Assembly (NCBI GenBank): GCA_014607495.2
Contig: CP053167.1
Location: 3,224,001 to 3,288,000 of the forward strand
Origin: Carposina sasakii
Lineage: Eukaryota; Arthropoda; Insecta; Lepidoptera; Carposinidae
Direction of reading: 5' to 3'
DNA length: 64,000 nt
Part shown: positions 1 to 64,000 of the stretch, in pieces
How the letters are laid out: each line of letters opens with the position of its first letter
Numbering within the stretch: position 1 is the first letter of the stretch
Program-made: the position numbers and the translations under genes
Notes under the pieces: generated by a model
Told to the model about the DNA's origin: nothing
Seen by the model: only the letters and a program-made list of their open reading frames with translations
The model's database searches: none

Positions 1-160
1 GGATTACCTTCAGGATGAAATACTGGTAGCAATTCTTGTTTAATATTCAAAATATACATACATTGCTGCATCGTCGCAGATATAAACTGAACGCCATTAT
101 CTGATATAATGCGACGAGGCAAACCAAATCTCATAAAATATTCTAAAAACATTTTAAAGA
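1..160 (-). pseudogene. Ty3/gypsy-type integrase core fragment, cut by window edge
   Basis: Read on the minus strand from about 150 down to 1, one frame gives an integrase core segment: FGLPRRIISDNGVQF followed by PVFHPEGN at the window edge. SDNG.QF holds the second catalytic Asp of the DDE integrase and HPEGN precedes the region of the third acidic residue, which lies outside the window. The fragment is truncated upstream and flows into unrelated AT-rich DNA before the pogo element at 233. It is a retroelement relic, probably gypsy; a BEL-type integrase is less likely because of the FGLP...SDNG.QF spacing. Confidence 0.75.
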
Positions 161-454
161 AGACGCAAATAAAGAGTATTAATTTTAAAATCAATAGTAA
201 GTGTGACAATGAAATAGAATTTTATTTAGGTAGAGGAAGGGGTGGTAATTTGGAACTTTGTTATTTTGGAACCCCTTAGTATCTCAGAAACAGACAGTGA
301 CATCTATCAAAAACTATGTAACTACGTTGTACTGGTACCATAGAGCGTATTTGCTACCACTAGCGCCAATTTTACATCGAATTTGATCTGTCACACACAT
401 CTGACATTTCACGTCAAACTTAAATGTTTTTTTTCTGTGTGGACCACGAATAAT

Positions 455-2222
455 ATGGTTGAAGCTGTAAAAGCAGTAAGAGAAAAGAAAATAGGTTTAA
501 AAAAGGCGGTTAGGCTTTATAATGTTCCAAAAACTACTCTGCAAAGGTTTGTGCACAGTGACCAGCCTCCCGAAGAAGTTGTAAAAACTACTATAGGAAG
601 AAAACCTGTCTTGCCATCTCAACTTGAAGGAAACCTTGTGTCATACCTTCTCATTATGGAAAACAAATTCTATGGCTTGACCCGTCAAGATGTTCGGAAA
701 ATGGCCTATCGGTTGGCTACAAAAAATAATATACACCCGTTTAGAGATAACATAGCAGGGCGAGCATGGCTTGACCATTTCTTATTACGCCACAAAGATA
801 AACTTTCCATTCGATCACCAACAGGAACTTCGAATGCTCGGGCGCAAGGTTTCAATAAAGAAGCAGTGGAAAAGTTCTTTGATATCCTTGAGCAAGAATT
901 CCAAAAACATAATTTTCCTCCAGAGAGAATTTTCAACATTGACGAAACCGGGTTATCAATCGTACAGAGTAAAATGGTAAAAGTTATTGGCCTGCGAGGG
1001 AAAAGACAAGTAGGTAGCATAACTGCGGCTGAACGTGGATCACTGATGACAGTGGTATCAGCAATGAGCGCCAGCGGCATATTTATTCCACCATTGCTGA
1101 TATTTCCCCGCAAAAATATGACGCAAATGAAAGGAGCTCCGCCAGGTTCTATAGGAAGATGCCACCCGTCAGGATGGATTCAGGCAAACCTGTTTACGGA
1201 CTGGTTCAATCATTTCATTGAAAAGACCCACCCAACTGAAGCCTCACCTGTATTTTTGATTCTTGATGGTCATTATTCGCACACACGCAATTTAGACGTG
1301 TTGATGGCAGCTAGAGCTAATAATGTCACAATTATTAGTTTACCTCCACATTCAACGCACAAGATGCAACCTCTTGACAGGTCTTTCATGGGTCCCTTGA
1401 AAACCTACTATAGTGAGGAAATTAGACAGTGGTTACTCACATCCAACCGAATGTTGACTCCATACGAAATAGCTGAATTGCGGGGACGTGCCTATCTCAG
1501 GTGCCAAACAGGAACTATTGCTGTGAATGGGTTCAGAGTAACTGGCATTTATCCATTGAATAGAAACCGACTACATAGCAAGTTCAGATGGAAGTGATGT
1601 GACCACTCTTCAACCTCAAGCTGCTGATAATGACCTTCATCTGCCGTCTACGAGCACTCGTGTTGCCGTTGAATTACCGCAGCCAGAACCTCAACCAGGC
1701 CCCAGTGGCCAGGCAAATCAAAGTACCCTGCAAGCGATTGGTAGCAATCCTGTTGTTCTTCCTGAAGATATTTTACCAGTTCCAACACCAAAAAAGAAAA
1801 AATCTACCAGAGGCCGCAAGTCATCTGCCGCTACTTTGCTGACTGGATCTACCTACAAACACCAACTTGAACAGTCAATTAAATCGATAGCGCAGAGAGG
1901 AAAAGGTCGAGGAAGACCTCGGGGGCGTAGTGGTAGGCAGGGTATGCCAAACCCTTCTAGAGCTCGCTCGAACAGGCGGAAATCTACTTCTTCGGATACT
2001 ACGATGTCATCTGTTTCTTCAGGTCACACTGCGGTGGCAGAAAATTATGCTGCACAAGCTCAGCCCACAAACCAAGATGCTTATTGTATGTTTTGTTCTG
2101 AATGTTTCTCAAATAATCAACAGAGCGAAATTTGGATTCAGTGCCAATCTTGTGAATTGTGGGCACATGTTGATTGTTCAGGATGCAAAAGAGAATATTA
2201 TATTTGTGATTTTTGTAATTAA
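455..2222 (+). pseudogene. pogo-like transposase with C-terminal zinc finger, one frameshift
   Basis: The likely start is the ATG at 455; the frame is open from 383. The protein begins with a psq-type helix-turn-helix ([12 protein letters not shown]...[13 protein letters not shown]), then a CENP-B-like DNA-binding region and a DDE core. Visible catalytic acids are D in FNIDETG, D in LILDGHYSH and D in the [12 protein letters not shown] segment. Near 1580 a one-base shift moves reading into the next frame, which continues without a break to a Cys-rich C-terminus of PHD type (CMFCSECF...CQSCELWAHVDC...CDFC). The stop at 2220-2222 overlaps the TTAA target of the nested piggyBac. As sequenced the protein is not made whole. 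Confidence 0.85.
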
Positions 2223-4561
2223 CCCATTAGCGCCCTCTGTACTAAATAAACGACACCATTTCAAATCTCTAATAAAAGTTTGTTGTCTATTATTTAGACT
2301 AATTAATACTTTAAATAAATGATAGATGGCGTCAGCTTCTATGAGAGCATAAAAAAAGTTAAGAAAGTAATCGGTTACCCGCCATTTTTTGACATTTTCG
2401 TGCGCGAATATTTGAGTTGCTCAGGTAAGTCAATTATTTTATCTTTTTAAATAGGTTAACGTATGTTTTTTAGTGTAATTATGCATTTGATTTTTAAATT
2501 ATGATAGTAAGTTACTGTATTAGATAAAATATCTAGAATTTATCACGTATCTTGTGAGTTGGATTACGATATACCTTGATGTCGTTTTTTTAGTACAGTG
2601 GGCTTTAGTGTTATATTGTATTTGCAGAAAAAAATGAAGCGATTCAGTGCTGCAAATCATTATCGCGGGCTTGAGGAAGCTGTAAACGCCATTGAGGAGA
2701 ATGAGAGTGATAACGAGTATGACCTTATTATTTTACCGCCTGGACCTGATGTATTGACGGACGAAGAAGAAGAAGAAGTGGACTTACAAACGTCAACACT
2801 ACCGAAAGATATTCCTGGAACAATCGAGGTAACACGTCGACGACGTCATTCATCTGAAACGTCCGAATGGGAAGATAGTGACGATGAACCTTTGTCGAAC
2901 AAAAGAAGGCGTCCCAATGCAAGTGATGTTTTACCGACGTGGAGGAAATGTTCACCATCTTATTCATCTTTTTCCCAACCATATGAAAATAGTACACGTT
3001 CATCACAAAAAACTCAACTAATCGAACAGCTAAAAAATCTTTCACCAGTAGAAGTCTTTGATAGAGTATTTGATGCCGAAGTTTATGATTTGATCCTAAG
3101 TAACACACAGCTTTATGCAGGACAAAATAACAGACATGGATTTGTGTTAGATAGAGAAGATTTGCGCAGATTTCTGGGAATTCTTATTTTATCAGGATAT
3201 CACAGATTGCCGAGAGAGCGTCAGTATTGGAGTTATAATGAAGATCTTGGAGTACCTCTTGTTGCCCGGTCCATGTCTCGAAACAGATTCCTTGATCACT
3301 TGAATCTGCATTTAGTAGACAATAGTTTAGCATCTACTTCAAATGACAAGATGTTCAAAGTGAGGCCCTTGGTCGAAACTCTAAATCAAAAATTTTGTCA
3401 AAATGGTGTTCTCCATGAAGACATATCGATAGACGAATCGATGATAAAGTATTACGGTCACCATCCACCAAAACAATACATCAGGGGTAAACCGATCAGA
3501 TTCGGTTATAAAAAACTGGGTGGCCGCTAGTGCTGATGGTTACTGCTATGTATTTGATTTATACTGTGGCAAATCTATTGAAGCTACGAACAGACCGCTC
3601 GGGACTCGAGTGGTTACCTCATTGTTAGATAAAATGCCACTAGTACCTGCTGAGCATAACATTTATTTTGACAACTTCTTTTCTAGCTATGACTTGTTTA
3701 TCAAACTAAAAGAGAGTGGGTTCAGAGCAACGGGAACAATAAGAGACAATCGGACAAAAAAATGCCCTCTTACTTCCGTGAAGGACATGAAAAAATCTGA
3801 AAGAGCTCATTTTGATTACCGGTTTGATACAAATAACGAGGTTTTGCTTGTCAGATGGAAGGACAACAGTGTATGCACTATTGGTACGAATTTTGACACA
3901 GTTGAACCTGTGGGAAAAGTCAAACGGTGGTGTTCACAAAGCAGACAGAAGGTTGATGTGAATATTCCACATCTATTTCAAACCTATAACAAGTGCATGG
4001 GCGGCGTCGATGTTATGGATGCATCTATTTCAATGTATCGAGTGAGTATACGTGGAAAAAAGTGGTGGTGGTCTATTTTCACCTACTTGCTTGATATGTG
4101 TGTATCTAACGCTTGGCGTCTGCACAGCATGAGCAGCGAAGAACGGTTTGACCAGCTGGATTTTCGGCGACACGTAGCGAGACATTATCTACAGCGTAAC
4201 AACATTATCAAAAGCCGTCCATCCGGTACTGAAATAGCAGGACCTTTCCCAAAAAACAACGGACATAACCCTAAGAAGCTGCCCAAACAACTGAGATGTA
4301 TTTTGTGTCACACGCGTATAAAATGGCAGTGTAGCCAGTGCCAGAAGACATTGTGTATTGATAAAGATTGTTTCGCCAAGTATCATGCATAAGTGCCCGC
4401 TGTACTATAAAAAGTACGGCTCCAAATATATATATATATATATATTTATTTCATTTTCTTTTTAACATTTCAATACGTCTTTATAGTGCCTAAGTACCCT
4501 ATTTAATAAAGCTATATTAATAAAAACATTACTCGTTTTAATTTGGGCGTTAATGGGTTAA
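2219..4561 (+). mobile_element. piggyBac element inserted at a TTAA
   Basis: Bounded by TTAA at 2219-2222 and 4558-4561, with inverted ends CCCATTAGCGCCC and its reverse form GGGCGTTAATGGG. TTAA duplication, short CCC.. termini and the transposase identify piggyBac. It lies inside the pogo-like element. The interior 3' region contains a TA dinucleotide run near 4425 and AATAAA signals near 4505. Confidence 0.9.
2634..4392 (+). pseudogene. piggyBac transposase, single +1 frameshift
   Basis: The start ATG is at 2634. An acidic N-terminal region is followed by the DDE_Tnp_1_7 core. The three catalytic Asp are seen in SIDESMIKYYGHH, IYFDNFFSSYDLF and KCMGGVDVMD. The C-terminus is the Cys-rich finger (LRCILCHTRIKWQC...C...CF..YH) typical of the family. 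Near 3512-3517 a run of six A breaks the frame; one base fewer would join the two halves across the conserved GYK-W-ASADGYCY segment. The combined length of about 580 residues is normal for piggyBac, so the element is either freshly dead or the break is a sequencing error. Confidence 0.9.
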
Positions 4562-4938
4562 GTTTGTTTCATACTTGTAATTTGGAACCCGGGTTCCATA
4601 ATACCCGCACAAAAACTCAAAATACGTTTTTTTTTTCATTTTGCTAATAAAGCTAATTATTTCCTATAATGAGTGGTTTTATTTTGTTTATTCGTTCCTA
4701 ATATAAAAGCTAATAAGTTTTGAAGTACACAAAGTCACTTTTCAAGATGATTAGTCCAAAAAAATTTTTTTAATATTCAAAAAACAAAGTAGGGTTCCAA
4801 ATTACCACCCCTTCCTCTATGTACTTCGAACCAATTTTTTTTGCTTGTGTTTTGTTTTTAGATTAGAATAGACTTCTTTGTATGAATGAAGGCTTCTTAC
4901 GTCACTGACTGGTTAGTACTTTCTAATAATTATACATA

Positions 4939-5317
4939 CAGGGTGTTTTTTTGTGGCCACCTTTAACGAAGGGTACGTATTCTATACATGAAATAAAGTA
5001 AGTTTATGCCAAAAAAAATGCTGGGAATTTTTTTTTTTTTTTAAATTTTTTTTAAATTCCTGATCGTGCGAAATTTATAGTGTCTAGTGTTTATGTTAGT
5101 TTTTTTATAGACAGATATTAATTATTTTTCGTGAAAAAATCCTGCTACGCGCGTCTATGTGCATTTATGCAGAAAAACGCAGTCTATTTACTCAACTTTG
5201 GACCCTAATATTTTGGAAACCAGACACTTCCCAGGTATGCTTCCATGGAGAAAAATGATCGTGATGATGAGGAGATTCCGTATTTTTCGGGAACGTTGAC
5301 GACCAAAAATCATCCTG
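4939..5317. mobile_element. CAGGGTG-ended short TIR element, copy 1
   Basis: A 379-bp non-coding repeat beginning CAGGGTG and ending CATCCTG, flanked by TA on both sides. A second copy at 36976-37339 is closely similar over its length and a diverged third lies at 54339-54676. The interior shares motifs such as GTGGCCACCTTTAACG near the left end and GTATGCTTCCATGGAG near the right. No coding capacity; probably a non-autonomous DNA transposon of unassigned superfamily. Confidence 0.7.
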
Positions 5318-5539
5318 TATATACATAAAAACTTCATCTATTTCAAAACCTTCTTAGTAGTCGATAGTAGGTAAATAAATCGCTGTATAAGAAGTCCGGC
5401 GGATTATTCACGAACTAAATAAAAATGTATGAAACAGTGTGCAGATTGCAAAGATAGTTTACCGCAGCGCAGTTTGCGCTCACGGCCACTTGCATTCCGT
5501 GCATACATATGTAACAATATAAGTATTTTTAATTTTCAG

Positions 5540-6206
5540 GAGAACTTTCTGCTGACGCAATTATTACAGCAGACCTGATCAGTAATATAGACAAATTGTT
5601 TGACTGCCTCAATGGTGATTAATAGATTAAATCAATATTTTTGGTTGCATTCGGGGATATTGTGGGTCAAATACCAACCCCACAACAGGACAATTCGTGG
5701 CCGGCTTGAAGACTGCCATATTGAATATTTTGCCTAATATGGGTACAACAGGGAACTGCGAAACTGATAATAATGTTGTCATTAATAATTTAGACACATT
5801 ATTGTCAGTTTCCAGAAGACCCACACAGCAGGCCGCACACATAGAAGAGCCTGAATTTAATTATAACATCGATTTTAATAATGAATTCTTGAATGAAGAT
5901 AGTCCAGAAATTCAGGCGTGTGCATATGTGTGTGGGTTTTTAATAAAACAGTTCCCTGTTGGGTGCTGTGACAAATGTAAAGAAATTTTTATTTCCAAAA
6001 ATATTGAGGCTCATCACTCTTTTATTGAATGGCGGGAGTATTCCGATTATAAAAAAAGTCTTATTTACGTGACGAAAGATGTAGTAAATTGTGTAGAGAG
6101 TTGCGCTATCGTTATAAATGCTTATTTGAACGGAAAAGGACATATAAATGAAATCAAAAAGAATATTGTTACCAGCATAAAAGTGTCTATAAAATTCGAC
6201 TTTTAA
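5540..6206 (+). pseudogene. P-element transposase C-terminal relic
   Basis: A segment after a splice-acceptor-like TTTTCAG reads LSADAIITADLISNIDKLFDCLNGD then stops. A second frame from 5631 reads IFGCIRGYCGSNTNPTTGQF and runs to 6206. It contains ACAYVCGFLIKQF, then a C..C pair in CCDKCKEIF, and EWREYSDYKKSLIYVTKDVV. These match the GTP-binding/C-terminal portion of P-element transposases and THAP9 (F..IR...G...PT..QF and the later Y.aGy-type block). The N-terminal THAP finger and catalytic core are missing, so this is a remnant. No terminal repeats were recognised. Confidence 0.7.
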
Positions 6207-6235
6207 ATTGCTGCGAAACACACGGAGAAGATAAT

Positions 6236-6960
6236 ACTGATAATATTATAAATAATGTTTTTTACATTTGCGTAAAATAATCCTTCCATTTCATATTTAC
6301 CGCCACTTAAGTTTCGCGGGCGCTGCAAATAGATGGCGATAGTGAGCTTGCTTTTGATATTTTTGTATGAAGTCGTCCTTCTTCTCCGCTAGGAGTAAAT
6401 GTGTTCTGTGTATAAACCACCTTGTAGTGACTAGCCAAACTACTTGCTCATCTATACATACGATGAAATATTATGGTATTAAATTTTTTTTGTGTCAAAC
6501 TCCAATAATAAAAGTATAATATATTTTTTTCATTTATCGACCCACCAAAAACTGGCTACTTTAATATTTTTTTTCTCGGAAACTATCAATAATTAATAGG
6601 TAGTTTGTTCTAGCGATTGTTTCTCTCGTCAAACTACGTCGATATACGGGAACAGCTAGAGATGTCAATTTTTCGGGGTCTTCGGAACACTGTGGATCGT
6701 TACAAATTCACAGTAGAGCCTGCAGAAGTCATTGGTAACTTATATATGTGCTAAAAACGATAAAAAAATTCTCTGATAAAAGTGTATCTGCAATTTTTGA
6801 AGAAATTGGTGCGACAAAATAAACCTATTAGTATGTTTCTTTTTTAGGGAGTCCGTGAAAAATATAAATTTACGATATTATTAATGATTTCGCGAATTGC
6901 ATTACATTAAATGTAATTGATATGATTGTGAACTAAATTAGCGTATTGAATTTCAAAGGT
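6236..6960. other. AT-rich stretch, nothing recognised
   Basis: Between the P-element relic and the gypsy LTR I see no open frame of interest, no terminal repeats and no RNA gene. The sequence is AT-rich with many stops in all frames. Confidence 0.5.
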
Positions 6961-8460
6961 CTGTAGGGGCGGCAAAAATTTAATAGCCTACTGGCGGCAA
7001 ATTTGCAAATCCGCCACTGCGGTGAACGCGTCCATAGCGGAGAACGCTACTCTAAATGACAGCTCACACTGTCTCTTGCCTGTCGGCCGCCGCCGCGTTC
7101 ACACCTCTCGTTAGAGAGTAAGTATATTCTTTGGTTCACGCGTCTCCACAGAATATACTTACTCTCTATGCACGTCTTTCTCTCTGTGCGTAAGCAAATT
7201 GTAGCTGTACAATAAACTGCATATATACCATATCAATATTCGTACTAATTTATCGCAAGACTACTACTACAGCTACAACTCCAAATTGGTGACCTCGACG
7301 TGATCCGAACGATCGCACGGACGGCGGATTGGATCGACGAAGCAAGCAAGCAACGGCGGAAGCATCGTGCGCGCATCTCCGCCATTTTACCCAACCACCG
7401 CATTGAAGGAGGAAACTTTTGGCTCCGTTATTTTTGGAAGAAACCGCGTGCTCTGGCGCATAATTGGCTAGCACTTATTTATTTATTTATTTTACATTTT
7501 ATACGTTTTTATTTTAAATTTTATACAAATTTTACTTCGCACTATTTATGTGAAACCGCATGGTACGTACTACTTTACTATTTATCTAACCTAACCTTAC
7601 CTATTTTCACCCCATCCCATTTACCTCGCCGGAAATGTCTGACGAAGAGTTTGCTGACGATGGGGGCAGTGAGGTTGTGGGCAAGATGCAAGTTAACAGG
7701 GTGTCTATACGTACACCCCCATTCAGCAAAGACAGGCCTGCTTTGTGGTTTGCGAGCTTGGAAGCGCAATTTGATATTAATCGCATTACAAGTGAAACTA
7801 CAAAATTTAGTTTCACCGTGGCACACCTTGACACAAATTGTGCCAAGGAGCTTGAAGACCTCATTATACAGCCACCTAAAACACTGCCATATACAACAAT
7901 TAAAGATGCTAATATATCCAGGTTCACAGACTCATATGAGGAGAAGGTCTGCAAGCTGCTGGAGAGGGAGCAGAAAGCCATCTTCCTTCCTCCGCTACCT
8001 CAGAACATTGGCTGGTCCTACATTCCCTGACCAGCTGCTGCGCACCATATGAAGCAACCGGTTGCCTCGCATGGTGCAAATAATGCTAACTGCATACCAA
8101 GGTCAGGACATCGGCGATCTCACCAAGCTCGCCGACCAGCTGATGGAGATCCACGCACAGCCTTCTGAGGTAATTAAATCGATTTCCCAAGATCAAAGTA
8201 CCGTTACAGAGCTTAGTAAACAAGTGGCTGAGCTCACACGCATGGTGGCCACGCTAACTACTAGCTCTTCCAGTCGCAACAACCGCATACATAACCGTAG
8301 TGCTAGCCGCAGCCGTGGTAGATCCTGTTCACAACCAGCCAACAGCAATTTTTGTTGGTACCATAACCGTTTTAAATCTAAGGCTACGAAGTGTGTTCCA
8401 CCCTGCTCTCAGGAAAACTACAACAGCGGTCGGTACAAGAAACACCTTCAAAAATTCTAA
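6960..8460 (+). mobile_element. 5' end of a gypsy (CsRn1-like) LTR retrotransposon
   Basis: An LTR-like region ends near 7278 (CTACAACTCC) and is followed by AATTGGTGACCTCGACGTG, which looks like a tRNA primer-binding site. Downstream lies a gag gene related in sequence to that of the element at 30141. The LTR start is not certain; 6960 is a guess. The LTR contains a strong hairpin (7113-7130 pairing with 7150-7167). Protease, reverse transcriptase, integrase and 3' LTR are absent. Confidence 0.6.
7635..8460 (+). pseudogene. gypsy gag remnant
   Basis: From ATG 7635 the frame reads a gag capsid start with VNRVSIRTPPF, LWFASLEAQFDI and TTKFSFTVAHL. The same pattern (VRVPPF, LWFASLESQF, TTKYHYAVSHL) opens the gag at 30623. 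After about 8030 the reading shifts frame and continues as YQGQDIGDLTKLADQLMEIH, a coiled ELSKQVAELTRMVATL segment, an Arg/Ser-rich tract and a CWYHNRF...C.PPC finger, stopping at 8458-8460. A short internal deletion near 7905-7925 and the frameshift make it non-functional. Confidence 0.7.
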
Positions 8461-9054
8461 TAGAAGCATCACCTATTCCAAAAATTCCTTTGACCATGGC
8501 TAAGAGAGTGAAACAATCAGCAGATATTTTGTATTCAAAAGAATTTTATTTTAAAAAAACAAGAAGGATGTGGCTGAGAGAAAGGAAAAACAAATCAAAA
8601 CTAAGTTAGATAAGAAAAACAAGACTGAAACTATCAAAGTACTTAAGAAAACAAAGAAAGGTTAAAATATTTTAAAAAAACCAGATGTTTTTCATTATTA
8701 TGACCCATGTTTCTTAGAGACAAATTTAAGGAGTAGAACTACCTAACATTTGGCTTGTGTTTTTCATTTACACGATATAAAGAGGGCATCTATCCTGTAC
8801 TGCAGGCATCTATCCTCAAAAAAAATTTCCACGAAAATAAGTTATTCTACAAATAGGGTAATTTTTTTAATAATTATTCAACATAAAGGATTGAGCTAGC
8901 TACATTAATAGATACTTAATATTCGCATAAAATCAATATTTTGAAAATTAGGTGGCCATTTCAAAAAGTGGGGTATCTATCTCGGTTTTACCCTATTAAG
9001 AAATATAGATTGCCTATGTAATCTTCGTGGGTACACTGCACCAGTGATCCTTAA
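8461..9054. other. AT-rich spacer, no feature recognised
   Basis: After the gag remnant the sequence holds lysine-rich, stop-containing frames and an imperfect duplicate of GCATCTATCCT near 8788 and 8807. No gene or terminal repeat was identified before the Harbinger end at 9055. Confidence 0.45.
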
Positions 9055-9271
9055 GGGGCAACGCAAATAGAAGACGGCGAGACTAAGGTACGGTATAGAC
9101 ACGGCGCAGATACGGTGCAGGCGCGATATCTGCGCAAACAGACGCGGGGACGATACGGCACAGAGTATTATTATACAAGGTGCTATTTAGTGGAAATAAC
9201 ATTTAATACACATCCTTTCGGTTTTTTTTCGAATACTAATTCCCTCCTTTTGTATCATCATAATTCCTATG

Positions 9272-9385
9272 TACAGTCGACAGCACATCAAGTGTAACAT
9301 TGCGCTACGAAAGCCGCCACTATTACAAGCGCAATAAAGGCGTGCTCAAGGTCAAACTGTATAGCTTGATGTGCTGTCGACTGTA
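9272..9385. mobile_element. short mariner-type MITE
   Basis: Perfect 19-bp inverted ends CAGTCGACAGCACATCAAG and its complement, flanked by TA on each side; about 110 bp with no coding capacity. TA flanks and CAGT start suggest a Tc1/mariner-derived MITE. Confidence 0.8.
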
Positions 9386-9923
9386 CTTATGTTTGCAATA
9401 TGTAACCGCTATGTTTGCTATTTAAGTACTTTAAAATACAAATAACATCGAAATACATAAATCAAATCATAATAAGTTAAATTACATCGGATTTTCATTA
9501 AAATCATGGATTAAATATCCATATGGACGAAAATTTGAACAGTTTAAAATATATCGCTACGTATCTTTGTTCATACTGTATATAATGCGAGACGCCGCTT
9601 GCGCCTTAGTGCCGCCGTACACGGACTGCTTCAAGCAGTTGAGACCGACTGCTTAAAGCCGCGACCGCGCGGTGAACTATAGTCATTCATTCGCTGCCGT
9701 ACACACGACTGCTCGAGCAGTCGCGACCGCTTCAAGCCGTCAACTGCATGATGAAATTCCATCGTGCCGTCGACCGCTCGCGAGCGGTTGCGAGGCATAC
9801 ACCGACTGCTCGAGTCGTTGACTGCGCTAGAGCAGTCGACAGCTCTCCGACTTCCCTCTCCCCGCTCTTTGCGGCCTCGCGGCGTCTGTTTGCCTCGTCT
9901 CATTTGCCGACTGTTTTTTGAAC

Positions 9924-11840
9924 ATGGAGGGCGTGTGCGATAGTGATGCGCTTATTAGTGCAATTAAAACGCAAGAACTTATTTGGAACTATAAACTTAA
10001 GGAACACAGCGACAAAATAAAGAAGAACAATGCATGGGCAATTATTTGCGCCCAAGTAATTGAGAACTTTGATGAAAAACCAGTTCAAGAAAAAAATCAA
10101 ATCGGTAAGTAAAAAAGTCAGTCATTTTACACACACATTTATTAAGTTTTTGTCAAATTATAAAGTCACACACATATTTCTTGATTTATATCATATTCCA
10201 TTGCCAATCTAGTTTGCCTTCTTCGCTCACAAAGTAATTAGCAAATTCTTCACGGATTGTTGTTAACATAGGTCCACCTGGACGAACTTGCTGGGTTGAA
10301 TGTATTATAGAATGAGGAAGACCCTCAAACGTATCCTCAAATTTATTTCCATCTCGTTGTTTTACGTAGTTGTGAAGAACACACGATGATTTTACTATAT
10401 CCACTGCGAAATCAACATTGACGTTAAGTGGTCTATGAAAGATCCGCCATTTATTAGCTAATATGCCAAACGTGCATTCAATATATCGCCTCGCACGTGA
10501 TAACCGATAGTTAAAAATTAATTTTTTCTCTGGTAAGTTCTTGCCACCATATGGACGCATTAAATTTTCCTGCAAGCTAAACGCTTCATCCCCAATAAAC
10601 ACATTCGGTAATAACGGTCCATTTTGTGATATTGCAGAAGGTAGAGGTATATTTAACTTTTTTTCTTGTAACATTTTATATAGACAACTCTCTTCGAAAA
10701 TAGTCGTGTCAGCGTGCCTTCCATATGAGCCTATATCCACGAAAGTGAACATATAATTACTATCACATACTGCTAGAAGTATTATCGAAAAATAATTTTT
10801 ATAGTTATAATATGACGATCCACTTTGCGCGGGTTGTATTATTCTAATATGTTTGCCATCAACGGCACCGAGGCAGTTCGGAAACTTAGCATTTTTTTTG
10901 AAACCATTTATTATGTCTTTCCATTTATGTTCCATACACATATCCTTCATATGTATCCATATATTTCTGCAAACATTCCTCACTATCTTACCTATTGTTG
11001 TTGATGCTATTCTAAAACTATATTGCAAATCCATAAATGTACATCCAGTGGCCAAATACCTGTAAAAACATATTTATAAATCAATCAATTATACTAACTT
11101 ATATTTTTTTGTTGTTACAGCCATGTTAATACAGAAAAAATGGAAAACATTAAGAGATGGATACTCCAGATATGCTAAAAAAATTAAACCTTTGGTTCAG
11201 TGTTTCAAGTGGTTCAGCAGCCCTCAACATTCGGCCATATGCATATTATCAGCAGATGTCTTTTTTAAAGGCAATAATAGAAGATAGACCCGACAAAACA
11301 AATAGTTTACAAGAAAGTGAGCACACTGAAATTACGTCCGAAGAAAGCGAAAATCGTCAAAATAAAATACCCAGAGAAAGAAACAAAAGAAAATTAACTA
11401 CTACAATCACAGATGAGAACGTCTTAATTGAAAAATTATCCAAACGTTTCGATGAAAAATCGCAGAATTCGCGCATTGATAATGAAGATGAAGATAAATT
11501 GTTTTTACTATCATTAGTTGGCGAATTCAGAAAAATTAATGAGCATTATAAATTAGATGCTAAGACCGAAATACTTAACGTAGTGAAATACTTTAAAGGG
11601 ATGACAAATCACACATATCCTTCGAGTTATGGTGACAGGGGATATTCATCGTTTAATGATTATCGTGGACAATGGGGTTATAATACTGGCCCCTCTACCT
11701 CTACATCAGTGCCTGGCCCCTCTAGATCAGCAACCGGCCCCTCTACATCAATGGCTGATGACCAAAATTCTCAATTTGAAGACCTTTCATCATGTTCTGT
11801 AATGTCCGATGATGTAATTTCCAATATTTTTAATGAATAA
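9924..11840 (+). pseudogene. MADF-domain accessory protein of Harbinger 2, frameshifted
   Basis: Exon 1 is 9924-10104 and starts MEGVCDSDALISAIK, a MADF (Myb/SANT-like) opening, ending at a GTAAGT donor. Exon 2 starts at 11121 after TTGTTACAG and continues MADF with KKWKTLRDGYSRYAKK. A run of A near 11172 then breaks the frame. The next frame resumes with WFSVSSGSAALN and FLKAII, then a charged middle and a Gly/Ser/Pro-rich tail to the stop at 11838-11840. Such proteins are thought to help transposase bind DNA and enter the nucleus. The transposase's main exon lies wholly inside this gene's intron on the other strand. One base restores the frame, so a sequencing error is possible. Confidence 0.75.
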
Positions 11841-12171
11841 AAATTTTATTAATTACTATATATTTTTCTTACCTCAATGTTACTGCTAGTCTTTCTTCAG
11901 GTTGGATACTTCTTCTCATAATTGTGTCTTCACGTTTAATGTGAGACTTTAGTATATTATACAATTCATCAAACGAAGACACTGACATTCTAAAATAGTT
12001 GAAAAATTTTTCTTCATCACTTCTAAGTTCCATAAACAAATGATGGAATTGTCCATGTTGTTCTCTTAATTGCAAAATTGGATGAACCCAAAATTTTCTC
12101 TTTTGACGTCGCCGCCGTCGTCTCCGCCTGAGCAGGAGCAGCAAAAGCAGTGCTTCCTCGTCAGAATCCAT
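10186..12171 (-). CDS. Harbinger 2 transposase, two exons
   Basis: Exon 1 is 12171-11873 (minus strand): MDSDEEALLL, a run of Leu then Arg (nuclear-localisation-like), and SFDELYNILK...ERLAVTLR, ending at a GTAAGA donor. Exon 2 is 11059-10186 after TTTTTACAG, continuing LR-YLATGCTFMDLQYSF. The DDE core shows GAVDGKHIRI (Asp), GSYGRHAD with nearby FVD, FIGDEAF (Asp) and RRYIECTFGILA (Glu), the HARBI1-like pattern. No internal stop was found; total about 390 residues, which is normal. The MADF gene's second exon lies in this gene's intron, antisense. This may encode an active enzyme. Confidence 0.85.
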
Positions 12172-13174
12172 GACTCGACTGTGGTAGAAAATCAACTGCT
12201 CGAGCAGTTGGGTAACGTAGCTCGAGCAGTCAACAACCGACAGCTCAAGCAGTCGACGCCGACCGCTCGAGCGGTCCGTGTATTTCACTCAGCCGCTAAC
12301 TGCTCGAGCAGTCCGTGTACGGCGGCCCTTACCGTTATTACATCTGCTGGCGACACGTGGCGGGGGGCGAGGCGCGGCGTGCCTGCGCCGTCTGCTTGCC
12401 GCCTTCAGTCACGAACAAAAGATAACGCAAGACGCACGTCGCTTCGTATACAGGATGCGTGACGATATTGAATTTAATATTGAGTTTTGCGAGTTAATTG
12501 AGCAATACCCGAATATCTATGACTACACTAAGACAGGGTACAGTAACAGAAATGTGCAAGACAAAATATGGCAAGAAATAGCAATAAAAGTCGGTGCAAC
12601 AGGTATGTATTTTATTTAAATTTTAAACATTATGTCTAGTCTGAAACGGAATCGGAGATCGTTGTGTTAGATATGTTGTAAGATATTCCCTGATATGGTA
12701 GGGATTTTCTCCCATTAATCGCATGTTAATGTTTGCTCCTATCAAATTATTTCTAAACCGTGGATTTGATTTTTTACCATCACATGTGCGAATTACGTTA
12801 TGCAACACACACATTGCTTTTATAATATTATCAACATATTCTGGTTTGCAGCGAATAGGCGTGTTAAGTCCACCAAACTTTGACGCTAACATACCAAAGG
12901 CACATTCTACTGACTTACGTGCCCTTGACAACCTGTTATTATAAGCTCTTCTCTCATTAGTCAATTGATTTCGACCATATGGTCTCATAATATTTCTTTT
13001 TAGTGGAAAAGCTTCATCTGCCACAAAATAAAAGGGCACATTTTGTGTTTCTCCAGGCAAAGGTGTAGGGTTCGGTAAATCGAGATCGCCTAGATCCATA
13101 GCTTGTCCAAAAGAGCTAACTTGTAATACTCGCCCATCACTATTTCGGCCGTATTCACCAACATCTATAGTTAA

Positions 13175-13775
13175 AAAAAAACCTTTTTAAAAACAAGCTT
13201 TTATTTAAATGCGCTAAAAAGAAAAAATAAACTTTTACACTAAAACTTTTACTGTTAATTTATAACGTCATTTTAAATTTAACACATTTGACACAATTTA
13301 TATGTTATAAAAGCTTGTCGCGACATTTAAGTACTCGTATTTACGTTCTTACTTTTAAATGTTTATTAGGCAGCATCTTTGTGTTGATGTTTCAGATTTT
13401 CCCATGTTGTTCCCACGCATATCGAAGAAATATCCGTCGACCCTTCCAGAGCTTCGTGTAGAAGAGTAAGAGAGTAATATACAGCAGGGTTCGCCCCGGT
13501 GCCCTGAGGTGGTATGTTCACGACATCATGTCATCATGCCACTCAGTCCTCGGCACGGCCTCACCTTGACTTATTAAAAATTTAAAACTAAGAAAGTAAA
13601 TACGAGTACATAAATGTCGCGACAAGCTTTTATAACATATAAATGTGTCAAATGTGTTAAATTTGAAATGACGTTATAAATTAACAGTAAAAGTTTTAGT
13701 GTAAAAGTTTATTTTTTCTTTTTAGCGCATTTAAATAAAAGCTTGTTTTTAAAAAGGTTTTTTTACCTAAATTTT
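13175..13775. repeat. long inverted repeat with about 185-bp arms
   Basis: The left arm (about 13180-13365) and right arm (about 13585-13770) are reverse complements with only a few mismatches, sharing GCTTTTATTTAAATGCGC and AAAAGCTTGTCGCGACATTT. The roughly 220-bp loop is unique here and unlike the arms in composition (GC-richer). It could fold into a hairpin or be a fold-back element inserted beside the Helitron piece. Confidence 0.75.
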
Positions 13776-14517
13776 ATTTTATACTTTTTAGTTTTCACCT
13801 GGTAAGTTCCTAAGTCTGTTCATCTCATTCAACGCATCATTATTGCAAGGTCGTTTGCCAGTTAATTTTGAACAGTCCAGCTCTTCAATGAGGAGCCTTT
13901 CTAATGACTTCACCCTACTTAAGGCCACATATGCTTGACCAGCGGCAAAGAGCTTCGAGCCCAGGTATACAACGGCATGGTCGACGGTACTTCCCTATAT
14001 ACTCGTCGAGAGTTATTCTCAGCAAGACCTATCATTTGATACCTATATTATAGGCACGAATAAAAGAAAATTATCCGCCATTTTGGGTGTTCCGCCATGG
14101 TGGATTTGGAATAACGTCATACAGTTAACCATGCATTGTCATGCATGAACGTGCATACAAAATTTCAACTCAATTGCTTAAAAATATCTGTTTCAAAATA
14201 GATTTTCAAGTTTTAGAAGTCCGCCATATTGGATTAAGAGTGACGTCACATTTTTTCGAGTTACTCTCAGCTAGCCCTTTAATTTGATACCCATATTGTA
14301 GGAATGCATTAAAAATAATTGGTCCACCATTGTGGGTATGCCGCCATGTTGGATTTAGAATGACGTCACACTGTTAATCATGCATTGTCATCCGAACTGA
14401 ACGTGCTCACCAAATTTCAGCCCAATCGGTTGAGGGCAAGTGCCTTAAAATTGAGTTGTAAGATTTCACCCGAACAAACATACATTGCAAGTTAAATTAA
14501 AGCTTGTAATAATAATA
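13175..14517 (-). mobile_element. Helitron-derived insertion with helicase tail and long inverted repeat
   Basis: It splits the Harbinger 1 transposase. On the minus strand, about 13990-13795 reads VVYLGSKLFAAGQAYVALSR then SLERLLIEELDCSKLTGKRP and NNDALNEMNRLRNLPGE. This is the C-terminus of a Helitron RepHel helicase (Pif1 type). The 14000-14510 side has repeated CCGCCAT...GGATT..GA(C)GTCA motifs. The 13175-13775 side forms two near-identical inverted arms of about 185 bp around a 230-bp loop. The Rep domain and most of the helicase are missing. Confidence 0.65.
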
Positions 14518-16407
14518 AAAAGAAGCCATCTGCATCTACAACTGCTAACAATACAATAGAGAAATATCCCTTATAATTTATGAAAGTCGAACCCGAGTTG
14601 ATCGGCGCTGTAATTCTAATATGCTTTCCATCTAAACTCCCAACACAATTCGGTAAATTCCAGAGAGTGTAAAACCGTTCAGCAACTTCTACCCATTTTT
14701 GTCGTGTAGGTACAGGCATATATTCCGGCTGTAGGCATTCCCACAAAACGCTAGAGGTTTCATGCACAATTTGCCGGACGGTACTGCCTCCTCTCAATAC
14801 ATATCCAGAAAGTGATGTAAACGAACAGCCATCTGCGTAGTATCTGTAACAAAAATAAAACAGCAATTAGTCGCTTTACGATGCGAAAAGTGGCACCTCA
14901 ATCTAAACACACATTGTAACTAATCTGCTTAAATATTTTTCAGCCCAAGAATGTAAAGAACGGTGGAAGAATATTCGATGTAGTTACAGCAAAAACAAGA
15001 AAAGGTTAGATTTCCCTTCTGGATCAGGTGCAAAGACGATTAAAGAGTACTACCTTTCACCATATCTACATTTTTTAGACAATTACTTGAAGTCCCGACC
15101 AACCAAAAGCAATCTAAGCAAATATGATAGCACAGACGGTAATGATAGTGAAGAAGTCGATGAGACACGGTTTACTGGTCAACTAGCTTGTGAAAACTCA
15201 AATTCGGATTCCATCTCCAATCAATCCACGCCAACACCGCCACTGCTACCACTATTAAATAAATCTAGGGCAATCTCTTTAAAAGATGTCAATAAATCAG
15301 CACATGAATATTTCAGTCAAAGAGCATTACAAATGAAGACCATACATAGAGCTGAACCTGAAACAGACAGCGATCTAGCTTTTTTCAAAGCATGCTTCCA
15401 GACATGAAAACAATGACACCAGTCCAAAAACGAAGATTTAAAATGGGCGTTCTCAATTTATCAGAGCAAATTTTAAATGACCCAGTACCTAGTTATCCTA
15501 GGACACAGCCGTATTATCCACGAACACCTTCTCGAGAGACAGATTATGATCCTTATGAAGGTGCAACCCAGCAGACTCTTACATCCAGAGCTAATACAAG
15601 TCCAGCACCTTCGTTTACCTCGACTCAGAAGACAGCTAAACATACTGCAGCAGCTAACAAAAATCCGGAAACTCAGCTGACTTTGATATCCGGAGAGTAT
15701 ATAAATCCAGCACCACCGGCGGCAGTGGCTGTAATTGAACAAATAGCTGGGCCTTCAAGACACCGAACTTATGATGAGAAAGCTTATCAACTCAGCATTT
15801 CAGAATATCAGCAAACGCGGACACCGGGAGCTTATGAAAGCGCACAATCCTTAGCACCTCCGGCAACTCCAACTCCATTATATTTGCCAATATTTTCACC
15901 TATAACCCCAGCTACACCTCACCCGAATCCAGAGACATCTATCCAATCTCATGAAGACGAAATAAGTGATTTTAATGAGAACTATTCAATGCCTTGAACT
16001 AGGCCTGTATTTATATATGTCGGAGATCAAGAAGTCATATCCTACAGTCGGATCTCCAACGCCATCTATTTTCAATCGTTGAAGTTAGAAACGTCAAGTC
16101 GACAGCGATCACTGACTTGAGGACAGCTGTCACTTGGGTAAAGACAAGACAGAGTACTGAGAGGGCGCCACTGTAGATTTACAACGACGACCGGGTCGTT
16201 TGAATTGAGCCGGAGGGTATTCTGTCTTTTTGTTGCGTCTGTCGAGCGAAGCAGGGGTGCTAATCAGCCTCTGTCTTGTACTTACCACGTTTCTACGTTA
16301 TCCGCTAGAATCCTAGTAATCTTGTGCGTAGATACAGTGAAAGTGTTTGTGATTCCTAATTAAGCTTGTTTACTACACGCCGCATTCTTTATTTCGGATT
16401 TTGGAAG

Positions 16408-18171
16408 ATGTCGGACACACCTAACGGCACGCCACTCGACCCATCTACGTCATCAGAAGTGGGATGCAACCCGGATCACCCACATGAAACACGTGCTTCA
16501 AATAGTGACTCGAGCGAAGAAAAATGGCGTCTTCTCTTCGAGCAACAAAATCAAAATTTTCTGGCGTTGGTGCAAGCAATAAAACTACCTGCATCTTCGG
16601 ACTCTATTCGCCTTCCTGATTTCGACCCAGAAAAAAGAGACATCGACGCCCGAGCTTGGATATCGACCGCGGACATGTGTATCACAGATCGACATCGCCA
16701 TGGATCTTCTCTGATGATCGCGTTAAGCCACGCACTCAAGGGCGAAGCATCATCTTGGCTGTCTTCAATATCGTTTCCTAATATGACGTGGGCCGATTTT
16801 AAGGAGCTTTTCGTAGCAAGGTATGACTGTCCTGAAACTGCTGCTTCCTTTCTCATCAGTATGCACGACAAGAAACCGAGAGATAACGAGTGCCTGGCCT
16901 CATACGCCGCTACCCTCATAACATCCTTAATGGCAAGGTGGAATGGACTGACTACAGAACAGATAGCAATAGCCACTGTCTTAGCTCATATTTCAAAACA
17001 AGAGCCACGTGTTCAGAGGATTGCTATAACGACTGACATCAAGACGCGTAACCATTTACAAAAGGAACTGAAGGCTGTCTCGTTCCTGAAGAGAAGTTAT
17101 TCATCAAGTATTTATCGTGATGGACCCGACCTAAAAAGAAACCGACCTAATGGATCTGCTGTGACCATCAAGTGCTTTAATTGTGGACAACTAGGCCACA
17201 AATCTCTTCAATGTCGCAACAAAGCCAATTCGAAGAAGCAAGATGACCGGTCCAAACACAGGTCCTTTCACGGGGACCATAACTCGACCAACCAACCTAC
17301 AGGGAGAACCGATCGCATCACCTGCTTCAACTGCCGGGAACAAGGCCACTATGCATCCGACTGCCCGAAGAGGAAAATCAAGGAGGGGAACAACGGTACC
17401 GGCGGCGGCACTGGAACTGGTCCAGCTAAGGAAAAGCGAGTAGACGTGTGCATTGTGAATGCGCCTTCGGGTTCTCTGCGTCACTCTGGTGAGTCATTCC
17501 CATTTACTTACGACTCAGGTTCAGAGTGTTCCTTAGTTAAAGAATCGATTGCTTTGAAATTCAGTGGTAAGCGAATTTATGACAATGTTTCTATGACTGG
17601 TATAGGACAAACTTCTATAGCCTCGACCATGCAAATTTTAACGACAATTGACATTGACAATATTAACTTTGAGATACTCCTTCATGTTTTACCTGACCAT
17701 TGTTTGCGATACAACATTATGATCGGACGTGAAATTCTAGCTATCGGTTTGACTGTACATATGTCGGTAGATAAAGTACGTTTCGAGAAAATTAACATAG
17801 TCGAATCATGTGATGTAGTTGCAAATAATGGTATAGACCTTGACTTGGTAGATACTGACGTTAATCTTTTAACTATTTTAGGTGAATATTCCAGTTATTT
17901 TACAACAGGTTTGCCAAAAACTCGTGTAACTACAGGTGAACTCGAAATTCGATTAATTGATCCGAAGTATAGAGGTCCTTTTAGGGTATCGGAGGTACTT
18001 GAAGGTAATCGTTATGTTCTTAAAGCCCTTAATTCCAATAGAACCTATAAGTACGCACATGACAGACTTAGGCGAATGCCTGCGAATGACATTACCAATG
18101 ACACGCTGACATGTGACCGTGATGATAATCTGTGCGAACTTGACGGGGATGGACCGTCATGCTCTAATTAA
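16408..18171 (+). CDS. gag-protease polyprotein of the reduced gypsy element
   Basis: The start chosen is the ATG at 16408, which lies within the 5' LTR; the frame is open from 16366. Order: gag capsid region (around residues 40-240), two CCHC zinc knuckles (CFNCGQLGHKSLQC and CFNCREQGHYASDC), and an aspartic protease (FTYDSGSECSLV; later IMIGREIL). Then GELEIRLID is joined directly to PKYRGPFRVSEV and a YAHDRLRRMP ending, which belongs to the end of pol. The join deletes about 1 kb or more of coding sequence yet keeps the frame, giving about 587 residues with no stop. The product could package RNA and rely on enzymes from a full-length relative. Confidence 0.8.
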   Translation: MSDTPNGTPLDPSTSSEVGCNPDHPHETRASNSDSSEEKWRLLFEQQNQNFLALVQAIKLPASSDSIRLPDFDPEKRDIDARAWISTADMCITDRHRHGSSLMIALSHALKGEASSWLSSISFPNMTWADFKELFVARYDCPETAASFLISMHDKKPRDNECLASYAATLITSLMARWNGLTTEQIAIATVLAHISKQEPRVQRIAITTDIKTRNHLQKELKAVSFLKRSYSSSIYRDGPDLKRNRPNGSAVTIKCFNCGQLGHKSLQCRNKANSKKQDDRSKHRSFHGDHNSTNQPTGRTDRITCFNCREQGHYASDCPKRKIKEGNNGTGGGTGTGPAKEKRVDVCIVNAPSGSLRHSGESFPFTYDSGSECSLVKESIALKFSGKRIYDNVSMTGIGQTSIASTMQILTTIDIDNINFEILLHVLPDHCLRYNIMIGREILAIGLTVHMSVDKVRFEKINIVESCDVVANNGIDLDLVDTDVNLLTILGEYSSYFTTGLPKTRVTTGELEIRLIDPKYRGPFRVSEVLEGNRYVLKALNSNRTYKYAHDRLRRMPANDITNDTLTCDRDDNLCELDGDGPSCSN

Positions 18172-18224
18172 TGTTGAGTTGACTGATTGAGAGTGGTTTA
18201 CGGATACCGGATAGAGGTATTCAA

Positions 18225-18420
18225 GAGTCACTGGATGGAAGTGACTAGACTGGTATACGGAAGCTGGATGGAAGTTTCCAAGAGTCACTGGATGGAAGTG
18301 ACTAGACTGGTATACGGAAGCTGGATGGAAGTTTCCAAGAGTCACTGGATGGAAGTGACTAGACTGGTTTACGGAAGCTGGATGGAAGTTTCCAAGAGTT
18401 GCTAGATTGAGGCAACTAGA
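18225..18420 (+). repeat. 57-bp tandem repeat with hairpin, about 3.5 copies
   Basis: Units start at 18225, 18282 and 18339 with GAGTCACTGGATGGAAGTGA, each able to pair AGTCACT with AGTGACT. A decayed fourth unit at about 18396 keeps a stem (GTTGC with GCAAC) although its bases changed. It lies between the end of the polyprotein and the 3' LTR. Confidence 0.8.
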
Positions 18421-19183
18421 CTTACTTGACTGACGTTACTCTATATGGATTGTGTATACTGTAGCCTTGTTTTGGAATTATTTACCTTGTGTGTGACGAT
18501 TATAGTCGATTTCTTTGTTTAATAGTATGCAAGTAAATTTGTAACAATTTGGTATAGTAAAATGATTTTCAATTTTGATTATGATGATATTGGTTCGTTT
18601 GAAATAAAGGTTTAGTAACGTTTAAATGAAGTTTTTACTATCCCAATGGTCAGAAAGACCGAGCGTGAGACATGTTACTTTGCAAAATCCTCTTTCTTTC
18701 CAGAAACCCCACGCGAGGACGCGTGAGTTGTCAAAATGGCCGTGTCGGAGATCAAGATGTCATATCCTACAGTCGGATCTCCAACACCATCTATTTTCAA
18801 TCGTTGAAGTTAGAAACGTCAAGTCGACAGCGATCACTGACTTGAGGACAGCTGTCACTTGGGTAAAGACAAGACAGAGTACTGAGAGGGCGCCACTGTA
18901 GATTTACAACGACGACCGGGTCGTTTGAATTGAGCCGGAGGGTATTCTGTCTTTTTGTTGCGTCTGTCGAGCGAAGCAGGGGTGCTAATCAGCCTCTGTC
19001 TTGTACTTACCACGTTTCTACGTTATCCGCTAGAATCCTAGTAATCTTGTGCGTAGATACAGTGAAAGTGTTTGTGATTCCTAATTAAGCTTGTTTACTA
19101 CACGCCGCATTCTTTATTTCGGATTTTGGAAGATGTCGGACACACCTAACGGCACGCCACTCGACCCATCTACGTCATATATA

Positions 19184-19330
19184 AATGGCTCTTAGTGCGA
19201 CAGCTAGCTTGAGTAGTCATGTGCTGTCCCTGTCCGCATGCGCTGATTCTGTATTGTGAGATAAGGACAGCACATGATGACAGCTTGACAGATACTCAAA
19301 TTAGCTATAACACTGAGAGCAATTTATAAA
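19184..19330. mobile_element. palindromic MITE
   Basis: The left arm (AATGGCTCTTAGTG, then GTCATGTGCTGTCC) and the right arm (GGACAGCACATGATGAC, then CACTGAGAGCAATTT) are imperfect inverted copies over about 60 bp. The whole is about 145 bp. It abuts the 3' side of the reduced gypsy element, which inserted at its edge. Confidence 0.6.
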
Positions 19331-19873
19331 TACTAATTGTAGCAAAGATGCTAAACCAAAAACATTTTCAATGAATATTATCTTTTGATTTGTCAATAAA
19401 AGTTTGATCTGTAAAAAATAGTTTCACTTACCTTAAAGTTATCAGTAGTCTTTCTTCAGGGCTGATTGGTTTTCTCCAATTTGTAACTTGCTTCCGAAGT
19501 CTTTCTCTTACTTTTGACAATATGATATGGTAACATTCCAGTGACATTTTATAAACTGTGCGAAAACGATCAGGATATTCATATAAAGTTTCCATTATTT
19601 TATGGAACCTGTGCTCTTCTGCATTTCTCCACACTGGATGTATCCAATACCTTCTTGGTCTTTGCTGTAAATTAATAATCTGTAGCAAAGCCAGTGCATC
19701 TTCATCTTCGTCTGAAGAGGAATACATGTCTTATCCCGTCAATATCACGCTCTATAATGACTTAACTTGCCGTACCGTCCCCGCGTCTGTTTGCGCAGAT
19801 ATCGCGCCTGCACCGTATCTGCGCCGTGTCTATACCGTACCTTCGTCTCGCCGTCTTCTATTTGCGTTGCCCC

Positions 19874-20440
19874 TAAGACGAGCCGCCAGTGCCCGCCAGT
19901 GTATGTATGTAACCAAATCATAAAATAAGTATATAACCAAATCGACAACAAAGTAACAGAGTTTTTAATGTTTCTAGCTTATGGCAAAGAATCTACGCAT
20001 TCTCGCAGCCAATGTTGCATCTCATGTTCGAAGTCTAGTTGAATACGTAGATAGCAGTGCTCTTGAGCAGTTTAATTCGGTTATTGCAAAATTAGTTTGA
20101 GGAAAAAGAATAAATTATTCGCAAAGGCGTGGCTACCAAACTCGTTATGCAGGAGCTATCATATCTTATAATAATAAAAATACTTTTATCGACTATCCAC
20201 AAAAATGTTTAAGTATAACAAACATTTCTTCCAGAAAAATTTAAATTTGAAAACGAAATTTCGATATAGAAATGTCGAAGAAGATAAAACGTAAAAGAAT
20301 CGACGGTGATTTCAAAAATGCAAAGAAGCCAGACATGGATTCAAACAATATTTTTGGATCCAGAAAATATAAAACATTGAATAATGCCATCAGTCGAAAT
20401 AAGGAATGGGATCTTAAAACTCGAAGAGTTTATGGCTAAC
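19874..20440 (+). pseudogene. relic of an unclassified mobile-element protein
   Basis: From about 19980 the plus strand reads MAKNLRILAANVASHVRSLV, then EQFNSVIAKLV, a stop, GKRINYSQRRGYQTRYAGAI and later SKKIKRKRIDGDFKNAKKPD. The pattern E.fNs..aK..GKRIN...rg.Y..R..aA...N occurs in a widespread family of insect proteins that I associate, with low certainty, with YqaJ-type recombinase elements. The frame has stops and no start or terminal repeats were found. Confidence 0.35.
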
Positions 20441-21063
20441 ATTTCTGCTGCTAACGATTTCAAAAATAAATATAAAATATTAAGTGATAATGCTATGCTG
20501 ACTATTCATCTACCTACCTAACAGAAATAGGTCATGGGTTCGAATTCTGGTAAGTGCATGCATAGTGGGACTTATGTGTTGTAGGGTGTGTGAATTTTTA
20601 TTTATTTACTAGTGGACGCTCGCGATCTTTATTAATCCAATTTCCTTCACAACGTCGGCGTTTTCCGGTTCCGTTCCGAAAATCCGTTCTTACCGAATGC
20701 CTACGTCATTCAAAGACGTGTCGTTGAAATTATAGGACACCGGCACACTATTGATAAATTCACTTTTAGGTATTTAAATAAAATATTTGCCGATTTTTGG
20801 TGAATGTGTGTGTATATTTTGATCGAATACTGTAATAATAAGAATATTGAACCATGTTTTAAGCAAATAAATAATAATTTCATTTTATTTCAGTGTTATT
20901 CAAAGCCAAATCATCAAAGATGAAATACTATAAACTTCTCAGCCATTAACCGTTGTAGAGAAAGAGCGTTTAATGAACAAGAGCACAAAGAATTTATAAA
21001 GTAATATTCCCACTCGGGTGAAGAATTTTTTCCATTTTCTTTATTAATAATTTTATAATATAT
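20441..21063. repeat. SINE and Helitron fragments in AT-rich DNA
   Basis: A tRNA B-box-like GGGTTCGAATTCTGG lies near 20535. Near 20618, ACTAGTGGACGCTCGCGA resembles the inverted 3' end of lepidopteran Helitrons. At 21005-21055, CCCACTCGGGTGAAGAATTT and its AT-rich tail match the SINE at 47635. The gypsy element at 21064 is inserted in that tail. Confidence 0.5.
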
Positions 21064-21529
21064 TGTTACCAACTGCCCCCTCTCCCGAGCCTGGTCCTAG
21101 CAGTAGAGTATAAAAGTGAACGCGCCCCTGCTTACGCTCACTTTGCTGCCGGATTTCGAACGTGTCGGACGTGTGGTTGTTGGCTATTTGATGTTGTAGA
21201 TTCTTATTAGTTTTTCTGATTGTGAGGTTGTTTAGGTTAAGTGTTAGATTTATTGATTTCATAAGTAGTTCTAAATTGTAGAGAATTGTTAATTTTGAAG
21301 TTAAAACTGATTAGGCTTTGTAACCGTGTTATTTTTTTAAAATTAGCCCGACTGCTGGTTTTTAAGATCAGAAGTGGGATGGTAATTACCACGCGTTAGG
21401 CCGCTTATGTAGCTATCCTTGCAAACTGTAAAAAGTGTCGATTGTTGTAAGTATTGTTCTCTTTGTTTTGTAGTTTTTGTGTGATTTTTGGTAAGTACCC
21501 ACATTTTTGTTTTAAGTGAATTTTTCATT

Positions 21530-24013
21530 ATGTCTGAACGTGTAACTAAAAATGTTAGTAACTGACAATATGAAACGCGTAAGCGTCATAAAGAGAACGA
21601 TTCTCGCAACTATCGTGATTCCTATGACCGTGATTGTGATAGACAGTCTAGGCATCGTAGCTCTTAGACGTGTTCGCGTTCTCCGAGGCGTCGACATGAT
21701 AGTCGTTCACGTCGTCGCGATCGCCGTAATTGTTCGTTCGAACGTAGTCGTAGTCCGCATCGCGAGCCACTTTCTAGTATTCTTGCGAGAATGAAGAAGA
21801 AGAAGAAAAGGCGCTTGAGGGGCAAATGCCAGTTTCAACTACTCCAACTGCTAGTTAACAGTCGCGCAAAGACCAATGTCATACCCCTCCGCTTCAGAGT
21901 ACGCCACGCGAAACTGATTATCGCATCGCTTAAAAGTAAGACGGTTCCAAATACGGCGACAAAATTTGTTAAGACTTGCAGTTACTGTAAAAAGACTGGG
22001 TATCTTGTGGACAACTGTTTTACAAAACAACGAGTTTAAAAGCTGGTGGTAAACAATCTACCGATGTAAATTTTTGTTCGGAATTGAATCCCAGTATAAA
22101 AACGTAATTGATAGTGGCTCTGATATTTCTTTAGTATCTGAATCAGTTTTAATGTATGTAAGTAAAAAGCCAACTTATAGATTGATGCGTGGTCTGGGAA
22201 GTCAGGAAGTAGAATGTACTTCGTTCGTTACTACCATTATTGAATTTCCCGAAATATCTTTGGAAATAGATCTTTACATTATACCCTCCGATTGTATTAA
22301 TGCTCCAATTTTAATAGGCACCTATGTATCAAATAGAAAAGGTGTAACTTATATTCGATCTAACGACTGTCAACGTTTAACTAGGGTAGATGATTCATCG
22401 AGCGTGTACCGTGTATCGTATGTGGTAACCGATAAAATAAAGACCTCGTTAGTTGGCGGTGAAAAAGATCGTTTGCTTTATTCGCGATTTCTCCGATTAT
22501 TTTGTTACTGGTCCAGCAACTTCTACAGTTAGTACGGGCAGCATGGAAATAAAATTGACAAGTACCGTTCCTGTAAGTTATAGACCATATAAGCTTTCCA
22601 TTGACGAGAAAAATCGTGTTAATGATATTGAAGGATCTTATTGATAAGGGAATAGTTTGAGCGAAAAGAAGGATGGAAGCGATAGGATGTGCGTGGACTA
22701 CCGTGCACTAAATGCGATTACTGTAAAAGAACGTTTCCCTTTGCCACTAATCGAAGATACATAGATAAGTTGGTAGTTGTAAATATTTCACGAGTCTCGA
22801 CATGGCAACTGGCTTTCACCAGGTTCCTATGAAAGATGATCCCATTGATAAGACTGCATTTGTAACTTCTACAGGGCACTACAAATACTTAAATATGCCT
22901 TATAGTTTGGCAAACGCCCCCATTGTCTATCAAAGAATCATTTCTCATACTCTAAAAACACCTAATTGATGGTGATATAAATTTGAAATATATCGATGAC
23001 GTTCTCATTCTATCTAATACAATTGAAGAGGGATTAGATAGATTGCAAAATGTACTGAAGGCTCTTACAGCTGCGGGTTTTTCCATAAACAAAAAAGAAA
23101 AAGTACCTTCTTTGATGTTGAGGTAGAATATTTAGGACGACTAATTGGGAATGGTCAGGTTAGGCCGAGTCCGGAGAAAGTAAAAGCGTTAACTAAGTCA
23201 TCCAAAACTAAAAACGTAAGGGAAGTTCGTCAATTCTTAGGTCTGACTATTTTTTTTATTTAAATTTACTTGTTGTACTCCCTTCATAGACGAGAAACCG
23301 AAGAACTGAAACGAATGTTTTCAAACGCAATCGCTTTGATTGGCACACCGGCTATGATTGTTTGTGATCGTGGCAGAATGTACGAAAGCTCTGCATTCCA
23401 AAACTGGGTGAGTGGTTTAGGTAGCTTCATACATTTTATCACGCCTGGCATGCGCCGCAAGAATGGACAGGCCGAACGTTGCTGCGGAGCGGTCCTCGAT
23501 ATGCTGCGTGTTGCGAGCAACAAGGGCGCTTCGTGGTCTGATACCTTATGGAAGATGTAGCTAACGCTCGGTATCACCAAGCGGGCAACTGCACAATGTT
23601 CGGCGCTGCGGTTGCTAACACCCGTCATTCAATCTTTGGTATGTGAATTTGCATTAAACAGCTCACACTCTAACCGTGAGGCTCTATTAACCATGAATCG
23701 GCAACGTGTTTCTGATCTGCTTACAGATGATTAACATCGTCAGGACTAGTGTCAATAAAAGCCACCGACAGCCGAAAACATTCTCTGTTGGTGACTTTGT
23801 TTTGCGAACAAAAGCTCTCAAAGTTCCGGGAAGCTGGACTCGGGCATGCAAGGACTTCATAAGATGCTTCGCGTGCAACCTCACGACCGCTACGAGTTGC
23901 AGCTGCTTGCTGGGTGCTATGGCAAAAAGACACGGGCTGCTGCCGAATACATGGTTCTCTGGCGGGGAGTATGGACCCCGGATGCGTGTGAGAGCACTAA
24001 CATTTTTATGTTA
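21530..24013 (+). pseudogene. gypsy gag-pol remnants, multiply broken
   Basis: In order: an Arg/Ser-rich gag segment from ATG 21530 with an early stop; a single CCHC-like knuckle (CSYCKKTGYLVDNC, about 21976-22020); an aspartic protease (NVIDSGSDISLV at about 22100); and reverse transcriptase fragments (SLDMATGFHQVPM near 22795, FLGLTIFF near 23240) with the catalytic region frame-broken around YIDDV near 22990. Next comes a jump to an integrase segment (IVCDRGRMYESSAFQNWV, then GQAERCCGAV) at 23270-23560, and a tail to about 23990. RNase H is missing. At least six breaks are visible. Confidence 0.75.
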
Positions 24014-24750
24014 GTGGCAGACACGTTATGCTCAGTATGAGCTGACGTGTGTAGGTTATTTAGCAGACTTATCTGTGGCAGACACGTTATGCTCAGTATG
24101 AGCTGACGTGTGTAGGTTATTTAGCAGACTTATCTGTGGCAGACATGTTATGCTCAGTATGAGCTGACGTGTGTAGGTTATTTAGCAGACCTGTCTGTGG
24201 CAGACATGTTATGCTCAGTATGAGCTGACATGTGTAGGTTATTTAGCAGACCTGTCTGTGGCAGACACGTTATGCTCAGTATGAGCTGACGTGTGTAGGT
24301 TATTTAGCAGACTTATCTGTGGCAGACACGTTATGCTCAGTATGAGCTGACGTGTGTAGGTTATTTAGCAGACTTATCTGTGGCAGACATGTTATGCTCA
24401 GTATGAGCTGACGTGTGTACGTTATTTAGCAGACCTGTCTGTGGCAGACATGTTATGCTCAGTATGAGCTGACATGTGTAGGTTATTTAGCAGACCTGTC
24501 TGTGGCAGACATGTTATGCTCAGTATGAGCTGACATGTGTAGGTTATTTAGCAGACCTGTCTGTGGCAGACATGTTATGCTCAGTATGAGCTGACATGTG
24601 TAGGTTATTTAGCAGACTTGTCTGTGGCAGACATGTCGTTCTCAGTGAGAGACGATATGTGGTTGATGATCTTGTGTGTACACATTTAACGTGTCGCACG
24701 GCAGACATGTTAAGTTTTGATTAAATCTCAACATGTGGTGATTACTAAAA
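24014..24750 (+). repeat. 61-bp tandem hairpin repeat, ten units plus variants
   Basis: Units begin GTGGCAGACA at 24014, 24075, 24136, 24197, 24258, 24319, 24380, 24441, 24502 and 24563, with a divergent unit at 24624 and another near 24700. Each can fold ACACGT...GCTCA-gta-TGAGC...ACGTGT. Units with ACATGT on the left mostly have ACATGT on the right, so the stem is kept by paired changes; the divergent units also keep a stem. It lies between the integrase remnant and the 3' LTR. Confidence 0.9.
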
Positions 24751-25034
24751 TTGAACAAACTAAGTACATATTTTAGTAAGGCCCTATTCAGTGCGACGCG
24801 GATGACCTACGCGGACGTCCGCGACGGACGGTAAAATGTATGAAACCTTACAGCGCGTTCAGTGAGACGCGGAGCTGTCCGCGTCGCGGAGAGCTATCCG
24901 CGCTCGGTCGAAATCGCTCCGCGCTGCTCCTCCGCGCCGCGGATGCCCGCGGGCGGACGATACTTGGTCCCAATGTATTTGTTCAGTGCCCAACGGACAG
25001 TCGCGCGGAGCGGACGTAAAGTACAGTCTTTGTC

Positions 25035-25582
25035 ATGGCTGCGTCAAATGTGCAAACCGAGAGGGTTATACAAGAAGTACGTCTTCAACCATGTCTTTGG
25101 AATCTCCGCGACAATTTATATAAAAATAGAGACGCAAAATTAAAGGCATGGATAGATGTTTGCCAAACTGTTTGTCCGAATTTCGGAGATAGTTCAGGTG
25201 AAGAAAAAAAACAAATCGGTAAGTAATGTTTATTGAAACAAAAAAGAGATGTATGACAGAATTTGAGTCACAATTATTGAAAATAATAGAAAAGAACAAC
25301 ACTTCCACCACAAACTCTGCGTCGTCCACGACTCTTAAAGACGATGACTGCAGTTTTTTCAATTCCCTAGCACCCATTATAAGCGATTTCGATAATTATA
25401 AAAAATTGTTATTCCGAACTAGAATACTGGAGCTAGCTATGGAAATCAGAGGTCCAACTATGAACTCGCCCAGCACATCTGCAACAACCGCTAGCGCTAC
25501 CAACGATTTACCTCACTTATCAGGGAGTGATGTGGAGGAGTCTTTAGAAAGCTGGCAACACGGTGATTACACTGCATTGTAA
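25035..25582 (+). pseudogene. MADF/BESS gene remnant of Harbinger 3
   Basis: Exon 1 from ATG 25035 (MAASNVQTERVIQEVRLQPC, then LWNLRDNLYKNRDAKLKAW) is the N-terminal half of a MADF domain and ends ATCG|GTAAGT at 25219, as in Harbinger 2. The following frame (CMTEFESQLLKIIEKN, then CSFFNSLAPIISDFDNYKKL, then Ser/Thr-rich to 25582) resembles a BESS tail. The middle, including the second half of MADF and the splice acceptor, is deleted. Confidence 0.65.
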
Positions 25583-25661
25583 TTAATTACATAATTACAA
25601 TTTAAATTGAATAAACCATTTTTGTAATTAAAAAAAAATTTTCATTTATTTAAGTACCTAC

Positions 25662-25955
25662 TTACCTAATTGTGACAGCCAATCGCTCCCGCGAACATAT
25701 GGGTTTCTTGTATATATCGCAACGCATTAAAGAGGGCTCCAGTTTCGCATGCAACTCCTCAAAAGTCCTAACGGACATCTTGAAATATAAGAAGAATTTC
25801 ATTTCGTCATTCTGCAAGTCCGAAAACAAGGATACAAATTCTCCTTTAAGAAGTCTTTTCTCAACCAGTGGATGCACATTAAATCTTCTACCATGGCGTC
25901 GTCTTCTGTTGTTTAATAAATAGGCCGCAATCACCAAATTCAAAGTTTTATCCAT
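25662..25955 (-). pseudogene. Harbinger 3 transposase, first exon only
   Basis: On the minus strand from ATG 25955: MDKTLNLVIAAYLLNNRRRR, NVHPLVEKR, FKMSVRTFEELHAKL and PICSRERLAVTIR, followed by GTAAGTAGGTAC. It matches exon 1 of the other two Harbingers (KMSxxxxxELxxxL...ERLAVTLR). No DDE exon follows within the element. Confidence 0.75.
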
Positions 25956-26667
25956 GACACTGTACCACTCTCGATCACGATCCGCAACGCACTGAACGAC
26001 GAATTCATCCGCGACGGACGCATAACCTCATCCGCGTGAGGACGGTCCGCATCGCACTGAATAGGCCCTAAGTTTAATAAGAAAATTCTTACTTTTCTTT
26101 TAAGTTAGCTCTTTGGGGTATTTTGCTTGTGTTGGGCTCATTATGAGCTATATGTCTTAGAAGATTATTTTGTGAAAGATATGGTTTCACGAGTGCACGC
26201 GTAAGATCATGTTATTGAACTAAATCATCTTCTTAGTCATAATTATGTCACGTTAAAAAGAGTCTCAATTAGTATGTGAATTTTATATGCTGAAACCGGC
26301 GAGATCAATGCACCAACAGAAGAGCAGACGGACGAGGACGCCGCAGTAGCGTCAGAATTGGCCGTGTTACCAACTGCCCCCTCTCCCGAGCCTGGTCCTA
26401 GCAGTAGAGTATAAAAGTGAACGCGCCCCTGCTTACGCTCACTTTGCTGCCGGATTTCGAACGTGTCGGACGTGTGGTTGTTGGCTATTTGATGTTGTAG
26501 ATTCTTATTAGTTTTTCTGATTGTGAGGTTGTTTAGGTTAAGTGTTAGATTTATTGATTTCATAAGTAGTTCTAAATTGTAGAGAATTGTTAATTTTGAA
26601 GTTAAAACTGATTAGGCTTTGTAACCGTGTTATTTTTTTAAAATTAGCCCGACTGCTGGTTTTTAAG

Positions 26668-27345
26668 AATATAATATCTTGACTAAGATCAATGTATAAA
26701 AACACTTCTCCATTAATATAATCCGTTAGGATATAGTTGATCGTTTCATCTTTAAACATTGTGCTGAGGGATTCAGTTTGATAGAATTTGACAAGCAATC
26801 AGCGATTTTTGTACAATTTTCGCTATCGCTTTGCTTTTGCTAGTTAGGTAATAAGTTCTATTCTATTCTATTATTTATTGTACACAGACATTTTATATAG
26901 AAAAACATTTTACATTGACAAGTTTTTCCCTTTTGAGATACGGAACCCTAAAAATAATACGGGTGTAATTATTTGTTGACAATGTTTTTTCATATATTTG
27001 GATTAAGATTTAGAATTTATTTTACTAACATATACCTACTAGTTGCGTTCTGAACGAAACACTAATGTGACGGACATATTTTAAGACGATTTGATAATAT
27101 TGTAAAGACCAATTGCTATTTAGGCGAATTGCTACATAGACTGACCAGTTTTATATTAGACGCAATGATACATGAATCAAACAAGACTCTCATGACATGA
27201 ATCAAGTAAGGCATGTTTTCGCGGCGAGGTGCGGTGCGTGTGGCTACTGCAAATCCTAATGTGTTACAGTAAACACACATGAAGGAGTACAACACACTCA
27301 GAAGTGTGTATAAAACGACCACAAGACTCTATAGTTTGTATACAG
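26668..27345. other. AT-rich spacer with a MITE fragment
   Basis: Contains the right flank of the gypsy insertion (matching 47464-47540 inverted) and, at about 26793-26853, a fragment of the MITE family described at 57223 (CAATTTTCGCTATCGCTTTG...TTGCTAGTTAGGTAAT). No gene seen in the rest. Confidence 0.55.
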
Positions 27346-27870
27346 CAGGGGTGGCCAACAGGTCGATCGCGATCGACCGGTCGATCGCGACTGTTAGTCT
27401 AGTCGATCGTGTCAAGGCAAAAAACATCCTACCTACAATTTCATTTCTAAGAAATATACGACAGAAATTAGGGCAGTGGTAGCAGACTTCGAAATTCGCT
27501 TTGGTGATTTCAGAAAAATTTAGAACTTGGTTCAAATCATCAGTTATCCGTTCAATGATTCCATTGATCATAGTGATATCTATGAATTGGCTACAAAATT
27601 TGCAGATACATTTCAAATGGAGCACATGATGTTAAAAAACGAAATTATTACTCTGCGCTGCGACATATTTCTTAAAGCAAGGTCATCCTCAGGTCAAGAT
27701 TTCTGGGCATTGGTTTCCAACGAAAAATATCCAAATTTGAAGAAATGTGTTGAACAACTTCATTCGTGTTTTGGTTCAACATATTTATGTGAGTCAGCAT
27801 TTTCCTACTAAAAGCAAACAAAAAGTAAACACCGTTCTCGCTTGACAGACGCTCATACAAAAATCGCTGA
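27346..27870 (+). pseudogene. hAT transposase C-terminal fragment with 5' terminal repeat
   Basis: CAGGGGTGGCCAAC at 27346 resembles the terminus of ZBED/GTF2IRD2-type hAT elements, like CAGGGCTGTCCAAAC at 49472. Soon after, the plus strand reads YELATKFADTFQMEHMMLKN then DFWALVSNEKYPNLKKCVEQ and FGSTYLCESAFSY, a stop, and KSKHRSRLTD. That is the hAT dimerisation region ending in C(E)SAFS...RsRLTd. The middle of the gene is deleted. Confidence 0.75.
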
Positions 27871-27990
27871 TTGCTTGTCATATTCGTCTTGCGTAAAATG
27901 AATTTCAAAGGAACTTTAAAATTTAAAGGCGAATATTGTACAATTTTCGCTATCGCTTTGCTTCGGCTTTGCTATTGCAAATTAGGTAAT
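27848..27990. repeat. MITE fragment (family of 57223)
   Basis: AAAATCGCTGATTGCTTGTC, then TTGTACAATTTTCGCTATCG and GCAAATTAGGTAATCAG match the full copy at 57223-57382. Confidence 0.6.
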
Positions 27991-28079
27991 CAGGGGGCCT
28001 GTATCACAAGTTTTAGCACATTTATTAACGAATCTGAAAAGGTATAACACATGGCTCTGACTGGCTATGATATCTTTTA

Positions 28080-28290
28080 GGTATATCTGACTCCAGTGAG
28101 ACTGATTCAGAAGAAGATAATAGGCGTGACAGAACTTATAAAGAAAGAGTGGATCATTCAGCGAAGCTGGATTTTTACGAATTTCAAATGAGATTTCGAC
28201 TCGATAAAGAATCTGTTAAACTTCTTGAAATTTATCCACACTTAGGAGTAACAGGAGCCAGATTATTACCTATCTGTTTGTACACCCTCA
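28080..28290 (+). pseudogene. possible Harbinger-type transposase N-terminus relic
   Basis: Reads DSSDSEEDNRRDRTYKERVD then FYEFQMRFRLDKESVKLLEI and YPHLGVTGARLLPICLYTLKI before a stop. The layout F..RFRLsKe.v..l......l is that of N-termini of HARBI1-like transposases. No core follows. Low confidence because the segment is short. Confidence 0.4.
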
Positions 28291-28319
28291 AAATCTAATT
28301 CTCTAACAGAAACAAAGTC

Positions 28320-28520
28320 GACAATGCGATGTTTTTTATTGGTTCAACGTCTAAAGACTTCAATAATATTTGCAAATGCGCGAATACTAGTATAAATCAG
28401 GATAATTTAGAATTTGGAATGTCCACTCTTCACGCATGGATAAGATTCTTCGAGTTTTTAATCAATCTATCATACAAACTGCCATTACAGAAAAGCGAAC
28501 CATCAACCATGTATCTATAG
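28320..28520 (+). pseudogene. fragment of an unclassified mobile-element protein
   Basis: Reads FNNICKCANTSINQDNLEFG then MSTLHAWIRFFEFLINLSYKLPLQKSEP cut by a stop. STLHAWIRF.E.L..LSY.l..kk recurs in an uncharacterised protein family of animals that looks mobile. I cannot name a superfamily. Confidence 0.35.
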
Positions 28521-28529
28521 TGAATAGTT

Positions 28530-28821
28530 GGCCCATGCGAGAAAATTGGGTGTAATAAAGAGACGGAATCTCTATTTTCATTTAGAAGGTACGTGGCGCG
28601 CAGCTTGCTTGACAACACATGAAACTCCACCCCATCAAGGACAAAGGCCAGCCAAAATATTATCCAATACCCGATATGATGGTAAAGGTCACTGGATTGT
28701 ACCTATAAGCACAGAACGCCGCTGTGCAAGTAAATGCGGAGGAAAGGCGAAATTCATATGTAGGAAATGTGACTTAGATCTTCACCCAAAGTGCTTTATG
28801 GACTACCATAGTATTCAATAA
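28530..28821 (+). pseudogene. piggyBac transposase C-terminal finger fragment
   Basis: The frame from about 28530 reads NLYFHLEGTW, HETPPHQGQRPAKILSNTRY, GHWIVPISTERRCASKCGGK, FICRKCDLDLHPKCFMDYHS and stops at 28821. Cys pairs C..C, C..C, H..CF and YH are the layout of the piggyBac C-terminal zinc finger. Only the last 95 residues or so remain; an AATAAA lies shortly after. Confidence 0.65.
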
Positions 28822-28829
28822 ATTATTTA

Positions 28830-29030
28830 TGTTACACTTATTAGTAATAAATTTAACTTAATGAAAATATAAATAATAAATACTCCCCGTTTTATTTATT
28901 TCACATAGTTAGTGTCTACAGGAACCGGATATACCGGACGGGTCATAAAATACTTACTATATGTAAATGTTCTATTTTTAGCATAGTTAAATCTATGATT
29001 TTTAGCTTATTATGTCATACATGTGACGCC
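28830..29030. other. AT-rich spacer, nothing recognised
   Basis: Short AT-rich interval between the piggyBac fragment and a Helitron-like repeat. Confidence 0.4.
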
Positions 29031-29313
29031 ATATCTATAATATAAAAATGAATAGCTAAATGTGTTGGTAAGCGCGAATCTCGAGAACGGCTGAACCGAT
29101 TTCGCTAATTCTTTTTTTAGCGTATTCCTTGAAGTACAGGGATGGTTCTAACGGAGAAAAATAAAATAAAATGCCTGAACATGTCTAAAACATTCCTTTT
29201 CTACATTCCCATACAAACAATTTGTTCGAAATTTGAAAGTCCGGGAATGCAAAACAATTGGGTGAAGTTAGTTCAAAGGCGTGGGACAGGACAACGTCTG
29301 TCAGGACCGCTAG
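29031..29313 (+). mobile_element. non-autonomous Helitron-like repeat
   Basis: Starts TCTATAATATAAAAATG after A, ends GGACCGCTAGT with a small stem (GACAG...CTGTC) just upstream, fitting the TC...CTRR(T) ends of Helitrons with A/T target. The interior CTCGAGAACGGCTGAACCGA recurs at 60302, and in shorter form at 52605 and 59330, all in similar repeats. Confidence 0.55.
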
Positions 29314-29342
29314 TATAACATAAAAGCTTTATTTATAGCTGG

Positions 29343-29777
29343 AGAGCTAGTGAACCCTGGGAGTAACGGTCTCCCTGTAAGGTTAGAAATTTGTCTATTT
29401 ACGATTTATGGCATGCTAAGAGCAATAGCCATGACCTGGCAGGCGTCAGCCCTGCACGTCATCAGCCCCTTTATTTTTTGAACTGTTTAGTAAATTGAGT
29501 TTTAAAACTTGTTTCTGTTAATTTGAAAATTTAATAGGATAAAGTTTATTTATTGTAAATCTTAAAAAAAAAATTGACAGGCGATTACAATAAGCAGAAG
29601 TATATGACAGATCAATTAGAAAACTCACAGTTGATGAGGTAAAATAAACTTTATCCTGTATACTTAAAATTTTTATATGTTTTCAAGTAAACGTCTCAGA
29701 GTAAATATGTACAATGCCAGGCGGTTTTGAACAGCATAAGACCTAGACAGGCGAGGGGACAGCTGCTAAGGGCGTGC
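29343..29777 (+). repeat. left 435-bp terminal inverted repeat
   Basis: Matches the reverse complement of 44272-44706 with about six differences. It contains its own internal inverted pair, GGATAAAGTTTATTT (29537-29551) and AAATAAACTTTATCC (29642-29656). Confidence 0.9.
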
Positions 29778-30140
29778 GAGTGAGAGGTGTTGCGTGAATG
29801 CCTATAGTGCGAGTGAGACCGTTTATCTAGTACGAAGGGACGTATACCTGCTCTCGAGCAACAATGTACAGAGAAGAATTTCGTCAGTTGTGCCAACGAT
29901 TTTTACTCGACTGGATGCTTTGAGCTATAACATCTCTTATGTTGAGTGATTTCGAATTTTTAAAAAATCATACTTTATATTATTATCAATTGTGCAGTGA
30001 TATTGTGTATTGTTGTACTTTATATTAACATTCCAGTAAATAGTGTGCAAGATGGAATTTGAACACGTGGTTTGTGTGATTTGTAATGAAGACACTGATG
30101 AAAAAACTGTACGATTTACAGAGACTACGTTCAATAAAAG

Positions 30141-30600
30141 TGTAGTGATCTCACGATCACCCGTTTTGTCACGGACTTAATTTTATGTTATTGTGTATTG
30201 TCCAAATTATTATTATTATTTACATAATTATTTATTTCATGTACTTATGCAATTATTTTATTTACAATGTCAAAATATAAATCTAATAAATATATCAAAC
30301 AATGTCGCGCATTAGATATCTGCGGCATGTCGCAATCGGCGTCTATTGTGCACAGGCTACCTCAGCACCACACACCCCGTGCATTCCCAAGGCCTGCGCA
30401 CCCGGCGACCGGCCGCAAGCGCCGCCTCTCGGCAGTCTGCCCATAACTCCGACGCGGAACGTATGTCTGTTTGCTCCCCGACGACTCGCTTAAATACGTG
30501 CGTTCTCATTTGCAATATCCCATTGCCTATTGCTTTCCTATCTCGCTTGACTGTGCAGCGCCTTCTATTTTTTATTAAGCTTAGCCTTTCTAACGCTTTA
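30141..30600 (+). repeat. 5' LTR of the gypsy element
   Basis: 460 bp, TGTAGTGATC...AACGCTTTA, followed at once by GTGGTGCCCCGAATAGG. Confidence 0.9.
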
Positions 30601-30622
30601 GTGGTGCCCCGAATAGGACACA

Positions 30623-31421
30623 ATGTTGCAGTCAGACAGCGAACGGAAGACAGAAGAGGCCGTTATTTTGAACAGGGTGTGCGTACGGGTACCTCCTTTT
30701 TACCCGTCCAAACCAAAACTGTGGTTTGCCTCTTTGGAGAGCCAGTTCGTGCTTTCTGGCGTGACGTCGGATACTACGAAGTACCACTACGCCGTGTCCC
30801 ACCTGGAGCCTCAGTACGTGGAGATCGTGGAGGACATCGTAGAGGGACCCGTCACCGGCAACAAGTACGAGACGTTGAAGACGGAGCTCGTGAAGAGGTT
30901 GTCCGCATCACGGGAGAAGCAGGTGCAGCAGCTTCTTCATCACGAAGAGTTGGGAGACCGCAAGCCATCCCAGTTCCTGCGGCGGTTACGGAGCCTGGCA
31001 GGTACCAGACGACCTACTCAGGACCCTGTGGGCCAGTCGTCTACCCAGTAGTGTGCAGCCTATCATCGCATCCCAGGCTAAGATGCAGCTGGACGAGGTC
31101 GCGGAGCTCGCCGACCAAGTGCTGGATGCTGTGTCGCCGAATTTGCAGGTGGCAGCCGTTTCTGCAAGTTCCAGCAGATCGAGTGAGATCGCAGCGTTGA
31201 CCCGGCAAGTGGAAGCGTTGGCCGCGAAGCTCGACCGTATGTCGCGGTCGAAGTCGCGACATCGGTCATCTTCACATCGCCGAGGTCGATCGTCGTCAAC
31301 GAGATCTCACTCCAACTATCGGAAGTTCCCGGTGTGCAGGTACCACCACAAGTTCGGTGACCAGGCGAGACGGTGTGCGAAGCCCTGCGACTACGCGGGA
31401 AATGCGACAGGCAGTCGGTGA
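30623..31421 (+). pseudogene. gypsy gag, one frameshift
   Basis: From ATG 30623: VNR-like start, VRVPPFYPSKPKLWFASLE, TSDTTKYHYAVSHLEPQYVE, then LKTELVKRLSASREKQVQQL and KPSQFLRRLRSLAG. Near 31003 reading shifts; the next frame reads PIIASQAKMQLDEVAELADQ, a coiled EIAALTRQVEALAAKLDRM, an Arg/Ser tract and [17 protein letters not shown], a finger of this clade. The stop TGA (31419-31421) overlaps the next ATG by one base (TGATG), a layout that can allow re-initiation of pol. Confidence 0.75.
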
Positions 31422-34400
31422 TGGCGACCGACGACTGCCCAAGTGCTGGTCGCCTATTTGTGACGGACATACGGACAAAAGTGCAGTTTTTAGTGGATAC
31501 CGGGAGTGATTTGTGCGTGTTCCCCCGTAAATATCTCAAAGAATTTCGCTCGAAAACTAACTATGATTTGTGTGCCGCTAATGGGTCAGCCATACATACC
31601 TATGGTTTCTATCACTGCGTGTTAAACCTAGGTTTACGCCGTGACTTTGCTTGGCGTTTTATTGTAGCGGATTTAACAAAGGCGATAATAGGCGTGGATT
31701 TCTTGTCTCACTATAATTTAATCGTTGACATAAAAAACCAACGCCTCATCGACGGCAACACTACGCTCGCGACCGCGGCTTTGCTTGCGCGCGGTAATGA
31801 AAACATTTATTCGGTGAAAGTGGTATCTGGTAACTCCGTGTATCATAACATACTAGCGGAATACCCCGACGTTACTCGTCCACATGGACTACACCGCACA
31901 CTACACCACAACACTGTACACCACATCCGCACTACACCTGGGCCACCAGTATCTTGTACACCACGCAGACTCGCACCTGACAAACTTAAAATTGCAAAGT
32001 CTGAGTTTGAGTCGATGTTGCAGAATGGTACCTGTCGGCCTTCGGAATCAGCGTGGGCTTCACCCCTTCACCTCGCGCCTAAGAAGGACAACGAGTGGCG
32101 TCCTTGTGGGGATTACCGCATGCTGAATGCCCGAACGATTCCCGACAGATACCCTATCAAGCACATCCACGACTTCGCTCATTCTTTGTCAGGTTGCACA
32201 TTTTTTTCAACAATAGATCTTGTCAAGGCCTACAACCAGATCCCGGTGTACCCTGATGACATCGCGAAGACCGCTATCACAACGCCGTTCGGCCTTTACG
32301 AATTCCCGTTCATGACGTTCGCACTTCGTAATGCCGGACAGACGTTCCAGCGTTTCGTCGACGAGATGCTTAGAGGTCTGGACTTCACGTACCTGGATGA
32401 CTTTCTTGTCTTTTTCAAGGACCAGAAGACGCACGAAGACCATCTTCGTCAACTTTTCGCCCGTCTGAAGCAGTACGGCATGGTCGTTAATACGGCCAAA
32501 TGCGTGTTTGGCGTTCCCGAGGTGACATTTTTGGGTTACCTCATATCAGGCAAAGGTACCACTCCTCTACCAGCGAAGGTTGAAGCTATCAAAAGCTTCC
32601 CAGTCGGTAAAAGAGCTGCGCCGATTCCTCGGCATGGTCAACTTTTTCCGCAGGTTCATCCTAGGTGCAGCTGATCAGCATGCGCCTCTCAACTCGCTGC
32701 TTACCGGATCGGTAAAGGGTTCACACCCGGTCCATATCACCGGTAAGTTACTGGAGGCTTTTGAAGCCTGCAAAGAAGGTCTCTGTCAGGCCGCCTTGCT
32801 GGCTCATCCAAACTGTGACGCTAGGTTAGCGCTCGTCACAGACGCCTCCGATCGGGCTATTGGCTCGGTGTTGCAGCAGCGGAGTAGCAGTGGTGAGTCC
32901 TGGGAGCCTCTGGCGTTCTTCTCTCGTGGGCTGAGTCCTACACAGCAGAAGTACTCACCCTACGATCGAGAACTACTCGCCATCTACGAGAGTATTAAGT
33001 ACTTTCGCCATATGCTCGAGGCCCGAGACTTTACCGTCTACACTGACCACAAGCCCCTGACCTTCGCCTTCCATAATCGGAAGGAAAACTGCTCGCCAAG
33101 ACAGTTCCGGCATCTGGACCTGATCGCGCAGTTCACCACCGACATCCGACATATTTCGGGTAAGGACAACGTGGTAGCCGATACCCTCTCACGTATCGAG
33201 GAGATTGCCCAGCCTGTTGATCCAGAACAGCTAGCAGCCGCTCAGCATTCTGATCCAGAGCTCAGGCAACTCCTAGATGGTGCGACGTCGTTGCGCCTTA
33301 AACCGATCAGGATCCCAGGCAGCAACATGGAACTGTTTTGCGACGTGAGCACGAACGTGGTAAGGCCGTTCATCCCCAGGATGATGCGGAAAAGAGTGTT
33401 TGAGAGTCTACATTCTCTCAGCCACCCTGGTGCTAATGCTACAGCCAAGCTGGTCTCTGAGCGGTACGTCTGGCCTGAGGTACGAAAGGACTGCAGAAAC
33501 TGGGTCAGAGCATGCTTAGCGTGTCAGCAGTCCAAAGTGACACGCCACACAAGCGCTCCCCTCGGCAGCTTTAAACTCCCTGTAGCCCGTTTCAAGTTCG
33601 TCCATATCGACCCGATCCGACCATTACCTTCGTCCCAAGGCTATAGATATTGCCTCACCGCCATCGATCGCTTTACGCGTTGGCCTGAGGCAATACCACT
33701 ACAGGACATAACAGCTGAGGCTGTAGCAAAAGCCTTACTCAGTGGCTGGATTTCCCGGTTCGGTTACCCTGCTGACATCGTGACAGATCGTGGCAGACAG
33801 TTCGAATCAGCTCTATTCAAGAATCCTTCACAGATTGCTGGATTCCACCACCGCCAAACCACCGCCTATCATCCAGCCTGCAATGGTCTCGTGGAAAGAT
33901 TCCATCGGCAGCTGAAGTCTGCCATAATCTGCCACGGTGATGGGAATTGGGTAGACTCTCTTCCTCTTGCGTTGCTCGGTGTTCGCAGTGCCTTCAAGGA
34001 CGATCTGCAGACCACTTCAGCCGAGTTGGTATATGGGGAACCTTTGCGCCTGCCAGGTGAATTTTTTGATTCAGATGCCGACTATACCCTAGACTTGACG
34101 GAGTTCACGTCAAGACTACGGAGTATAGTTCAGAGCCTGAATCCGTCACCTGCCTCTCGTCATCACGGGAAACGTCCAACGTTTGTTTTCAAGGACTTAG
34201 CCACTTGCACTCACGTGTTCCTGCGTGACTGCACTGTTGGTGGATCCTTAAAACCGGCGTATTCTGGACCGTACGAGGTGCTTCGGAGGGACGATAAAGT
34301 TTTTACTCTTCTTGTCCATGGTAAGAAAGTCACCGTCTCCATAGATCGCATAAAACCTGCGTACATACTGCGTGACCCAGATACCACACATACACATCAC

Positions 34401-34583
34401 TCAACACAAACACATAGTCATACATCCAATCCCACACACACTGCACAAAAACAACAATACGACAAACACAACACAAAAACACACGTGACACACGGAAATC
34501 AGAAACCACCAGATCGCGATGGTAATGTTTTCAGAACCCGATCAGGACGTAAGGTTAGATTTCCCGACTATTATCGCCCTTGA
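31421..34583 (+). pseudogene. gypsy pol: protease, RT, RNase H, integrase; one frameshift
   Basis: Starts at ATG 31421. Protease: [13 protein letters not shown]. Reverse transcriptase: [36 protein letters not shown] and the YLDD box in [11 protein letters not shown]. Near 32600 a small indel shifts the frame within the [17 protein letters not shown] region. RNase [59 protein letters not shown]. Integrase: HHCC zinc motif ([10 protein letters not shown]...CLACQQSK), then [22 protein letters not shown] and [10 protein letters not shown] (DDE). It ends with a His/Thr-rich tail, stop at 34581-34583. Apart from the shift the domains look intact. Confidence 0.85.
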
Positions 34584-34603
34584 CGGTCTCAAGGGGGGGC
34601 TGA

Positions 34604-35082
34604 TGTAGTGATCTCACGATCACCCGTTTTGTCACGGACTTAATTTTGTTATTGTGTATTGTCCAAATTATTATTATTATTTACATAATTATTTATTTCA
34701 TGTACTTATGCAATTATTTTATTTACAATGTCAAAATATAAATCTAATAAATATATCGAGGGACAAACAGACAGCGTCAAACAATGTCGCGCATTAGATA
34801 TCTGCGGCATGACGCAACCGGCGTCTATTGTGCACAGGCTACCTCAGCACCGCACACCCCGTGCATTCCCAAGGCTTGCGCACCCGGCGACCGGCCGCAA
34901 GCGCCGCCTCTCGGCAGTCTGCCTATAACTCCGACGCGGAACGTATGTCTGTTTGCTCCCCGACGACTGGCTTAAATACGTGCGTTCTCATTTGCAATAT
35001 CCCATTGCCTATTGCTTTCCTATCTCGCTTGACTGTGCAGCGCCTTCTATTTTTTATTAAGCTTAGCCTTTCTAACGCTTTA
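34604..35082 (+). repeat. 3' LTR of the gypsy element
   Basis: 479 bp; same ends as the 5' LTR plus a 21-bp segment (GAGGGACAAACAGACAGCGTC-like) absent there. Confidence 0.9.
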
Positions 35083-36975
35083 AAAGTAAATCAATATTGA
35101 AAATAAGAAAAGACAATAATTTAAAATTTAAAGATATTTCTTTGCCAGAGGAAATTAACGCAAATACTGGTTACCATGTAAAATGTTATAAAAACTTTCT
35201 TGCCGTGATGAAAAAATATCGCACGAGTGAATCATCAACTTCTTCAAATCTACCATCATCATCATCAGGTATTTTTTAAATCAAGATTTATTGATTATCA
35301 TTGACGGAAATAAAAATAATTACGTAAAAATAAAATTATTATTTATTATGAATATCTCAATGGTTTTTTTTTATAGAAATGCCATCGACAAACGTAGAAA
35401 CAGTGACAGTAGCCCCTCTAATAGCTACTGAAGAAAGCGGAGCATCAACATCTGCTGAAGTGCCCGTTACTAAAACAAGCCATGCAGATAGGCTATGTGT
35501 GTTTTGTCAAAATAAATATAAACGAGTGAAAGGGCGATACCAACCTCTTCACTCGTCAGAAAGATCAAGTTTGATGCAAGTTCTGAAAGAATTTGGCGAA
35601 AATAATGAATTTTATAACAAAGTTAGCGCAGATTCAAGCCCATTGATTTTTTTATCATAATAGCTGTCGAACAATTGCCATATATACTTTACAAGAACAA
35701 GCGAGGACAAAATCACCACCGAAGAAGACTTGGAAATATTTTCACAAACTGGCTTTTGATGAAATGCAAATTTTTATCAGCGAGGAAATAATAAATAAAA
35801 AATGGATATTTTCATTCACATACTTATGTAAATACTACTTTGAATTATTACAAGGAATACTCGAGGAAAATAATGAAGATGTTGATGTTAATTTTAGTAC
35901 CCAGCGGTTTGAAGCTAAATTGTTACAGAATTACGATGAAATTACAATTATTAAGAGGGACAGAAAAAATATGTAACATTAAAGGATTCTGTTGTTGATG
36001 CAAAATTATGTGAACTGTTGGAAGATGCAGAGATATTGCAAAGAGCAGCATCAATTTTACGAAAAACTATTTTAAAAATGACAAAGAAAGAATTACCAGA
36101 AAACATAACAACTGCTGATTTGTTAAATGGCGAATGTGAAATACCTAAGCAATTACTTGATTTTTTATTGTTTTCTTCTGGGTGGTTATAAACGACGTCG
36201 GAGAATTAGTGAAGGTTGTATAAGGAAAACTAATTCATTGGCAGAAGATTTGATTTATAATGTTACTAATGGGTCTGTCAAAACCAAAAAACACATCACT
36301 CTGGGCATGACATTGAAGAGTTTGACGAGCAGCAGAAAGATCGTAGAAATTATAAATAAATATGGTCATTGTTGTAGTTATCATGTTATTGAAGAATTGG
36401 AAACTGCAGCAACAACTACGTTATTGAATCGTTCTAAAATTTGTCCAAATGAAATTTGTAAAAGACAAGATTTATTCACAGCCTTCAGTAGCCTTCGACA
36501 ACTTCGATCGTTACGTTGATACTGCTACTGGTAAAGATACCCTACATGATACGGTAAGCATAATCTATCAAACAGTTCTAGAAAATGAGGAATCAACAAA
36601 GGGAACTTCTGAGCAACTCCAAAATCCCTCTGAACATGGTGAGTGCACAGGCGAGCTATCCGTTTCATGTGTTCATGCAGGACATAAAAGAAGAAGGACT
36701 CTTGATGCTATCATCCCAGAGTTAGTCCCATATTCAAAGAAACCCAAGATGAATGATGAATTATTGTCTTTATCTGACAATTTAAGAAATGAAGCAACAC
36801 CAGCTTCACTAGAAACAATTTATCAGCAAAAGTTTCTGTGGATGCTTTGCCATGCTCTAAAAATTAAAAAAAACATCGATGTGGGTTGGGTTCCATCATA
36901 ATTTAAACAAAGATTCTCATAATAACAAAGAAAAAATTTGTTATCTCACACCAATAAACGAATCACCGACAAATA

Positions 36976-37339
36976 CAGGGTGTTTTTTTGTGGCCACCTT
37001 TAACGAAGGGTGCGTACTCTATACATAAAATAAAGTAAGTTTATGCCAAAAAAAATGCTGGGAAAAAATTTTTTTAATTACTTGATCTGGCAATATTTAT
37101 AGTGTCTAGTGTTTATGCTAGTTTATTTATAGACAGATATTAATTATTTCTCGTGAAAAAATCTTGCTGCGTGCGTCTATGTGCATTTATGCAGAAAAAC
37201 GCAGTCTATTTACTCAACTTTGGACCCTAATATTTTGGAAACCACACACTTCCCAGGTATGCTTCCATGGAGAAAAATGATCGTGATGATGAGGAGATTC
37301 CGTAGTTTTCGGGAACGTTGACAACCAAAAATCACCCTG
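36976..37339. mobile_element. CAGGGTG-ended short TIR element, copy 2
   Basis: 364 bp, CAGGGTG...CACCCTG, flanked by TA (36974-36975 and 37340-37341). It interrupts the large element's gene between SPTN and IPVVIKTMKQ; removing it with one TA keeps the frame. Confidence 0.8.
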
Positions 37340-38312
37340 TATACCAGTTGTAATAAAAACTATGAAACAAAGTCAAAGTATTGCTGCAGAAATTGGACAA
37401 CCTTGCATTAATGTAACATATGATCTAGCTATAGCAAAAATTGCTATGCAGGTACAGTCTACAGAAAAGCCAGTTTATGATAATTTATTTATCCATTTAG
37501 GACCGTTCCACATCATGTTAGCATTGTTTAGAGCAATTGGAAAATTTATTGACGACAGTGGAATAATGAATGTAGCTGTTGAAAGTGAAATTATCGCAAA
37601 TGGTTCAGTAGATGGATTTTTGAAAGGAAAACATTTTAATCGATGTACGCGGCTGCATCCATTAATGGCACTAGGACTAGAAATATTATGTTTTCAATCT
37701 TTCATAGAAAAAGAAGATATAAGTATTGATGAAGATGTTTACAATAATCTCTCTACATTTATCGATGGTAATGAACCGTTTGTGAACGTCATAGAAAATG
37801 AAGCAATATCAACATTCTCCATTGAGGGATCGCCCACCACCGGGCCCTATACCCTCCGCTGACCCTCGGATCTGCCTACTCATGATCACGAACACAAGAC
37901 ACTACAGTCGCAACGAGAAGCCAGATCCAAGCACCTAGCATGCAACCATAAATACATAGCTGCTAATCCGAAAACCAATTAAAATTTTAATCGACATATG
38001 TTTCGCCAACACCCGTGGCATCATCAGGATTAGTTTTCCATGTTAGTTCTATCTACCGAACCAACTAACTAACAACTAAAACCAATGTATTGCAAATCAT
38101 TTTTATACCCTCAATCAACATAAAAAAATAAATGTTAATACCTACATATTAGTTTAGAAATGTAAAATTATTATAGATAAATAATTATTAAAAATATACA
38201 TTAGTTATTAATTGTTAAATTATTAGAAGAAAATTAATTTATAATAATATTAAATATATATAAAAAAGACCATATCAAGGCTGTACGACAAAGTCATTAC
38301 CTTTGTCCGATC

Positions 38313-40103
38313 CTATTGACTTTGACATTGACAGATTGCAGCCAAAACTGGGCTAGTGTTTACAAAATCTATTTGATTATTTACCAAATTAATACCTGAA
38401 AATTTTGCTTTCATAATTTCTAGTTTTTCTAAAATAGACAGACGGATGCCTTTATCTGCAACATGTAGAACTCTTAACTCATTATTATCTGCCAGGGAGT
38501 GGCCCGCCTGGAGTAAATGTTCGGCAAAGTTGGATTTATTAGGATTACCATTTCTAAAAGCTGATATATGTTCCTTGTATCGAACATTAAAACTGCGACC
38601 AGTTTGTCCAATGTAACAAGCATCACATTCATCACACTTCAACTGGTATACACCTGATTTCTTTTTAAGTTCCAACTTTTGTTTTGTGTTAATTAACTTT
38701 TGTAATGAATTATAAGTCCTAAACGCCACAAATATGTCTTCTTTTTTTAATAATTTAGATAATTTTTCTGAAAAACCTCCATAATATGTCAAACTACCAG
38801 TGTATGATTTTTGAATCTGATCAACTTTAGGGTATAACATTTGTTTAACCAAAATGTTTTCCTTTTTATTGACCAGATTATAAATTAATTGAGGACTGTA
38901 CCCATTAGATCTGGCAATTTGAACAATGGTATTAAATTCTTTATTATAATTGTAATTGTTAAGCGGTAAAGTTACCAGTCTATGTATCATAGACTTATAA
39001 GCCGCTAATTTATGTTGCCATGGGTGGAAAGAATCAACCGGTATTGTGACATCTGTATGGGTAGGTTTCCGGTATACAGCAAAATCATGAAATTTATCTA
39101 ATCTTGATATAGTTAAATCCAAAAAATTTATGCTATTATTAACTTCTTCTTCAATTTTGAATTTAATTTTGGCATGCTTGGTATTAATTTTGTTGACAAA
39201 AACATGAAACTGTCTCACTGAGCCTGTCCAACACAAGATAACATCATCTACATATCTAAAATAATATTTTATCTTACTATTGTTAACTATAAACTTATTT
39301 TCATACCAATCCATAAAAATTTCTGCAAGAAACGGTGACAACGGAGAACCCATAGCCAAACCATCCTTCTGTAAATAATAGGTGTTCCGATAACAAAAAT
39401 AATTTTGGTTCATACAAAGTCTAGTCAGTCCAATAATGTTATCAACCTCCGTTGGATGTAAATTGACTTTATCACACCAAGTCTTAATTATGTCTAAACA
39501 ATCTTTATAAGGAACATTTGTAAACAAACTTTCTACATCTAATGAAAATAATTTTGAATTTGTAGGCAATTCTATATATTTAATTTTTTCTATTAAATCT
39601 AAACTATTTTTAACACTATACTTAGGTGTGAATTGAATTTTTTCCTTTATATAGTTATTTAAAAACGTTGCCAATTTATATGCAGGCGCTCCAATATAGG
39701 AAACTACAGGTCTAACAGGAATATTAATTTTATGTAATTTTGGTAAACCGTATAACATTGGTGTGACAGGATTCATTGAAATTACGCGTTCAATTAAATG
39801 GGGGCATTTTTTGGGAAAAATATATTCTGAATTGGCAATACATTTCTTCAATTCTGCATTGAATTTATTTGTAGGATCAAAGGGCAATGTTTGAAATTCA
39901 TTTGTATTTAAGATTTCCATTACCTTTTCATGATACATATCCTGTTTCATAATAACCAATGTATTGCCTTTGTCTGCTTTACTAATTAAAAGGTTGTTTT
40001 GATCTAACTTGAGTTGTACAGACTTATATATTTTTGAGTAATATGAAAATGAAGTTTTGTTAAGATTACTAGAGTTATTAATTTCCTTATGTAATTCCTT
40101 CAT
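38313..40103 (-). CDS. Penelope-like reverse transcriptase with GIY-YIG endonuclease, minus copy
   Basis: 596 residues from the first Met at 40103; the upstream part is cut by the junction with the plus copy, so the true N-terminus is missing. RT blocks: ISKADKGNTLVIM, PMLYGLPKLHK, FSLDVESLFTNVPY, GLAMGSPLSPFLAEIFM and the catalytic YVDD in YFRYVDDVILCW. C-terminal GIY-YIG-type nuclease: GVYQLKCDECDACYIGQTGR, then RYKEH and NFAEHLL. The CCHH-like insert fits Penelope/Poseidon elements. No stops inside. Confidence 0.85.
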   Translation of the reverse strand: MKELHKEINNSSNLNKTSFSYYSKIYKSVQLKLDQNNLLISKADKGNTLVIMKQDMYHEKVMEILNTNEFQTLPFDPTNKFNAELKKCIANSEYIFPKKCPHLIERVISMNPVTPMLYGLPKLHKINIPVRPVVSYIGAPAYKLATFLNNYIKEKIQFTPKYSVKNSLDLIEKIKYIELPTNSKLFSLDVESLFTNVPYKDCLDIIKTWCDKVNLHPTEVDNIIGLTRLCMNQNYFCYRNTYYLQKDGLAMGSPLSPFLAEIFMDWYENKFIVNNSKIKYYFRYVDDVILCWTGSVRQFHVFVNKINTKHAKIKFKIEEEVNNSINFLDLTISRLDKFHDFAVYRKPTHTDVTIPVDSFHPWQHKLAAYKSMIHRLVTLPLNNYNYNKEFNTIVQIARSNGYSPQLIYNLVNKKENILVKQMLYPKVDQIQKSYTGSLTYYGGFSEKLSKLLKKEDIFVAFRTYNSLQKLINTKQKLELKKKSGVYQLKCDECDACYIGQTGRSFNVRYKEHISAFRNGNPNKSNFAEHLLQAGHSLADNNELRVLHVADKGIRLSILEKLEIMKAKFSGINLVNNQIDFVNTSPVLAAICQCQSQ

Positions 40104-40147
40104 TTCATTTTTGTTATCGGAACACCTATTATTTACAGAAGGATGGT

Positions 40148-41194
40148 TTGGCTATGGGTTCTCCGTTGTCACCGTTTCTTGCAGAAATTTTTATGGATTG
40201 GTATGAAAATAAGTTTATAGTTAACAATAGTAAGATAAAATATTATTTTAGATATGTAGATGATGTTATCTTGTGTTGGACAGGCTCAGTGAGACAGTTT
40301 CATGTTTTTGTCAACAAAATTAATACCAAGCATGCCAAAATTAAATTCAAAATTGAAGAAGAAGTTAATAATAGCATAAATTTTTTGGATTTAACTATAT
40401 CAAGATTAGATAAATTTCATGATTTTGCTGTATACCGGAAACCTACCCATACAGATGTCACAATACCGGTTGATTCTTTCCACCCATGGCAACATAAATT
40501 AGCGGCTTATAAGTCTATGATACATAGACTGGTAACTTTACCGCTTAACAATTACAATTATAATAAAGAATTTAATACCATTGTTCAAATTGCCAGATCT
40601 AATGGGTACAGTCCTCAATTAATTTATAATCTGGTCAATAAAAAGGAAAACATTTTGGTTAAACAAATGTTATACCCTAAAGTTGATCAGATTCAAAAAT
40701 CATACACTGGTAGTTTGACATATTATGGAGGTTTTTCAGAAAAATTATCTAAATTATTAAAAAAAGAAGACATATTTGTGGCGTTTAGGACTTATAATTC
40801 ATTACAAAAGTTAATTAACACAAAACAAAAGTTGGAACTTAAAAAGAAATCAGGTGTATACCAGTTGAAGTGTGATGAATGTGATGCTTGTTACATTGGA
40901 CAAACTGGTCGCAGTTTTAATGTTCGATACAAGGAACATATATCAGCTTTTAGAAATGGTAATCCTAATAAATCCAACTTTGCCGAACATTTACTCCAGG
41001 CGGGCCACTCCCTGGCAGATAATAATGAGTTAAGAGTTCTACATGTTGCAGATAAAGGCATCCGTCTGTCTATTTTAGAAAAACTAGAAATTATGAAAGC
41101 AAAATTTTCAGGTATTAATTTGGTAAATAATCAAATAGATTTTGTAAACACTAGCCCAGTTTTGGCTGCAATCTGTCAATGTCAAAGTCAATAG
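40148..41194 (+). pseudogene. Penelope-like RT/GIY-YIG, truncated plus copy
   Basis: 348 residues identical to the C-terminal part of the minus copy, starting just before AMGSPLSPFLAEIFM and including YVDD and the GIY-YIG domain. The N-terminal RT blocks are absent. The stop at 41192-41194 mirrors that at 38313. Confidence 0.85.
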
Positions 41195-44100
41195 GATCGG
41201 ACAAAGGTAATGACTTTGTCGTACAGCCTTGATATGGTCTTTTTTATATATATTTAATATTATTATAAATTAATTTTCTTCTAATAATTTAACAATTAAT
41301 AACTAATGTATATTTTTAATAATTATTTATCTATAATAATTTTACATTTCTAAACTAATATGTAGGTATTAACATTTATTTTTTTATGTTGATTGAGGGT
41401 ATAAAAATGATTTGCAATACATTGGTTTTAGTTGTTAGTTAGTTGGTTCGGTAGATAGAACTAACATGGAAAACTAATCCTGATGATGCCACGGGTGTTG
41501 GCGAAACATATGTCGATTAAAATTTTAATTGGTTTTCGGATTAGCAGCTATGTATTTATGGTTGCATGCTAGGTGCTTGGATCTGGCTTCTCGTTGCGAC
41601 TGTAGTGTCTTGTGTTCGTGATCATGAGTAGGCAGATCCGAGGGTCAGCGGAGGGTATAGGGCCCGGTGGTGGGCGATCCCTCAATGGAGATTTGAACTT
41701 CCGAATAGTGACGCCTGATACAATTCAATAATATCAACATTGATGACTCGATACCAATATCACAAAGAACAATGTAGAAAAGGAACTTTTGGTAAAACGC
41801 CTCAATTTTATGTTATTTATATGGATCTTGTTCATCACTATCAGTTACTGAGTCGAAGCATTAGGACTGGAAACTTTTCTTTGTACAAATATATTCTGTC
41901 AAAAATAGCAAATATATTTTTTATGACAAATCAGCCTAATTATTCACGATGGCTGATAAAATACCATGATAATTTGTTAAAAGTTGGTCTTACACATCCC
42001 TCAATTGAAAAATTTATGAAAGATGGATACCTTGGAATCAAACGTACTAATAAATCTTTCTCTAGACAGCCAATAGATCTAGTACTTGAACAAACTATTA
42101 ATGCCGACGCGGGAAAAAGATTAACTGGTGTAATCCAGTTCACACATTCTATTTCCGCTCGTCAGCGATGGGCTAGAAGTCACGACATAAGAACAACAGT
42201 CATATCTCAAACTCTGGACATTACTGGTTTACGAAGAAAAAATGATGTATAGCAGACCTGGAAGAACATGCAATGAAAAGAGATTCAGCACAGTTGTGGA
42301 AGTTCATAAATACCTTTGAGAAATTTCTAAATCCATTTATGTTGAATCTAAACAAAGATTGTCTGTATAACATCGGTAATGGTACAGTAGCTTCGATCGC
42401 AGTACAGGATTACTTATTGAATTTTATAGAATCAGGAGAAAGATTAAAAAAGAATTTTATAACTGAATGTTCACAGAATGGAAAAAGATTTGAAGAAAGA
42501 ATTGTACAAGTGAAAATTATGAATTTTGCCTCTGAGAAAAAAAAGAAAAAAATCAAAGTCGGTGATAAGGTTCATGAAATCCGTGTGCAACGTGATTTCT
42601 TTGGTCGCCTGTTAGCTCTGTCAATACAACATAACTTTGATTTGGAAAAGACGTTATCATACCCCATTACAACTGTTCCATTGTCATTGTATCATGAAGA
42701 TGGTACAATACATAAAACTCAGAAATCAGCAATGGTTGAAATTTTAAAGGCAAACGTCAACAGTGAAGAGGTACCAAGACGTTTTGATGTTGTCATTTTT
42801 GATGGATTCTTCTTACTGCATACATTCAAAAATATCCCTAAAACATTTGGTGGTATTTCCAAAAAAATTATGTCGCTACTAACAGCTACACATGCCTCAC
42901 GAGTAGATATCATTTTCGACCAATACTTTTCGCCGTCAATTAAAGATTATGAACGAGCCAAACGACAAGAAGTACGAAACATAAATTATTTCATTGCCGG
43001 ACCAGAACAAATTCGACCAGTTGATTTTATGAAAGAAGTTCGTAACATACAATTTAAAGAAGCTTTCGTAGATTTTTTAATTACACATTGGAGCACAAAT
43101 GAAATGATAGAGTTTATCGGGAATACCATAGTGAACTTAAATTACAAACAATGCCATACTTATAGTGTCCACAATAACTCTGTGATTGTCGATATAAATG
43201 ATGATTGTGTGTGATGTATGAATATCGTGCCAACATCATGAAGAGGCTGATACGAAAATAATATACCATACATGCCAAATGGATGAAGATGTATCCGACG
43301 TATTAATAAAAACATGTGACACAGACATTTTAATATTACTGCTCGGAAACATGGACCATCCCCACAATAATAATTTAAATATCTATATGGAATATGGCAC
43401 TAGTAATTGTAAAAAATGGATAAATATTTCTGAACTATATACAAAATTGGGACCTTCTATATGTCAAAGCTTACCGGGATTTCATGCATTCACCGGTTGC
43501 GATTTCAATCCGTCCTTTTCAAGAAGAGGTAAAAAAAACCATTCCAAATATTGCAAAAATCGAGTGTATATCAGAAGGCATTTAAAGAATTAGGAAACGC
43601 AGAAATAGTACAGAAGAAAGAAAAAATTTTCCCGATACTAGAGTTTGTATGCCAAATGTATGGTTTGAAATGTTCAAAATTAAATAATGCACGTTATGAA
43701 AAGTTCCTTGCTACGTAAAACACAAATAATCCTAAAGTGTTTATGAAAAAAGTAGTAAGCTATGATTCATCAAATTTACCACCCTGTCAACGTGAACTAC
43801 ATCAACAATTATTGAGAACTGCCTACATTACAAATATATGGCGAAATTGTAATTTAAAAGAACCAACAATTCTTACACCTGAAAATAACGGTTGGAACAT
43901 AATTGATAGTCGTTACGATTTTAATTGGTTTGAGGGGAATACGGTTCCATCTTCTATATACGACATACTTTTACAAGGACCTGCTGATACTGCCACAGCA
44001 CAGTAACATACAACTATTTTATTCCGTAACATTCCTACGTAATTGAGCTTGATATTTAATTTTTAACAACCTTATTGATTCATTAAAATAATTTTTTTTA

Positions 44101-44271
44101 CTATTTTCAGATGAGGAAAACATTGTTGAAGAATCAGATGATGATGAAAACAGTGATAGCGAAATTTCGGATGATGCTGAAGAAAATGAATGTTAAAAAT
44201 AATGTAGATTGCATAAAACTCAATAAAATACATTGCATTTACTGTATGCGTTCATGTAACATTTCTTATTT

Positions 44272-44706
44272 GCACGCCCTTAGCAGCTGTCCCCTCGCCT
44301 GTCAAGGTCTTATGCTGTTCAAAACCGCCTGGCATTGTCCATATTTACTCTAAGACGTTTACTTGAAAACATATAAAAATTTTAAGTATACAGGATAAAG
44401 TTTATTTTACCTCATCAACTGTGGGTTTTCTAATTGATCTGTCATATACTTCTGCTTATTGTAATCGCCTGTCAATTTTTTTTAAAGATTTACAATAAAT
44501 AAACTTTATCCTATTAAATTTTCAAATTTACAGAAACAAGTTTTAAAACTCAATTTACTAAAACAGTTAAAAAAATAAAGGGGCTGATGACGTGCAGGGC
44601 TGACGCCTGCCAGGTCATGGCTATTGCTCTTAGCATGCCATAAATCGTAAATAGACAAATTTCTAACCTTACAGGGAGACCGTTACTCCCAGGGTTCACT
44701 AGCTCT
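44272..44706 (-). repeat. right 435-bp terminal inverted repeat
   Basis: Inverted copy of 29343-29777, ending GGGTTCACTAGCTCT. The same internal 15-bp inverted pair is present. The gene's AATAAA signal lies just inside, near 44222. Confidence 0.9.
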
Positions 44707-44732
44707 TGGACTATTACTTCATCAACAAATTA

Positions 44733-47453
44733 CCGTAATCTAGGGTGTCTTGCAACTATGGGGTGATAAACAACATCTTCGAAAAAAAAAATCTGGTCAC
44801 AAATTTATCTATGATAACGGCCCTGATTCGAAAATATAATGTGTTTTAGTTTTTGAACGAACTTCATATTTTTATGTTGGCAGCACTTCGTTTTGACAGC
44901 TGTCTTACTTTTGTACATTTTCGTCGCCAAACGAACACTACCTGTTGAAACCGGTTACGCTGATGTAAAAACTTTGAAAATATTAACTTGAAAGACTGCC
45001 ATAATTGATTGTATTTGTCTACGTGCCATTTAATTATTTAGTTTTGAACATATATCTACAAAAACGTAAGTATTACTATTATTAGTTTTCCAGATAAGTT
45101 AATTAATATTTTTAGGTTACTTTTCGTGTTAAAAATGGGGTGAATAACAACAACTTATGGGGTCATTCACAACAACTCATGGGGGCATTCACAACAGCTG
45201 ATCAGGTTATTTATTATCATTAGTTTTGAGTTAAAAATAACATTTAAATGATCTATTTTAAATATGTTGTTACATATATTTAATGCGCTTTTAATATTGT
45301 TGTAGATTTGAAGTGGACAATGCCTAGAAATTACAAGCCGGATCCTCGGAGTAAGAAGCATATTTCGTATAATAAAGACGACATTGAGAGGGCTTTGAAA
45401 GATAAAAGGGTAAATAATATGTCTTACAGGTCGGCAGCAGCCAAACATAAGATAGAGTATACAGTCCTGTTTAGGCACGGTACTCGAATTAATGTAAAAA
45501 AACTTGGTGGTCAGACAGTTCTTGGGCCTGATGTAGAAAATATTATAATTGAACATATTAATACATGCTCTGAGTGGGGATATCCTATGGATCAGTATGA
45601 CTTACGACTTCTGGTAAAAATGTATTTAGATCGGAAAGGTGTTCAATGCCAAAGATTTAAAAATAATATGCCGGGTGTAGATTTTTCACTAGGATTTTTA
45701 AAACGCCATAGGAATAAAATATCCGAAAGATATGCTCAGAATATTAAGAGGGCTCGGGCCAATTTTTCGGCAGAGATGATCAATGACTATTTTGATCAAC
45801 TAGAAATAACTTTGAAGGATGTCCCAGCAACCCATATCATAAACTACGACGAGACAAACCTCACTGACGATCCAGGTAGAAAGAAAGTCATTGTGAAAAG
45901 GGGATCTAAATACCCAGAACGTGCCATGAATACTACAAAGTGTTCAATATCATTAATGATGGCTGGTACGGCCAGTGGGTATCTTTTCCCACCCTATGTC
46001 ATTTATAAAGCTCAACATTTATACGATTTATGGAAAACTGGAGGACCAAATGGGACCAGGTACAATAGGACATCCTCAGGTTGGATTGATATAACTACAT
46101 TTGAAGACTGGATCAATACTATTGTTATTCCTTATGCTAAAAAACAAGAGGGACCAATTTATTTGATTGGTGATAATCTTTCGTGTCATCTTTCTTTGGA
46201 TGTCATAAATAATTGCAAAAAACATTATGTTCAGTTAGTGTTCTTGCCACCCAACTCAACACACTTGACTCAGCCCTTAGATGTGGCATTTTTTCGCCCT
46301 TTAAAAATTGCTTGGAGGGAGATATTATTAAATTGGAACAAAAGAGAGGGAAGTAAGGAAAAGTCGCTTCCTAAATCAGTTTTCCCACAGCTCCTGAACA
46401 GGTTGTATTCCAAAATTGAAGCCACTTCAGAAGCTAATTTAAAGTCTGGATTCAAAAAAACAGGAATCTCTCCTTTGAACAGAAATGAAGTGTTGAGTCG
46501 TTTACCAGGCTTTTCAACGGATTCAAATGATGATAATATTAACATTGTCAGTGACTCAGTTAAAGAAATATTAAAGTCCATGAGATACAGCGAGGAAGAC
46601 CAGACAGTAAAAAAGAAGAAGAAGCTAGATGTTCCATTTGGGAAAAGTGTTGCTGATGAAGTCACGAAAAAAAAAGAAAAACAAGCCAACAAACCAAATA
46701 AAACTCCAAAAAATGTAGATGGAAAAGCTTCCAAGGTTAAAAATAAGGTTAAAATAGAGACAGAAAAAGAATTTTGCTGTGAAATGGCAAATGAAAAGAA
46801 AATTAAGAAAAGAGAAAATGCTAAAATTGAAATTACGGCAGATTTAAAAAAAGAAAACAATGCAATAGCATCTTCTTATAAAACTGTTGATGTTGAACCA
46901 ATAGCTGGGCCTTCAAATTTGCAAATGTGTCGGGTTTGTCACTGCATTAAGAATCGACATGATAACTGGTTATCATGCAATGTTTGTTATAAAAGAATTT
47001 GCAGGAAATGCTCTGGAGATGCTTTGCCAATAGAATTCATTTGTCTGCGTTGCCTTCAAGTTGATAGTGATGACAGTGCTGCAGATGAGGATTATAATCT
47101 ATCGTCCGAAAGTCTATCGTCCGATTAATTTGAATATTGTTAATTTACTACAATGTTTTTTTTTAAAAGATTATGTCCATAAAATTACACATTATAATAT
47201 TCATTTCATTCAGTTGTTGTATTTCACCCCTTATGTCGTTTCGAATGACCCCGTGTAGAAGGTAATTTGCAACAAGGCATATTTTACCCATTTAACATGT
47301 GAACTTCCATTCGCCTCTATCTGGGGACACAAACAACGATAAAGAGACTCGTAACTCACGTAATTTATTTATCACTATTATTATAGAGCGCAAAATTACA
47401 AAGATACAAAGCTCTAAAGTGGCAAAAGTGTTGTCATTCACCCCAGTTTACGG
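44733..47453 (+). mobile_element. pogo/Tigger-like transposon with open transposase frame
   Basis: The left end CCGTAATCTAGGGTG and the right end (inverted CCGTAAACTGGGGTG) are flanked by TA (44731-44732 and 47454-47455). Sub-terminal copies of TGGGGTGA/CATT..CAACA occur near 44760, 45137, 45158 and 45178, and inverted near 47215, 47240 and 47430. At 2.7 kb with a full reading frame, it may be autonomous. Confidence 0.85.
45320..47128 (+). CDS. pogo/Tigger-like transposase with C-terminal PHD-like finger
   Basis: ATG chosen at 45320 (MPRNYKPDPRSKK), 602 residues, no stop. Domains: psq helix-turn-helix (around 15-60), CENP-B-type helix-turn-helix (about 75-150, GVDFSLGFLKRHRNKI), and DDE core with D in INYDETNLTDDPG, D in YLIGDNLSCHLS and D in HLTQPLDVAFF. 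Then comes a Lys-rich linker with several nuclear-localisation-like runs, and a Cys-rich finger (CRVCHCI...CNVCYKRICRKC...CLRCL) before an acidic Ser tail. Cut-and-paste transposase acting in the nucleus. It sits directly beside the right end of the large TIR element. Intactness suggests recent arrival. Confidence 0.9.
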   Translation: MPRNYKPDPRSKKHISYNKDDIERALKDKRVNNMSYRSAAAKHKIEYTVLFRHGTRINVKKLGGQTVLGPDVENIIIEHINTCSEWGYPMDQYDLRLLVKMYLDRKGVQCQRFKNNMPGVDFSLGFLKRHRNKISERYAQNIKRARANFSAEMINDYFDQLEITLKDVPATHIINYDETNLTDDPGRKKVIVKRGSKYPERAMNTTKCSISLMMAGTASGYLFPPYVIYKAQHLYDLWKTGGPNGTRYNRTSSGWIDITTFEDWINTIVIPYAKKQEGPIYLIGDNLSCHLSLDVINNCKKHYVQLVFLPPNSTHLTQPLDVAFFRPLKIAWREILLNWNKREGSKEKSLPKSVFPQLLNRLYSKIEATSEANLKSGFKKTGISPLNRNEVLSRLPGFSTDSNDDNINIVSDSVKEILKSMRYSEEDQTVKKKKKLDVPFGKSVADEVTKKKEKQANKPNKTPKNVDGKASKVKNKVKIETEKEFCCEMANEKKIKKRENAKIEITADLKKENNAIASSYKTVDVEPIAGPSNLQMCRVCHCIKNRHDNWLSCNVCYKRICRKCSGDALPIEFICLRCLQVDSDDSAADEDYNLSSESLSSD

Positions 47454-47463
47454 TATATTAATG

Positions 47464-47566
47464 GAGAAGTGTTTTTATAAATTTATCTTAGTCAAGATAT
47501 TATATATTATAAAATTATTAATAAAGAAATGGAAAAAATCTTCACCCGATAATAATATAATATCGG
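47464..47566 (-). repeat. repeat matching the empty target of the gypsy element at 21064
   Basis: Read inverted, GGGTGAAGATTTTTTCCATT and the following AT-rich DNA, then TATCTTGACTAAGAT and ACTTCTCCATTAATATA, match the left (21005-21063) and right (26668-26720) flanks of that element joined without it. Confidence 0.7.
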
Positions 47567-47634
47567 GATGAAAAATAACGTAGCCAATATGTAATTTAGA
47601 AAAGAGATGGTAAAATTCGTCATCCGAATAATTG

Positions 47635-47740
47635 ACCCGGTAGCTCAGTGGTTAGAGCGGCTGGCACGGTTTGCAGTGGTCGTGGGTTCGATTCCCACTC
47701 GGGTGAAGAATTTTTTCCATTTCTTTATTAATAATTTCAT
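47635..47740 (+). repeat. tRNA-headed SINE
   Basis: Acceptor-like ACCCGG...CGGGT, an A-box-like TAGCTCAGTGGTTAGAG and a B box GGTTCGATTCC (47635-47704), followed by GAAGAATTTTTTCCATTTCT shared with 21013 and inverted at 47545. The anticodon arm does not pair well, so a SINE head is preferred to a tRNA gene. Confidence 0.6.
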
Positions 47741-48119
47741 TAACAAACTTTATGCTGTAATGGATTAATATGTAGGTAAAGTGGATGAGCCCTTCCGTGA
47801 ATACTATGCTAAAAATTGGCTTTTGTACAGCATTGATGTTTAGCTTTGTTCAACAAGCCCACAAAACAGAACACCACTACTAACAAATAATTGAGTTCTC
47901 TTATTTTGCCATCTACGGCATGCATATGGCAAAATAAGAAAACTTAATTACTACGCCATTGCCGCGGGACCCGCCGGTCGCCAGTGCGCTCTGAGCCATC
48001 CAGACGGCGACACCTATGTGATCCTATGCATAAATCTGTTTGCTATCGAAGTATATCTAGTTATCTACTCATACTATTGTAATAGTCAAAATAAATTTCT
48101 TTGGACTGTATTCTTGGAG

Positions 48120-49220
48120 TATATCTTGAAGATCCTAAAACCTAAACTTCTCCGGGCTGAAGAAGTACCCGACATTTTGCGTGCGATACCTTATCACAGA
48201 TACGTGATACCAATAAGGCTCCGCACAGCTCGATGCGCGGTATGGTTGTGGTTACTATCTGTGGCGTCTAGTATATTCGATCCGTTAGGGCTTCTTGGTT
48301 TATGTGTAATATTATTTAAAATTATTTTGCAATCGCTTTGGGAACAAAAATTAGACTGGGATGATCCCATTTCTCATGACACGAGGTCAGTGTGGGAAAA
48401 GCTAGTAAATAATTTTCACCATATACAATCTCTCGCCATGCGTGTTGTAAAAATATGGTAACGGTGGAATTACACGATTTTTCTGATTCGCTTATTGTGC
48501 GCTAAATCTAAGGTCGCACCGCTTTTGCACCCAATTATGGAGGACTGTATGAATCAGCTGTGAAGTCCGGGAAGTTTCATATGAGAAGGGTGTTAGATGA
48601 TAGGCATTTGACGTTTGAGGAAATGACAACGCTTTTCGCACAAATAGAGGCTATACTAAATTATAGACCCTTGTACATCTCAACTATACCCTAAAAATTG
48701 GTCAGAAGTGGCACCATGTGGTTCTATCGGCCCTTAGTGCTCTGCCTACCCCGTAAGGGATAAAGGCGTGATTACATGTATGTATAGACCCTTGTGTCCC
48801 CTCTCCTCTTCTCCAAATGACCTCGCTCCGCGTACCCCTGGCCATTTCCTCACCGGAAGACCCTTGACAGCATTACCAGCACCAGATCTACAGTCCGCCA
48901 ATCCAAATCGTCTGCATAGATTTGCTAAAATGGAGCAAGCACGACAGCATTTTTGGTCGAGGTGGAGCCAAGGATATATTAGTGAGTTGCAGCAACGTAC
49001 AAAATGGCAGAAGCGACACCCGGACATCAAGTCTGGACAATTGGTGTTCATTAAGGATGAAGCCACATCTCCTCTTAAATGGTCTTTAGGACGAATTGAG
49101 ACCGTGTATCCTGGTTTGGATGGAGCCTGCAGAGTTGGTGGTGTTCGGACTGCAAATGGCTTAGTTCGGAGAGCTATCAACCGAATCTGCCCGTTCCTGG
49201 ATCCCACTGATGAAGCTTAA
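48120..49220 (+). pseudogene. BEL/Pao pol fragments
   Basis: About 48230-48460 reads SVASSIFDPLGLLGLCVILF then KIILQSLWEQKLDWDDPISH, the Pao segment after reverse transcriptase. About 48520-48690 holds broken integrase pieces (FHMRRVL, LTFEEMTTLFAQIEAILNYR). After the SINE-like insertion the frame to 49220 reads TPGHFLTGRPLTALPAPDLQ, FWSRWSQGYISELQQRTKWQ, VFIKDEATSPLKWSLGRIE and VRTANGLVRRAINRICPFL, the integrase C-terminal domain of BEL elements. Confidence 0.75.
48675..48782 (-). repeat. SINE-like repeat with 13-bp target duplication
   Basis: Flanked by TATAGACCCTTGT at 48662-48674 and 48783-48795. Read inverted it gives TAATCACGCCTTTATCCC, GGGGTAGGCAGAGCAC and GGTGCCACTTCTGACC, the family also seen at 53668 and 62225. 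Confidence 0.8.
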
Positions 49221-49471
49221 AAGCTGGAGCTTTTAAGGAAGGGGAGGATGTCTACGCCATTACCGCGGGACCCGCCGGCCGCCAGTGCGCTCTAAGCCAA
49301 CCAGACAGTGACACTTATGTGATCCTATACATAAAATCTGTTTGCTATCAAAGTATATCTAGTTGTGTAGACAATAGAGTATAAGTAGGTAGTGTAGAGT
49401 ATAGTATGAGTAGTCATACTATACTCTATTTGACTATTACAATAGTATGACTTCTCATACTCTACCTACAC

Positions 49472-50157
49472 CAGGGCTGTCCAAACCCTGGCACGCGGGC
49501 CGCATGTCATGTCCGCAATCATCAAACGGTGACACGTCGAATAGAGGACATGGGTAAATATATTTCGAAAAGTTTATATGATCGCTTTGTAGATTGCGAG
49601 TACTATTCAATATGTTTGGATGAAAGTACCGACCACACCGATATCAGTCAATTAATAATCTTCATACGTTGCATTTCGAAAGATTTTACACGGAAGAAAT
49701 GCTGGATCTAATACCATTACATGGAACAACTAAAGGCAGTGACATATTTAAAGCAGTTAACAAAACTATAGTAGAGTATGGCGGATTTCGTAAGTGTTCT
49801 TGTATTGTGACCGATGGGACAAAATCTATGACCGGAACAGTGATAGGATTCGCGGGACTTCTAAAACAAAATGGCATTAATTGCCCGTTGTTCCACTGTA
49901 TCATACATCAAGAAGCTTTATGTGGAAAATCTTTGCGTCAAATGAATGCTATGAAAGTGGCTGTCAGGATAACCAATTTGATTAGAGGTGGAAACAGGGC
50001 ATTGACACATAGAAAATTTAGGGAATTCTTAAGTGAAATCGATACAACCTATGGAGATTTATTATTACATTCAGAAATCAGATGGCTAAGTGCTGGACAG
50101 TGCTTGCAACGCTTTTTCGCTTTCAGAAAAGAAATATCTTTCTTTCTAAAAAATTAA
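49472..50157 (+). pseudogene. hAT transposase fragment (ZBED/GTF2IRD2-like) with terminal repeat
   Basis: Terminus CAGGGCTGTCCAAAC at 49472. The coding segment from about 49528 reads ICLDESTDHTDISQLIIFIR, then shifts one frame at about 49675 and gives EEMLDLIPLHGTTKGSDIFK, CIVTDGTKSMTGTVIGFAGL, LFHCIIHQEALCGKSLRQM and LLLHSEIRWLSAGQCLQRFF, ending at 50157. DESTD and the HCIIHQE...RWLS block are hallmarks of this hAT group. N-terminal BED finger and C-terminal dimerisation domain are missing. Confidence 0.8.
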
Positions 50158-50880
50158 ATACCATCGGACACTTCCGAACTTCAAAATAAAATGCAGGATT
50201 CTCAGTTTCTAGCTGATCGAAATACAGGTCTTCATTGACAGATACTTTACTTATACATGTAATTCAAGGGGACAATGATATTTCTGCAATTCTACACCAG
50301 AAAAGCGCTCTCGAGTCTCGACCCACGATAAACAAACTGTACCTAAGTAAAAGACAGAAATGTCGGTGACGTAAATGTCTTGCTTGAAGCTTTGAAGGGA
50401 TAATCAATAAAAAAAAAATCTGACATATGGACGACTCTCCACCGATCTCTGCGCAACTTTTGTCTCCAATAGGTAGGTAGGTAGGTACTATACTGCTGAG
50501 TAAATATTAACACATCATTTACTATACGACGATGTAGGTCAATAGCTAGCGGACTCGGAATAGCCGACAGGTCGATTGCGTGTTGATTTTATCTCGCCAT
50601 CTACCCACCAGCAACCAATTCCGTTGCTATTGACCCACCACCAAGAAATAAATCAATTTCTCATAAGGTAAAATATAGGGAATACGCCTGCTAAAGATGT
50701 AACCACAACTTTCACTTAACAAAAAAAGAGTTATGTATCAAGTTTTAAAAAGTTTGCAAAAAAATTAAACCTTCAAAGGGCTTCAATGAAAAAAGTCGAG
50801 AACGAAAGAATTGTGTTCAATAGAGAAAATAACAAAATAATATTCATTGTTGAAAAGACACAAAAATAAACTATCGACGC
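50158..50880. other. degenerate stretch with short TAGG microsatellite
   Basis: No recognisable gene. Near 50470 a TAGG run (AGGTAGGTAGGTAGGTAC). Possible decayed tail of the hAT element. Confidence 0.4.
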
Positions 50881-51190
50881 GTTACGACAAACATCAAGAA
50901 AGCAACAACTGTCGTATCTCGTGAATCCACTTAGTGAATACTTCGATAATCTAGAAGCAATTAAGGATGTTCCTTCCACCAACTTTTTTATGTACAATGA
51001 ATTAAAAATGAGCGACGATCCAGGAAAAACAACAGGTATCTACAGAAGAGGGGTAAATACGTCGAAAAGAAGAATTTTCTAAAATTGCAACAACAGTTAT
51101 GGTATCTAAGTAGTTCAGCAGATGGTGTTCTTCCTCCATCCATACACCATTTACAGAAGTGTTCACTTATAATGTGACACTTGAAGTGTT
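50881..51190 (+). pseudogene. pogo/Tigger transposase relic
   Basis: Broken frames read LSYLVNPLSEYFDNLEAIKD, then NELKMSDDPGKTTGIYRRGV and, shifted, FSKIATTVMV-like and LPPSIHHLQ-like pieces. This matches the catalytic-core neighbourhood of the transposase at 45320 (DETNLTDDPGRKK...FPPYVIYKAQH). The first catalytic Asp position reads N or Y-N-E, so it is dead. Confidence 0.5.
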
Positions 51191-51344
51191 CACTTATACC
51201 ACACTTATAGGGTTAATGATCAGTGACAAGTTAAGATATTTTCCCGAATTCCTTAGTCGCCTCCATGGAAAGAGATGCAGCTAGCGTATTCTAGTAAAGA
51301 CAATTAAAAAATAAACACCAAGTTATAATAAGAATCTTACATAA

Positions 51345-51350
51345 TTTATT
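51345..51350 (-). terminator. AATAAA overlapping the RBM28 stop codon
   Basis: On the minus strand the end reads TTGTAAATAAATT: the stop TAA (51352-51350) shares its last A with AATAAA. If used, the 3' UTR would be very short. No other strong AATAAA was seen in the next 100 bp. Confidence 0.5.
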
Positions 51351-54300
51351 TACAATACATCATTAAAATTCCTGCTGTTAGTAAATTTTTTCCTGCGCCT
51401 ACCTTTAGTTTTATCCTTGTTAACTTTCTGCTTCGGCAGTTTGATTCTTTCCTTTCTGGCCGCTTTCAGTCGAAGGGCGTGTCGACTCTTTTTCTTCTCA
51501 ATCTTAACATTTTGTTTGTGTAAATCTGCCTGCATACGTAACTTTTGGTTGCTTCTAATATTATGCTGTGATCCCTTCTTAGCCGTTAGTCCTGTATACT
51601 CGTCCATATCTTCATCATTTGGTTTTCTAACAAATTGTCCCGGTTGATTTTTGCCTTTAAAGTTATTATTATCACCTAAGTTTGGTGATTTGCCTTGCCT
51701 TTCGTTGCCAAACTTGCCTTGCTTCCCCTTCGCAAAATTACCCTGATTATTCGTGCCAAAATTACCTTGACTATCCTTTCCTTGTTTTAACTTATCTGGT
51801 CTGTCTATCCTAGATTTTTTCATGTAACTCTCATCAGGTTGTGGTAGCTTCCGTTTCCTATGCTTTCTCTTTTTGCCTGAGTCATCTTCACCTTTATTAG
51901 CTATAGGGTTGTTTGCAATAGACTTTTCCAATCTCTTTTTCCTAGCGTTGAGTGCTGTGCGATCTTCTATTGAAAATGAAACTATCGGTCGCTGTTGATA
52001 AATAATTTGAGATTATAGTTACAATTTTAAAGCAAAGCATTTAATGGATGAGTGTTTGTAACTCAAGTAGAAACACTGTGTTTAAAAGAAACAAATGGCG
52101 CCAAGTAGTGGGTAAAAACGGTGGCTCTTATTAAAACAATTTATATTTGATCGAATATTATATATTTAAATTGGAGATAAGCGTGTCAAACGCGAGGTTA
52201 GTTTCCGATTTTTCACGGATTTCAGTACAGTACGAATGTAAAAGTGAACGAATGGTTTGTTGAATGAATACCGACGAAGTGAATGTGTGAATGTGTGTGT
52301 GTGTGTGTGTGTAAGCCAAAAGCCAAATTAACTTTATTCTATTCTATACAGAGTGTGGGTGACAGCCAGGCAAATACTGAAATGCTGAACAAGTACCATT
52401 GGGTTGAGTTATACGACAGTGTTATTACTAGCAGAAAATATATTTTTGACTAGTGGACGCCCGCGACTCCGTCCGCGTGGACTACAGTAAAATCTAAATG
52501 CAGAAATTATCCGGAATAAATACATTTTCCCGGGATAAAAAGTAGCCTATATGTTAAGTGGGACCTGTCACAATATATTCTTGAAAACTGCATCGAAATT
52601 GGTTCAGCCGTTTCTGAGATTAGCGTGCACAAACGCACAGACGAACAGACAAAAAAATCCAAAAATCATTCTTTTGGGTACTATTGCCTTAATAAAAGTC
52701 TCCTATAATATTTCTTGTCATATATCTTCCAAGTACAGACAGCGATCCGTTTTCTGTCTGTTTTTTGGATCACTTGTGACTAAACTATTTTTTTTTCCTG
52801 AAAATATGAAAAAAATGTCGGAAAATTTTGAAATTAACCTGCAAAAATTTTCATTGTTTACCGCCTCAGAATCATGGTCTGAAGTCATAGTAATCAATAT
52901 TTGCCTGGCTGTCACAAACATCCTGTATATGTAATGTACTTACGTTATTCTTGTCAAATATATCGGGGTTGTTGTTCAATTTTCGCAGACATGCCAAGGC
53001 GTCCTCGTGTCTCATAAACATCACAAAGCCGTATCCTTTAGATCTGCAATAAAATGAATTATATGATGGTATTTTCAGGTTTGTGCCGATGCGGGGCGTC
53101 ACTAGAATGAATCGGCGGCATCTCGTTTCGTGCATGTCGTTAGAGTCGAGTAAAGGACTTCGGGTTCTTTAGGGCGATGAGCTTGCAACCTGAAAGTGAT
53201 CTTTTAAATCTAGCCCTCTATACTTAACGTCACTCTGCGGTCACCAACCCGCCTGCCCAGCATGGTGACTATGAGCAAACCCACCTATGGCAGTAGCCTA
53301 GTGGCTGCCCGCAGCGGTCTTGCAGATGTTACGTAACGTCACATCGTTACAGTTGTATATGTATGTATATACTCACGGCTGCCGGCCGGCGTTGTCCGGC
53401 GCTGCCCGCAGATCCCGCATGACCCGCGCCTCCGTGATGACCGCGCGGCTGCCCGCAGCGGTCTTGCAGATGTTACGTAACGTCGCATCGTTACAGTTGG
53501 CAGGCAGGTTCGACACCACCAGGCGATAACGAGACACGAATCTGACGAAGAATCGTAGATATTTCAATAAAAAAACAACAAATTAAATAAATTAAATAAA
53601 AATACAACTGACGGTTTTTTTTGTACTTACTTATAAAAATTGTATTAATATGGAATATTATTAAATACATACATACATATAATCACGCCTTTATCCCTCA
53701 CGGGGTAGGCAGAGCACCAAGGGCCGATAGAACACATGGTGCCACTTCTGACCAATTTTGAGGGTATAGTTGAGATGTACAAGTTCGGTTAGTAGGTTAA
53801 AATATTTGCATGTCACATTTTGTCACACATGTCTCAGATCTAATAATCTAATATAATAAGTTTATTGTTCCATGTTTTGAGCAAATAAATAATCTTTTTC
53901 ATTTTCAATACATCTTTGGTAATAATCAAACACAACCTGCACAAGTAGCATGACCTGCGAAACACGATATGACAAACCGATTTATCGACAAATTTAGCCT
54001 GTCAAAACACGATAAATATAGCCGCCATGTTGAATTTTGTATTGAGACGATACAATATCCACGATGTATGGTCATGCTAGGGGAGCTGGTGTAGTCTGTT
54101 GGTAGTGTACCAACCTCCTGGATTCGAATCCTATGATGAATATTGCGTAAGGAATTCAATACAAAATGTTTATAACGTAACTACTATTATCTTTACCTAT
54201 TTAAATTCTTCAGCATTTGCGTTTTGCTTCGTTCTAGAGCGAGCCGCTTGGCCATATCTGATGAGGATACTCCCACTGCTGCCTTAGTACCCGCTACCAC

Positions 54301-57300
54301 CACTGAAACAACGATATGTTAAAATTTACATACATATACAGGGTGTAAAAAGACAACGATGTTTTTTAATACCTCGTATTCTTTGTAAGATTATGATTAT
54401 TTTCGGAACCAACCCTCGGAAACGACAAAAAAATATTTAAAAAATATGAAAAAATACTGTCATTTTATTGCAAGCAATGTATTCGTTTGATGCTTAAAGT
54501 ACAAATGTACCTACAAAAGTAACATTATAACATGGTATCTAAAATGTTTGTTAACCGATTCCAGATGGACTTATGTAATAGTATATAATATTAATGTCCA
54601 AAGTTACATCAATATCTTGGAAACCCGTGGTTTCCCATGGGTGCTTCCATAGAAAAAAATTATAGTGATGTTACAAAGAATACAAGCAGGAAGATTATGA
54701 ACGACTTATAGGACGGCGAAACAATGGCAGACGTGGCTGTAGCCTGCTGGCATGTCCTGGGGTAGACCTATATCCAGTAGTGGACTGCATTAGGCAGATG
54801 TGTACCTAAATATATCAACATCTCTATGTTACCTCCTTCTTTGACTAGATACAGGTTCCTGTTGTCCTTGGCCTGTTTCTTATCTCCTTTCTGCAGGTTC
54901 TCTCTCTTGAGGGCCGGTTTAACTTGCACTAGCTGACCTTCAAGTTTCAGCTGATCGGGTGGCAGAGACAGGAATGTGTCTGCGTCTGTCTGGTTCTGTG
55001 GATATATACATATATACGGCATATACATTTACGGCATGATATATACCAACTGCTTCAACTTATCATGATGGGCAAAATACAGGGGACAAGACGAGTCGGA
55101 AGACGAAAAAAATCTTGGCTGCGAAACATTCGTGAGTGAATGTGGAGGAGCTGTTCCGAATGGCCAGGGACAAGTCTGCATTTAGTAAGCTGACGGCTGA
55201 CCTCCAGTAATGGAGTGCCACTACAAAAAGATACATATAATGGACGCCCGCGACTCTGTCCGCGTGGAGTGCAGAAACAACAAAATGTCGAAATATTTTT
55301 CTTGTAAAGTTTCATCAAAATCGGTCCAGCGGTTTGGCCTTGAAAGCATAACAGACAGACTTTTGCATTAATACTATTAGTATGGATACATAGATATTGA
55401 CACGGCTGTGTTCCCTAAATGGGAAAGCCTAAACTGCAGGATCCCAAGAAGGCCATGATTGGCATAGCATCGACAAGTTGCTAGCTAATCGCCCGGGAGA
55501 CTGTCCGTGTTCCTTAGTTGACTCATACGACATACACAGAAGGAAAACCACAAAATTATAATTACGAGGGCTGTTTGATAAGTCCTTTTAAAAACTATTT
55601 GTAAAACATTTTTTCTGGTAAATGGCGTTAACACTGGCAAGCACAATCTTTCAAATGAAGACTGTCAAAAATTCAGCAAAAAAAAACAAGTTTTTGTCAG
55701 TATAACCATTGTTTAACTGTGATCACTCGTAAATATTCAACAACTATGGAAAAAACTGAATTTCGTGCCGTTATAAAACATTTTTTTATGAAGGGTTGCA
55801 GTGCTGCCACAATAAAAACTGAACTTGATTCTGTTCATGGCACTAACGCACCAACGTTGCAGACTGTTTATAACTGGATAAATGATTTTAAACGTGGTCG
55901 GTCAAGCACATCTGATGCTCCACGCTCTGGTCGCCCAATCGAAGTCACTACTGAGGATGTTGTTGAAGAAGTCCATAATATTGTACTCGACGACCGCCGA
56001 GTGAAGGTGCGTGAAATAGCTGAGAACACAGGCATCTCCACTGAGCGAGTACATAAAATCCTGCATGAAGATTTGGGTATGACAAAGCTGTCTGCACGAT
56101 GGGTGCCACGTTTGTTGACAATCGAACAAAAACACGAAAGAAAGCGAATTTCAAAACTGTGTTTGGATATGATGAAGCGTAATCCTCGGAATTTTTTGAG
56201 TCGATTTGTCACTGTGGACGAAACTTGGGTCCATCATTATACACCTGAATCAAAACAGCAATCAAAACAATGGATGGCGACTGGTGAACGTGCCCCAAAG
56301 AAGGCCAAGACTGTTTTGTCGGCTGGAAAGGTCATGGCGACAGTCTTCTGGGATGGCGAAGAAATCATTATGATTGATTACTTGGAAAAGGGAAAGACTA
56401 TCACTGGCCGTTATTACGCAGAGTTATTGGACCGTTTTAATGCCGAATTGTTGGAAAAACGACCAAAATTGTCCCCCAAGAAAGTCCTCTTTCATCAAGA
56501 CAATGCCCCAGTGCACACGTCAACTATTGCAATGGCCAAAATCCACGAGTTGGGCTTCGAACTGGTTCCGCATGCTCCGTATTCGCCGGATCTAGCTCCG
56601 TGCGATTATTACCTATTCCCAAATCTGAAAAGATGGCTTGGAGGGCAAAAATTTTTGACAAATGAGGACTGCACGCTGTTGTAAACGCCTATTTTGAAGA
56701 CCTCGACAAAGTCGTTGGCGATGAACCATTGTGCACTCCGAAACTTGTACGACTCCCAAGTTTGCTCGTTGTGGTCAAACGCCGATAATATACCAAATAA
56801 AGAAGTCATTATTTTAGATATTTTTTTCCAAAATTATTGAGGGTACCTCGTCGCCACTGTTAGGTATGTAGGTTGGAGACAAGTGAAACAACCGGTAGTT
56901 GGTAGCGCACTGACGTGTATTCACAATAGCTCGATACAGTGGTGTGGGTAACCTCACACACATATATAACAACGTATTTTTTGGAGGGGATAAAAAAATT
57001 GGAAACTCGCTGGAACAAGTGTTTGGCCCTCAAAGGAGACTATGTTGAGAAATAAATGTAAATTGTTTAAAAAAAAAAAAAAAAATTACTTTTTAAAACG
57101 ACTTATCAAACAGCCCTCGTAAAAGCCACACAAAAATATACACAGTACTTATTGATAGCACTCGAAGAGGATTTACTGAAGTACCCATAGAAGACGAAAA
57201 AACGGCTCCTTTATTACCTAACTAGCAAAAGCAACGCGATAGCGAAAATTTTACAAAATTCGCTGATTGCTAATCAAATTCGTATTACGTAAATAAATTT

Positions 57301-60300
57301 CAGAGGAATTTTGACATATCAATAACATTGTACAATTTTCGCTATCGCATTGCTTCCGCTTTGCTTTTGCTAGAAACGTAATCAGCCTGCAGGATTCATA
57401 AAACTAACGCGGATGAAATGGCGGTCGCTATATACATTAAATCACATTAATATATATTAAAATAACGCCTCTTCCCCGGAGGGGTAGGCAGAGATCACGG
57501 ATCTCCATTTGCCACAGTCCTTACACAGCACTTTCTCTTCATCTACTGTCATGATATCCACACACGCTTCTATATTTCATCGCTTTAACCAAACGCAGAG
57601 TTCGAAATTATCAAGATAAATATTTTTTTGGATAATTATCTTGATAATTATCCGATAATTATCTGATAATTATCCTAGCTTATTCTCCATTTAACTTCTT
57701 GAAATTTTCTTTATTTATCAAGATAATTATCGTGATAATTATCATGATAATTATCAATGATAATTATCACTTCGAATCCTGCCAAACAGTTAACATAACT
57801 CACCACGAACTTAACAAATCCGGAACCTTTGGAGTGCTCAGTTAGTTTGTCGACACACACTAGAGCGTACTTCACTGGCCCCGTCTTCTCTGCAAAGTCC
57901 TTAAGCTGGTCATTGTCGATTTCAAACGGTATGCCCGTTATGAATACAGTGCAGCCATCTTCAGCGTCATTCAGCTTTACTCTGTAAATAATGCATAATT
58001 TAGTTTCTATGCTAATTCACAGAACATGTAATACAGGGTGTAACAAAAGGGGTGTGCTATGCGAAAAGCTATATAAATAGCCCACTAAAGGGAACTTACC
58101 TCGAAATCACCTGTTTTTTGTTTTTCTAAATAGTATGGAGAATTCCTACACAACTCAGGAATGTGATTTCGAATATTAAATTTTGAAAATAGGTTCTCTA
58201 CAGTGGGCTATTTACATAGCTTTTCGCTTAATATACCCTTTCTGTTACACCCTGTATAACAGTAGTACAGAATAGATAGCTCAGTGGTTAAGACGTGCGC
58301 CTTCCAAGCAGGGGCGTAAGTTCGATCCCAGTCACGGGCCTGTACCAATTAATTATAATATGTATATATTTTAATGTTGTAAAATTGTCACTCAGCTTGT
58401 GCCTCGGAATGCACGTAAACGTTGCACGTAAACCTGCGTGTTGAGAGTGACGGAATAGAGAGTGCATCTGTGTTTGCGCACATACTTGTGCACCTGGTTA
58501 ATCTCCGCACAGATTAGCCGCCTTGATCCGAGACATTATAAGAAATAATATAGACAGGTACAGCTTACGGCTTATGGCTTTTTTCAGATAGCCTATGTGA
58601 AGGGTAAAGTTGTCTTTATTTTAATCTTGTTTTAAACAAAGACAGCATCAACTTCATCCTTCAAATATGCTATGGGACCATTGAAAAAATCGGCCATTTA
58701 TGTTTTAAGTACTGTTGACATAAATACTACAAACAATTCTGTCAGGTGATATACAAACACATGTCATGTACACATTTGGTACATAATAAATAAACTCACC
58801 TTTTCTTTTCATAATCTGTATCAATTTGGCTCTGATTATCATCTTCATTGTCAGATCCATCATTCTCTTCCTCATCATCATCTTCTTCATCGACTTCCTC
58901 ACCATCATCGTCATCATCATCTTCTACATCTGAATCCTCATCGTCAGATTTTACTTTTTCACCATTATCATCATCGTCTTCGGAATCGGCACTATCATCT
59001 TCTTCATTATCTGACTCACTTTCACCTAAAAGTTAATGCATAGTAAAATAGCTGTGACTAGTCCTCATCGTCTTCATATTCATCTTCATGCTTTAAGCAT
59101 AAACGAGATCCTACAGCTACATTTAGCTTAAGTACTTAGTTGTGTTATAAATATAATATATAAAAATACATATAATAAAAATGTAACGGATCGCTATCTG
59201 TACATGGAAGACATATGAGAAAAAATATTATAGGAGACCTTTATCAACGCAATAGTATCCAAAACAATGATTTTTGGAATTTTTGTCTGTTTGTCTGTGC
59301 GTTTGTGCACGCTAATCTCAGAAACGGCTGAACCGATTTCGTTGCAGTTTTCAGGAATATATTGTGACAGGTCCCACTAAACATATAGTTAGTAGTACTT
59401 TTTATCACGGAAAAATGTTTTTTGGTATGAATTGAATGGTATTTCTGGTACTTTGTGGGTATAAATCTTTGGCTTGAGTAAAGTAATATGGTTTTTTTTT
59501 TACAAATTTGGCTATTTCAAATATATACAGACAGGGCAGTGGTAGGTTATTTAATGCTTTAAATAGGGGTTTACATGACTCGTCTGGTGCTATGCAACAG
59601 AGTGCTCTAATGCATTTTTTTTTTGCTATGACTATGAATGCCCTGTTTATATCAGTGCATTTTCCCCAAATTATTAGGCAATAACGTAAGACTGATTCAA
59701 CATAAGCAAAATAGGCCGTAAGAGCTGTAGCTTTTGTTGTTGTCTTTACTAATTTCTATAAAACAAATGAGAATCTGTTAATTTTATTACATGCATTATC
59801 CACATGTTGCTTCCAATCTAGCATATTATCTATTTCTATACCTAAAAACCTTACACTGTTTGCATGTTTTAATACTTGCCCTTTATAATTAATGTTAAAA
59901 TTTTTGTATATTGTTGAAGTTTATGTAACATGTCTTGTCAATGTTTGTTTTCATGTTATTAAAATCGAGCCAATTAACAATAGTCATTAATGTATTATTT
60001 ACGTCATGTTCGTGTTCAAGTATACTTTTTCGTTTGTTTGTTGTTACTATCACCGATACGTCGTCCGCAAAAATTATACTTTTATGATTAGTACAATATG
60101 GAAGGTCATTAATATAAATTAGGAATAGTAGTGGGCCTAATATGCTTCCTTGTGGAACACCATTTGAATTCAGATTTATATATTTCAACCATATTTTTGC
60201 TGTTTAGTTGGGTTATGTCTTTTTTCTGTAGTCCACGCGGAATGAGTCGCGGGCGTCCACTAGTATAAAAATAAACCGCTAAATGTGTTGCTAAGCACGA

Positions 60301-63300
60301 ATCTCGAGAACAGCTGAACCGATTTAGCAAATTTTTTTTAAATTTCTTGATGTACGAAGATGCTTCTTATGGAGAAAAATAAATTAAAAATACATGGAAA
60401 AGTAATAAAACAACACTTTTCTAAAGCGGCCACTCACGACGTTGTCCATGTGAAAGGGCATTACACCCATGCAAAGGGTGGATCCCTAGTAATCAATTAA
60501 AATATAAGCTTACTCTTAACTTCTGGCTTCAGTTCATCATTGGCTATGTTTAGTGGTGGCCCATCATCATCATCACTATCCGAGTCTTCCTTTTTAATGT
60601 CTTCCTCCAACTCTAACTGCTGGTTCACTTTATGTTGCATGTACTTGTCTTTAGCCACTGCCCAATCTACTGATATTGGCCGTCCTAGAATAAAAAATGT
60701 GATTTAACTTTTGCCTCTTTCAAATCAAACCTGTTTATCTAGTTATTCAGCACCCGTATGATGAATTTGGTGAGAGCGAAATGTCTTACTTTTAAACGTC
60801 AAATTAAGTACAGACAAATCTACAAAAGTAGATATACTAATTGTATAGAATAGAATATTTATTTCTGGAAGAAATGTGGTACATAACGATCTTATCATTT
60901 CGATAGAGTAATAATATTGGTATGTACTTTGCATGTAAAAAATAGACTTAATTAAATTAGAATAGACACTCGTTCTCGAGCCAGGACTGAATGAATTAGG
61001 GCTGATAGGAGTGGTTTGCAATCCCTTTTTACACACCAAGTAGAAACACTTGTCCTGTCTAGTTATTACTTAGGTCTGTGCATTTGACATTTAAAAGTGA
61101 GACATCTCGCTCTCACTAAATTCATCATACGGGTGCTGATTTACCTAAATTGTAAAGATTTGTTTACAAAATTATCACCAAAAATAAACTGTGTGGAAAG
61201 TTATACTTAAGTTAAACACTACTTTTGACAGAAAAGTATAAGGAATATCTGACAATTTAGACATTGTTTAGCTTAAATAAGCTTTTCGTTTTGATTGGTA
61301 AAAGCCCTAAGTAAATAACTTTAGTTTAACTTTGAAACAAAATATTATCACAATGATTATTTGTTTATGTATGTACAGTTTAACACAAATTGTTAGATTC
61401 AACCATGAAGAAGGTATAAAAGAGGAGGTGGGACTATGAAGTGAGTGGTGTGGCAATAGTGTGGCCATGACGTCATGATAGGGGCGGAGCTTCAGCACCA
61501 GTGTAACGCAGTAGCTGTAACCACAAGCTTGTGCTGTAAAATGTAACCGTATTAAAATTACAAAGACACTAGGGCTTTTATCAGGGCACTTTTTTTTAGT
61601 AAAACTTAGTATAATATTACAATCTAGTGATGAGTAATTGCACTAGTAACACAATCTTGAACCATATTGATAATGAGCAAGTAGTTTGACTAGCCATTAC
61701 AAGGTGGTTTCTATGTAATTAGGCAGGGCTATAGTGTTCAATGCTCCCCTTGTCCCATACTTCACCCTCGCTCCCCTGCACACTATTTTTGTATGAAAAT
61801 ATACTTAGCCACTATTACTTTTATTTCATCTACATGGGTTCAACTCACCTAGAAAAGGTTTCATATTAGTATTTAATAATGCCTTCTGTGCCATAGGAAT
61901 ATTTTTAAAATGAATAAACGCACAGCCCACCAGTTTTCCATCTGGTTTCTTCAGGAGTTTGGCCTCTAATACATTTCCGTAAGGTTCAAAATGCTCTTTC
62001 AATGACTCTTCAGTAGCTTTAAAAGATATATTACGGACTATGAGTCTGGCATTTCTATTCACCCTCTGTTTGTTTTTCTCTTCATTTTTCACCTCTTGTT
62101 TAGTTTTTTCTTCTAAAATAAAAAACAACAATTTTTATTTAGTCAGGCTGCCAACACTTCATTAAATTTATAAATACACACACATCAACACATGTCTGAA
62201 CAATGGGGAAGCCAGAACCAAATGCATACATACATATAATCACACCTTTATCCCTTACGGGGTAGGCAGAGCACCAAGGGCCGATAGAACCACATGGTGC
62301 CACTTCTTTTTTTTTTTTTTTTTTTTTATTATTGACAAGCACAACAGGTAACTACCAACGCAACATTATTGATACATTATTTATCAGATCTTATAACTAG
62401 GTCCTTACCCTAAGTGTGCCTATACGGCATGGCAAACGTGACAGTATCTAGTGTTAGTAACTTAAAATCTAACATGCACATGCATACTTATTCTATGGTT
62501 AGTACACGTTACATATGGAAATTATAATAAGAAATTCTTCTTCTGTCCAATTTTGAGGGTATAGTTGAGATGTACAAGTTCGGTTAGTAGTGACAGGTGG
62601 TCAGCTCATCGCCTACAAAACACCAAGACCCTCTTGTCCCTCTACTGACTTGTACAGTATGCCCGGGAAGATAAGCAGCTGTAGTATTATACTTTTTTTT
62701 TTCACTCCCAGAGCAGCGTAGAAGAATGCATGCAAGGGATAATACAACCATGTTAAGAATAGTGGGGTCAGTAACAAGTTGCTAGCTCATTACCTGAAAG
62801 AATTCCCATATGTAAGAGTTGGTTCATATCTGAGGGAAAATCCATCACATATATTTGTCGGTCGTGTTACGTCAGAACAGGCAAATATATGACAAAACAT
62901 TCAACCTTTCACACTCAAGCGATGACATGTTAGTGTGTTTGCCTGTACGTGGAGATACACTCAACACATTTTCCATAAGATATGAACCGACCCTAAATAA
63001 CTTAAGTAGTTCACTCTTACAAGAACCATGGAAGAAGATGCTACTGATGTATTCTATTGAATTTATAAAATAATACTGTTCATATTTATACTGAAGTATT
63101 TGGAGACAAAGAATAAGATGGGAGCATGAAATGAGAAAGGCAGCAGGAGGTACTTGGAGGAGATGTGCCATGGACAGGAAGAAGTGGAGAATTCTGGGAG
63201 AGGCCTTTGCCAAAGGGCAAGCTGACAAAGAAGAGTAAATCATTAATTGTAAAATATATAAGTAAATTCATGTCAGAGGAAGGGCTAAAATAAATAAATA

Positions 63301-64000
63301 AATTTGGAATGGAAATAATCACAAAGTAGGTAGGTAGCTTTCTCCTCAAGCTTAAGATTAATGGAGGTCAGTTATATTTGCCTACCCCTTAATAAAATAT
63401 AATGTATGGTATTTAACTATTTACTATTTAATTTACATACTTTTTGATGGGATTTCACCTTCATCATTTGATAACACACTACTTGTCCGTTTCCTTGGTG
63501 CATCATTTTGAGGCTCTTCAGTGTACTTGTTTTTGGGGACTGCCCAAGATACGTAAATATTACGACCTAAAAAATACATATATCATTTTAATTTACTATC
63601 CTAGTTAATGGAAAAGAGAAAGCGCTATACTACACCCCAATTCCGTTAAAAGCTTACAAGTTAAAGGAGCCGAAATGGAACTTTTGTTTAAGCACTCTAA
63701 GAAGTATTAAACACAATTATACAAATGATAAATCGTGAATTTAGCAGGACTTTGTCAAACAGTAGGATAATAGGCTATTGAAAAACCTTCTAAATGAGAA
63801 ACATCTTTTACATCTCGAATCTTTTATTTACACAGGTCGTGACCGAACCTCAATTTTTCCTCAAATTGCTCCATTACTTTGTTTACATACCTAAGAATGG
63901 TTTTTTGTTAGTGGCAGCCAGAGCCTTATTTGCCATAGGCACATGCGTATAATGCACAAAACCACAACCAACAAGCCTTCCATCGGGTCTCTTGAGAAGT
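51350..64000 (-). CDS. RBM28: RNA-binding protein 28 (RBM28/Nop4 family), 3' eleven exons
   Basis: Exons (minus strand, 5' to 3'): 64000-63891 (cut by the edge), 63566-63441, 62112-61849, 60684-60514, 59025-58800, 57981-57804, 54995-54833, 54302-54197, 53541-53377, 53043-52944, 51991-51350. All introns are GT-AG and the phases add up. Order: end of an RRM (VGCGFVHYTHVPMANKAL; GRNIYVSWAVPKNKY), a second RRM (ARLIVRNISFKATEESLKEH; GRPISVDWAVAKDKY), an acidic exon, RRM (GCTVFITGIPFEIDNDQL), the conserved AGTKAAVGVSSSDMAKR block, a last RRM (RYRLVVSNLPANCNDATLRN; SKGYGFVMFMRHEDAL; RPIVSFSIEDR) and a basic, Gly/Asn/Gln-rich tail ending FNDVL. RBM28 acts in the nucleolus in large ribosomal subunit assembly. 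The introns hold many transposons. Confidence 0.9.
52286..52312 (+). repeat. TG dinucleotide microsatellite
   Basis: About 12 TG units within an RBM28 intron. Confidence 0.8.
52445..52750 (-). mobile_element. Helitron-like repeat, inverted
   Basis: Begins (inverted 3' end) ACTAGTGGACGCCCGCGACT, a CTAGT terminus preceded by a GC-rich hairpin typical of lepidopteran Helitrons. The interior GTTCAGCCGTTTCTGAGATT and AAACGCACAGACGAACAGAC recur inverted at 59280-59345. In an RBM28 intron. Confidence 0.55.
53302..53354 (-). repeat. partial duplicate of an RBM28 exon in the next intron
   Basis: GGCTGCCCGCAGCGGTCTTG and the following 32 bases repeat 53446-53498, inside the exon 53541-53377, with a single A/G difference. 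The copy has no splice sites of its own that I can see. Confidence 0.85.
53668..53795 (+). repeat. SINE-like repeat (GGGGTAGGCAGAGC family)
   Basis: TAATCACGCCTTTATCCC, ACGGGGTAGGCAGAGCAC, TGGTGCCACTTCTGACC and GTACAAGTTCGGTTAGTAG; same family as 48675 and 62225, with a diverged relative at 57466. Confidence 0.7.
54081..54140 (+). repeat. tRNA-derived SINE head
   Basis: GAGCTGGTGTAGTCTGTTGG (A-box-like) and GGATTCGAATCC (B box). Short, no tail recognised. Confidence 0.5.
54339..54676. repeat. CAGGGTG-ended element, diverged copy 3
   Basis: Starts CAGGGTGTAAAAAGACAACG. Near 54612-54672 GGAAACC..TGG.TTCCCA.GG.TGCTTCCAT.GA matches copies 1 and 2. No right terminus found. Confidence 0.5.
55242..55386 (-). 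mobile_element. short Helitron-like repeat, inverted
   Basis: On the minus strand it starts TCCATACTAATAGTATTAAT and ends CCACGCGGACAGAGTCGCGG then GCGTCCATTAT, with the CTAGT end mutated. Both ends match lepidopteran Helitrons. In an RBM28 intron. Confidence 0.6.
55565..57119 (+). mobile_element. mariner element
   Basis: Ends CGAGGGCTGTTTGATAAGTC and, inverted, CGAGGGCTGTTTGATAAGTC, flanked by TA (55563-55564 and 57120-57121). 1.55 kb. Lies in an RBM28 intron in the opposite orientation to the gene. A poly-A run is near 57070. Confidence 0.9.
55746..56797 (+). pseudogene. mariner transposase, one frameshift near the C-terminus
   Basis: ATG 55746 (MEKTEFRAVIKHFFMKG). N-terminal paired helix-turn-helix, then D,D34D core: VTVDETWVHHYTPESKQQSK, VLFHQDNAPVHTS and YSPDLAPCDYYLFPNLK. 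A one-base shift near 56675 truncates it after about 313 residues; the next frame continues VVNAYFEDLDKVVGDE to about 56797, giving the usual length near 350. Confidence 0.85.
57223..57382. mobile_element. MITE with CTAGCAAAAGC inverted ends
   Basis: 160 bp. ATTACCTAACTAGCAAAAGC at the left and its near complement at the right, with GCGATAGCGAAAATT just inside both ends. Fragments occur at 26793 and 27848. Confidence 0.7.
57466..57585 (+). repeat. diverged SINE-like repeat
   Basis: CGCCTCTTCCCCGGAGGGGTAGGCAGAGA resembles the core of the 53668 family; remainder unlike. Only the core supports the call. Confidence 0.35.
57610..57780. repeat. array of the palindrome GATAATTATC
   Basis: Eight exact copies of the 10-bp palindrome GATAATTATC in two clusters (about 57635-57675 and 57720-57778), with 1-2 bp spacers, 25 bp before an RBM28 exon boundary. 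Confidence 0.85.
58033..58256. mobile_element. palindromic MITE with ACAGGGTGTAACA ends
   Basis: ACAGGGTGTAACA at left and TGTTACACCCTGT at right. The arms continue as inverted copies (GAAAAGCTATATAAATAGCC with GGCTATTTACATAGCTTTTC). About 225 bp, in an RBM28 intron. Confidence 0.8.
58274..58345 (+). repeat. tRNA-derived SINE head
   Basis: ATAGCTCAGTGGTTAAGACG (A box) and GTTCGATCCCAGTCACGGGC (B box). Pairing of the arms is partial, so a SINE is preferred to a tRNA gene. Confidence 0.55.
59160..60262 (+). mobile_element. Helitron-like repeat carrying a LINE fragment
   Basis: The left part (59200-59420) is the inverse of the repeat at 52490-52740. The right part (60217-60262) reads GTCCACGCGGAATGAGTCGC then GGGCGTCCACTAGT, the Helitron 3' end. 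Between them, 59425-60210 is non-LTR retrotransposon sequence on the minus strand without a poly-A tail. Confidence 0.5.
59425..60210 (-). pseudogene. non-LTR retrotransposon (jockey/CR1-like) RT fragment
   Basis: On the minus strand: NGVPQGSILGPLLFLIYIND then SIIFADDVSVIVTT (catalytic ADD), NWLDFNNMKTNIDKT, SVRFLGIEIDNMLDWKQHVD and, with breaks, VESVLRYCLIIWGKCT, RALCCIAPDESCKPLF and EIAKFVKKK. Both ends are truncated; no endonuclease domain. Confidence 0.7.
60263..60494 (+). mobile_element. Helitron-like repeat
   Basis: TATAAAAATAAACCGCTAAATG then CTCGAGAACAGCTGAACCGA, ending GGATCCCTAGT; same family as 29031-29313. It abuts the previous Helitron 3' end. Confidence 0.45.
60748..61138. mobile_element. 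MITE with about 65-bp inverted ends
   Basis: CAGCACCCGTATGATGAATT at left, inverted at right ending 61138, with the match extending about 65 bp (GTGAGAGCGA, TTTTAAA). ATT flanks both sides (60745-60747 and 61139-61141). 391 bp, in an RBM28 intron. Confidence 0.75.
61139..61848. other. RBM28 intron, possible small TIR pair
   Basis: TAAAAGCCCTA near 61302 and TAGGGCTTTTA near 61571 form an 11-bp inverted pair about 280 bp apart; too short to be sure. Otherwise nothing recognised. Confidence 0.35.
62225..62600 (+). repeat. SINE-like repeat interrupted by a poly-T-led insertion
   Basis: The family of 53668 (TTTATCCCTTACGGGGTAGG; GGTGCCACTTCT) is split after CACTTCT. About 240 bp led by a run of T (62307 on) intervenes, then TGTCCAATTTTGAGGGTATA resumes. 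The T run is the poly-A tail of a minus-strand retroposon. Confidence 0.65.
62601..63440. other. RBM28 intron, nothing recognised
   Basis: AT-rich intron sequence; no coding or terminal-repeat signal identified. Confidence 0.4.

Follow-up and report, generated by a model that had tools for sequence, protein, structure and literature searches.

A probable decayed AcademX-type DNA transposon in Carposina sasakii with a DDE-like domain and a predicted FEN1/XPG-like nuclease in one broken gene

Introduction

What moves a DNA transposon whose gene, at first reading, resembles a flap nuclease rather than a transposase? The question is raised by a locus of the moth Carposina sasakii, lying in a window of 64,000 nucleotides (the whole stretch analysed here; contig CP053167.1), for which a first-pass annotation described inverted repeats enclosing a single FEN1/XPG-type gene and proposed that this nuclease, instead of a DDE enzyme, could drive movement. 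Here we argue that the locus is very probably a cut-and-paste DNA transposon of the AcademX type, present as a decayed copy that has lost its coding capacity; elements of this kind appear to have been described already.

Results

Comparison of the repeats places the left terminal inverted repeat at 29343..29808 (forward strand) and the right one at 44241..44706 (reverse strand), so that the outer edges (29343-44706) span 15,364 bp. The 435-bp repeats first reported are borne out, with 427 of 436 alignment columns identical over the outer 435 bp and the initial 137 bases free of mismatches. Abutting the repeats in direct orientation are the trinucleotides TGG at 29340..29342 and TGG at 44707..44709, the only sequence common to both flanks at the repeat edges in this one copy. 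Three bases alone would match by chance in 1/64 of cases; the TGG pair sits exactly at the repeat edges, and we take it for the 3-bp target-site duplication of a single copy.

The gene had been thought to fill this interval almost edge to edge, a description that fails because three nested elements intervene. The first is a Gypsy LTR retrotransposon on the forward strand (30141..35082; LTR pair 30141-30600/34604-35082; reverse transcriptase, RNaseH and integrase domains), inserted in the first exon and flanked by the 4-bp duplication AAAG at 30137-30140 and 35083-35086. When its flanks are rejoined, three of ten trial join points stay open, all in the same frame, and the single-AAAG join is among them. 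The second is a 364-bp MITE (36976..37339) with CAGGGTG...CACCCTG ends and TA on both sides, a relative of which lies at 4936-5321 of the window (90.7% identity over 386 columns). The third is a Penelope-like retroelement (37817..41729) composed of two identical head-to-head arms of 1,585 bp each, with an RVT_1 (reverse transcriptase) match, a GIY-YIG match below its cut-off, and a 12-bp target duplication, AATATCAACATT, at 37805-37816 and 41730-41741. Without these inserts, whose bounds vary by a few bases, the element measures about 6.1 kb (6,141 bp).

Several other repeats and mobile elements occur elsewhere in the window. An LTR element at 16018-19178, whose 436-bp LTRs are 99.5% identical and which has TATA-type sequence at either edge, looks like a gag-only retrotransposon: an ORF of 603 aa gives a zinc-knuckle match and gag matches below threshold, and the ORF list shows no other of at least 160 aa within the element. 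ORFs with a DDE_1 domain are found just beyond the right repeat (45284-47128, 614 aa, pogo/Tigger-like) and at 344-1597, the latter also with HTH_psq, and a mariner-type transposase ORF of 341 aa (Transposase_1, HTH_48) lies at 55659-56684. The window further includes a tandem array of a 61-bp unit (24014-24636; 10.2 copies, 97% matches), a 304-bp direct repeat (21064-21367 and 26365-26668; 100% identical), and a tRNA-like sequence (47633-47707) for which the anticodon call spans 4 bases and which could be a pseudogene or the head of a tRNA-derived SINE.

Apart from the nested inserts, the element is filled by one broken gene on the forward strand. Its start (30052..30140; MEFEHVVCVIC...) contains the first CxxC, and several relatives share such a beginning. 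Translated pieces and their relatives assign 35088..36456 to an upstream helical region and CxxC...HxxC modules, a stretch in which there is an intron-like gap and the frame shifts at about 35652, 35973 and 36185; CxxC...HxxC-like modules are seen in part of the relatives. AcademX elements have an N-terminal cysteine-rich zinc finger, for which these modules are no more than candidates.

A DDE-like domain follows in three parts. The first (36482..36895) supplies two candidates for the first catalytic D, at 36497-36499 and 36506-36508 (AFDNFDR), and the second (37314..37823), whose translation starts within the MITE and becomes the element's own sequence from about 37342, supplies the second D at 37422-37424 (VTYDLAIA). 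The third (41728..42249), which has a weak DUF6589 match, carries a helical insertion and the catalytic E at 42088-42090 (LEQTIN). Downstream lie a linker and first nuclease half (42252..43208; FEN1/XPG-like fold from about 42720), and a second nuclease half with the C terminus (43225..44003), in which the frame shifts near 43535 and a stop codon occupies 43716-43718. As several frame changes and a stop interrupt the gene, no such protein should be made from this copy.

Translated piecewise, with an X for each break, the protein recovered 60 relatives, and a profile built from 45 of them recovered 313 (120 listed); in both searches the candidates scored were the roughly 8,000 sharing most words. 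The best match was 48% identical and covered 94% of the query, and P0003, P0009 and P0031 are full-length relatives. Those listed relatives that carry organism names come from insects (sawflies, ants, wasps, beetles, butterflies and moths, an aphid, a scale insect and a lacewing) and from one limpet. Some clusters represent 34 to 46 sequences, as expected if the gene is mobile. That a host gene was captured between unrelated inverted repeats is hardly credible, given these clusters, the predicted transposase-like fold of the gene and the way it fills the element outside the nested inserts.

The DDE-like domain has a near-invariant triad among relatives, and its predicted fold is RNase-H-like, interrupted by a helical insertion ahead of the catalytic E; the P element is the best fold match. 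A Foldseek search with the DDE model showed no transposase among the 50 matches listed. A Pfam scan of the seven broken pieces gave DUF6589 (E 0.014) and BrxA (E 0.06), both short of the cut-off, and a scan of six relatives gave DUF6589 with a best E of 1.3e-5, also short of its cut-off, while two of eight members of set A2 matched DUF6589. Searches of PDB sequences found no match up to E 1 with profile A3 and, with profile A1, a single ribosomal protein (E 0.46) taken as chance. Among viral sequences, a contig scan yielded 46 pattern matches, none confirmed, and the viral structure library no match with E up to 0.001.

The acidic motifs of the nuclease lie at the bases initially claimed, DG at 42801, FD with its D at 42918, EEAD at 43240, DTD at 43318 and GCD at 43501, the first two being in a separate reading frame from the last three. 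They are strongly conserved, from 99 of 107 relatives (E892, the first E of EEAD) to 111 of 111 (the D of DG), counted over rows with a letter at that position. In FEN1 the acids run in the same order, and the predicted fold is PIN-like, of the FEN1/EXO1/XPG type, over about 245-260 residues at about 14% identity; Foldseek alone, with the nuclease-bearing model, gave weak matches, the best (E 3.4e-3) being Rat1 and T5 flap nuclease. Unlike in FEN1, EXO1 and XPG, the nuclease here is fused behind a transposase. The series of nuclease motifs is thus genuine, yet the domain appears to be no substitute for the usual transposase.

Discussion

AcademX is a lineage of the Academ superfamily of Repbase, for which Kapitonov and Jurka (2010) and Kojima (2020) are cited, and its nuclease is reportedly of the XPG type, as attributed to Kojima in 2020. 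The literature consulted (PMC10799480, PMC9004415, PMC9587614, PMC10294476, PMC9783078, PMC5753468 and PMC4455052) counts Academ among the DDD/E superfamilies of Repbase and gives a mean length of 5,565 bp for curated Academ elements of bivalves. According to PMC10045372, target duplications within this superfamily measure 9-10 bp in AcademH and 3-4 bp in AcademX, a difference seemingly tied to the helicase encoded by the former and the nuclease encoded by the latter. Although the first-pass annotation knew of no named transposon superfamily for proteins of this kind, a nuclease-bearing lineage thus appears to have been described. The present element agrees with AcademX, as described there, in its DDD/E transposase domain, its fused nuclease, a TGG that in one copy fits a 3-4 bp duplication, and a size of about 6.1 kb against 5-6 kb; it differs in that three nested elements, along with small lesions, interrupt it. 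The assignment is one by features, as published descriptions give them for AcademX. The RecQ helicase that PMC3627910 mentions for Academ has no bearing on the nuclease lineage. Literature searches for Academ, XPG nuclease and transposase together, for DUF6589, and for Academ transposase each found no paper, and among the papers listed by broader Academ searches none featured both Academ and XPG.

The element could instead belong to an unnamed DDE/XPG lineage apart from Academ, a reading consistent with the P element as best fold match, with a comparison made from descriptions of Academ, and with Pfam scans in which the sole family above its cut-off is zf-BED, at the N-terminal side of one relative, P0010, where hAT dimerisation also matches at its cut-off. 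Both P0010 matches probably reflect hAT sequence fused into that gene model. Against a separate lineage, PMC10045372 already presents AcademX as bearing a nuclease and making 3-4 bp duplications within the DDD/E class, and the element's size also agrees with Academ; we therefore regard such a lineage as unlikely. Like the transposases of the Drosophila P element and hAT (Hermes), the DDE-like domain is predicted to adopt an RNase-H-like fold in which a helical insertion precedes the catalytic E. Membership in either was rejected because the duplication in this copy is 3 bp, not the 8 bp of P element and hAT insertions. To our knowledge their transposases contain no FEN1/XPG domain. The KolobokE, KolobokD and KolobokP groups are likewise DDD/E transposons with an accessory nuclease, of other folds (lambda-exonuclease-like, DEDDh and His-Me finger).

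Movement by the FEN1/XPG-like nuclease alone, as first proposed, is very improbable. Its fold and acids are well supported, and that part of the proposal stands, but the nuclease belongs to a two-domain transposase: the DDE-like domain lies in the same protein, which led us to reject a nuclease-only transposon, and a short duplication next to long inverted repeats suits DDE integration.

For the AcademX-type transposon that we favour, the zinc-finger-like and winged-helix-like N-terminal parts would bind the long inverted repeats, the P-element/hAT-like DDE domain would cut and join DNA, and the fused nuclease would process 5' ends or flaps in excision or repair. Integration left TGG on either side, and three later insertions together with small lesions would have silenced the copy. 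A further, more tentative proposal, which we hold to be possible though rather doubtful, is that transposition needs the nuclease as a second catalytic centre, which would cleave the non-transferred strand or trim 5' flaps, this two-nuclease mechanism setting the 3-bp duplication. If true, such movement would differ from classical DDE-only transposition. The structural point worth keeping is that one predicted protein combines a DDE core resembling that of the P element with a FEN1-like nuclease, which makes the role of a 5'-nuclease domain within a DDE transposase a useful subject.
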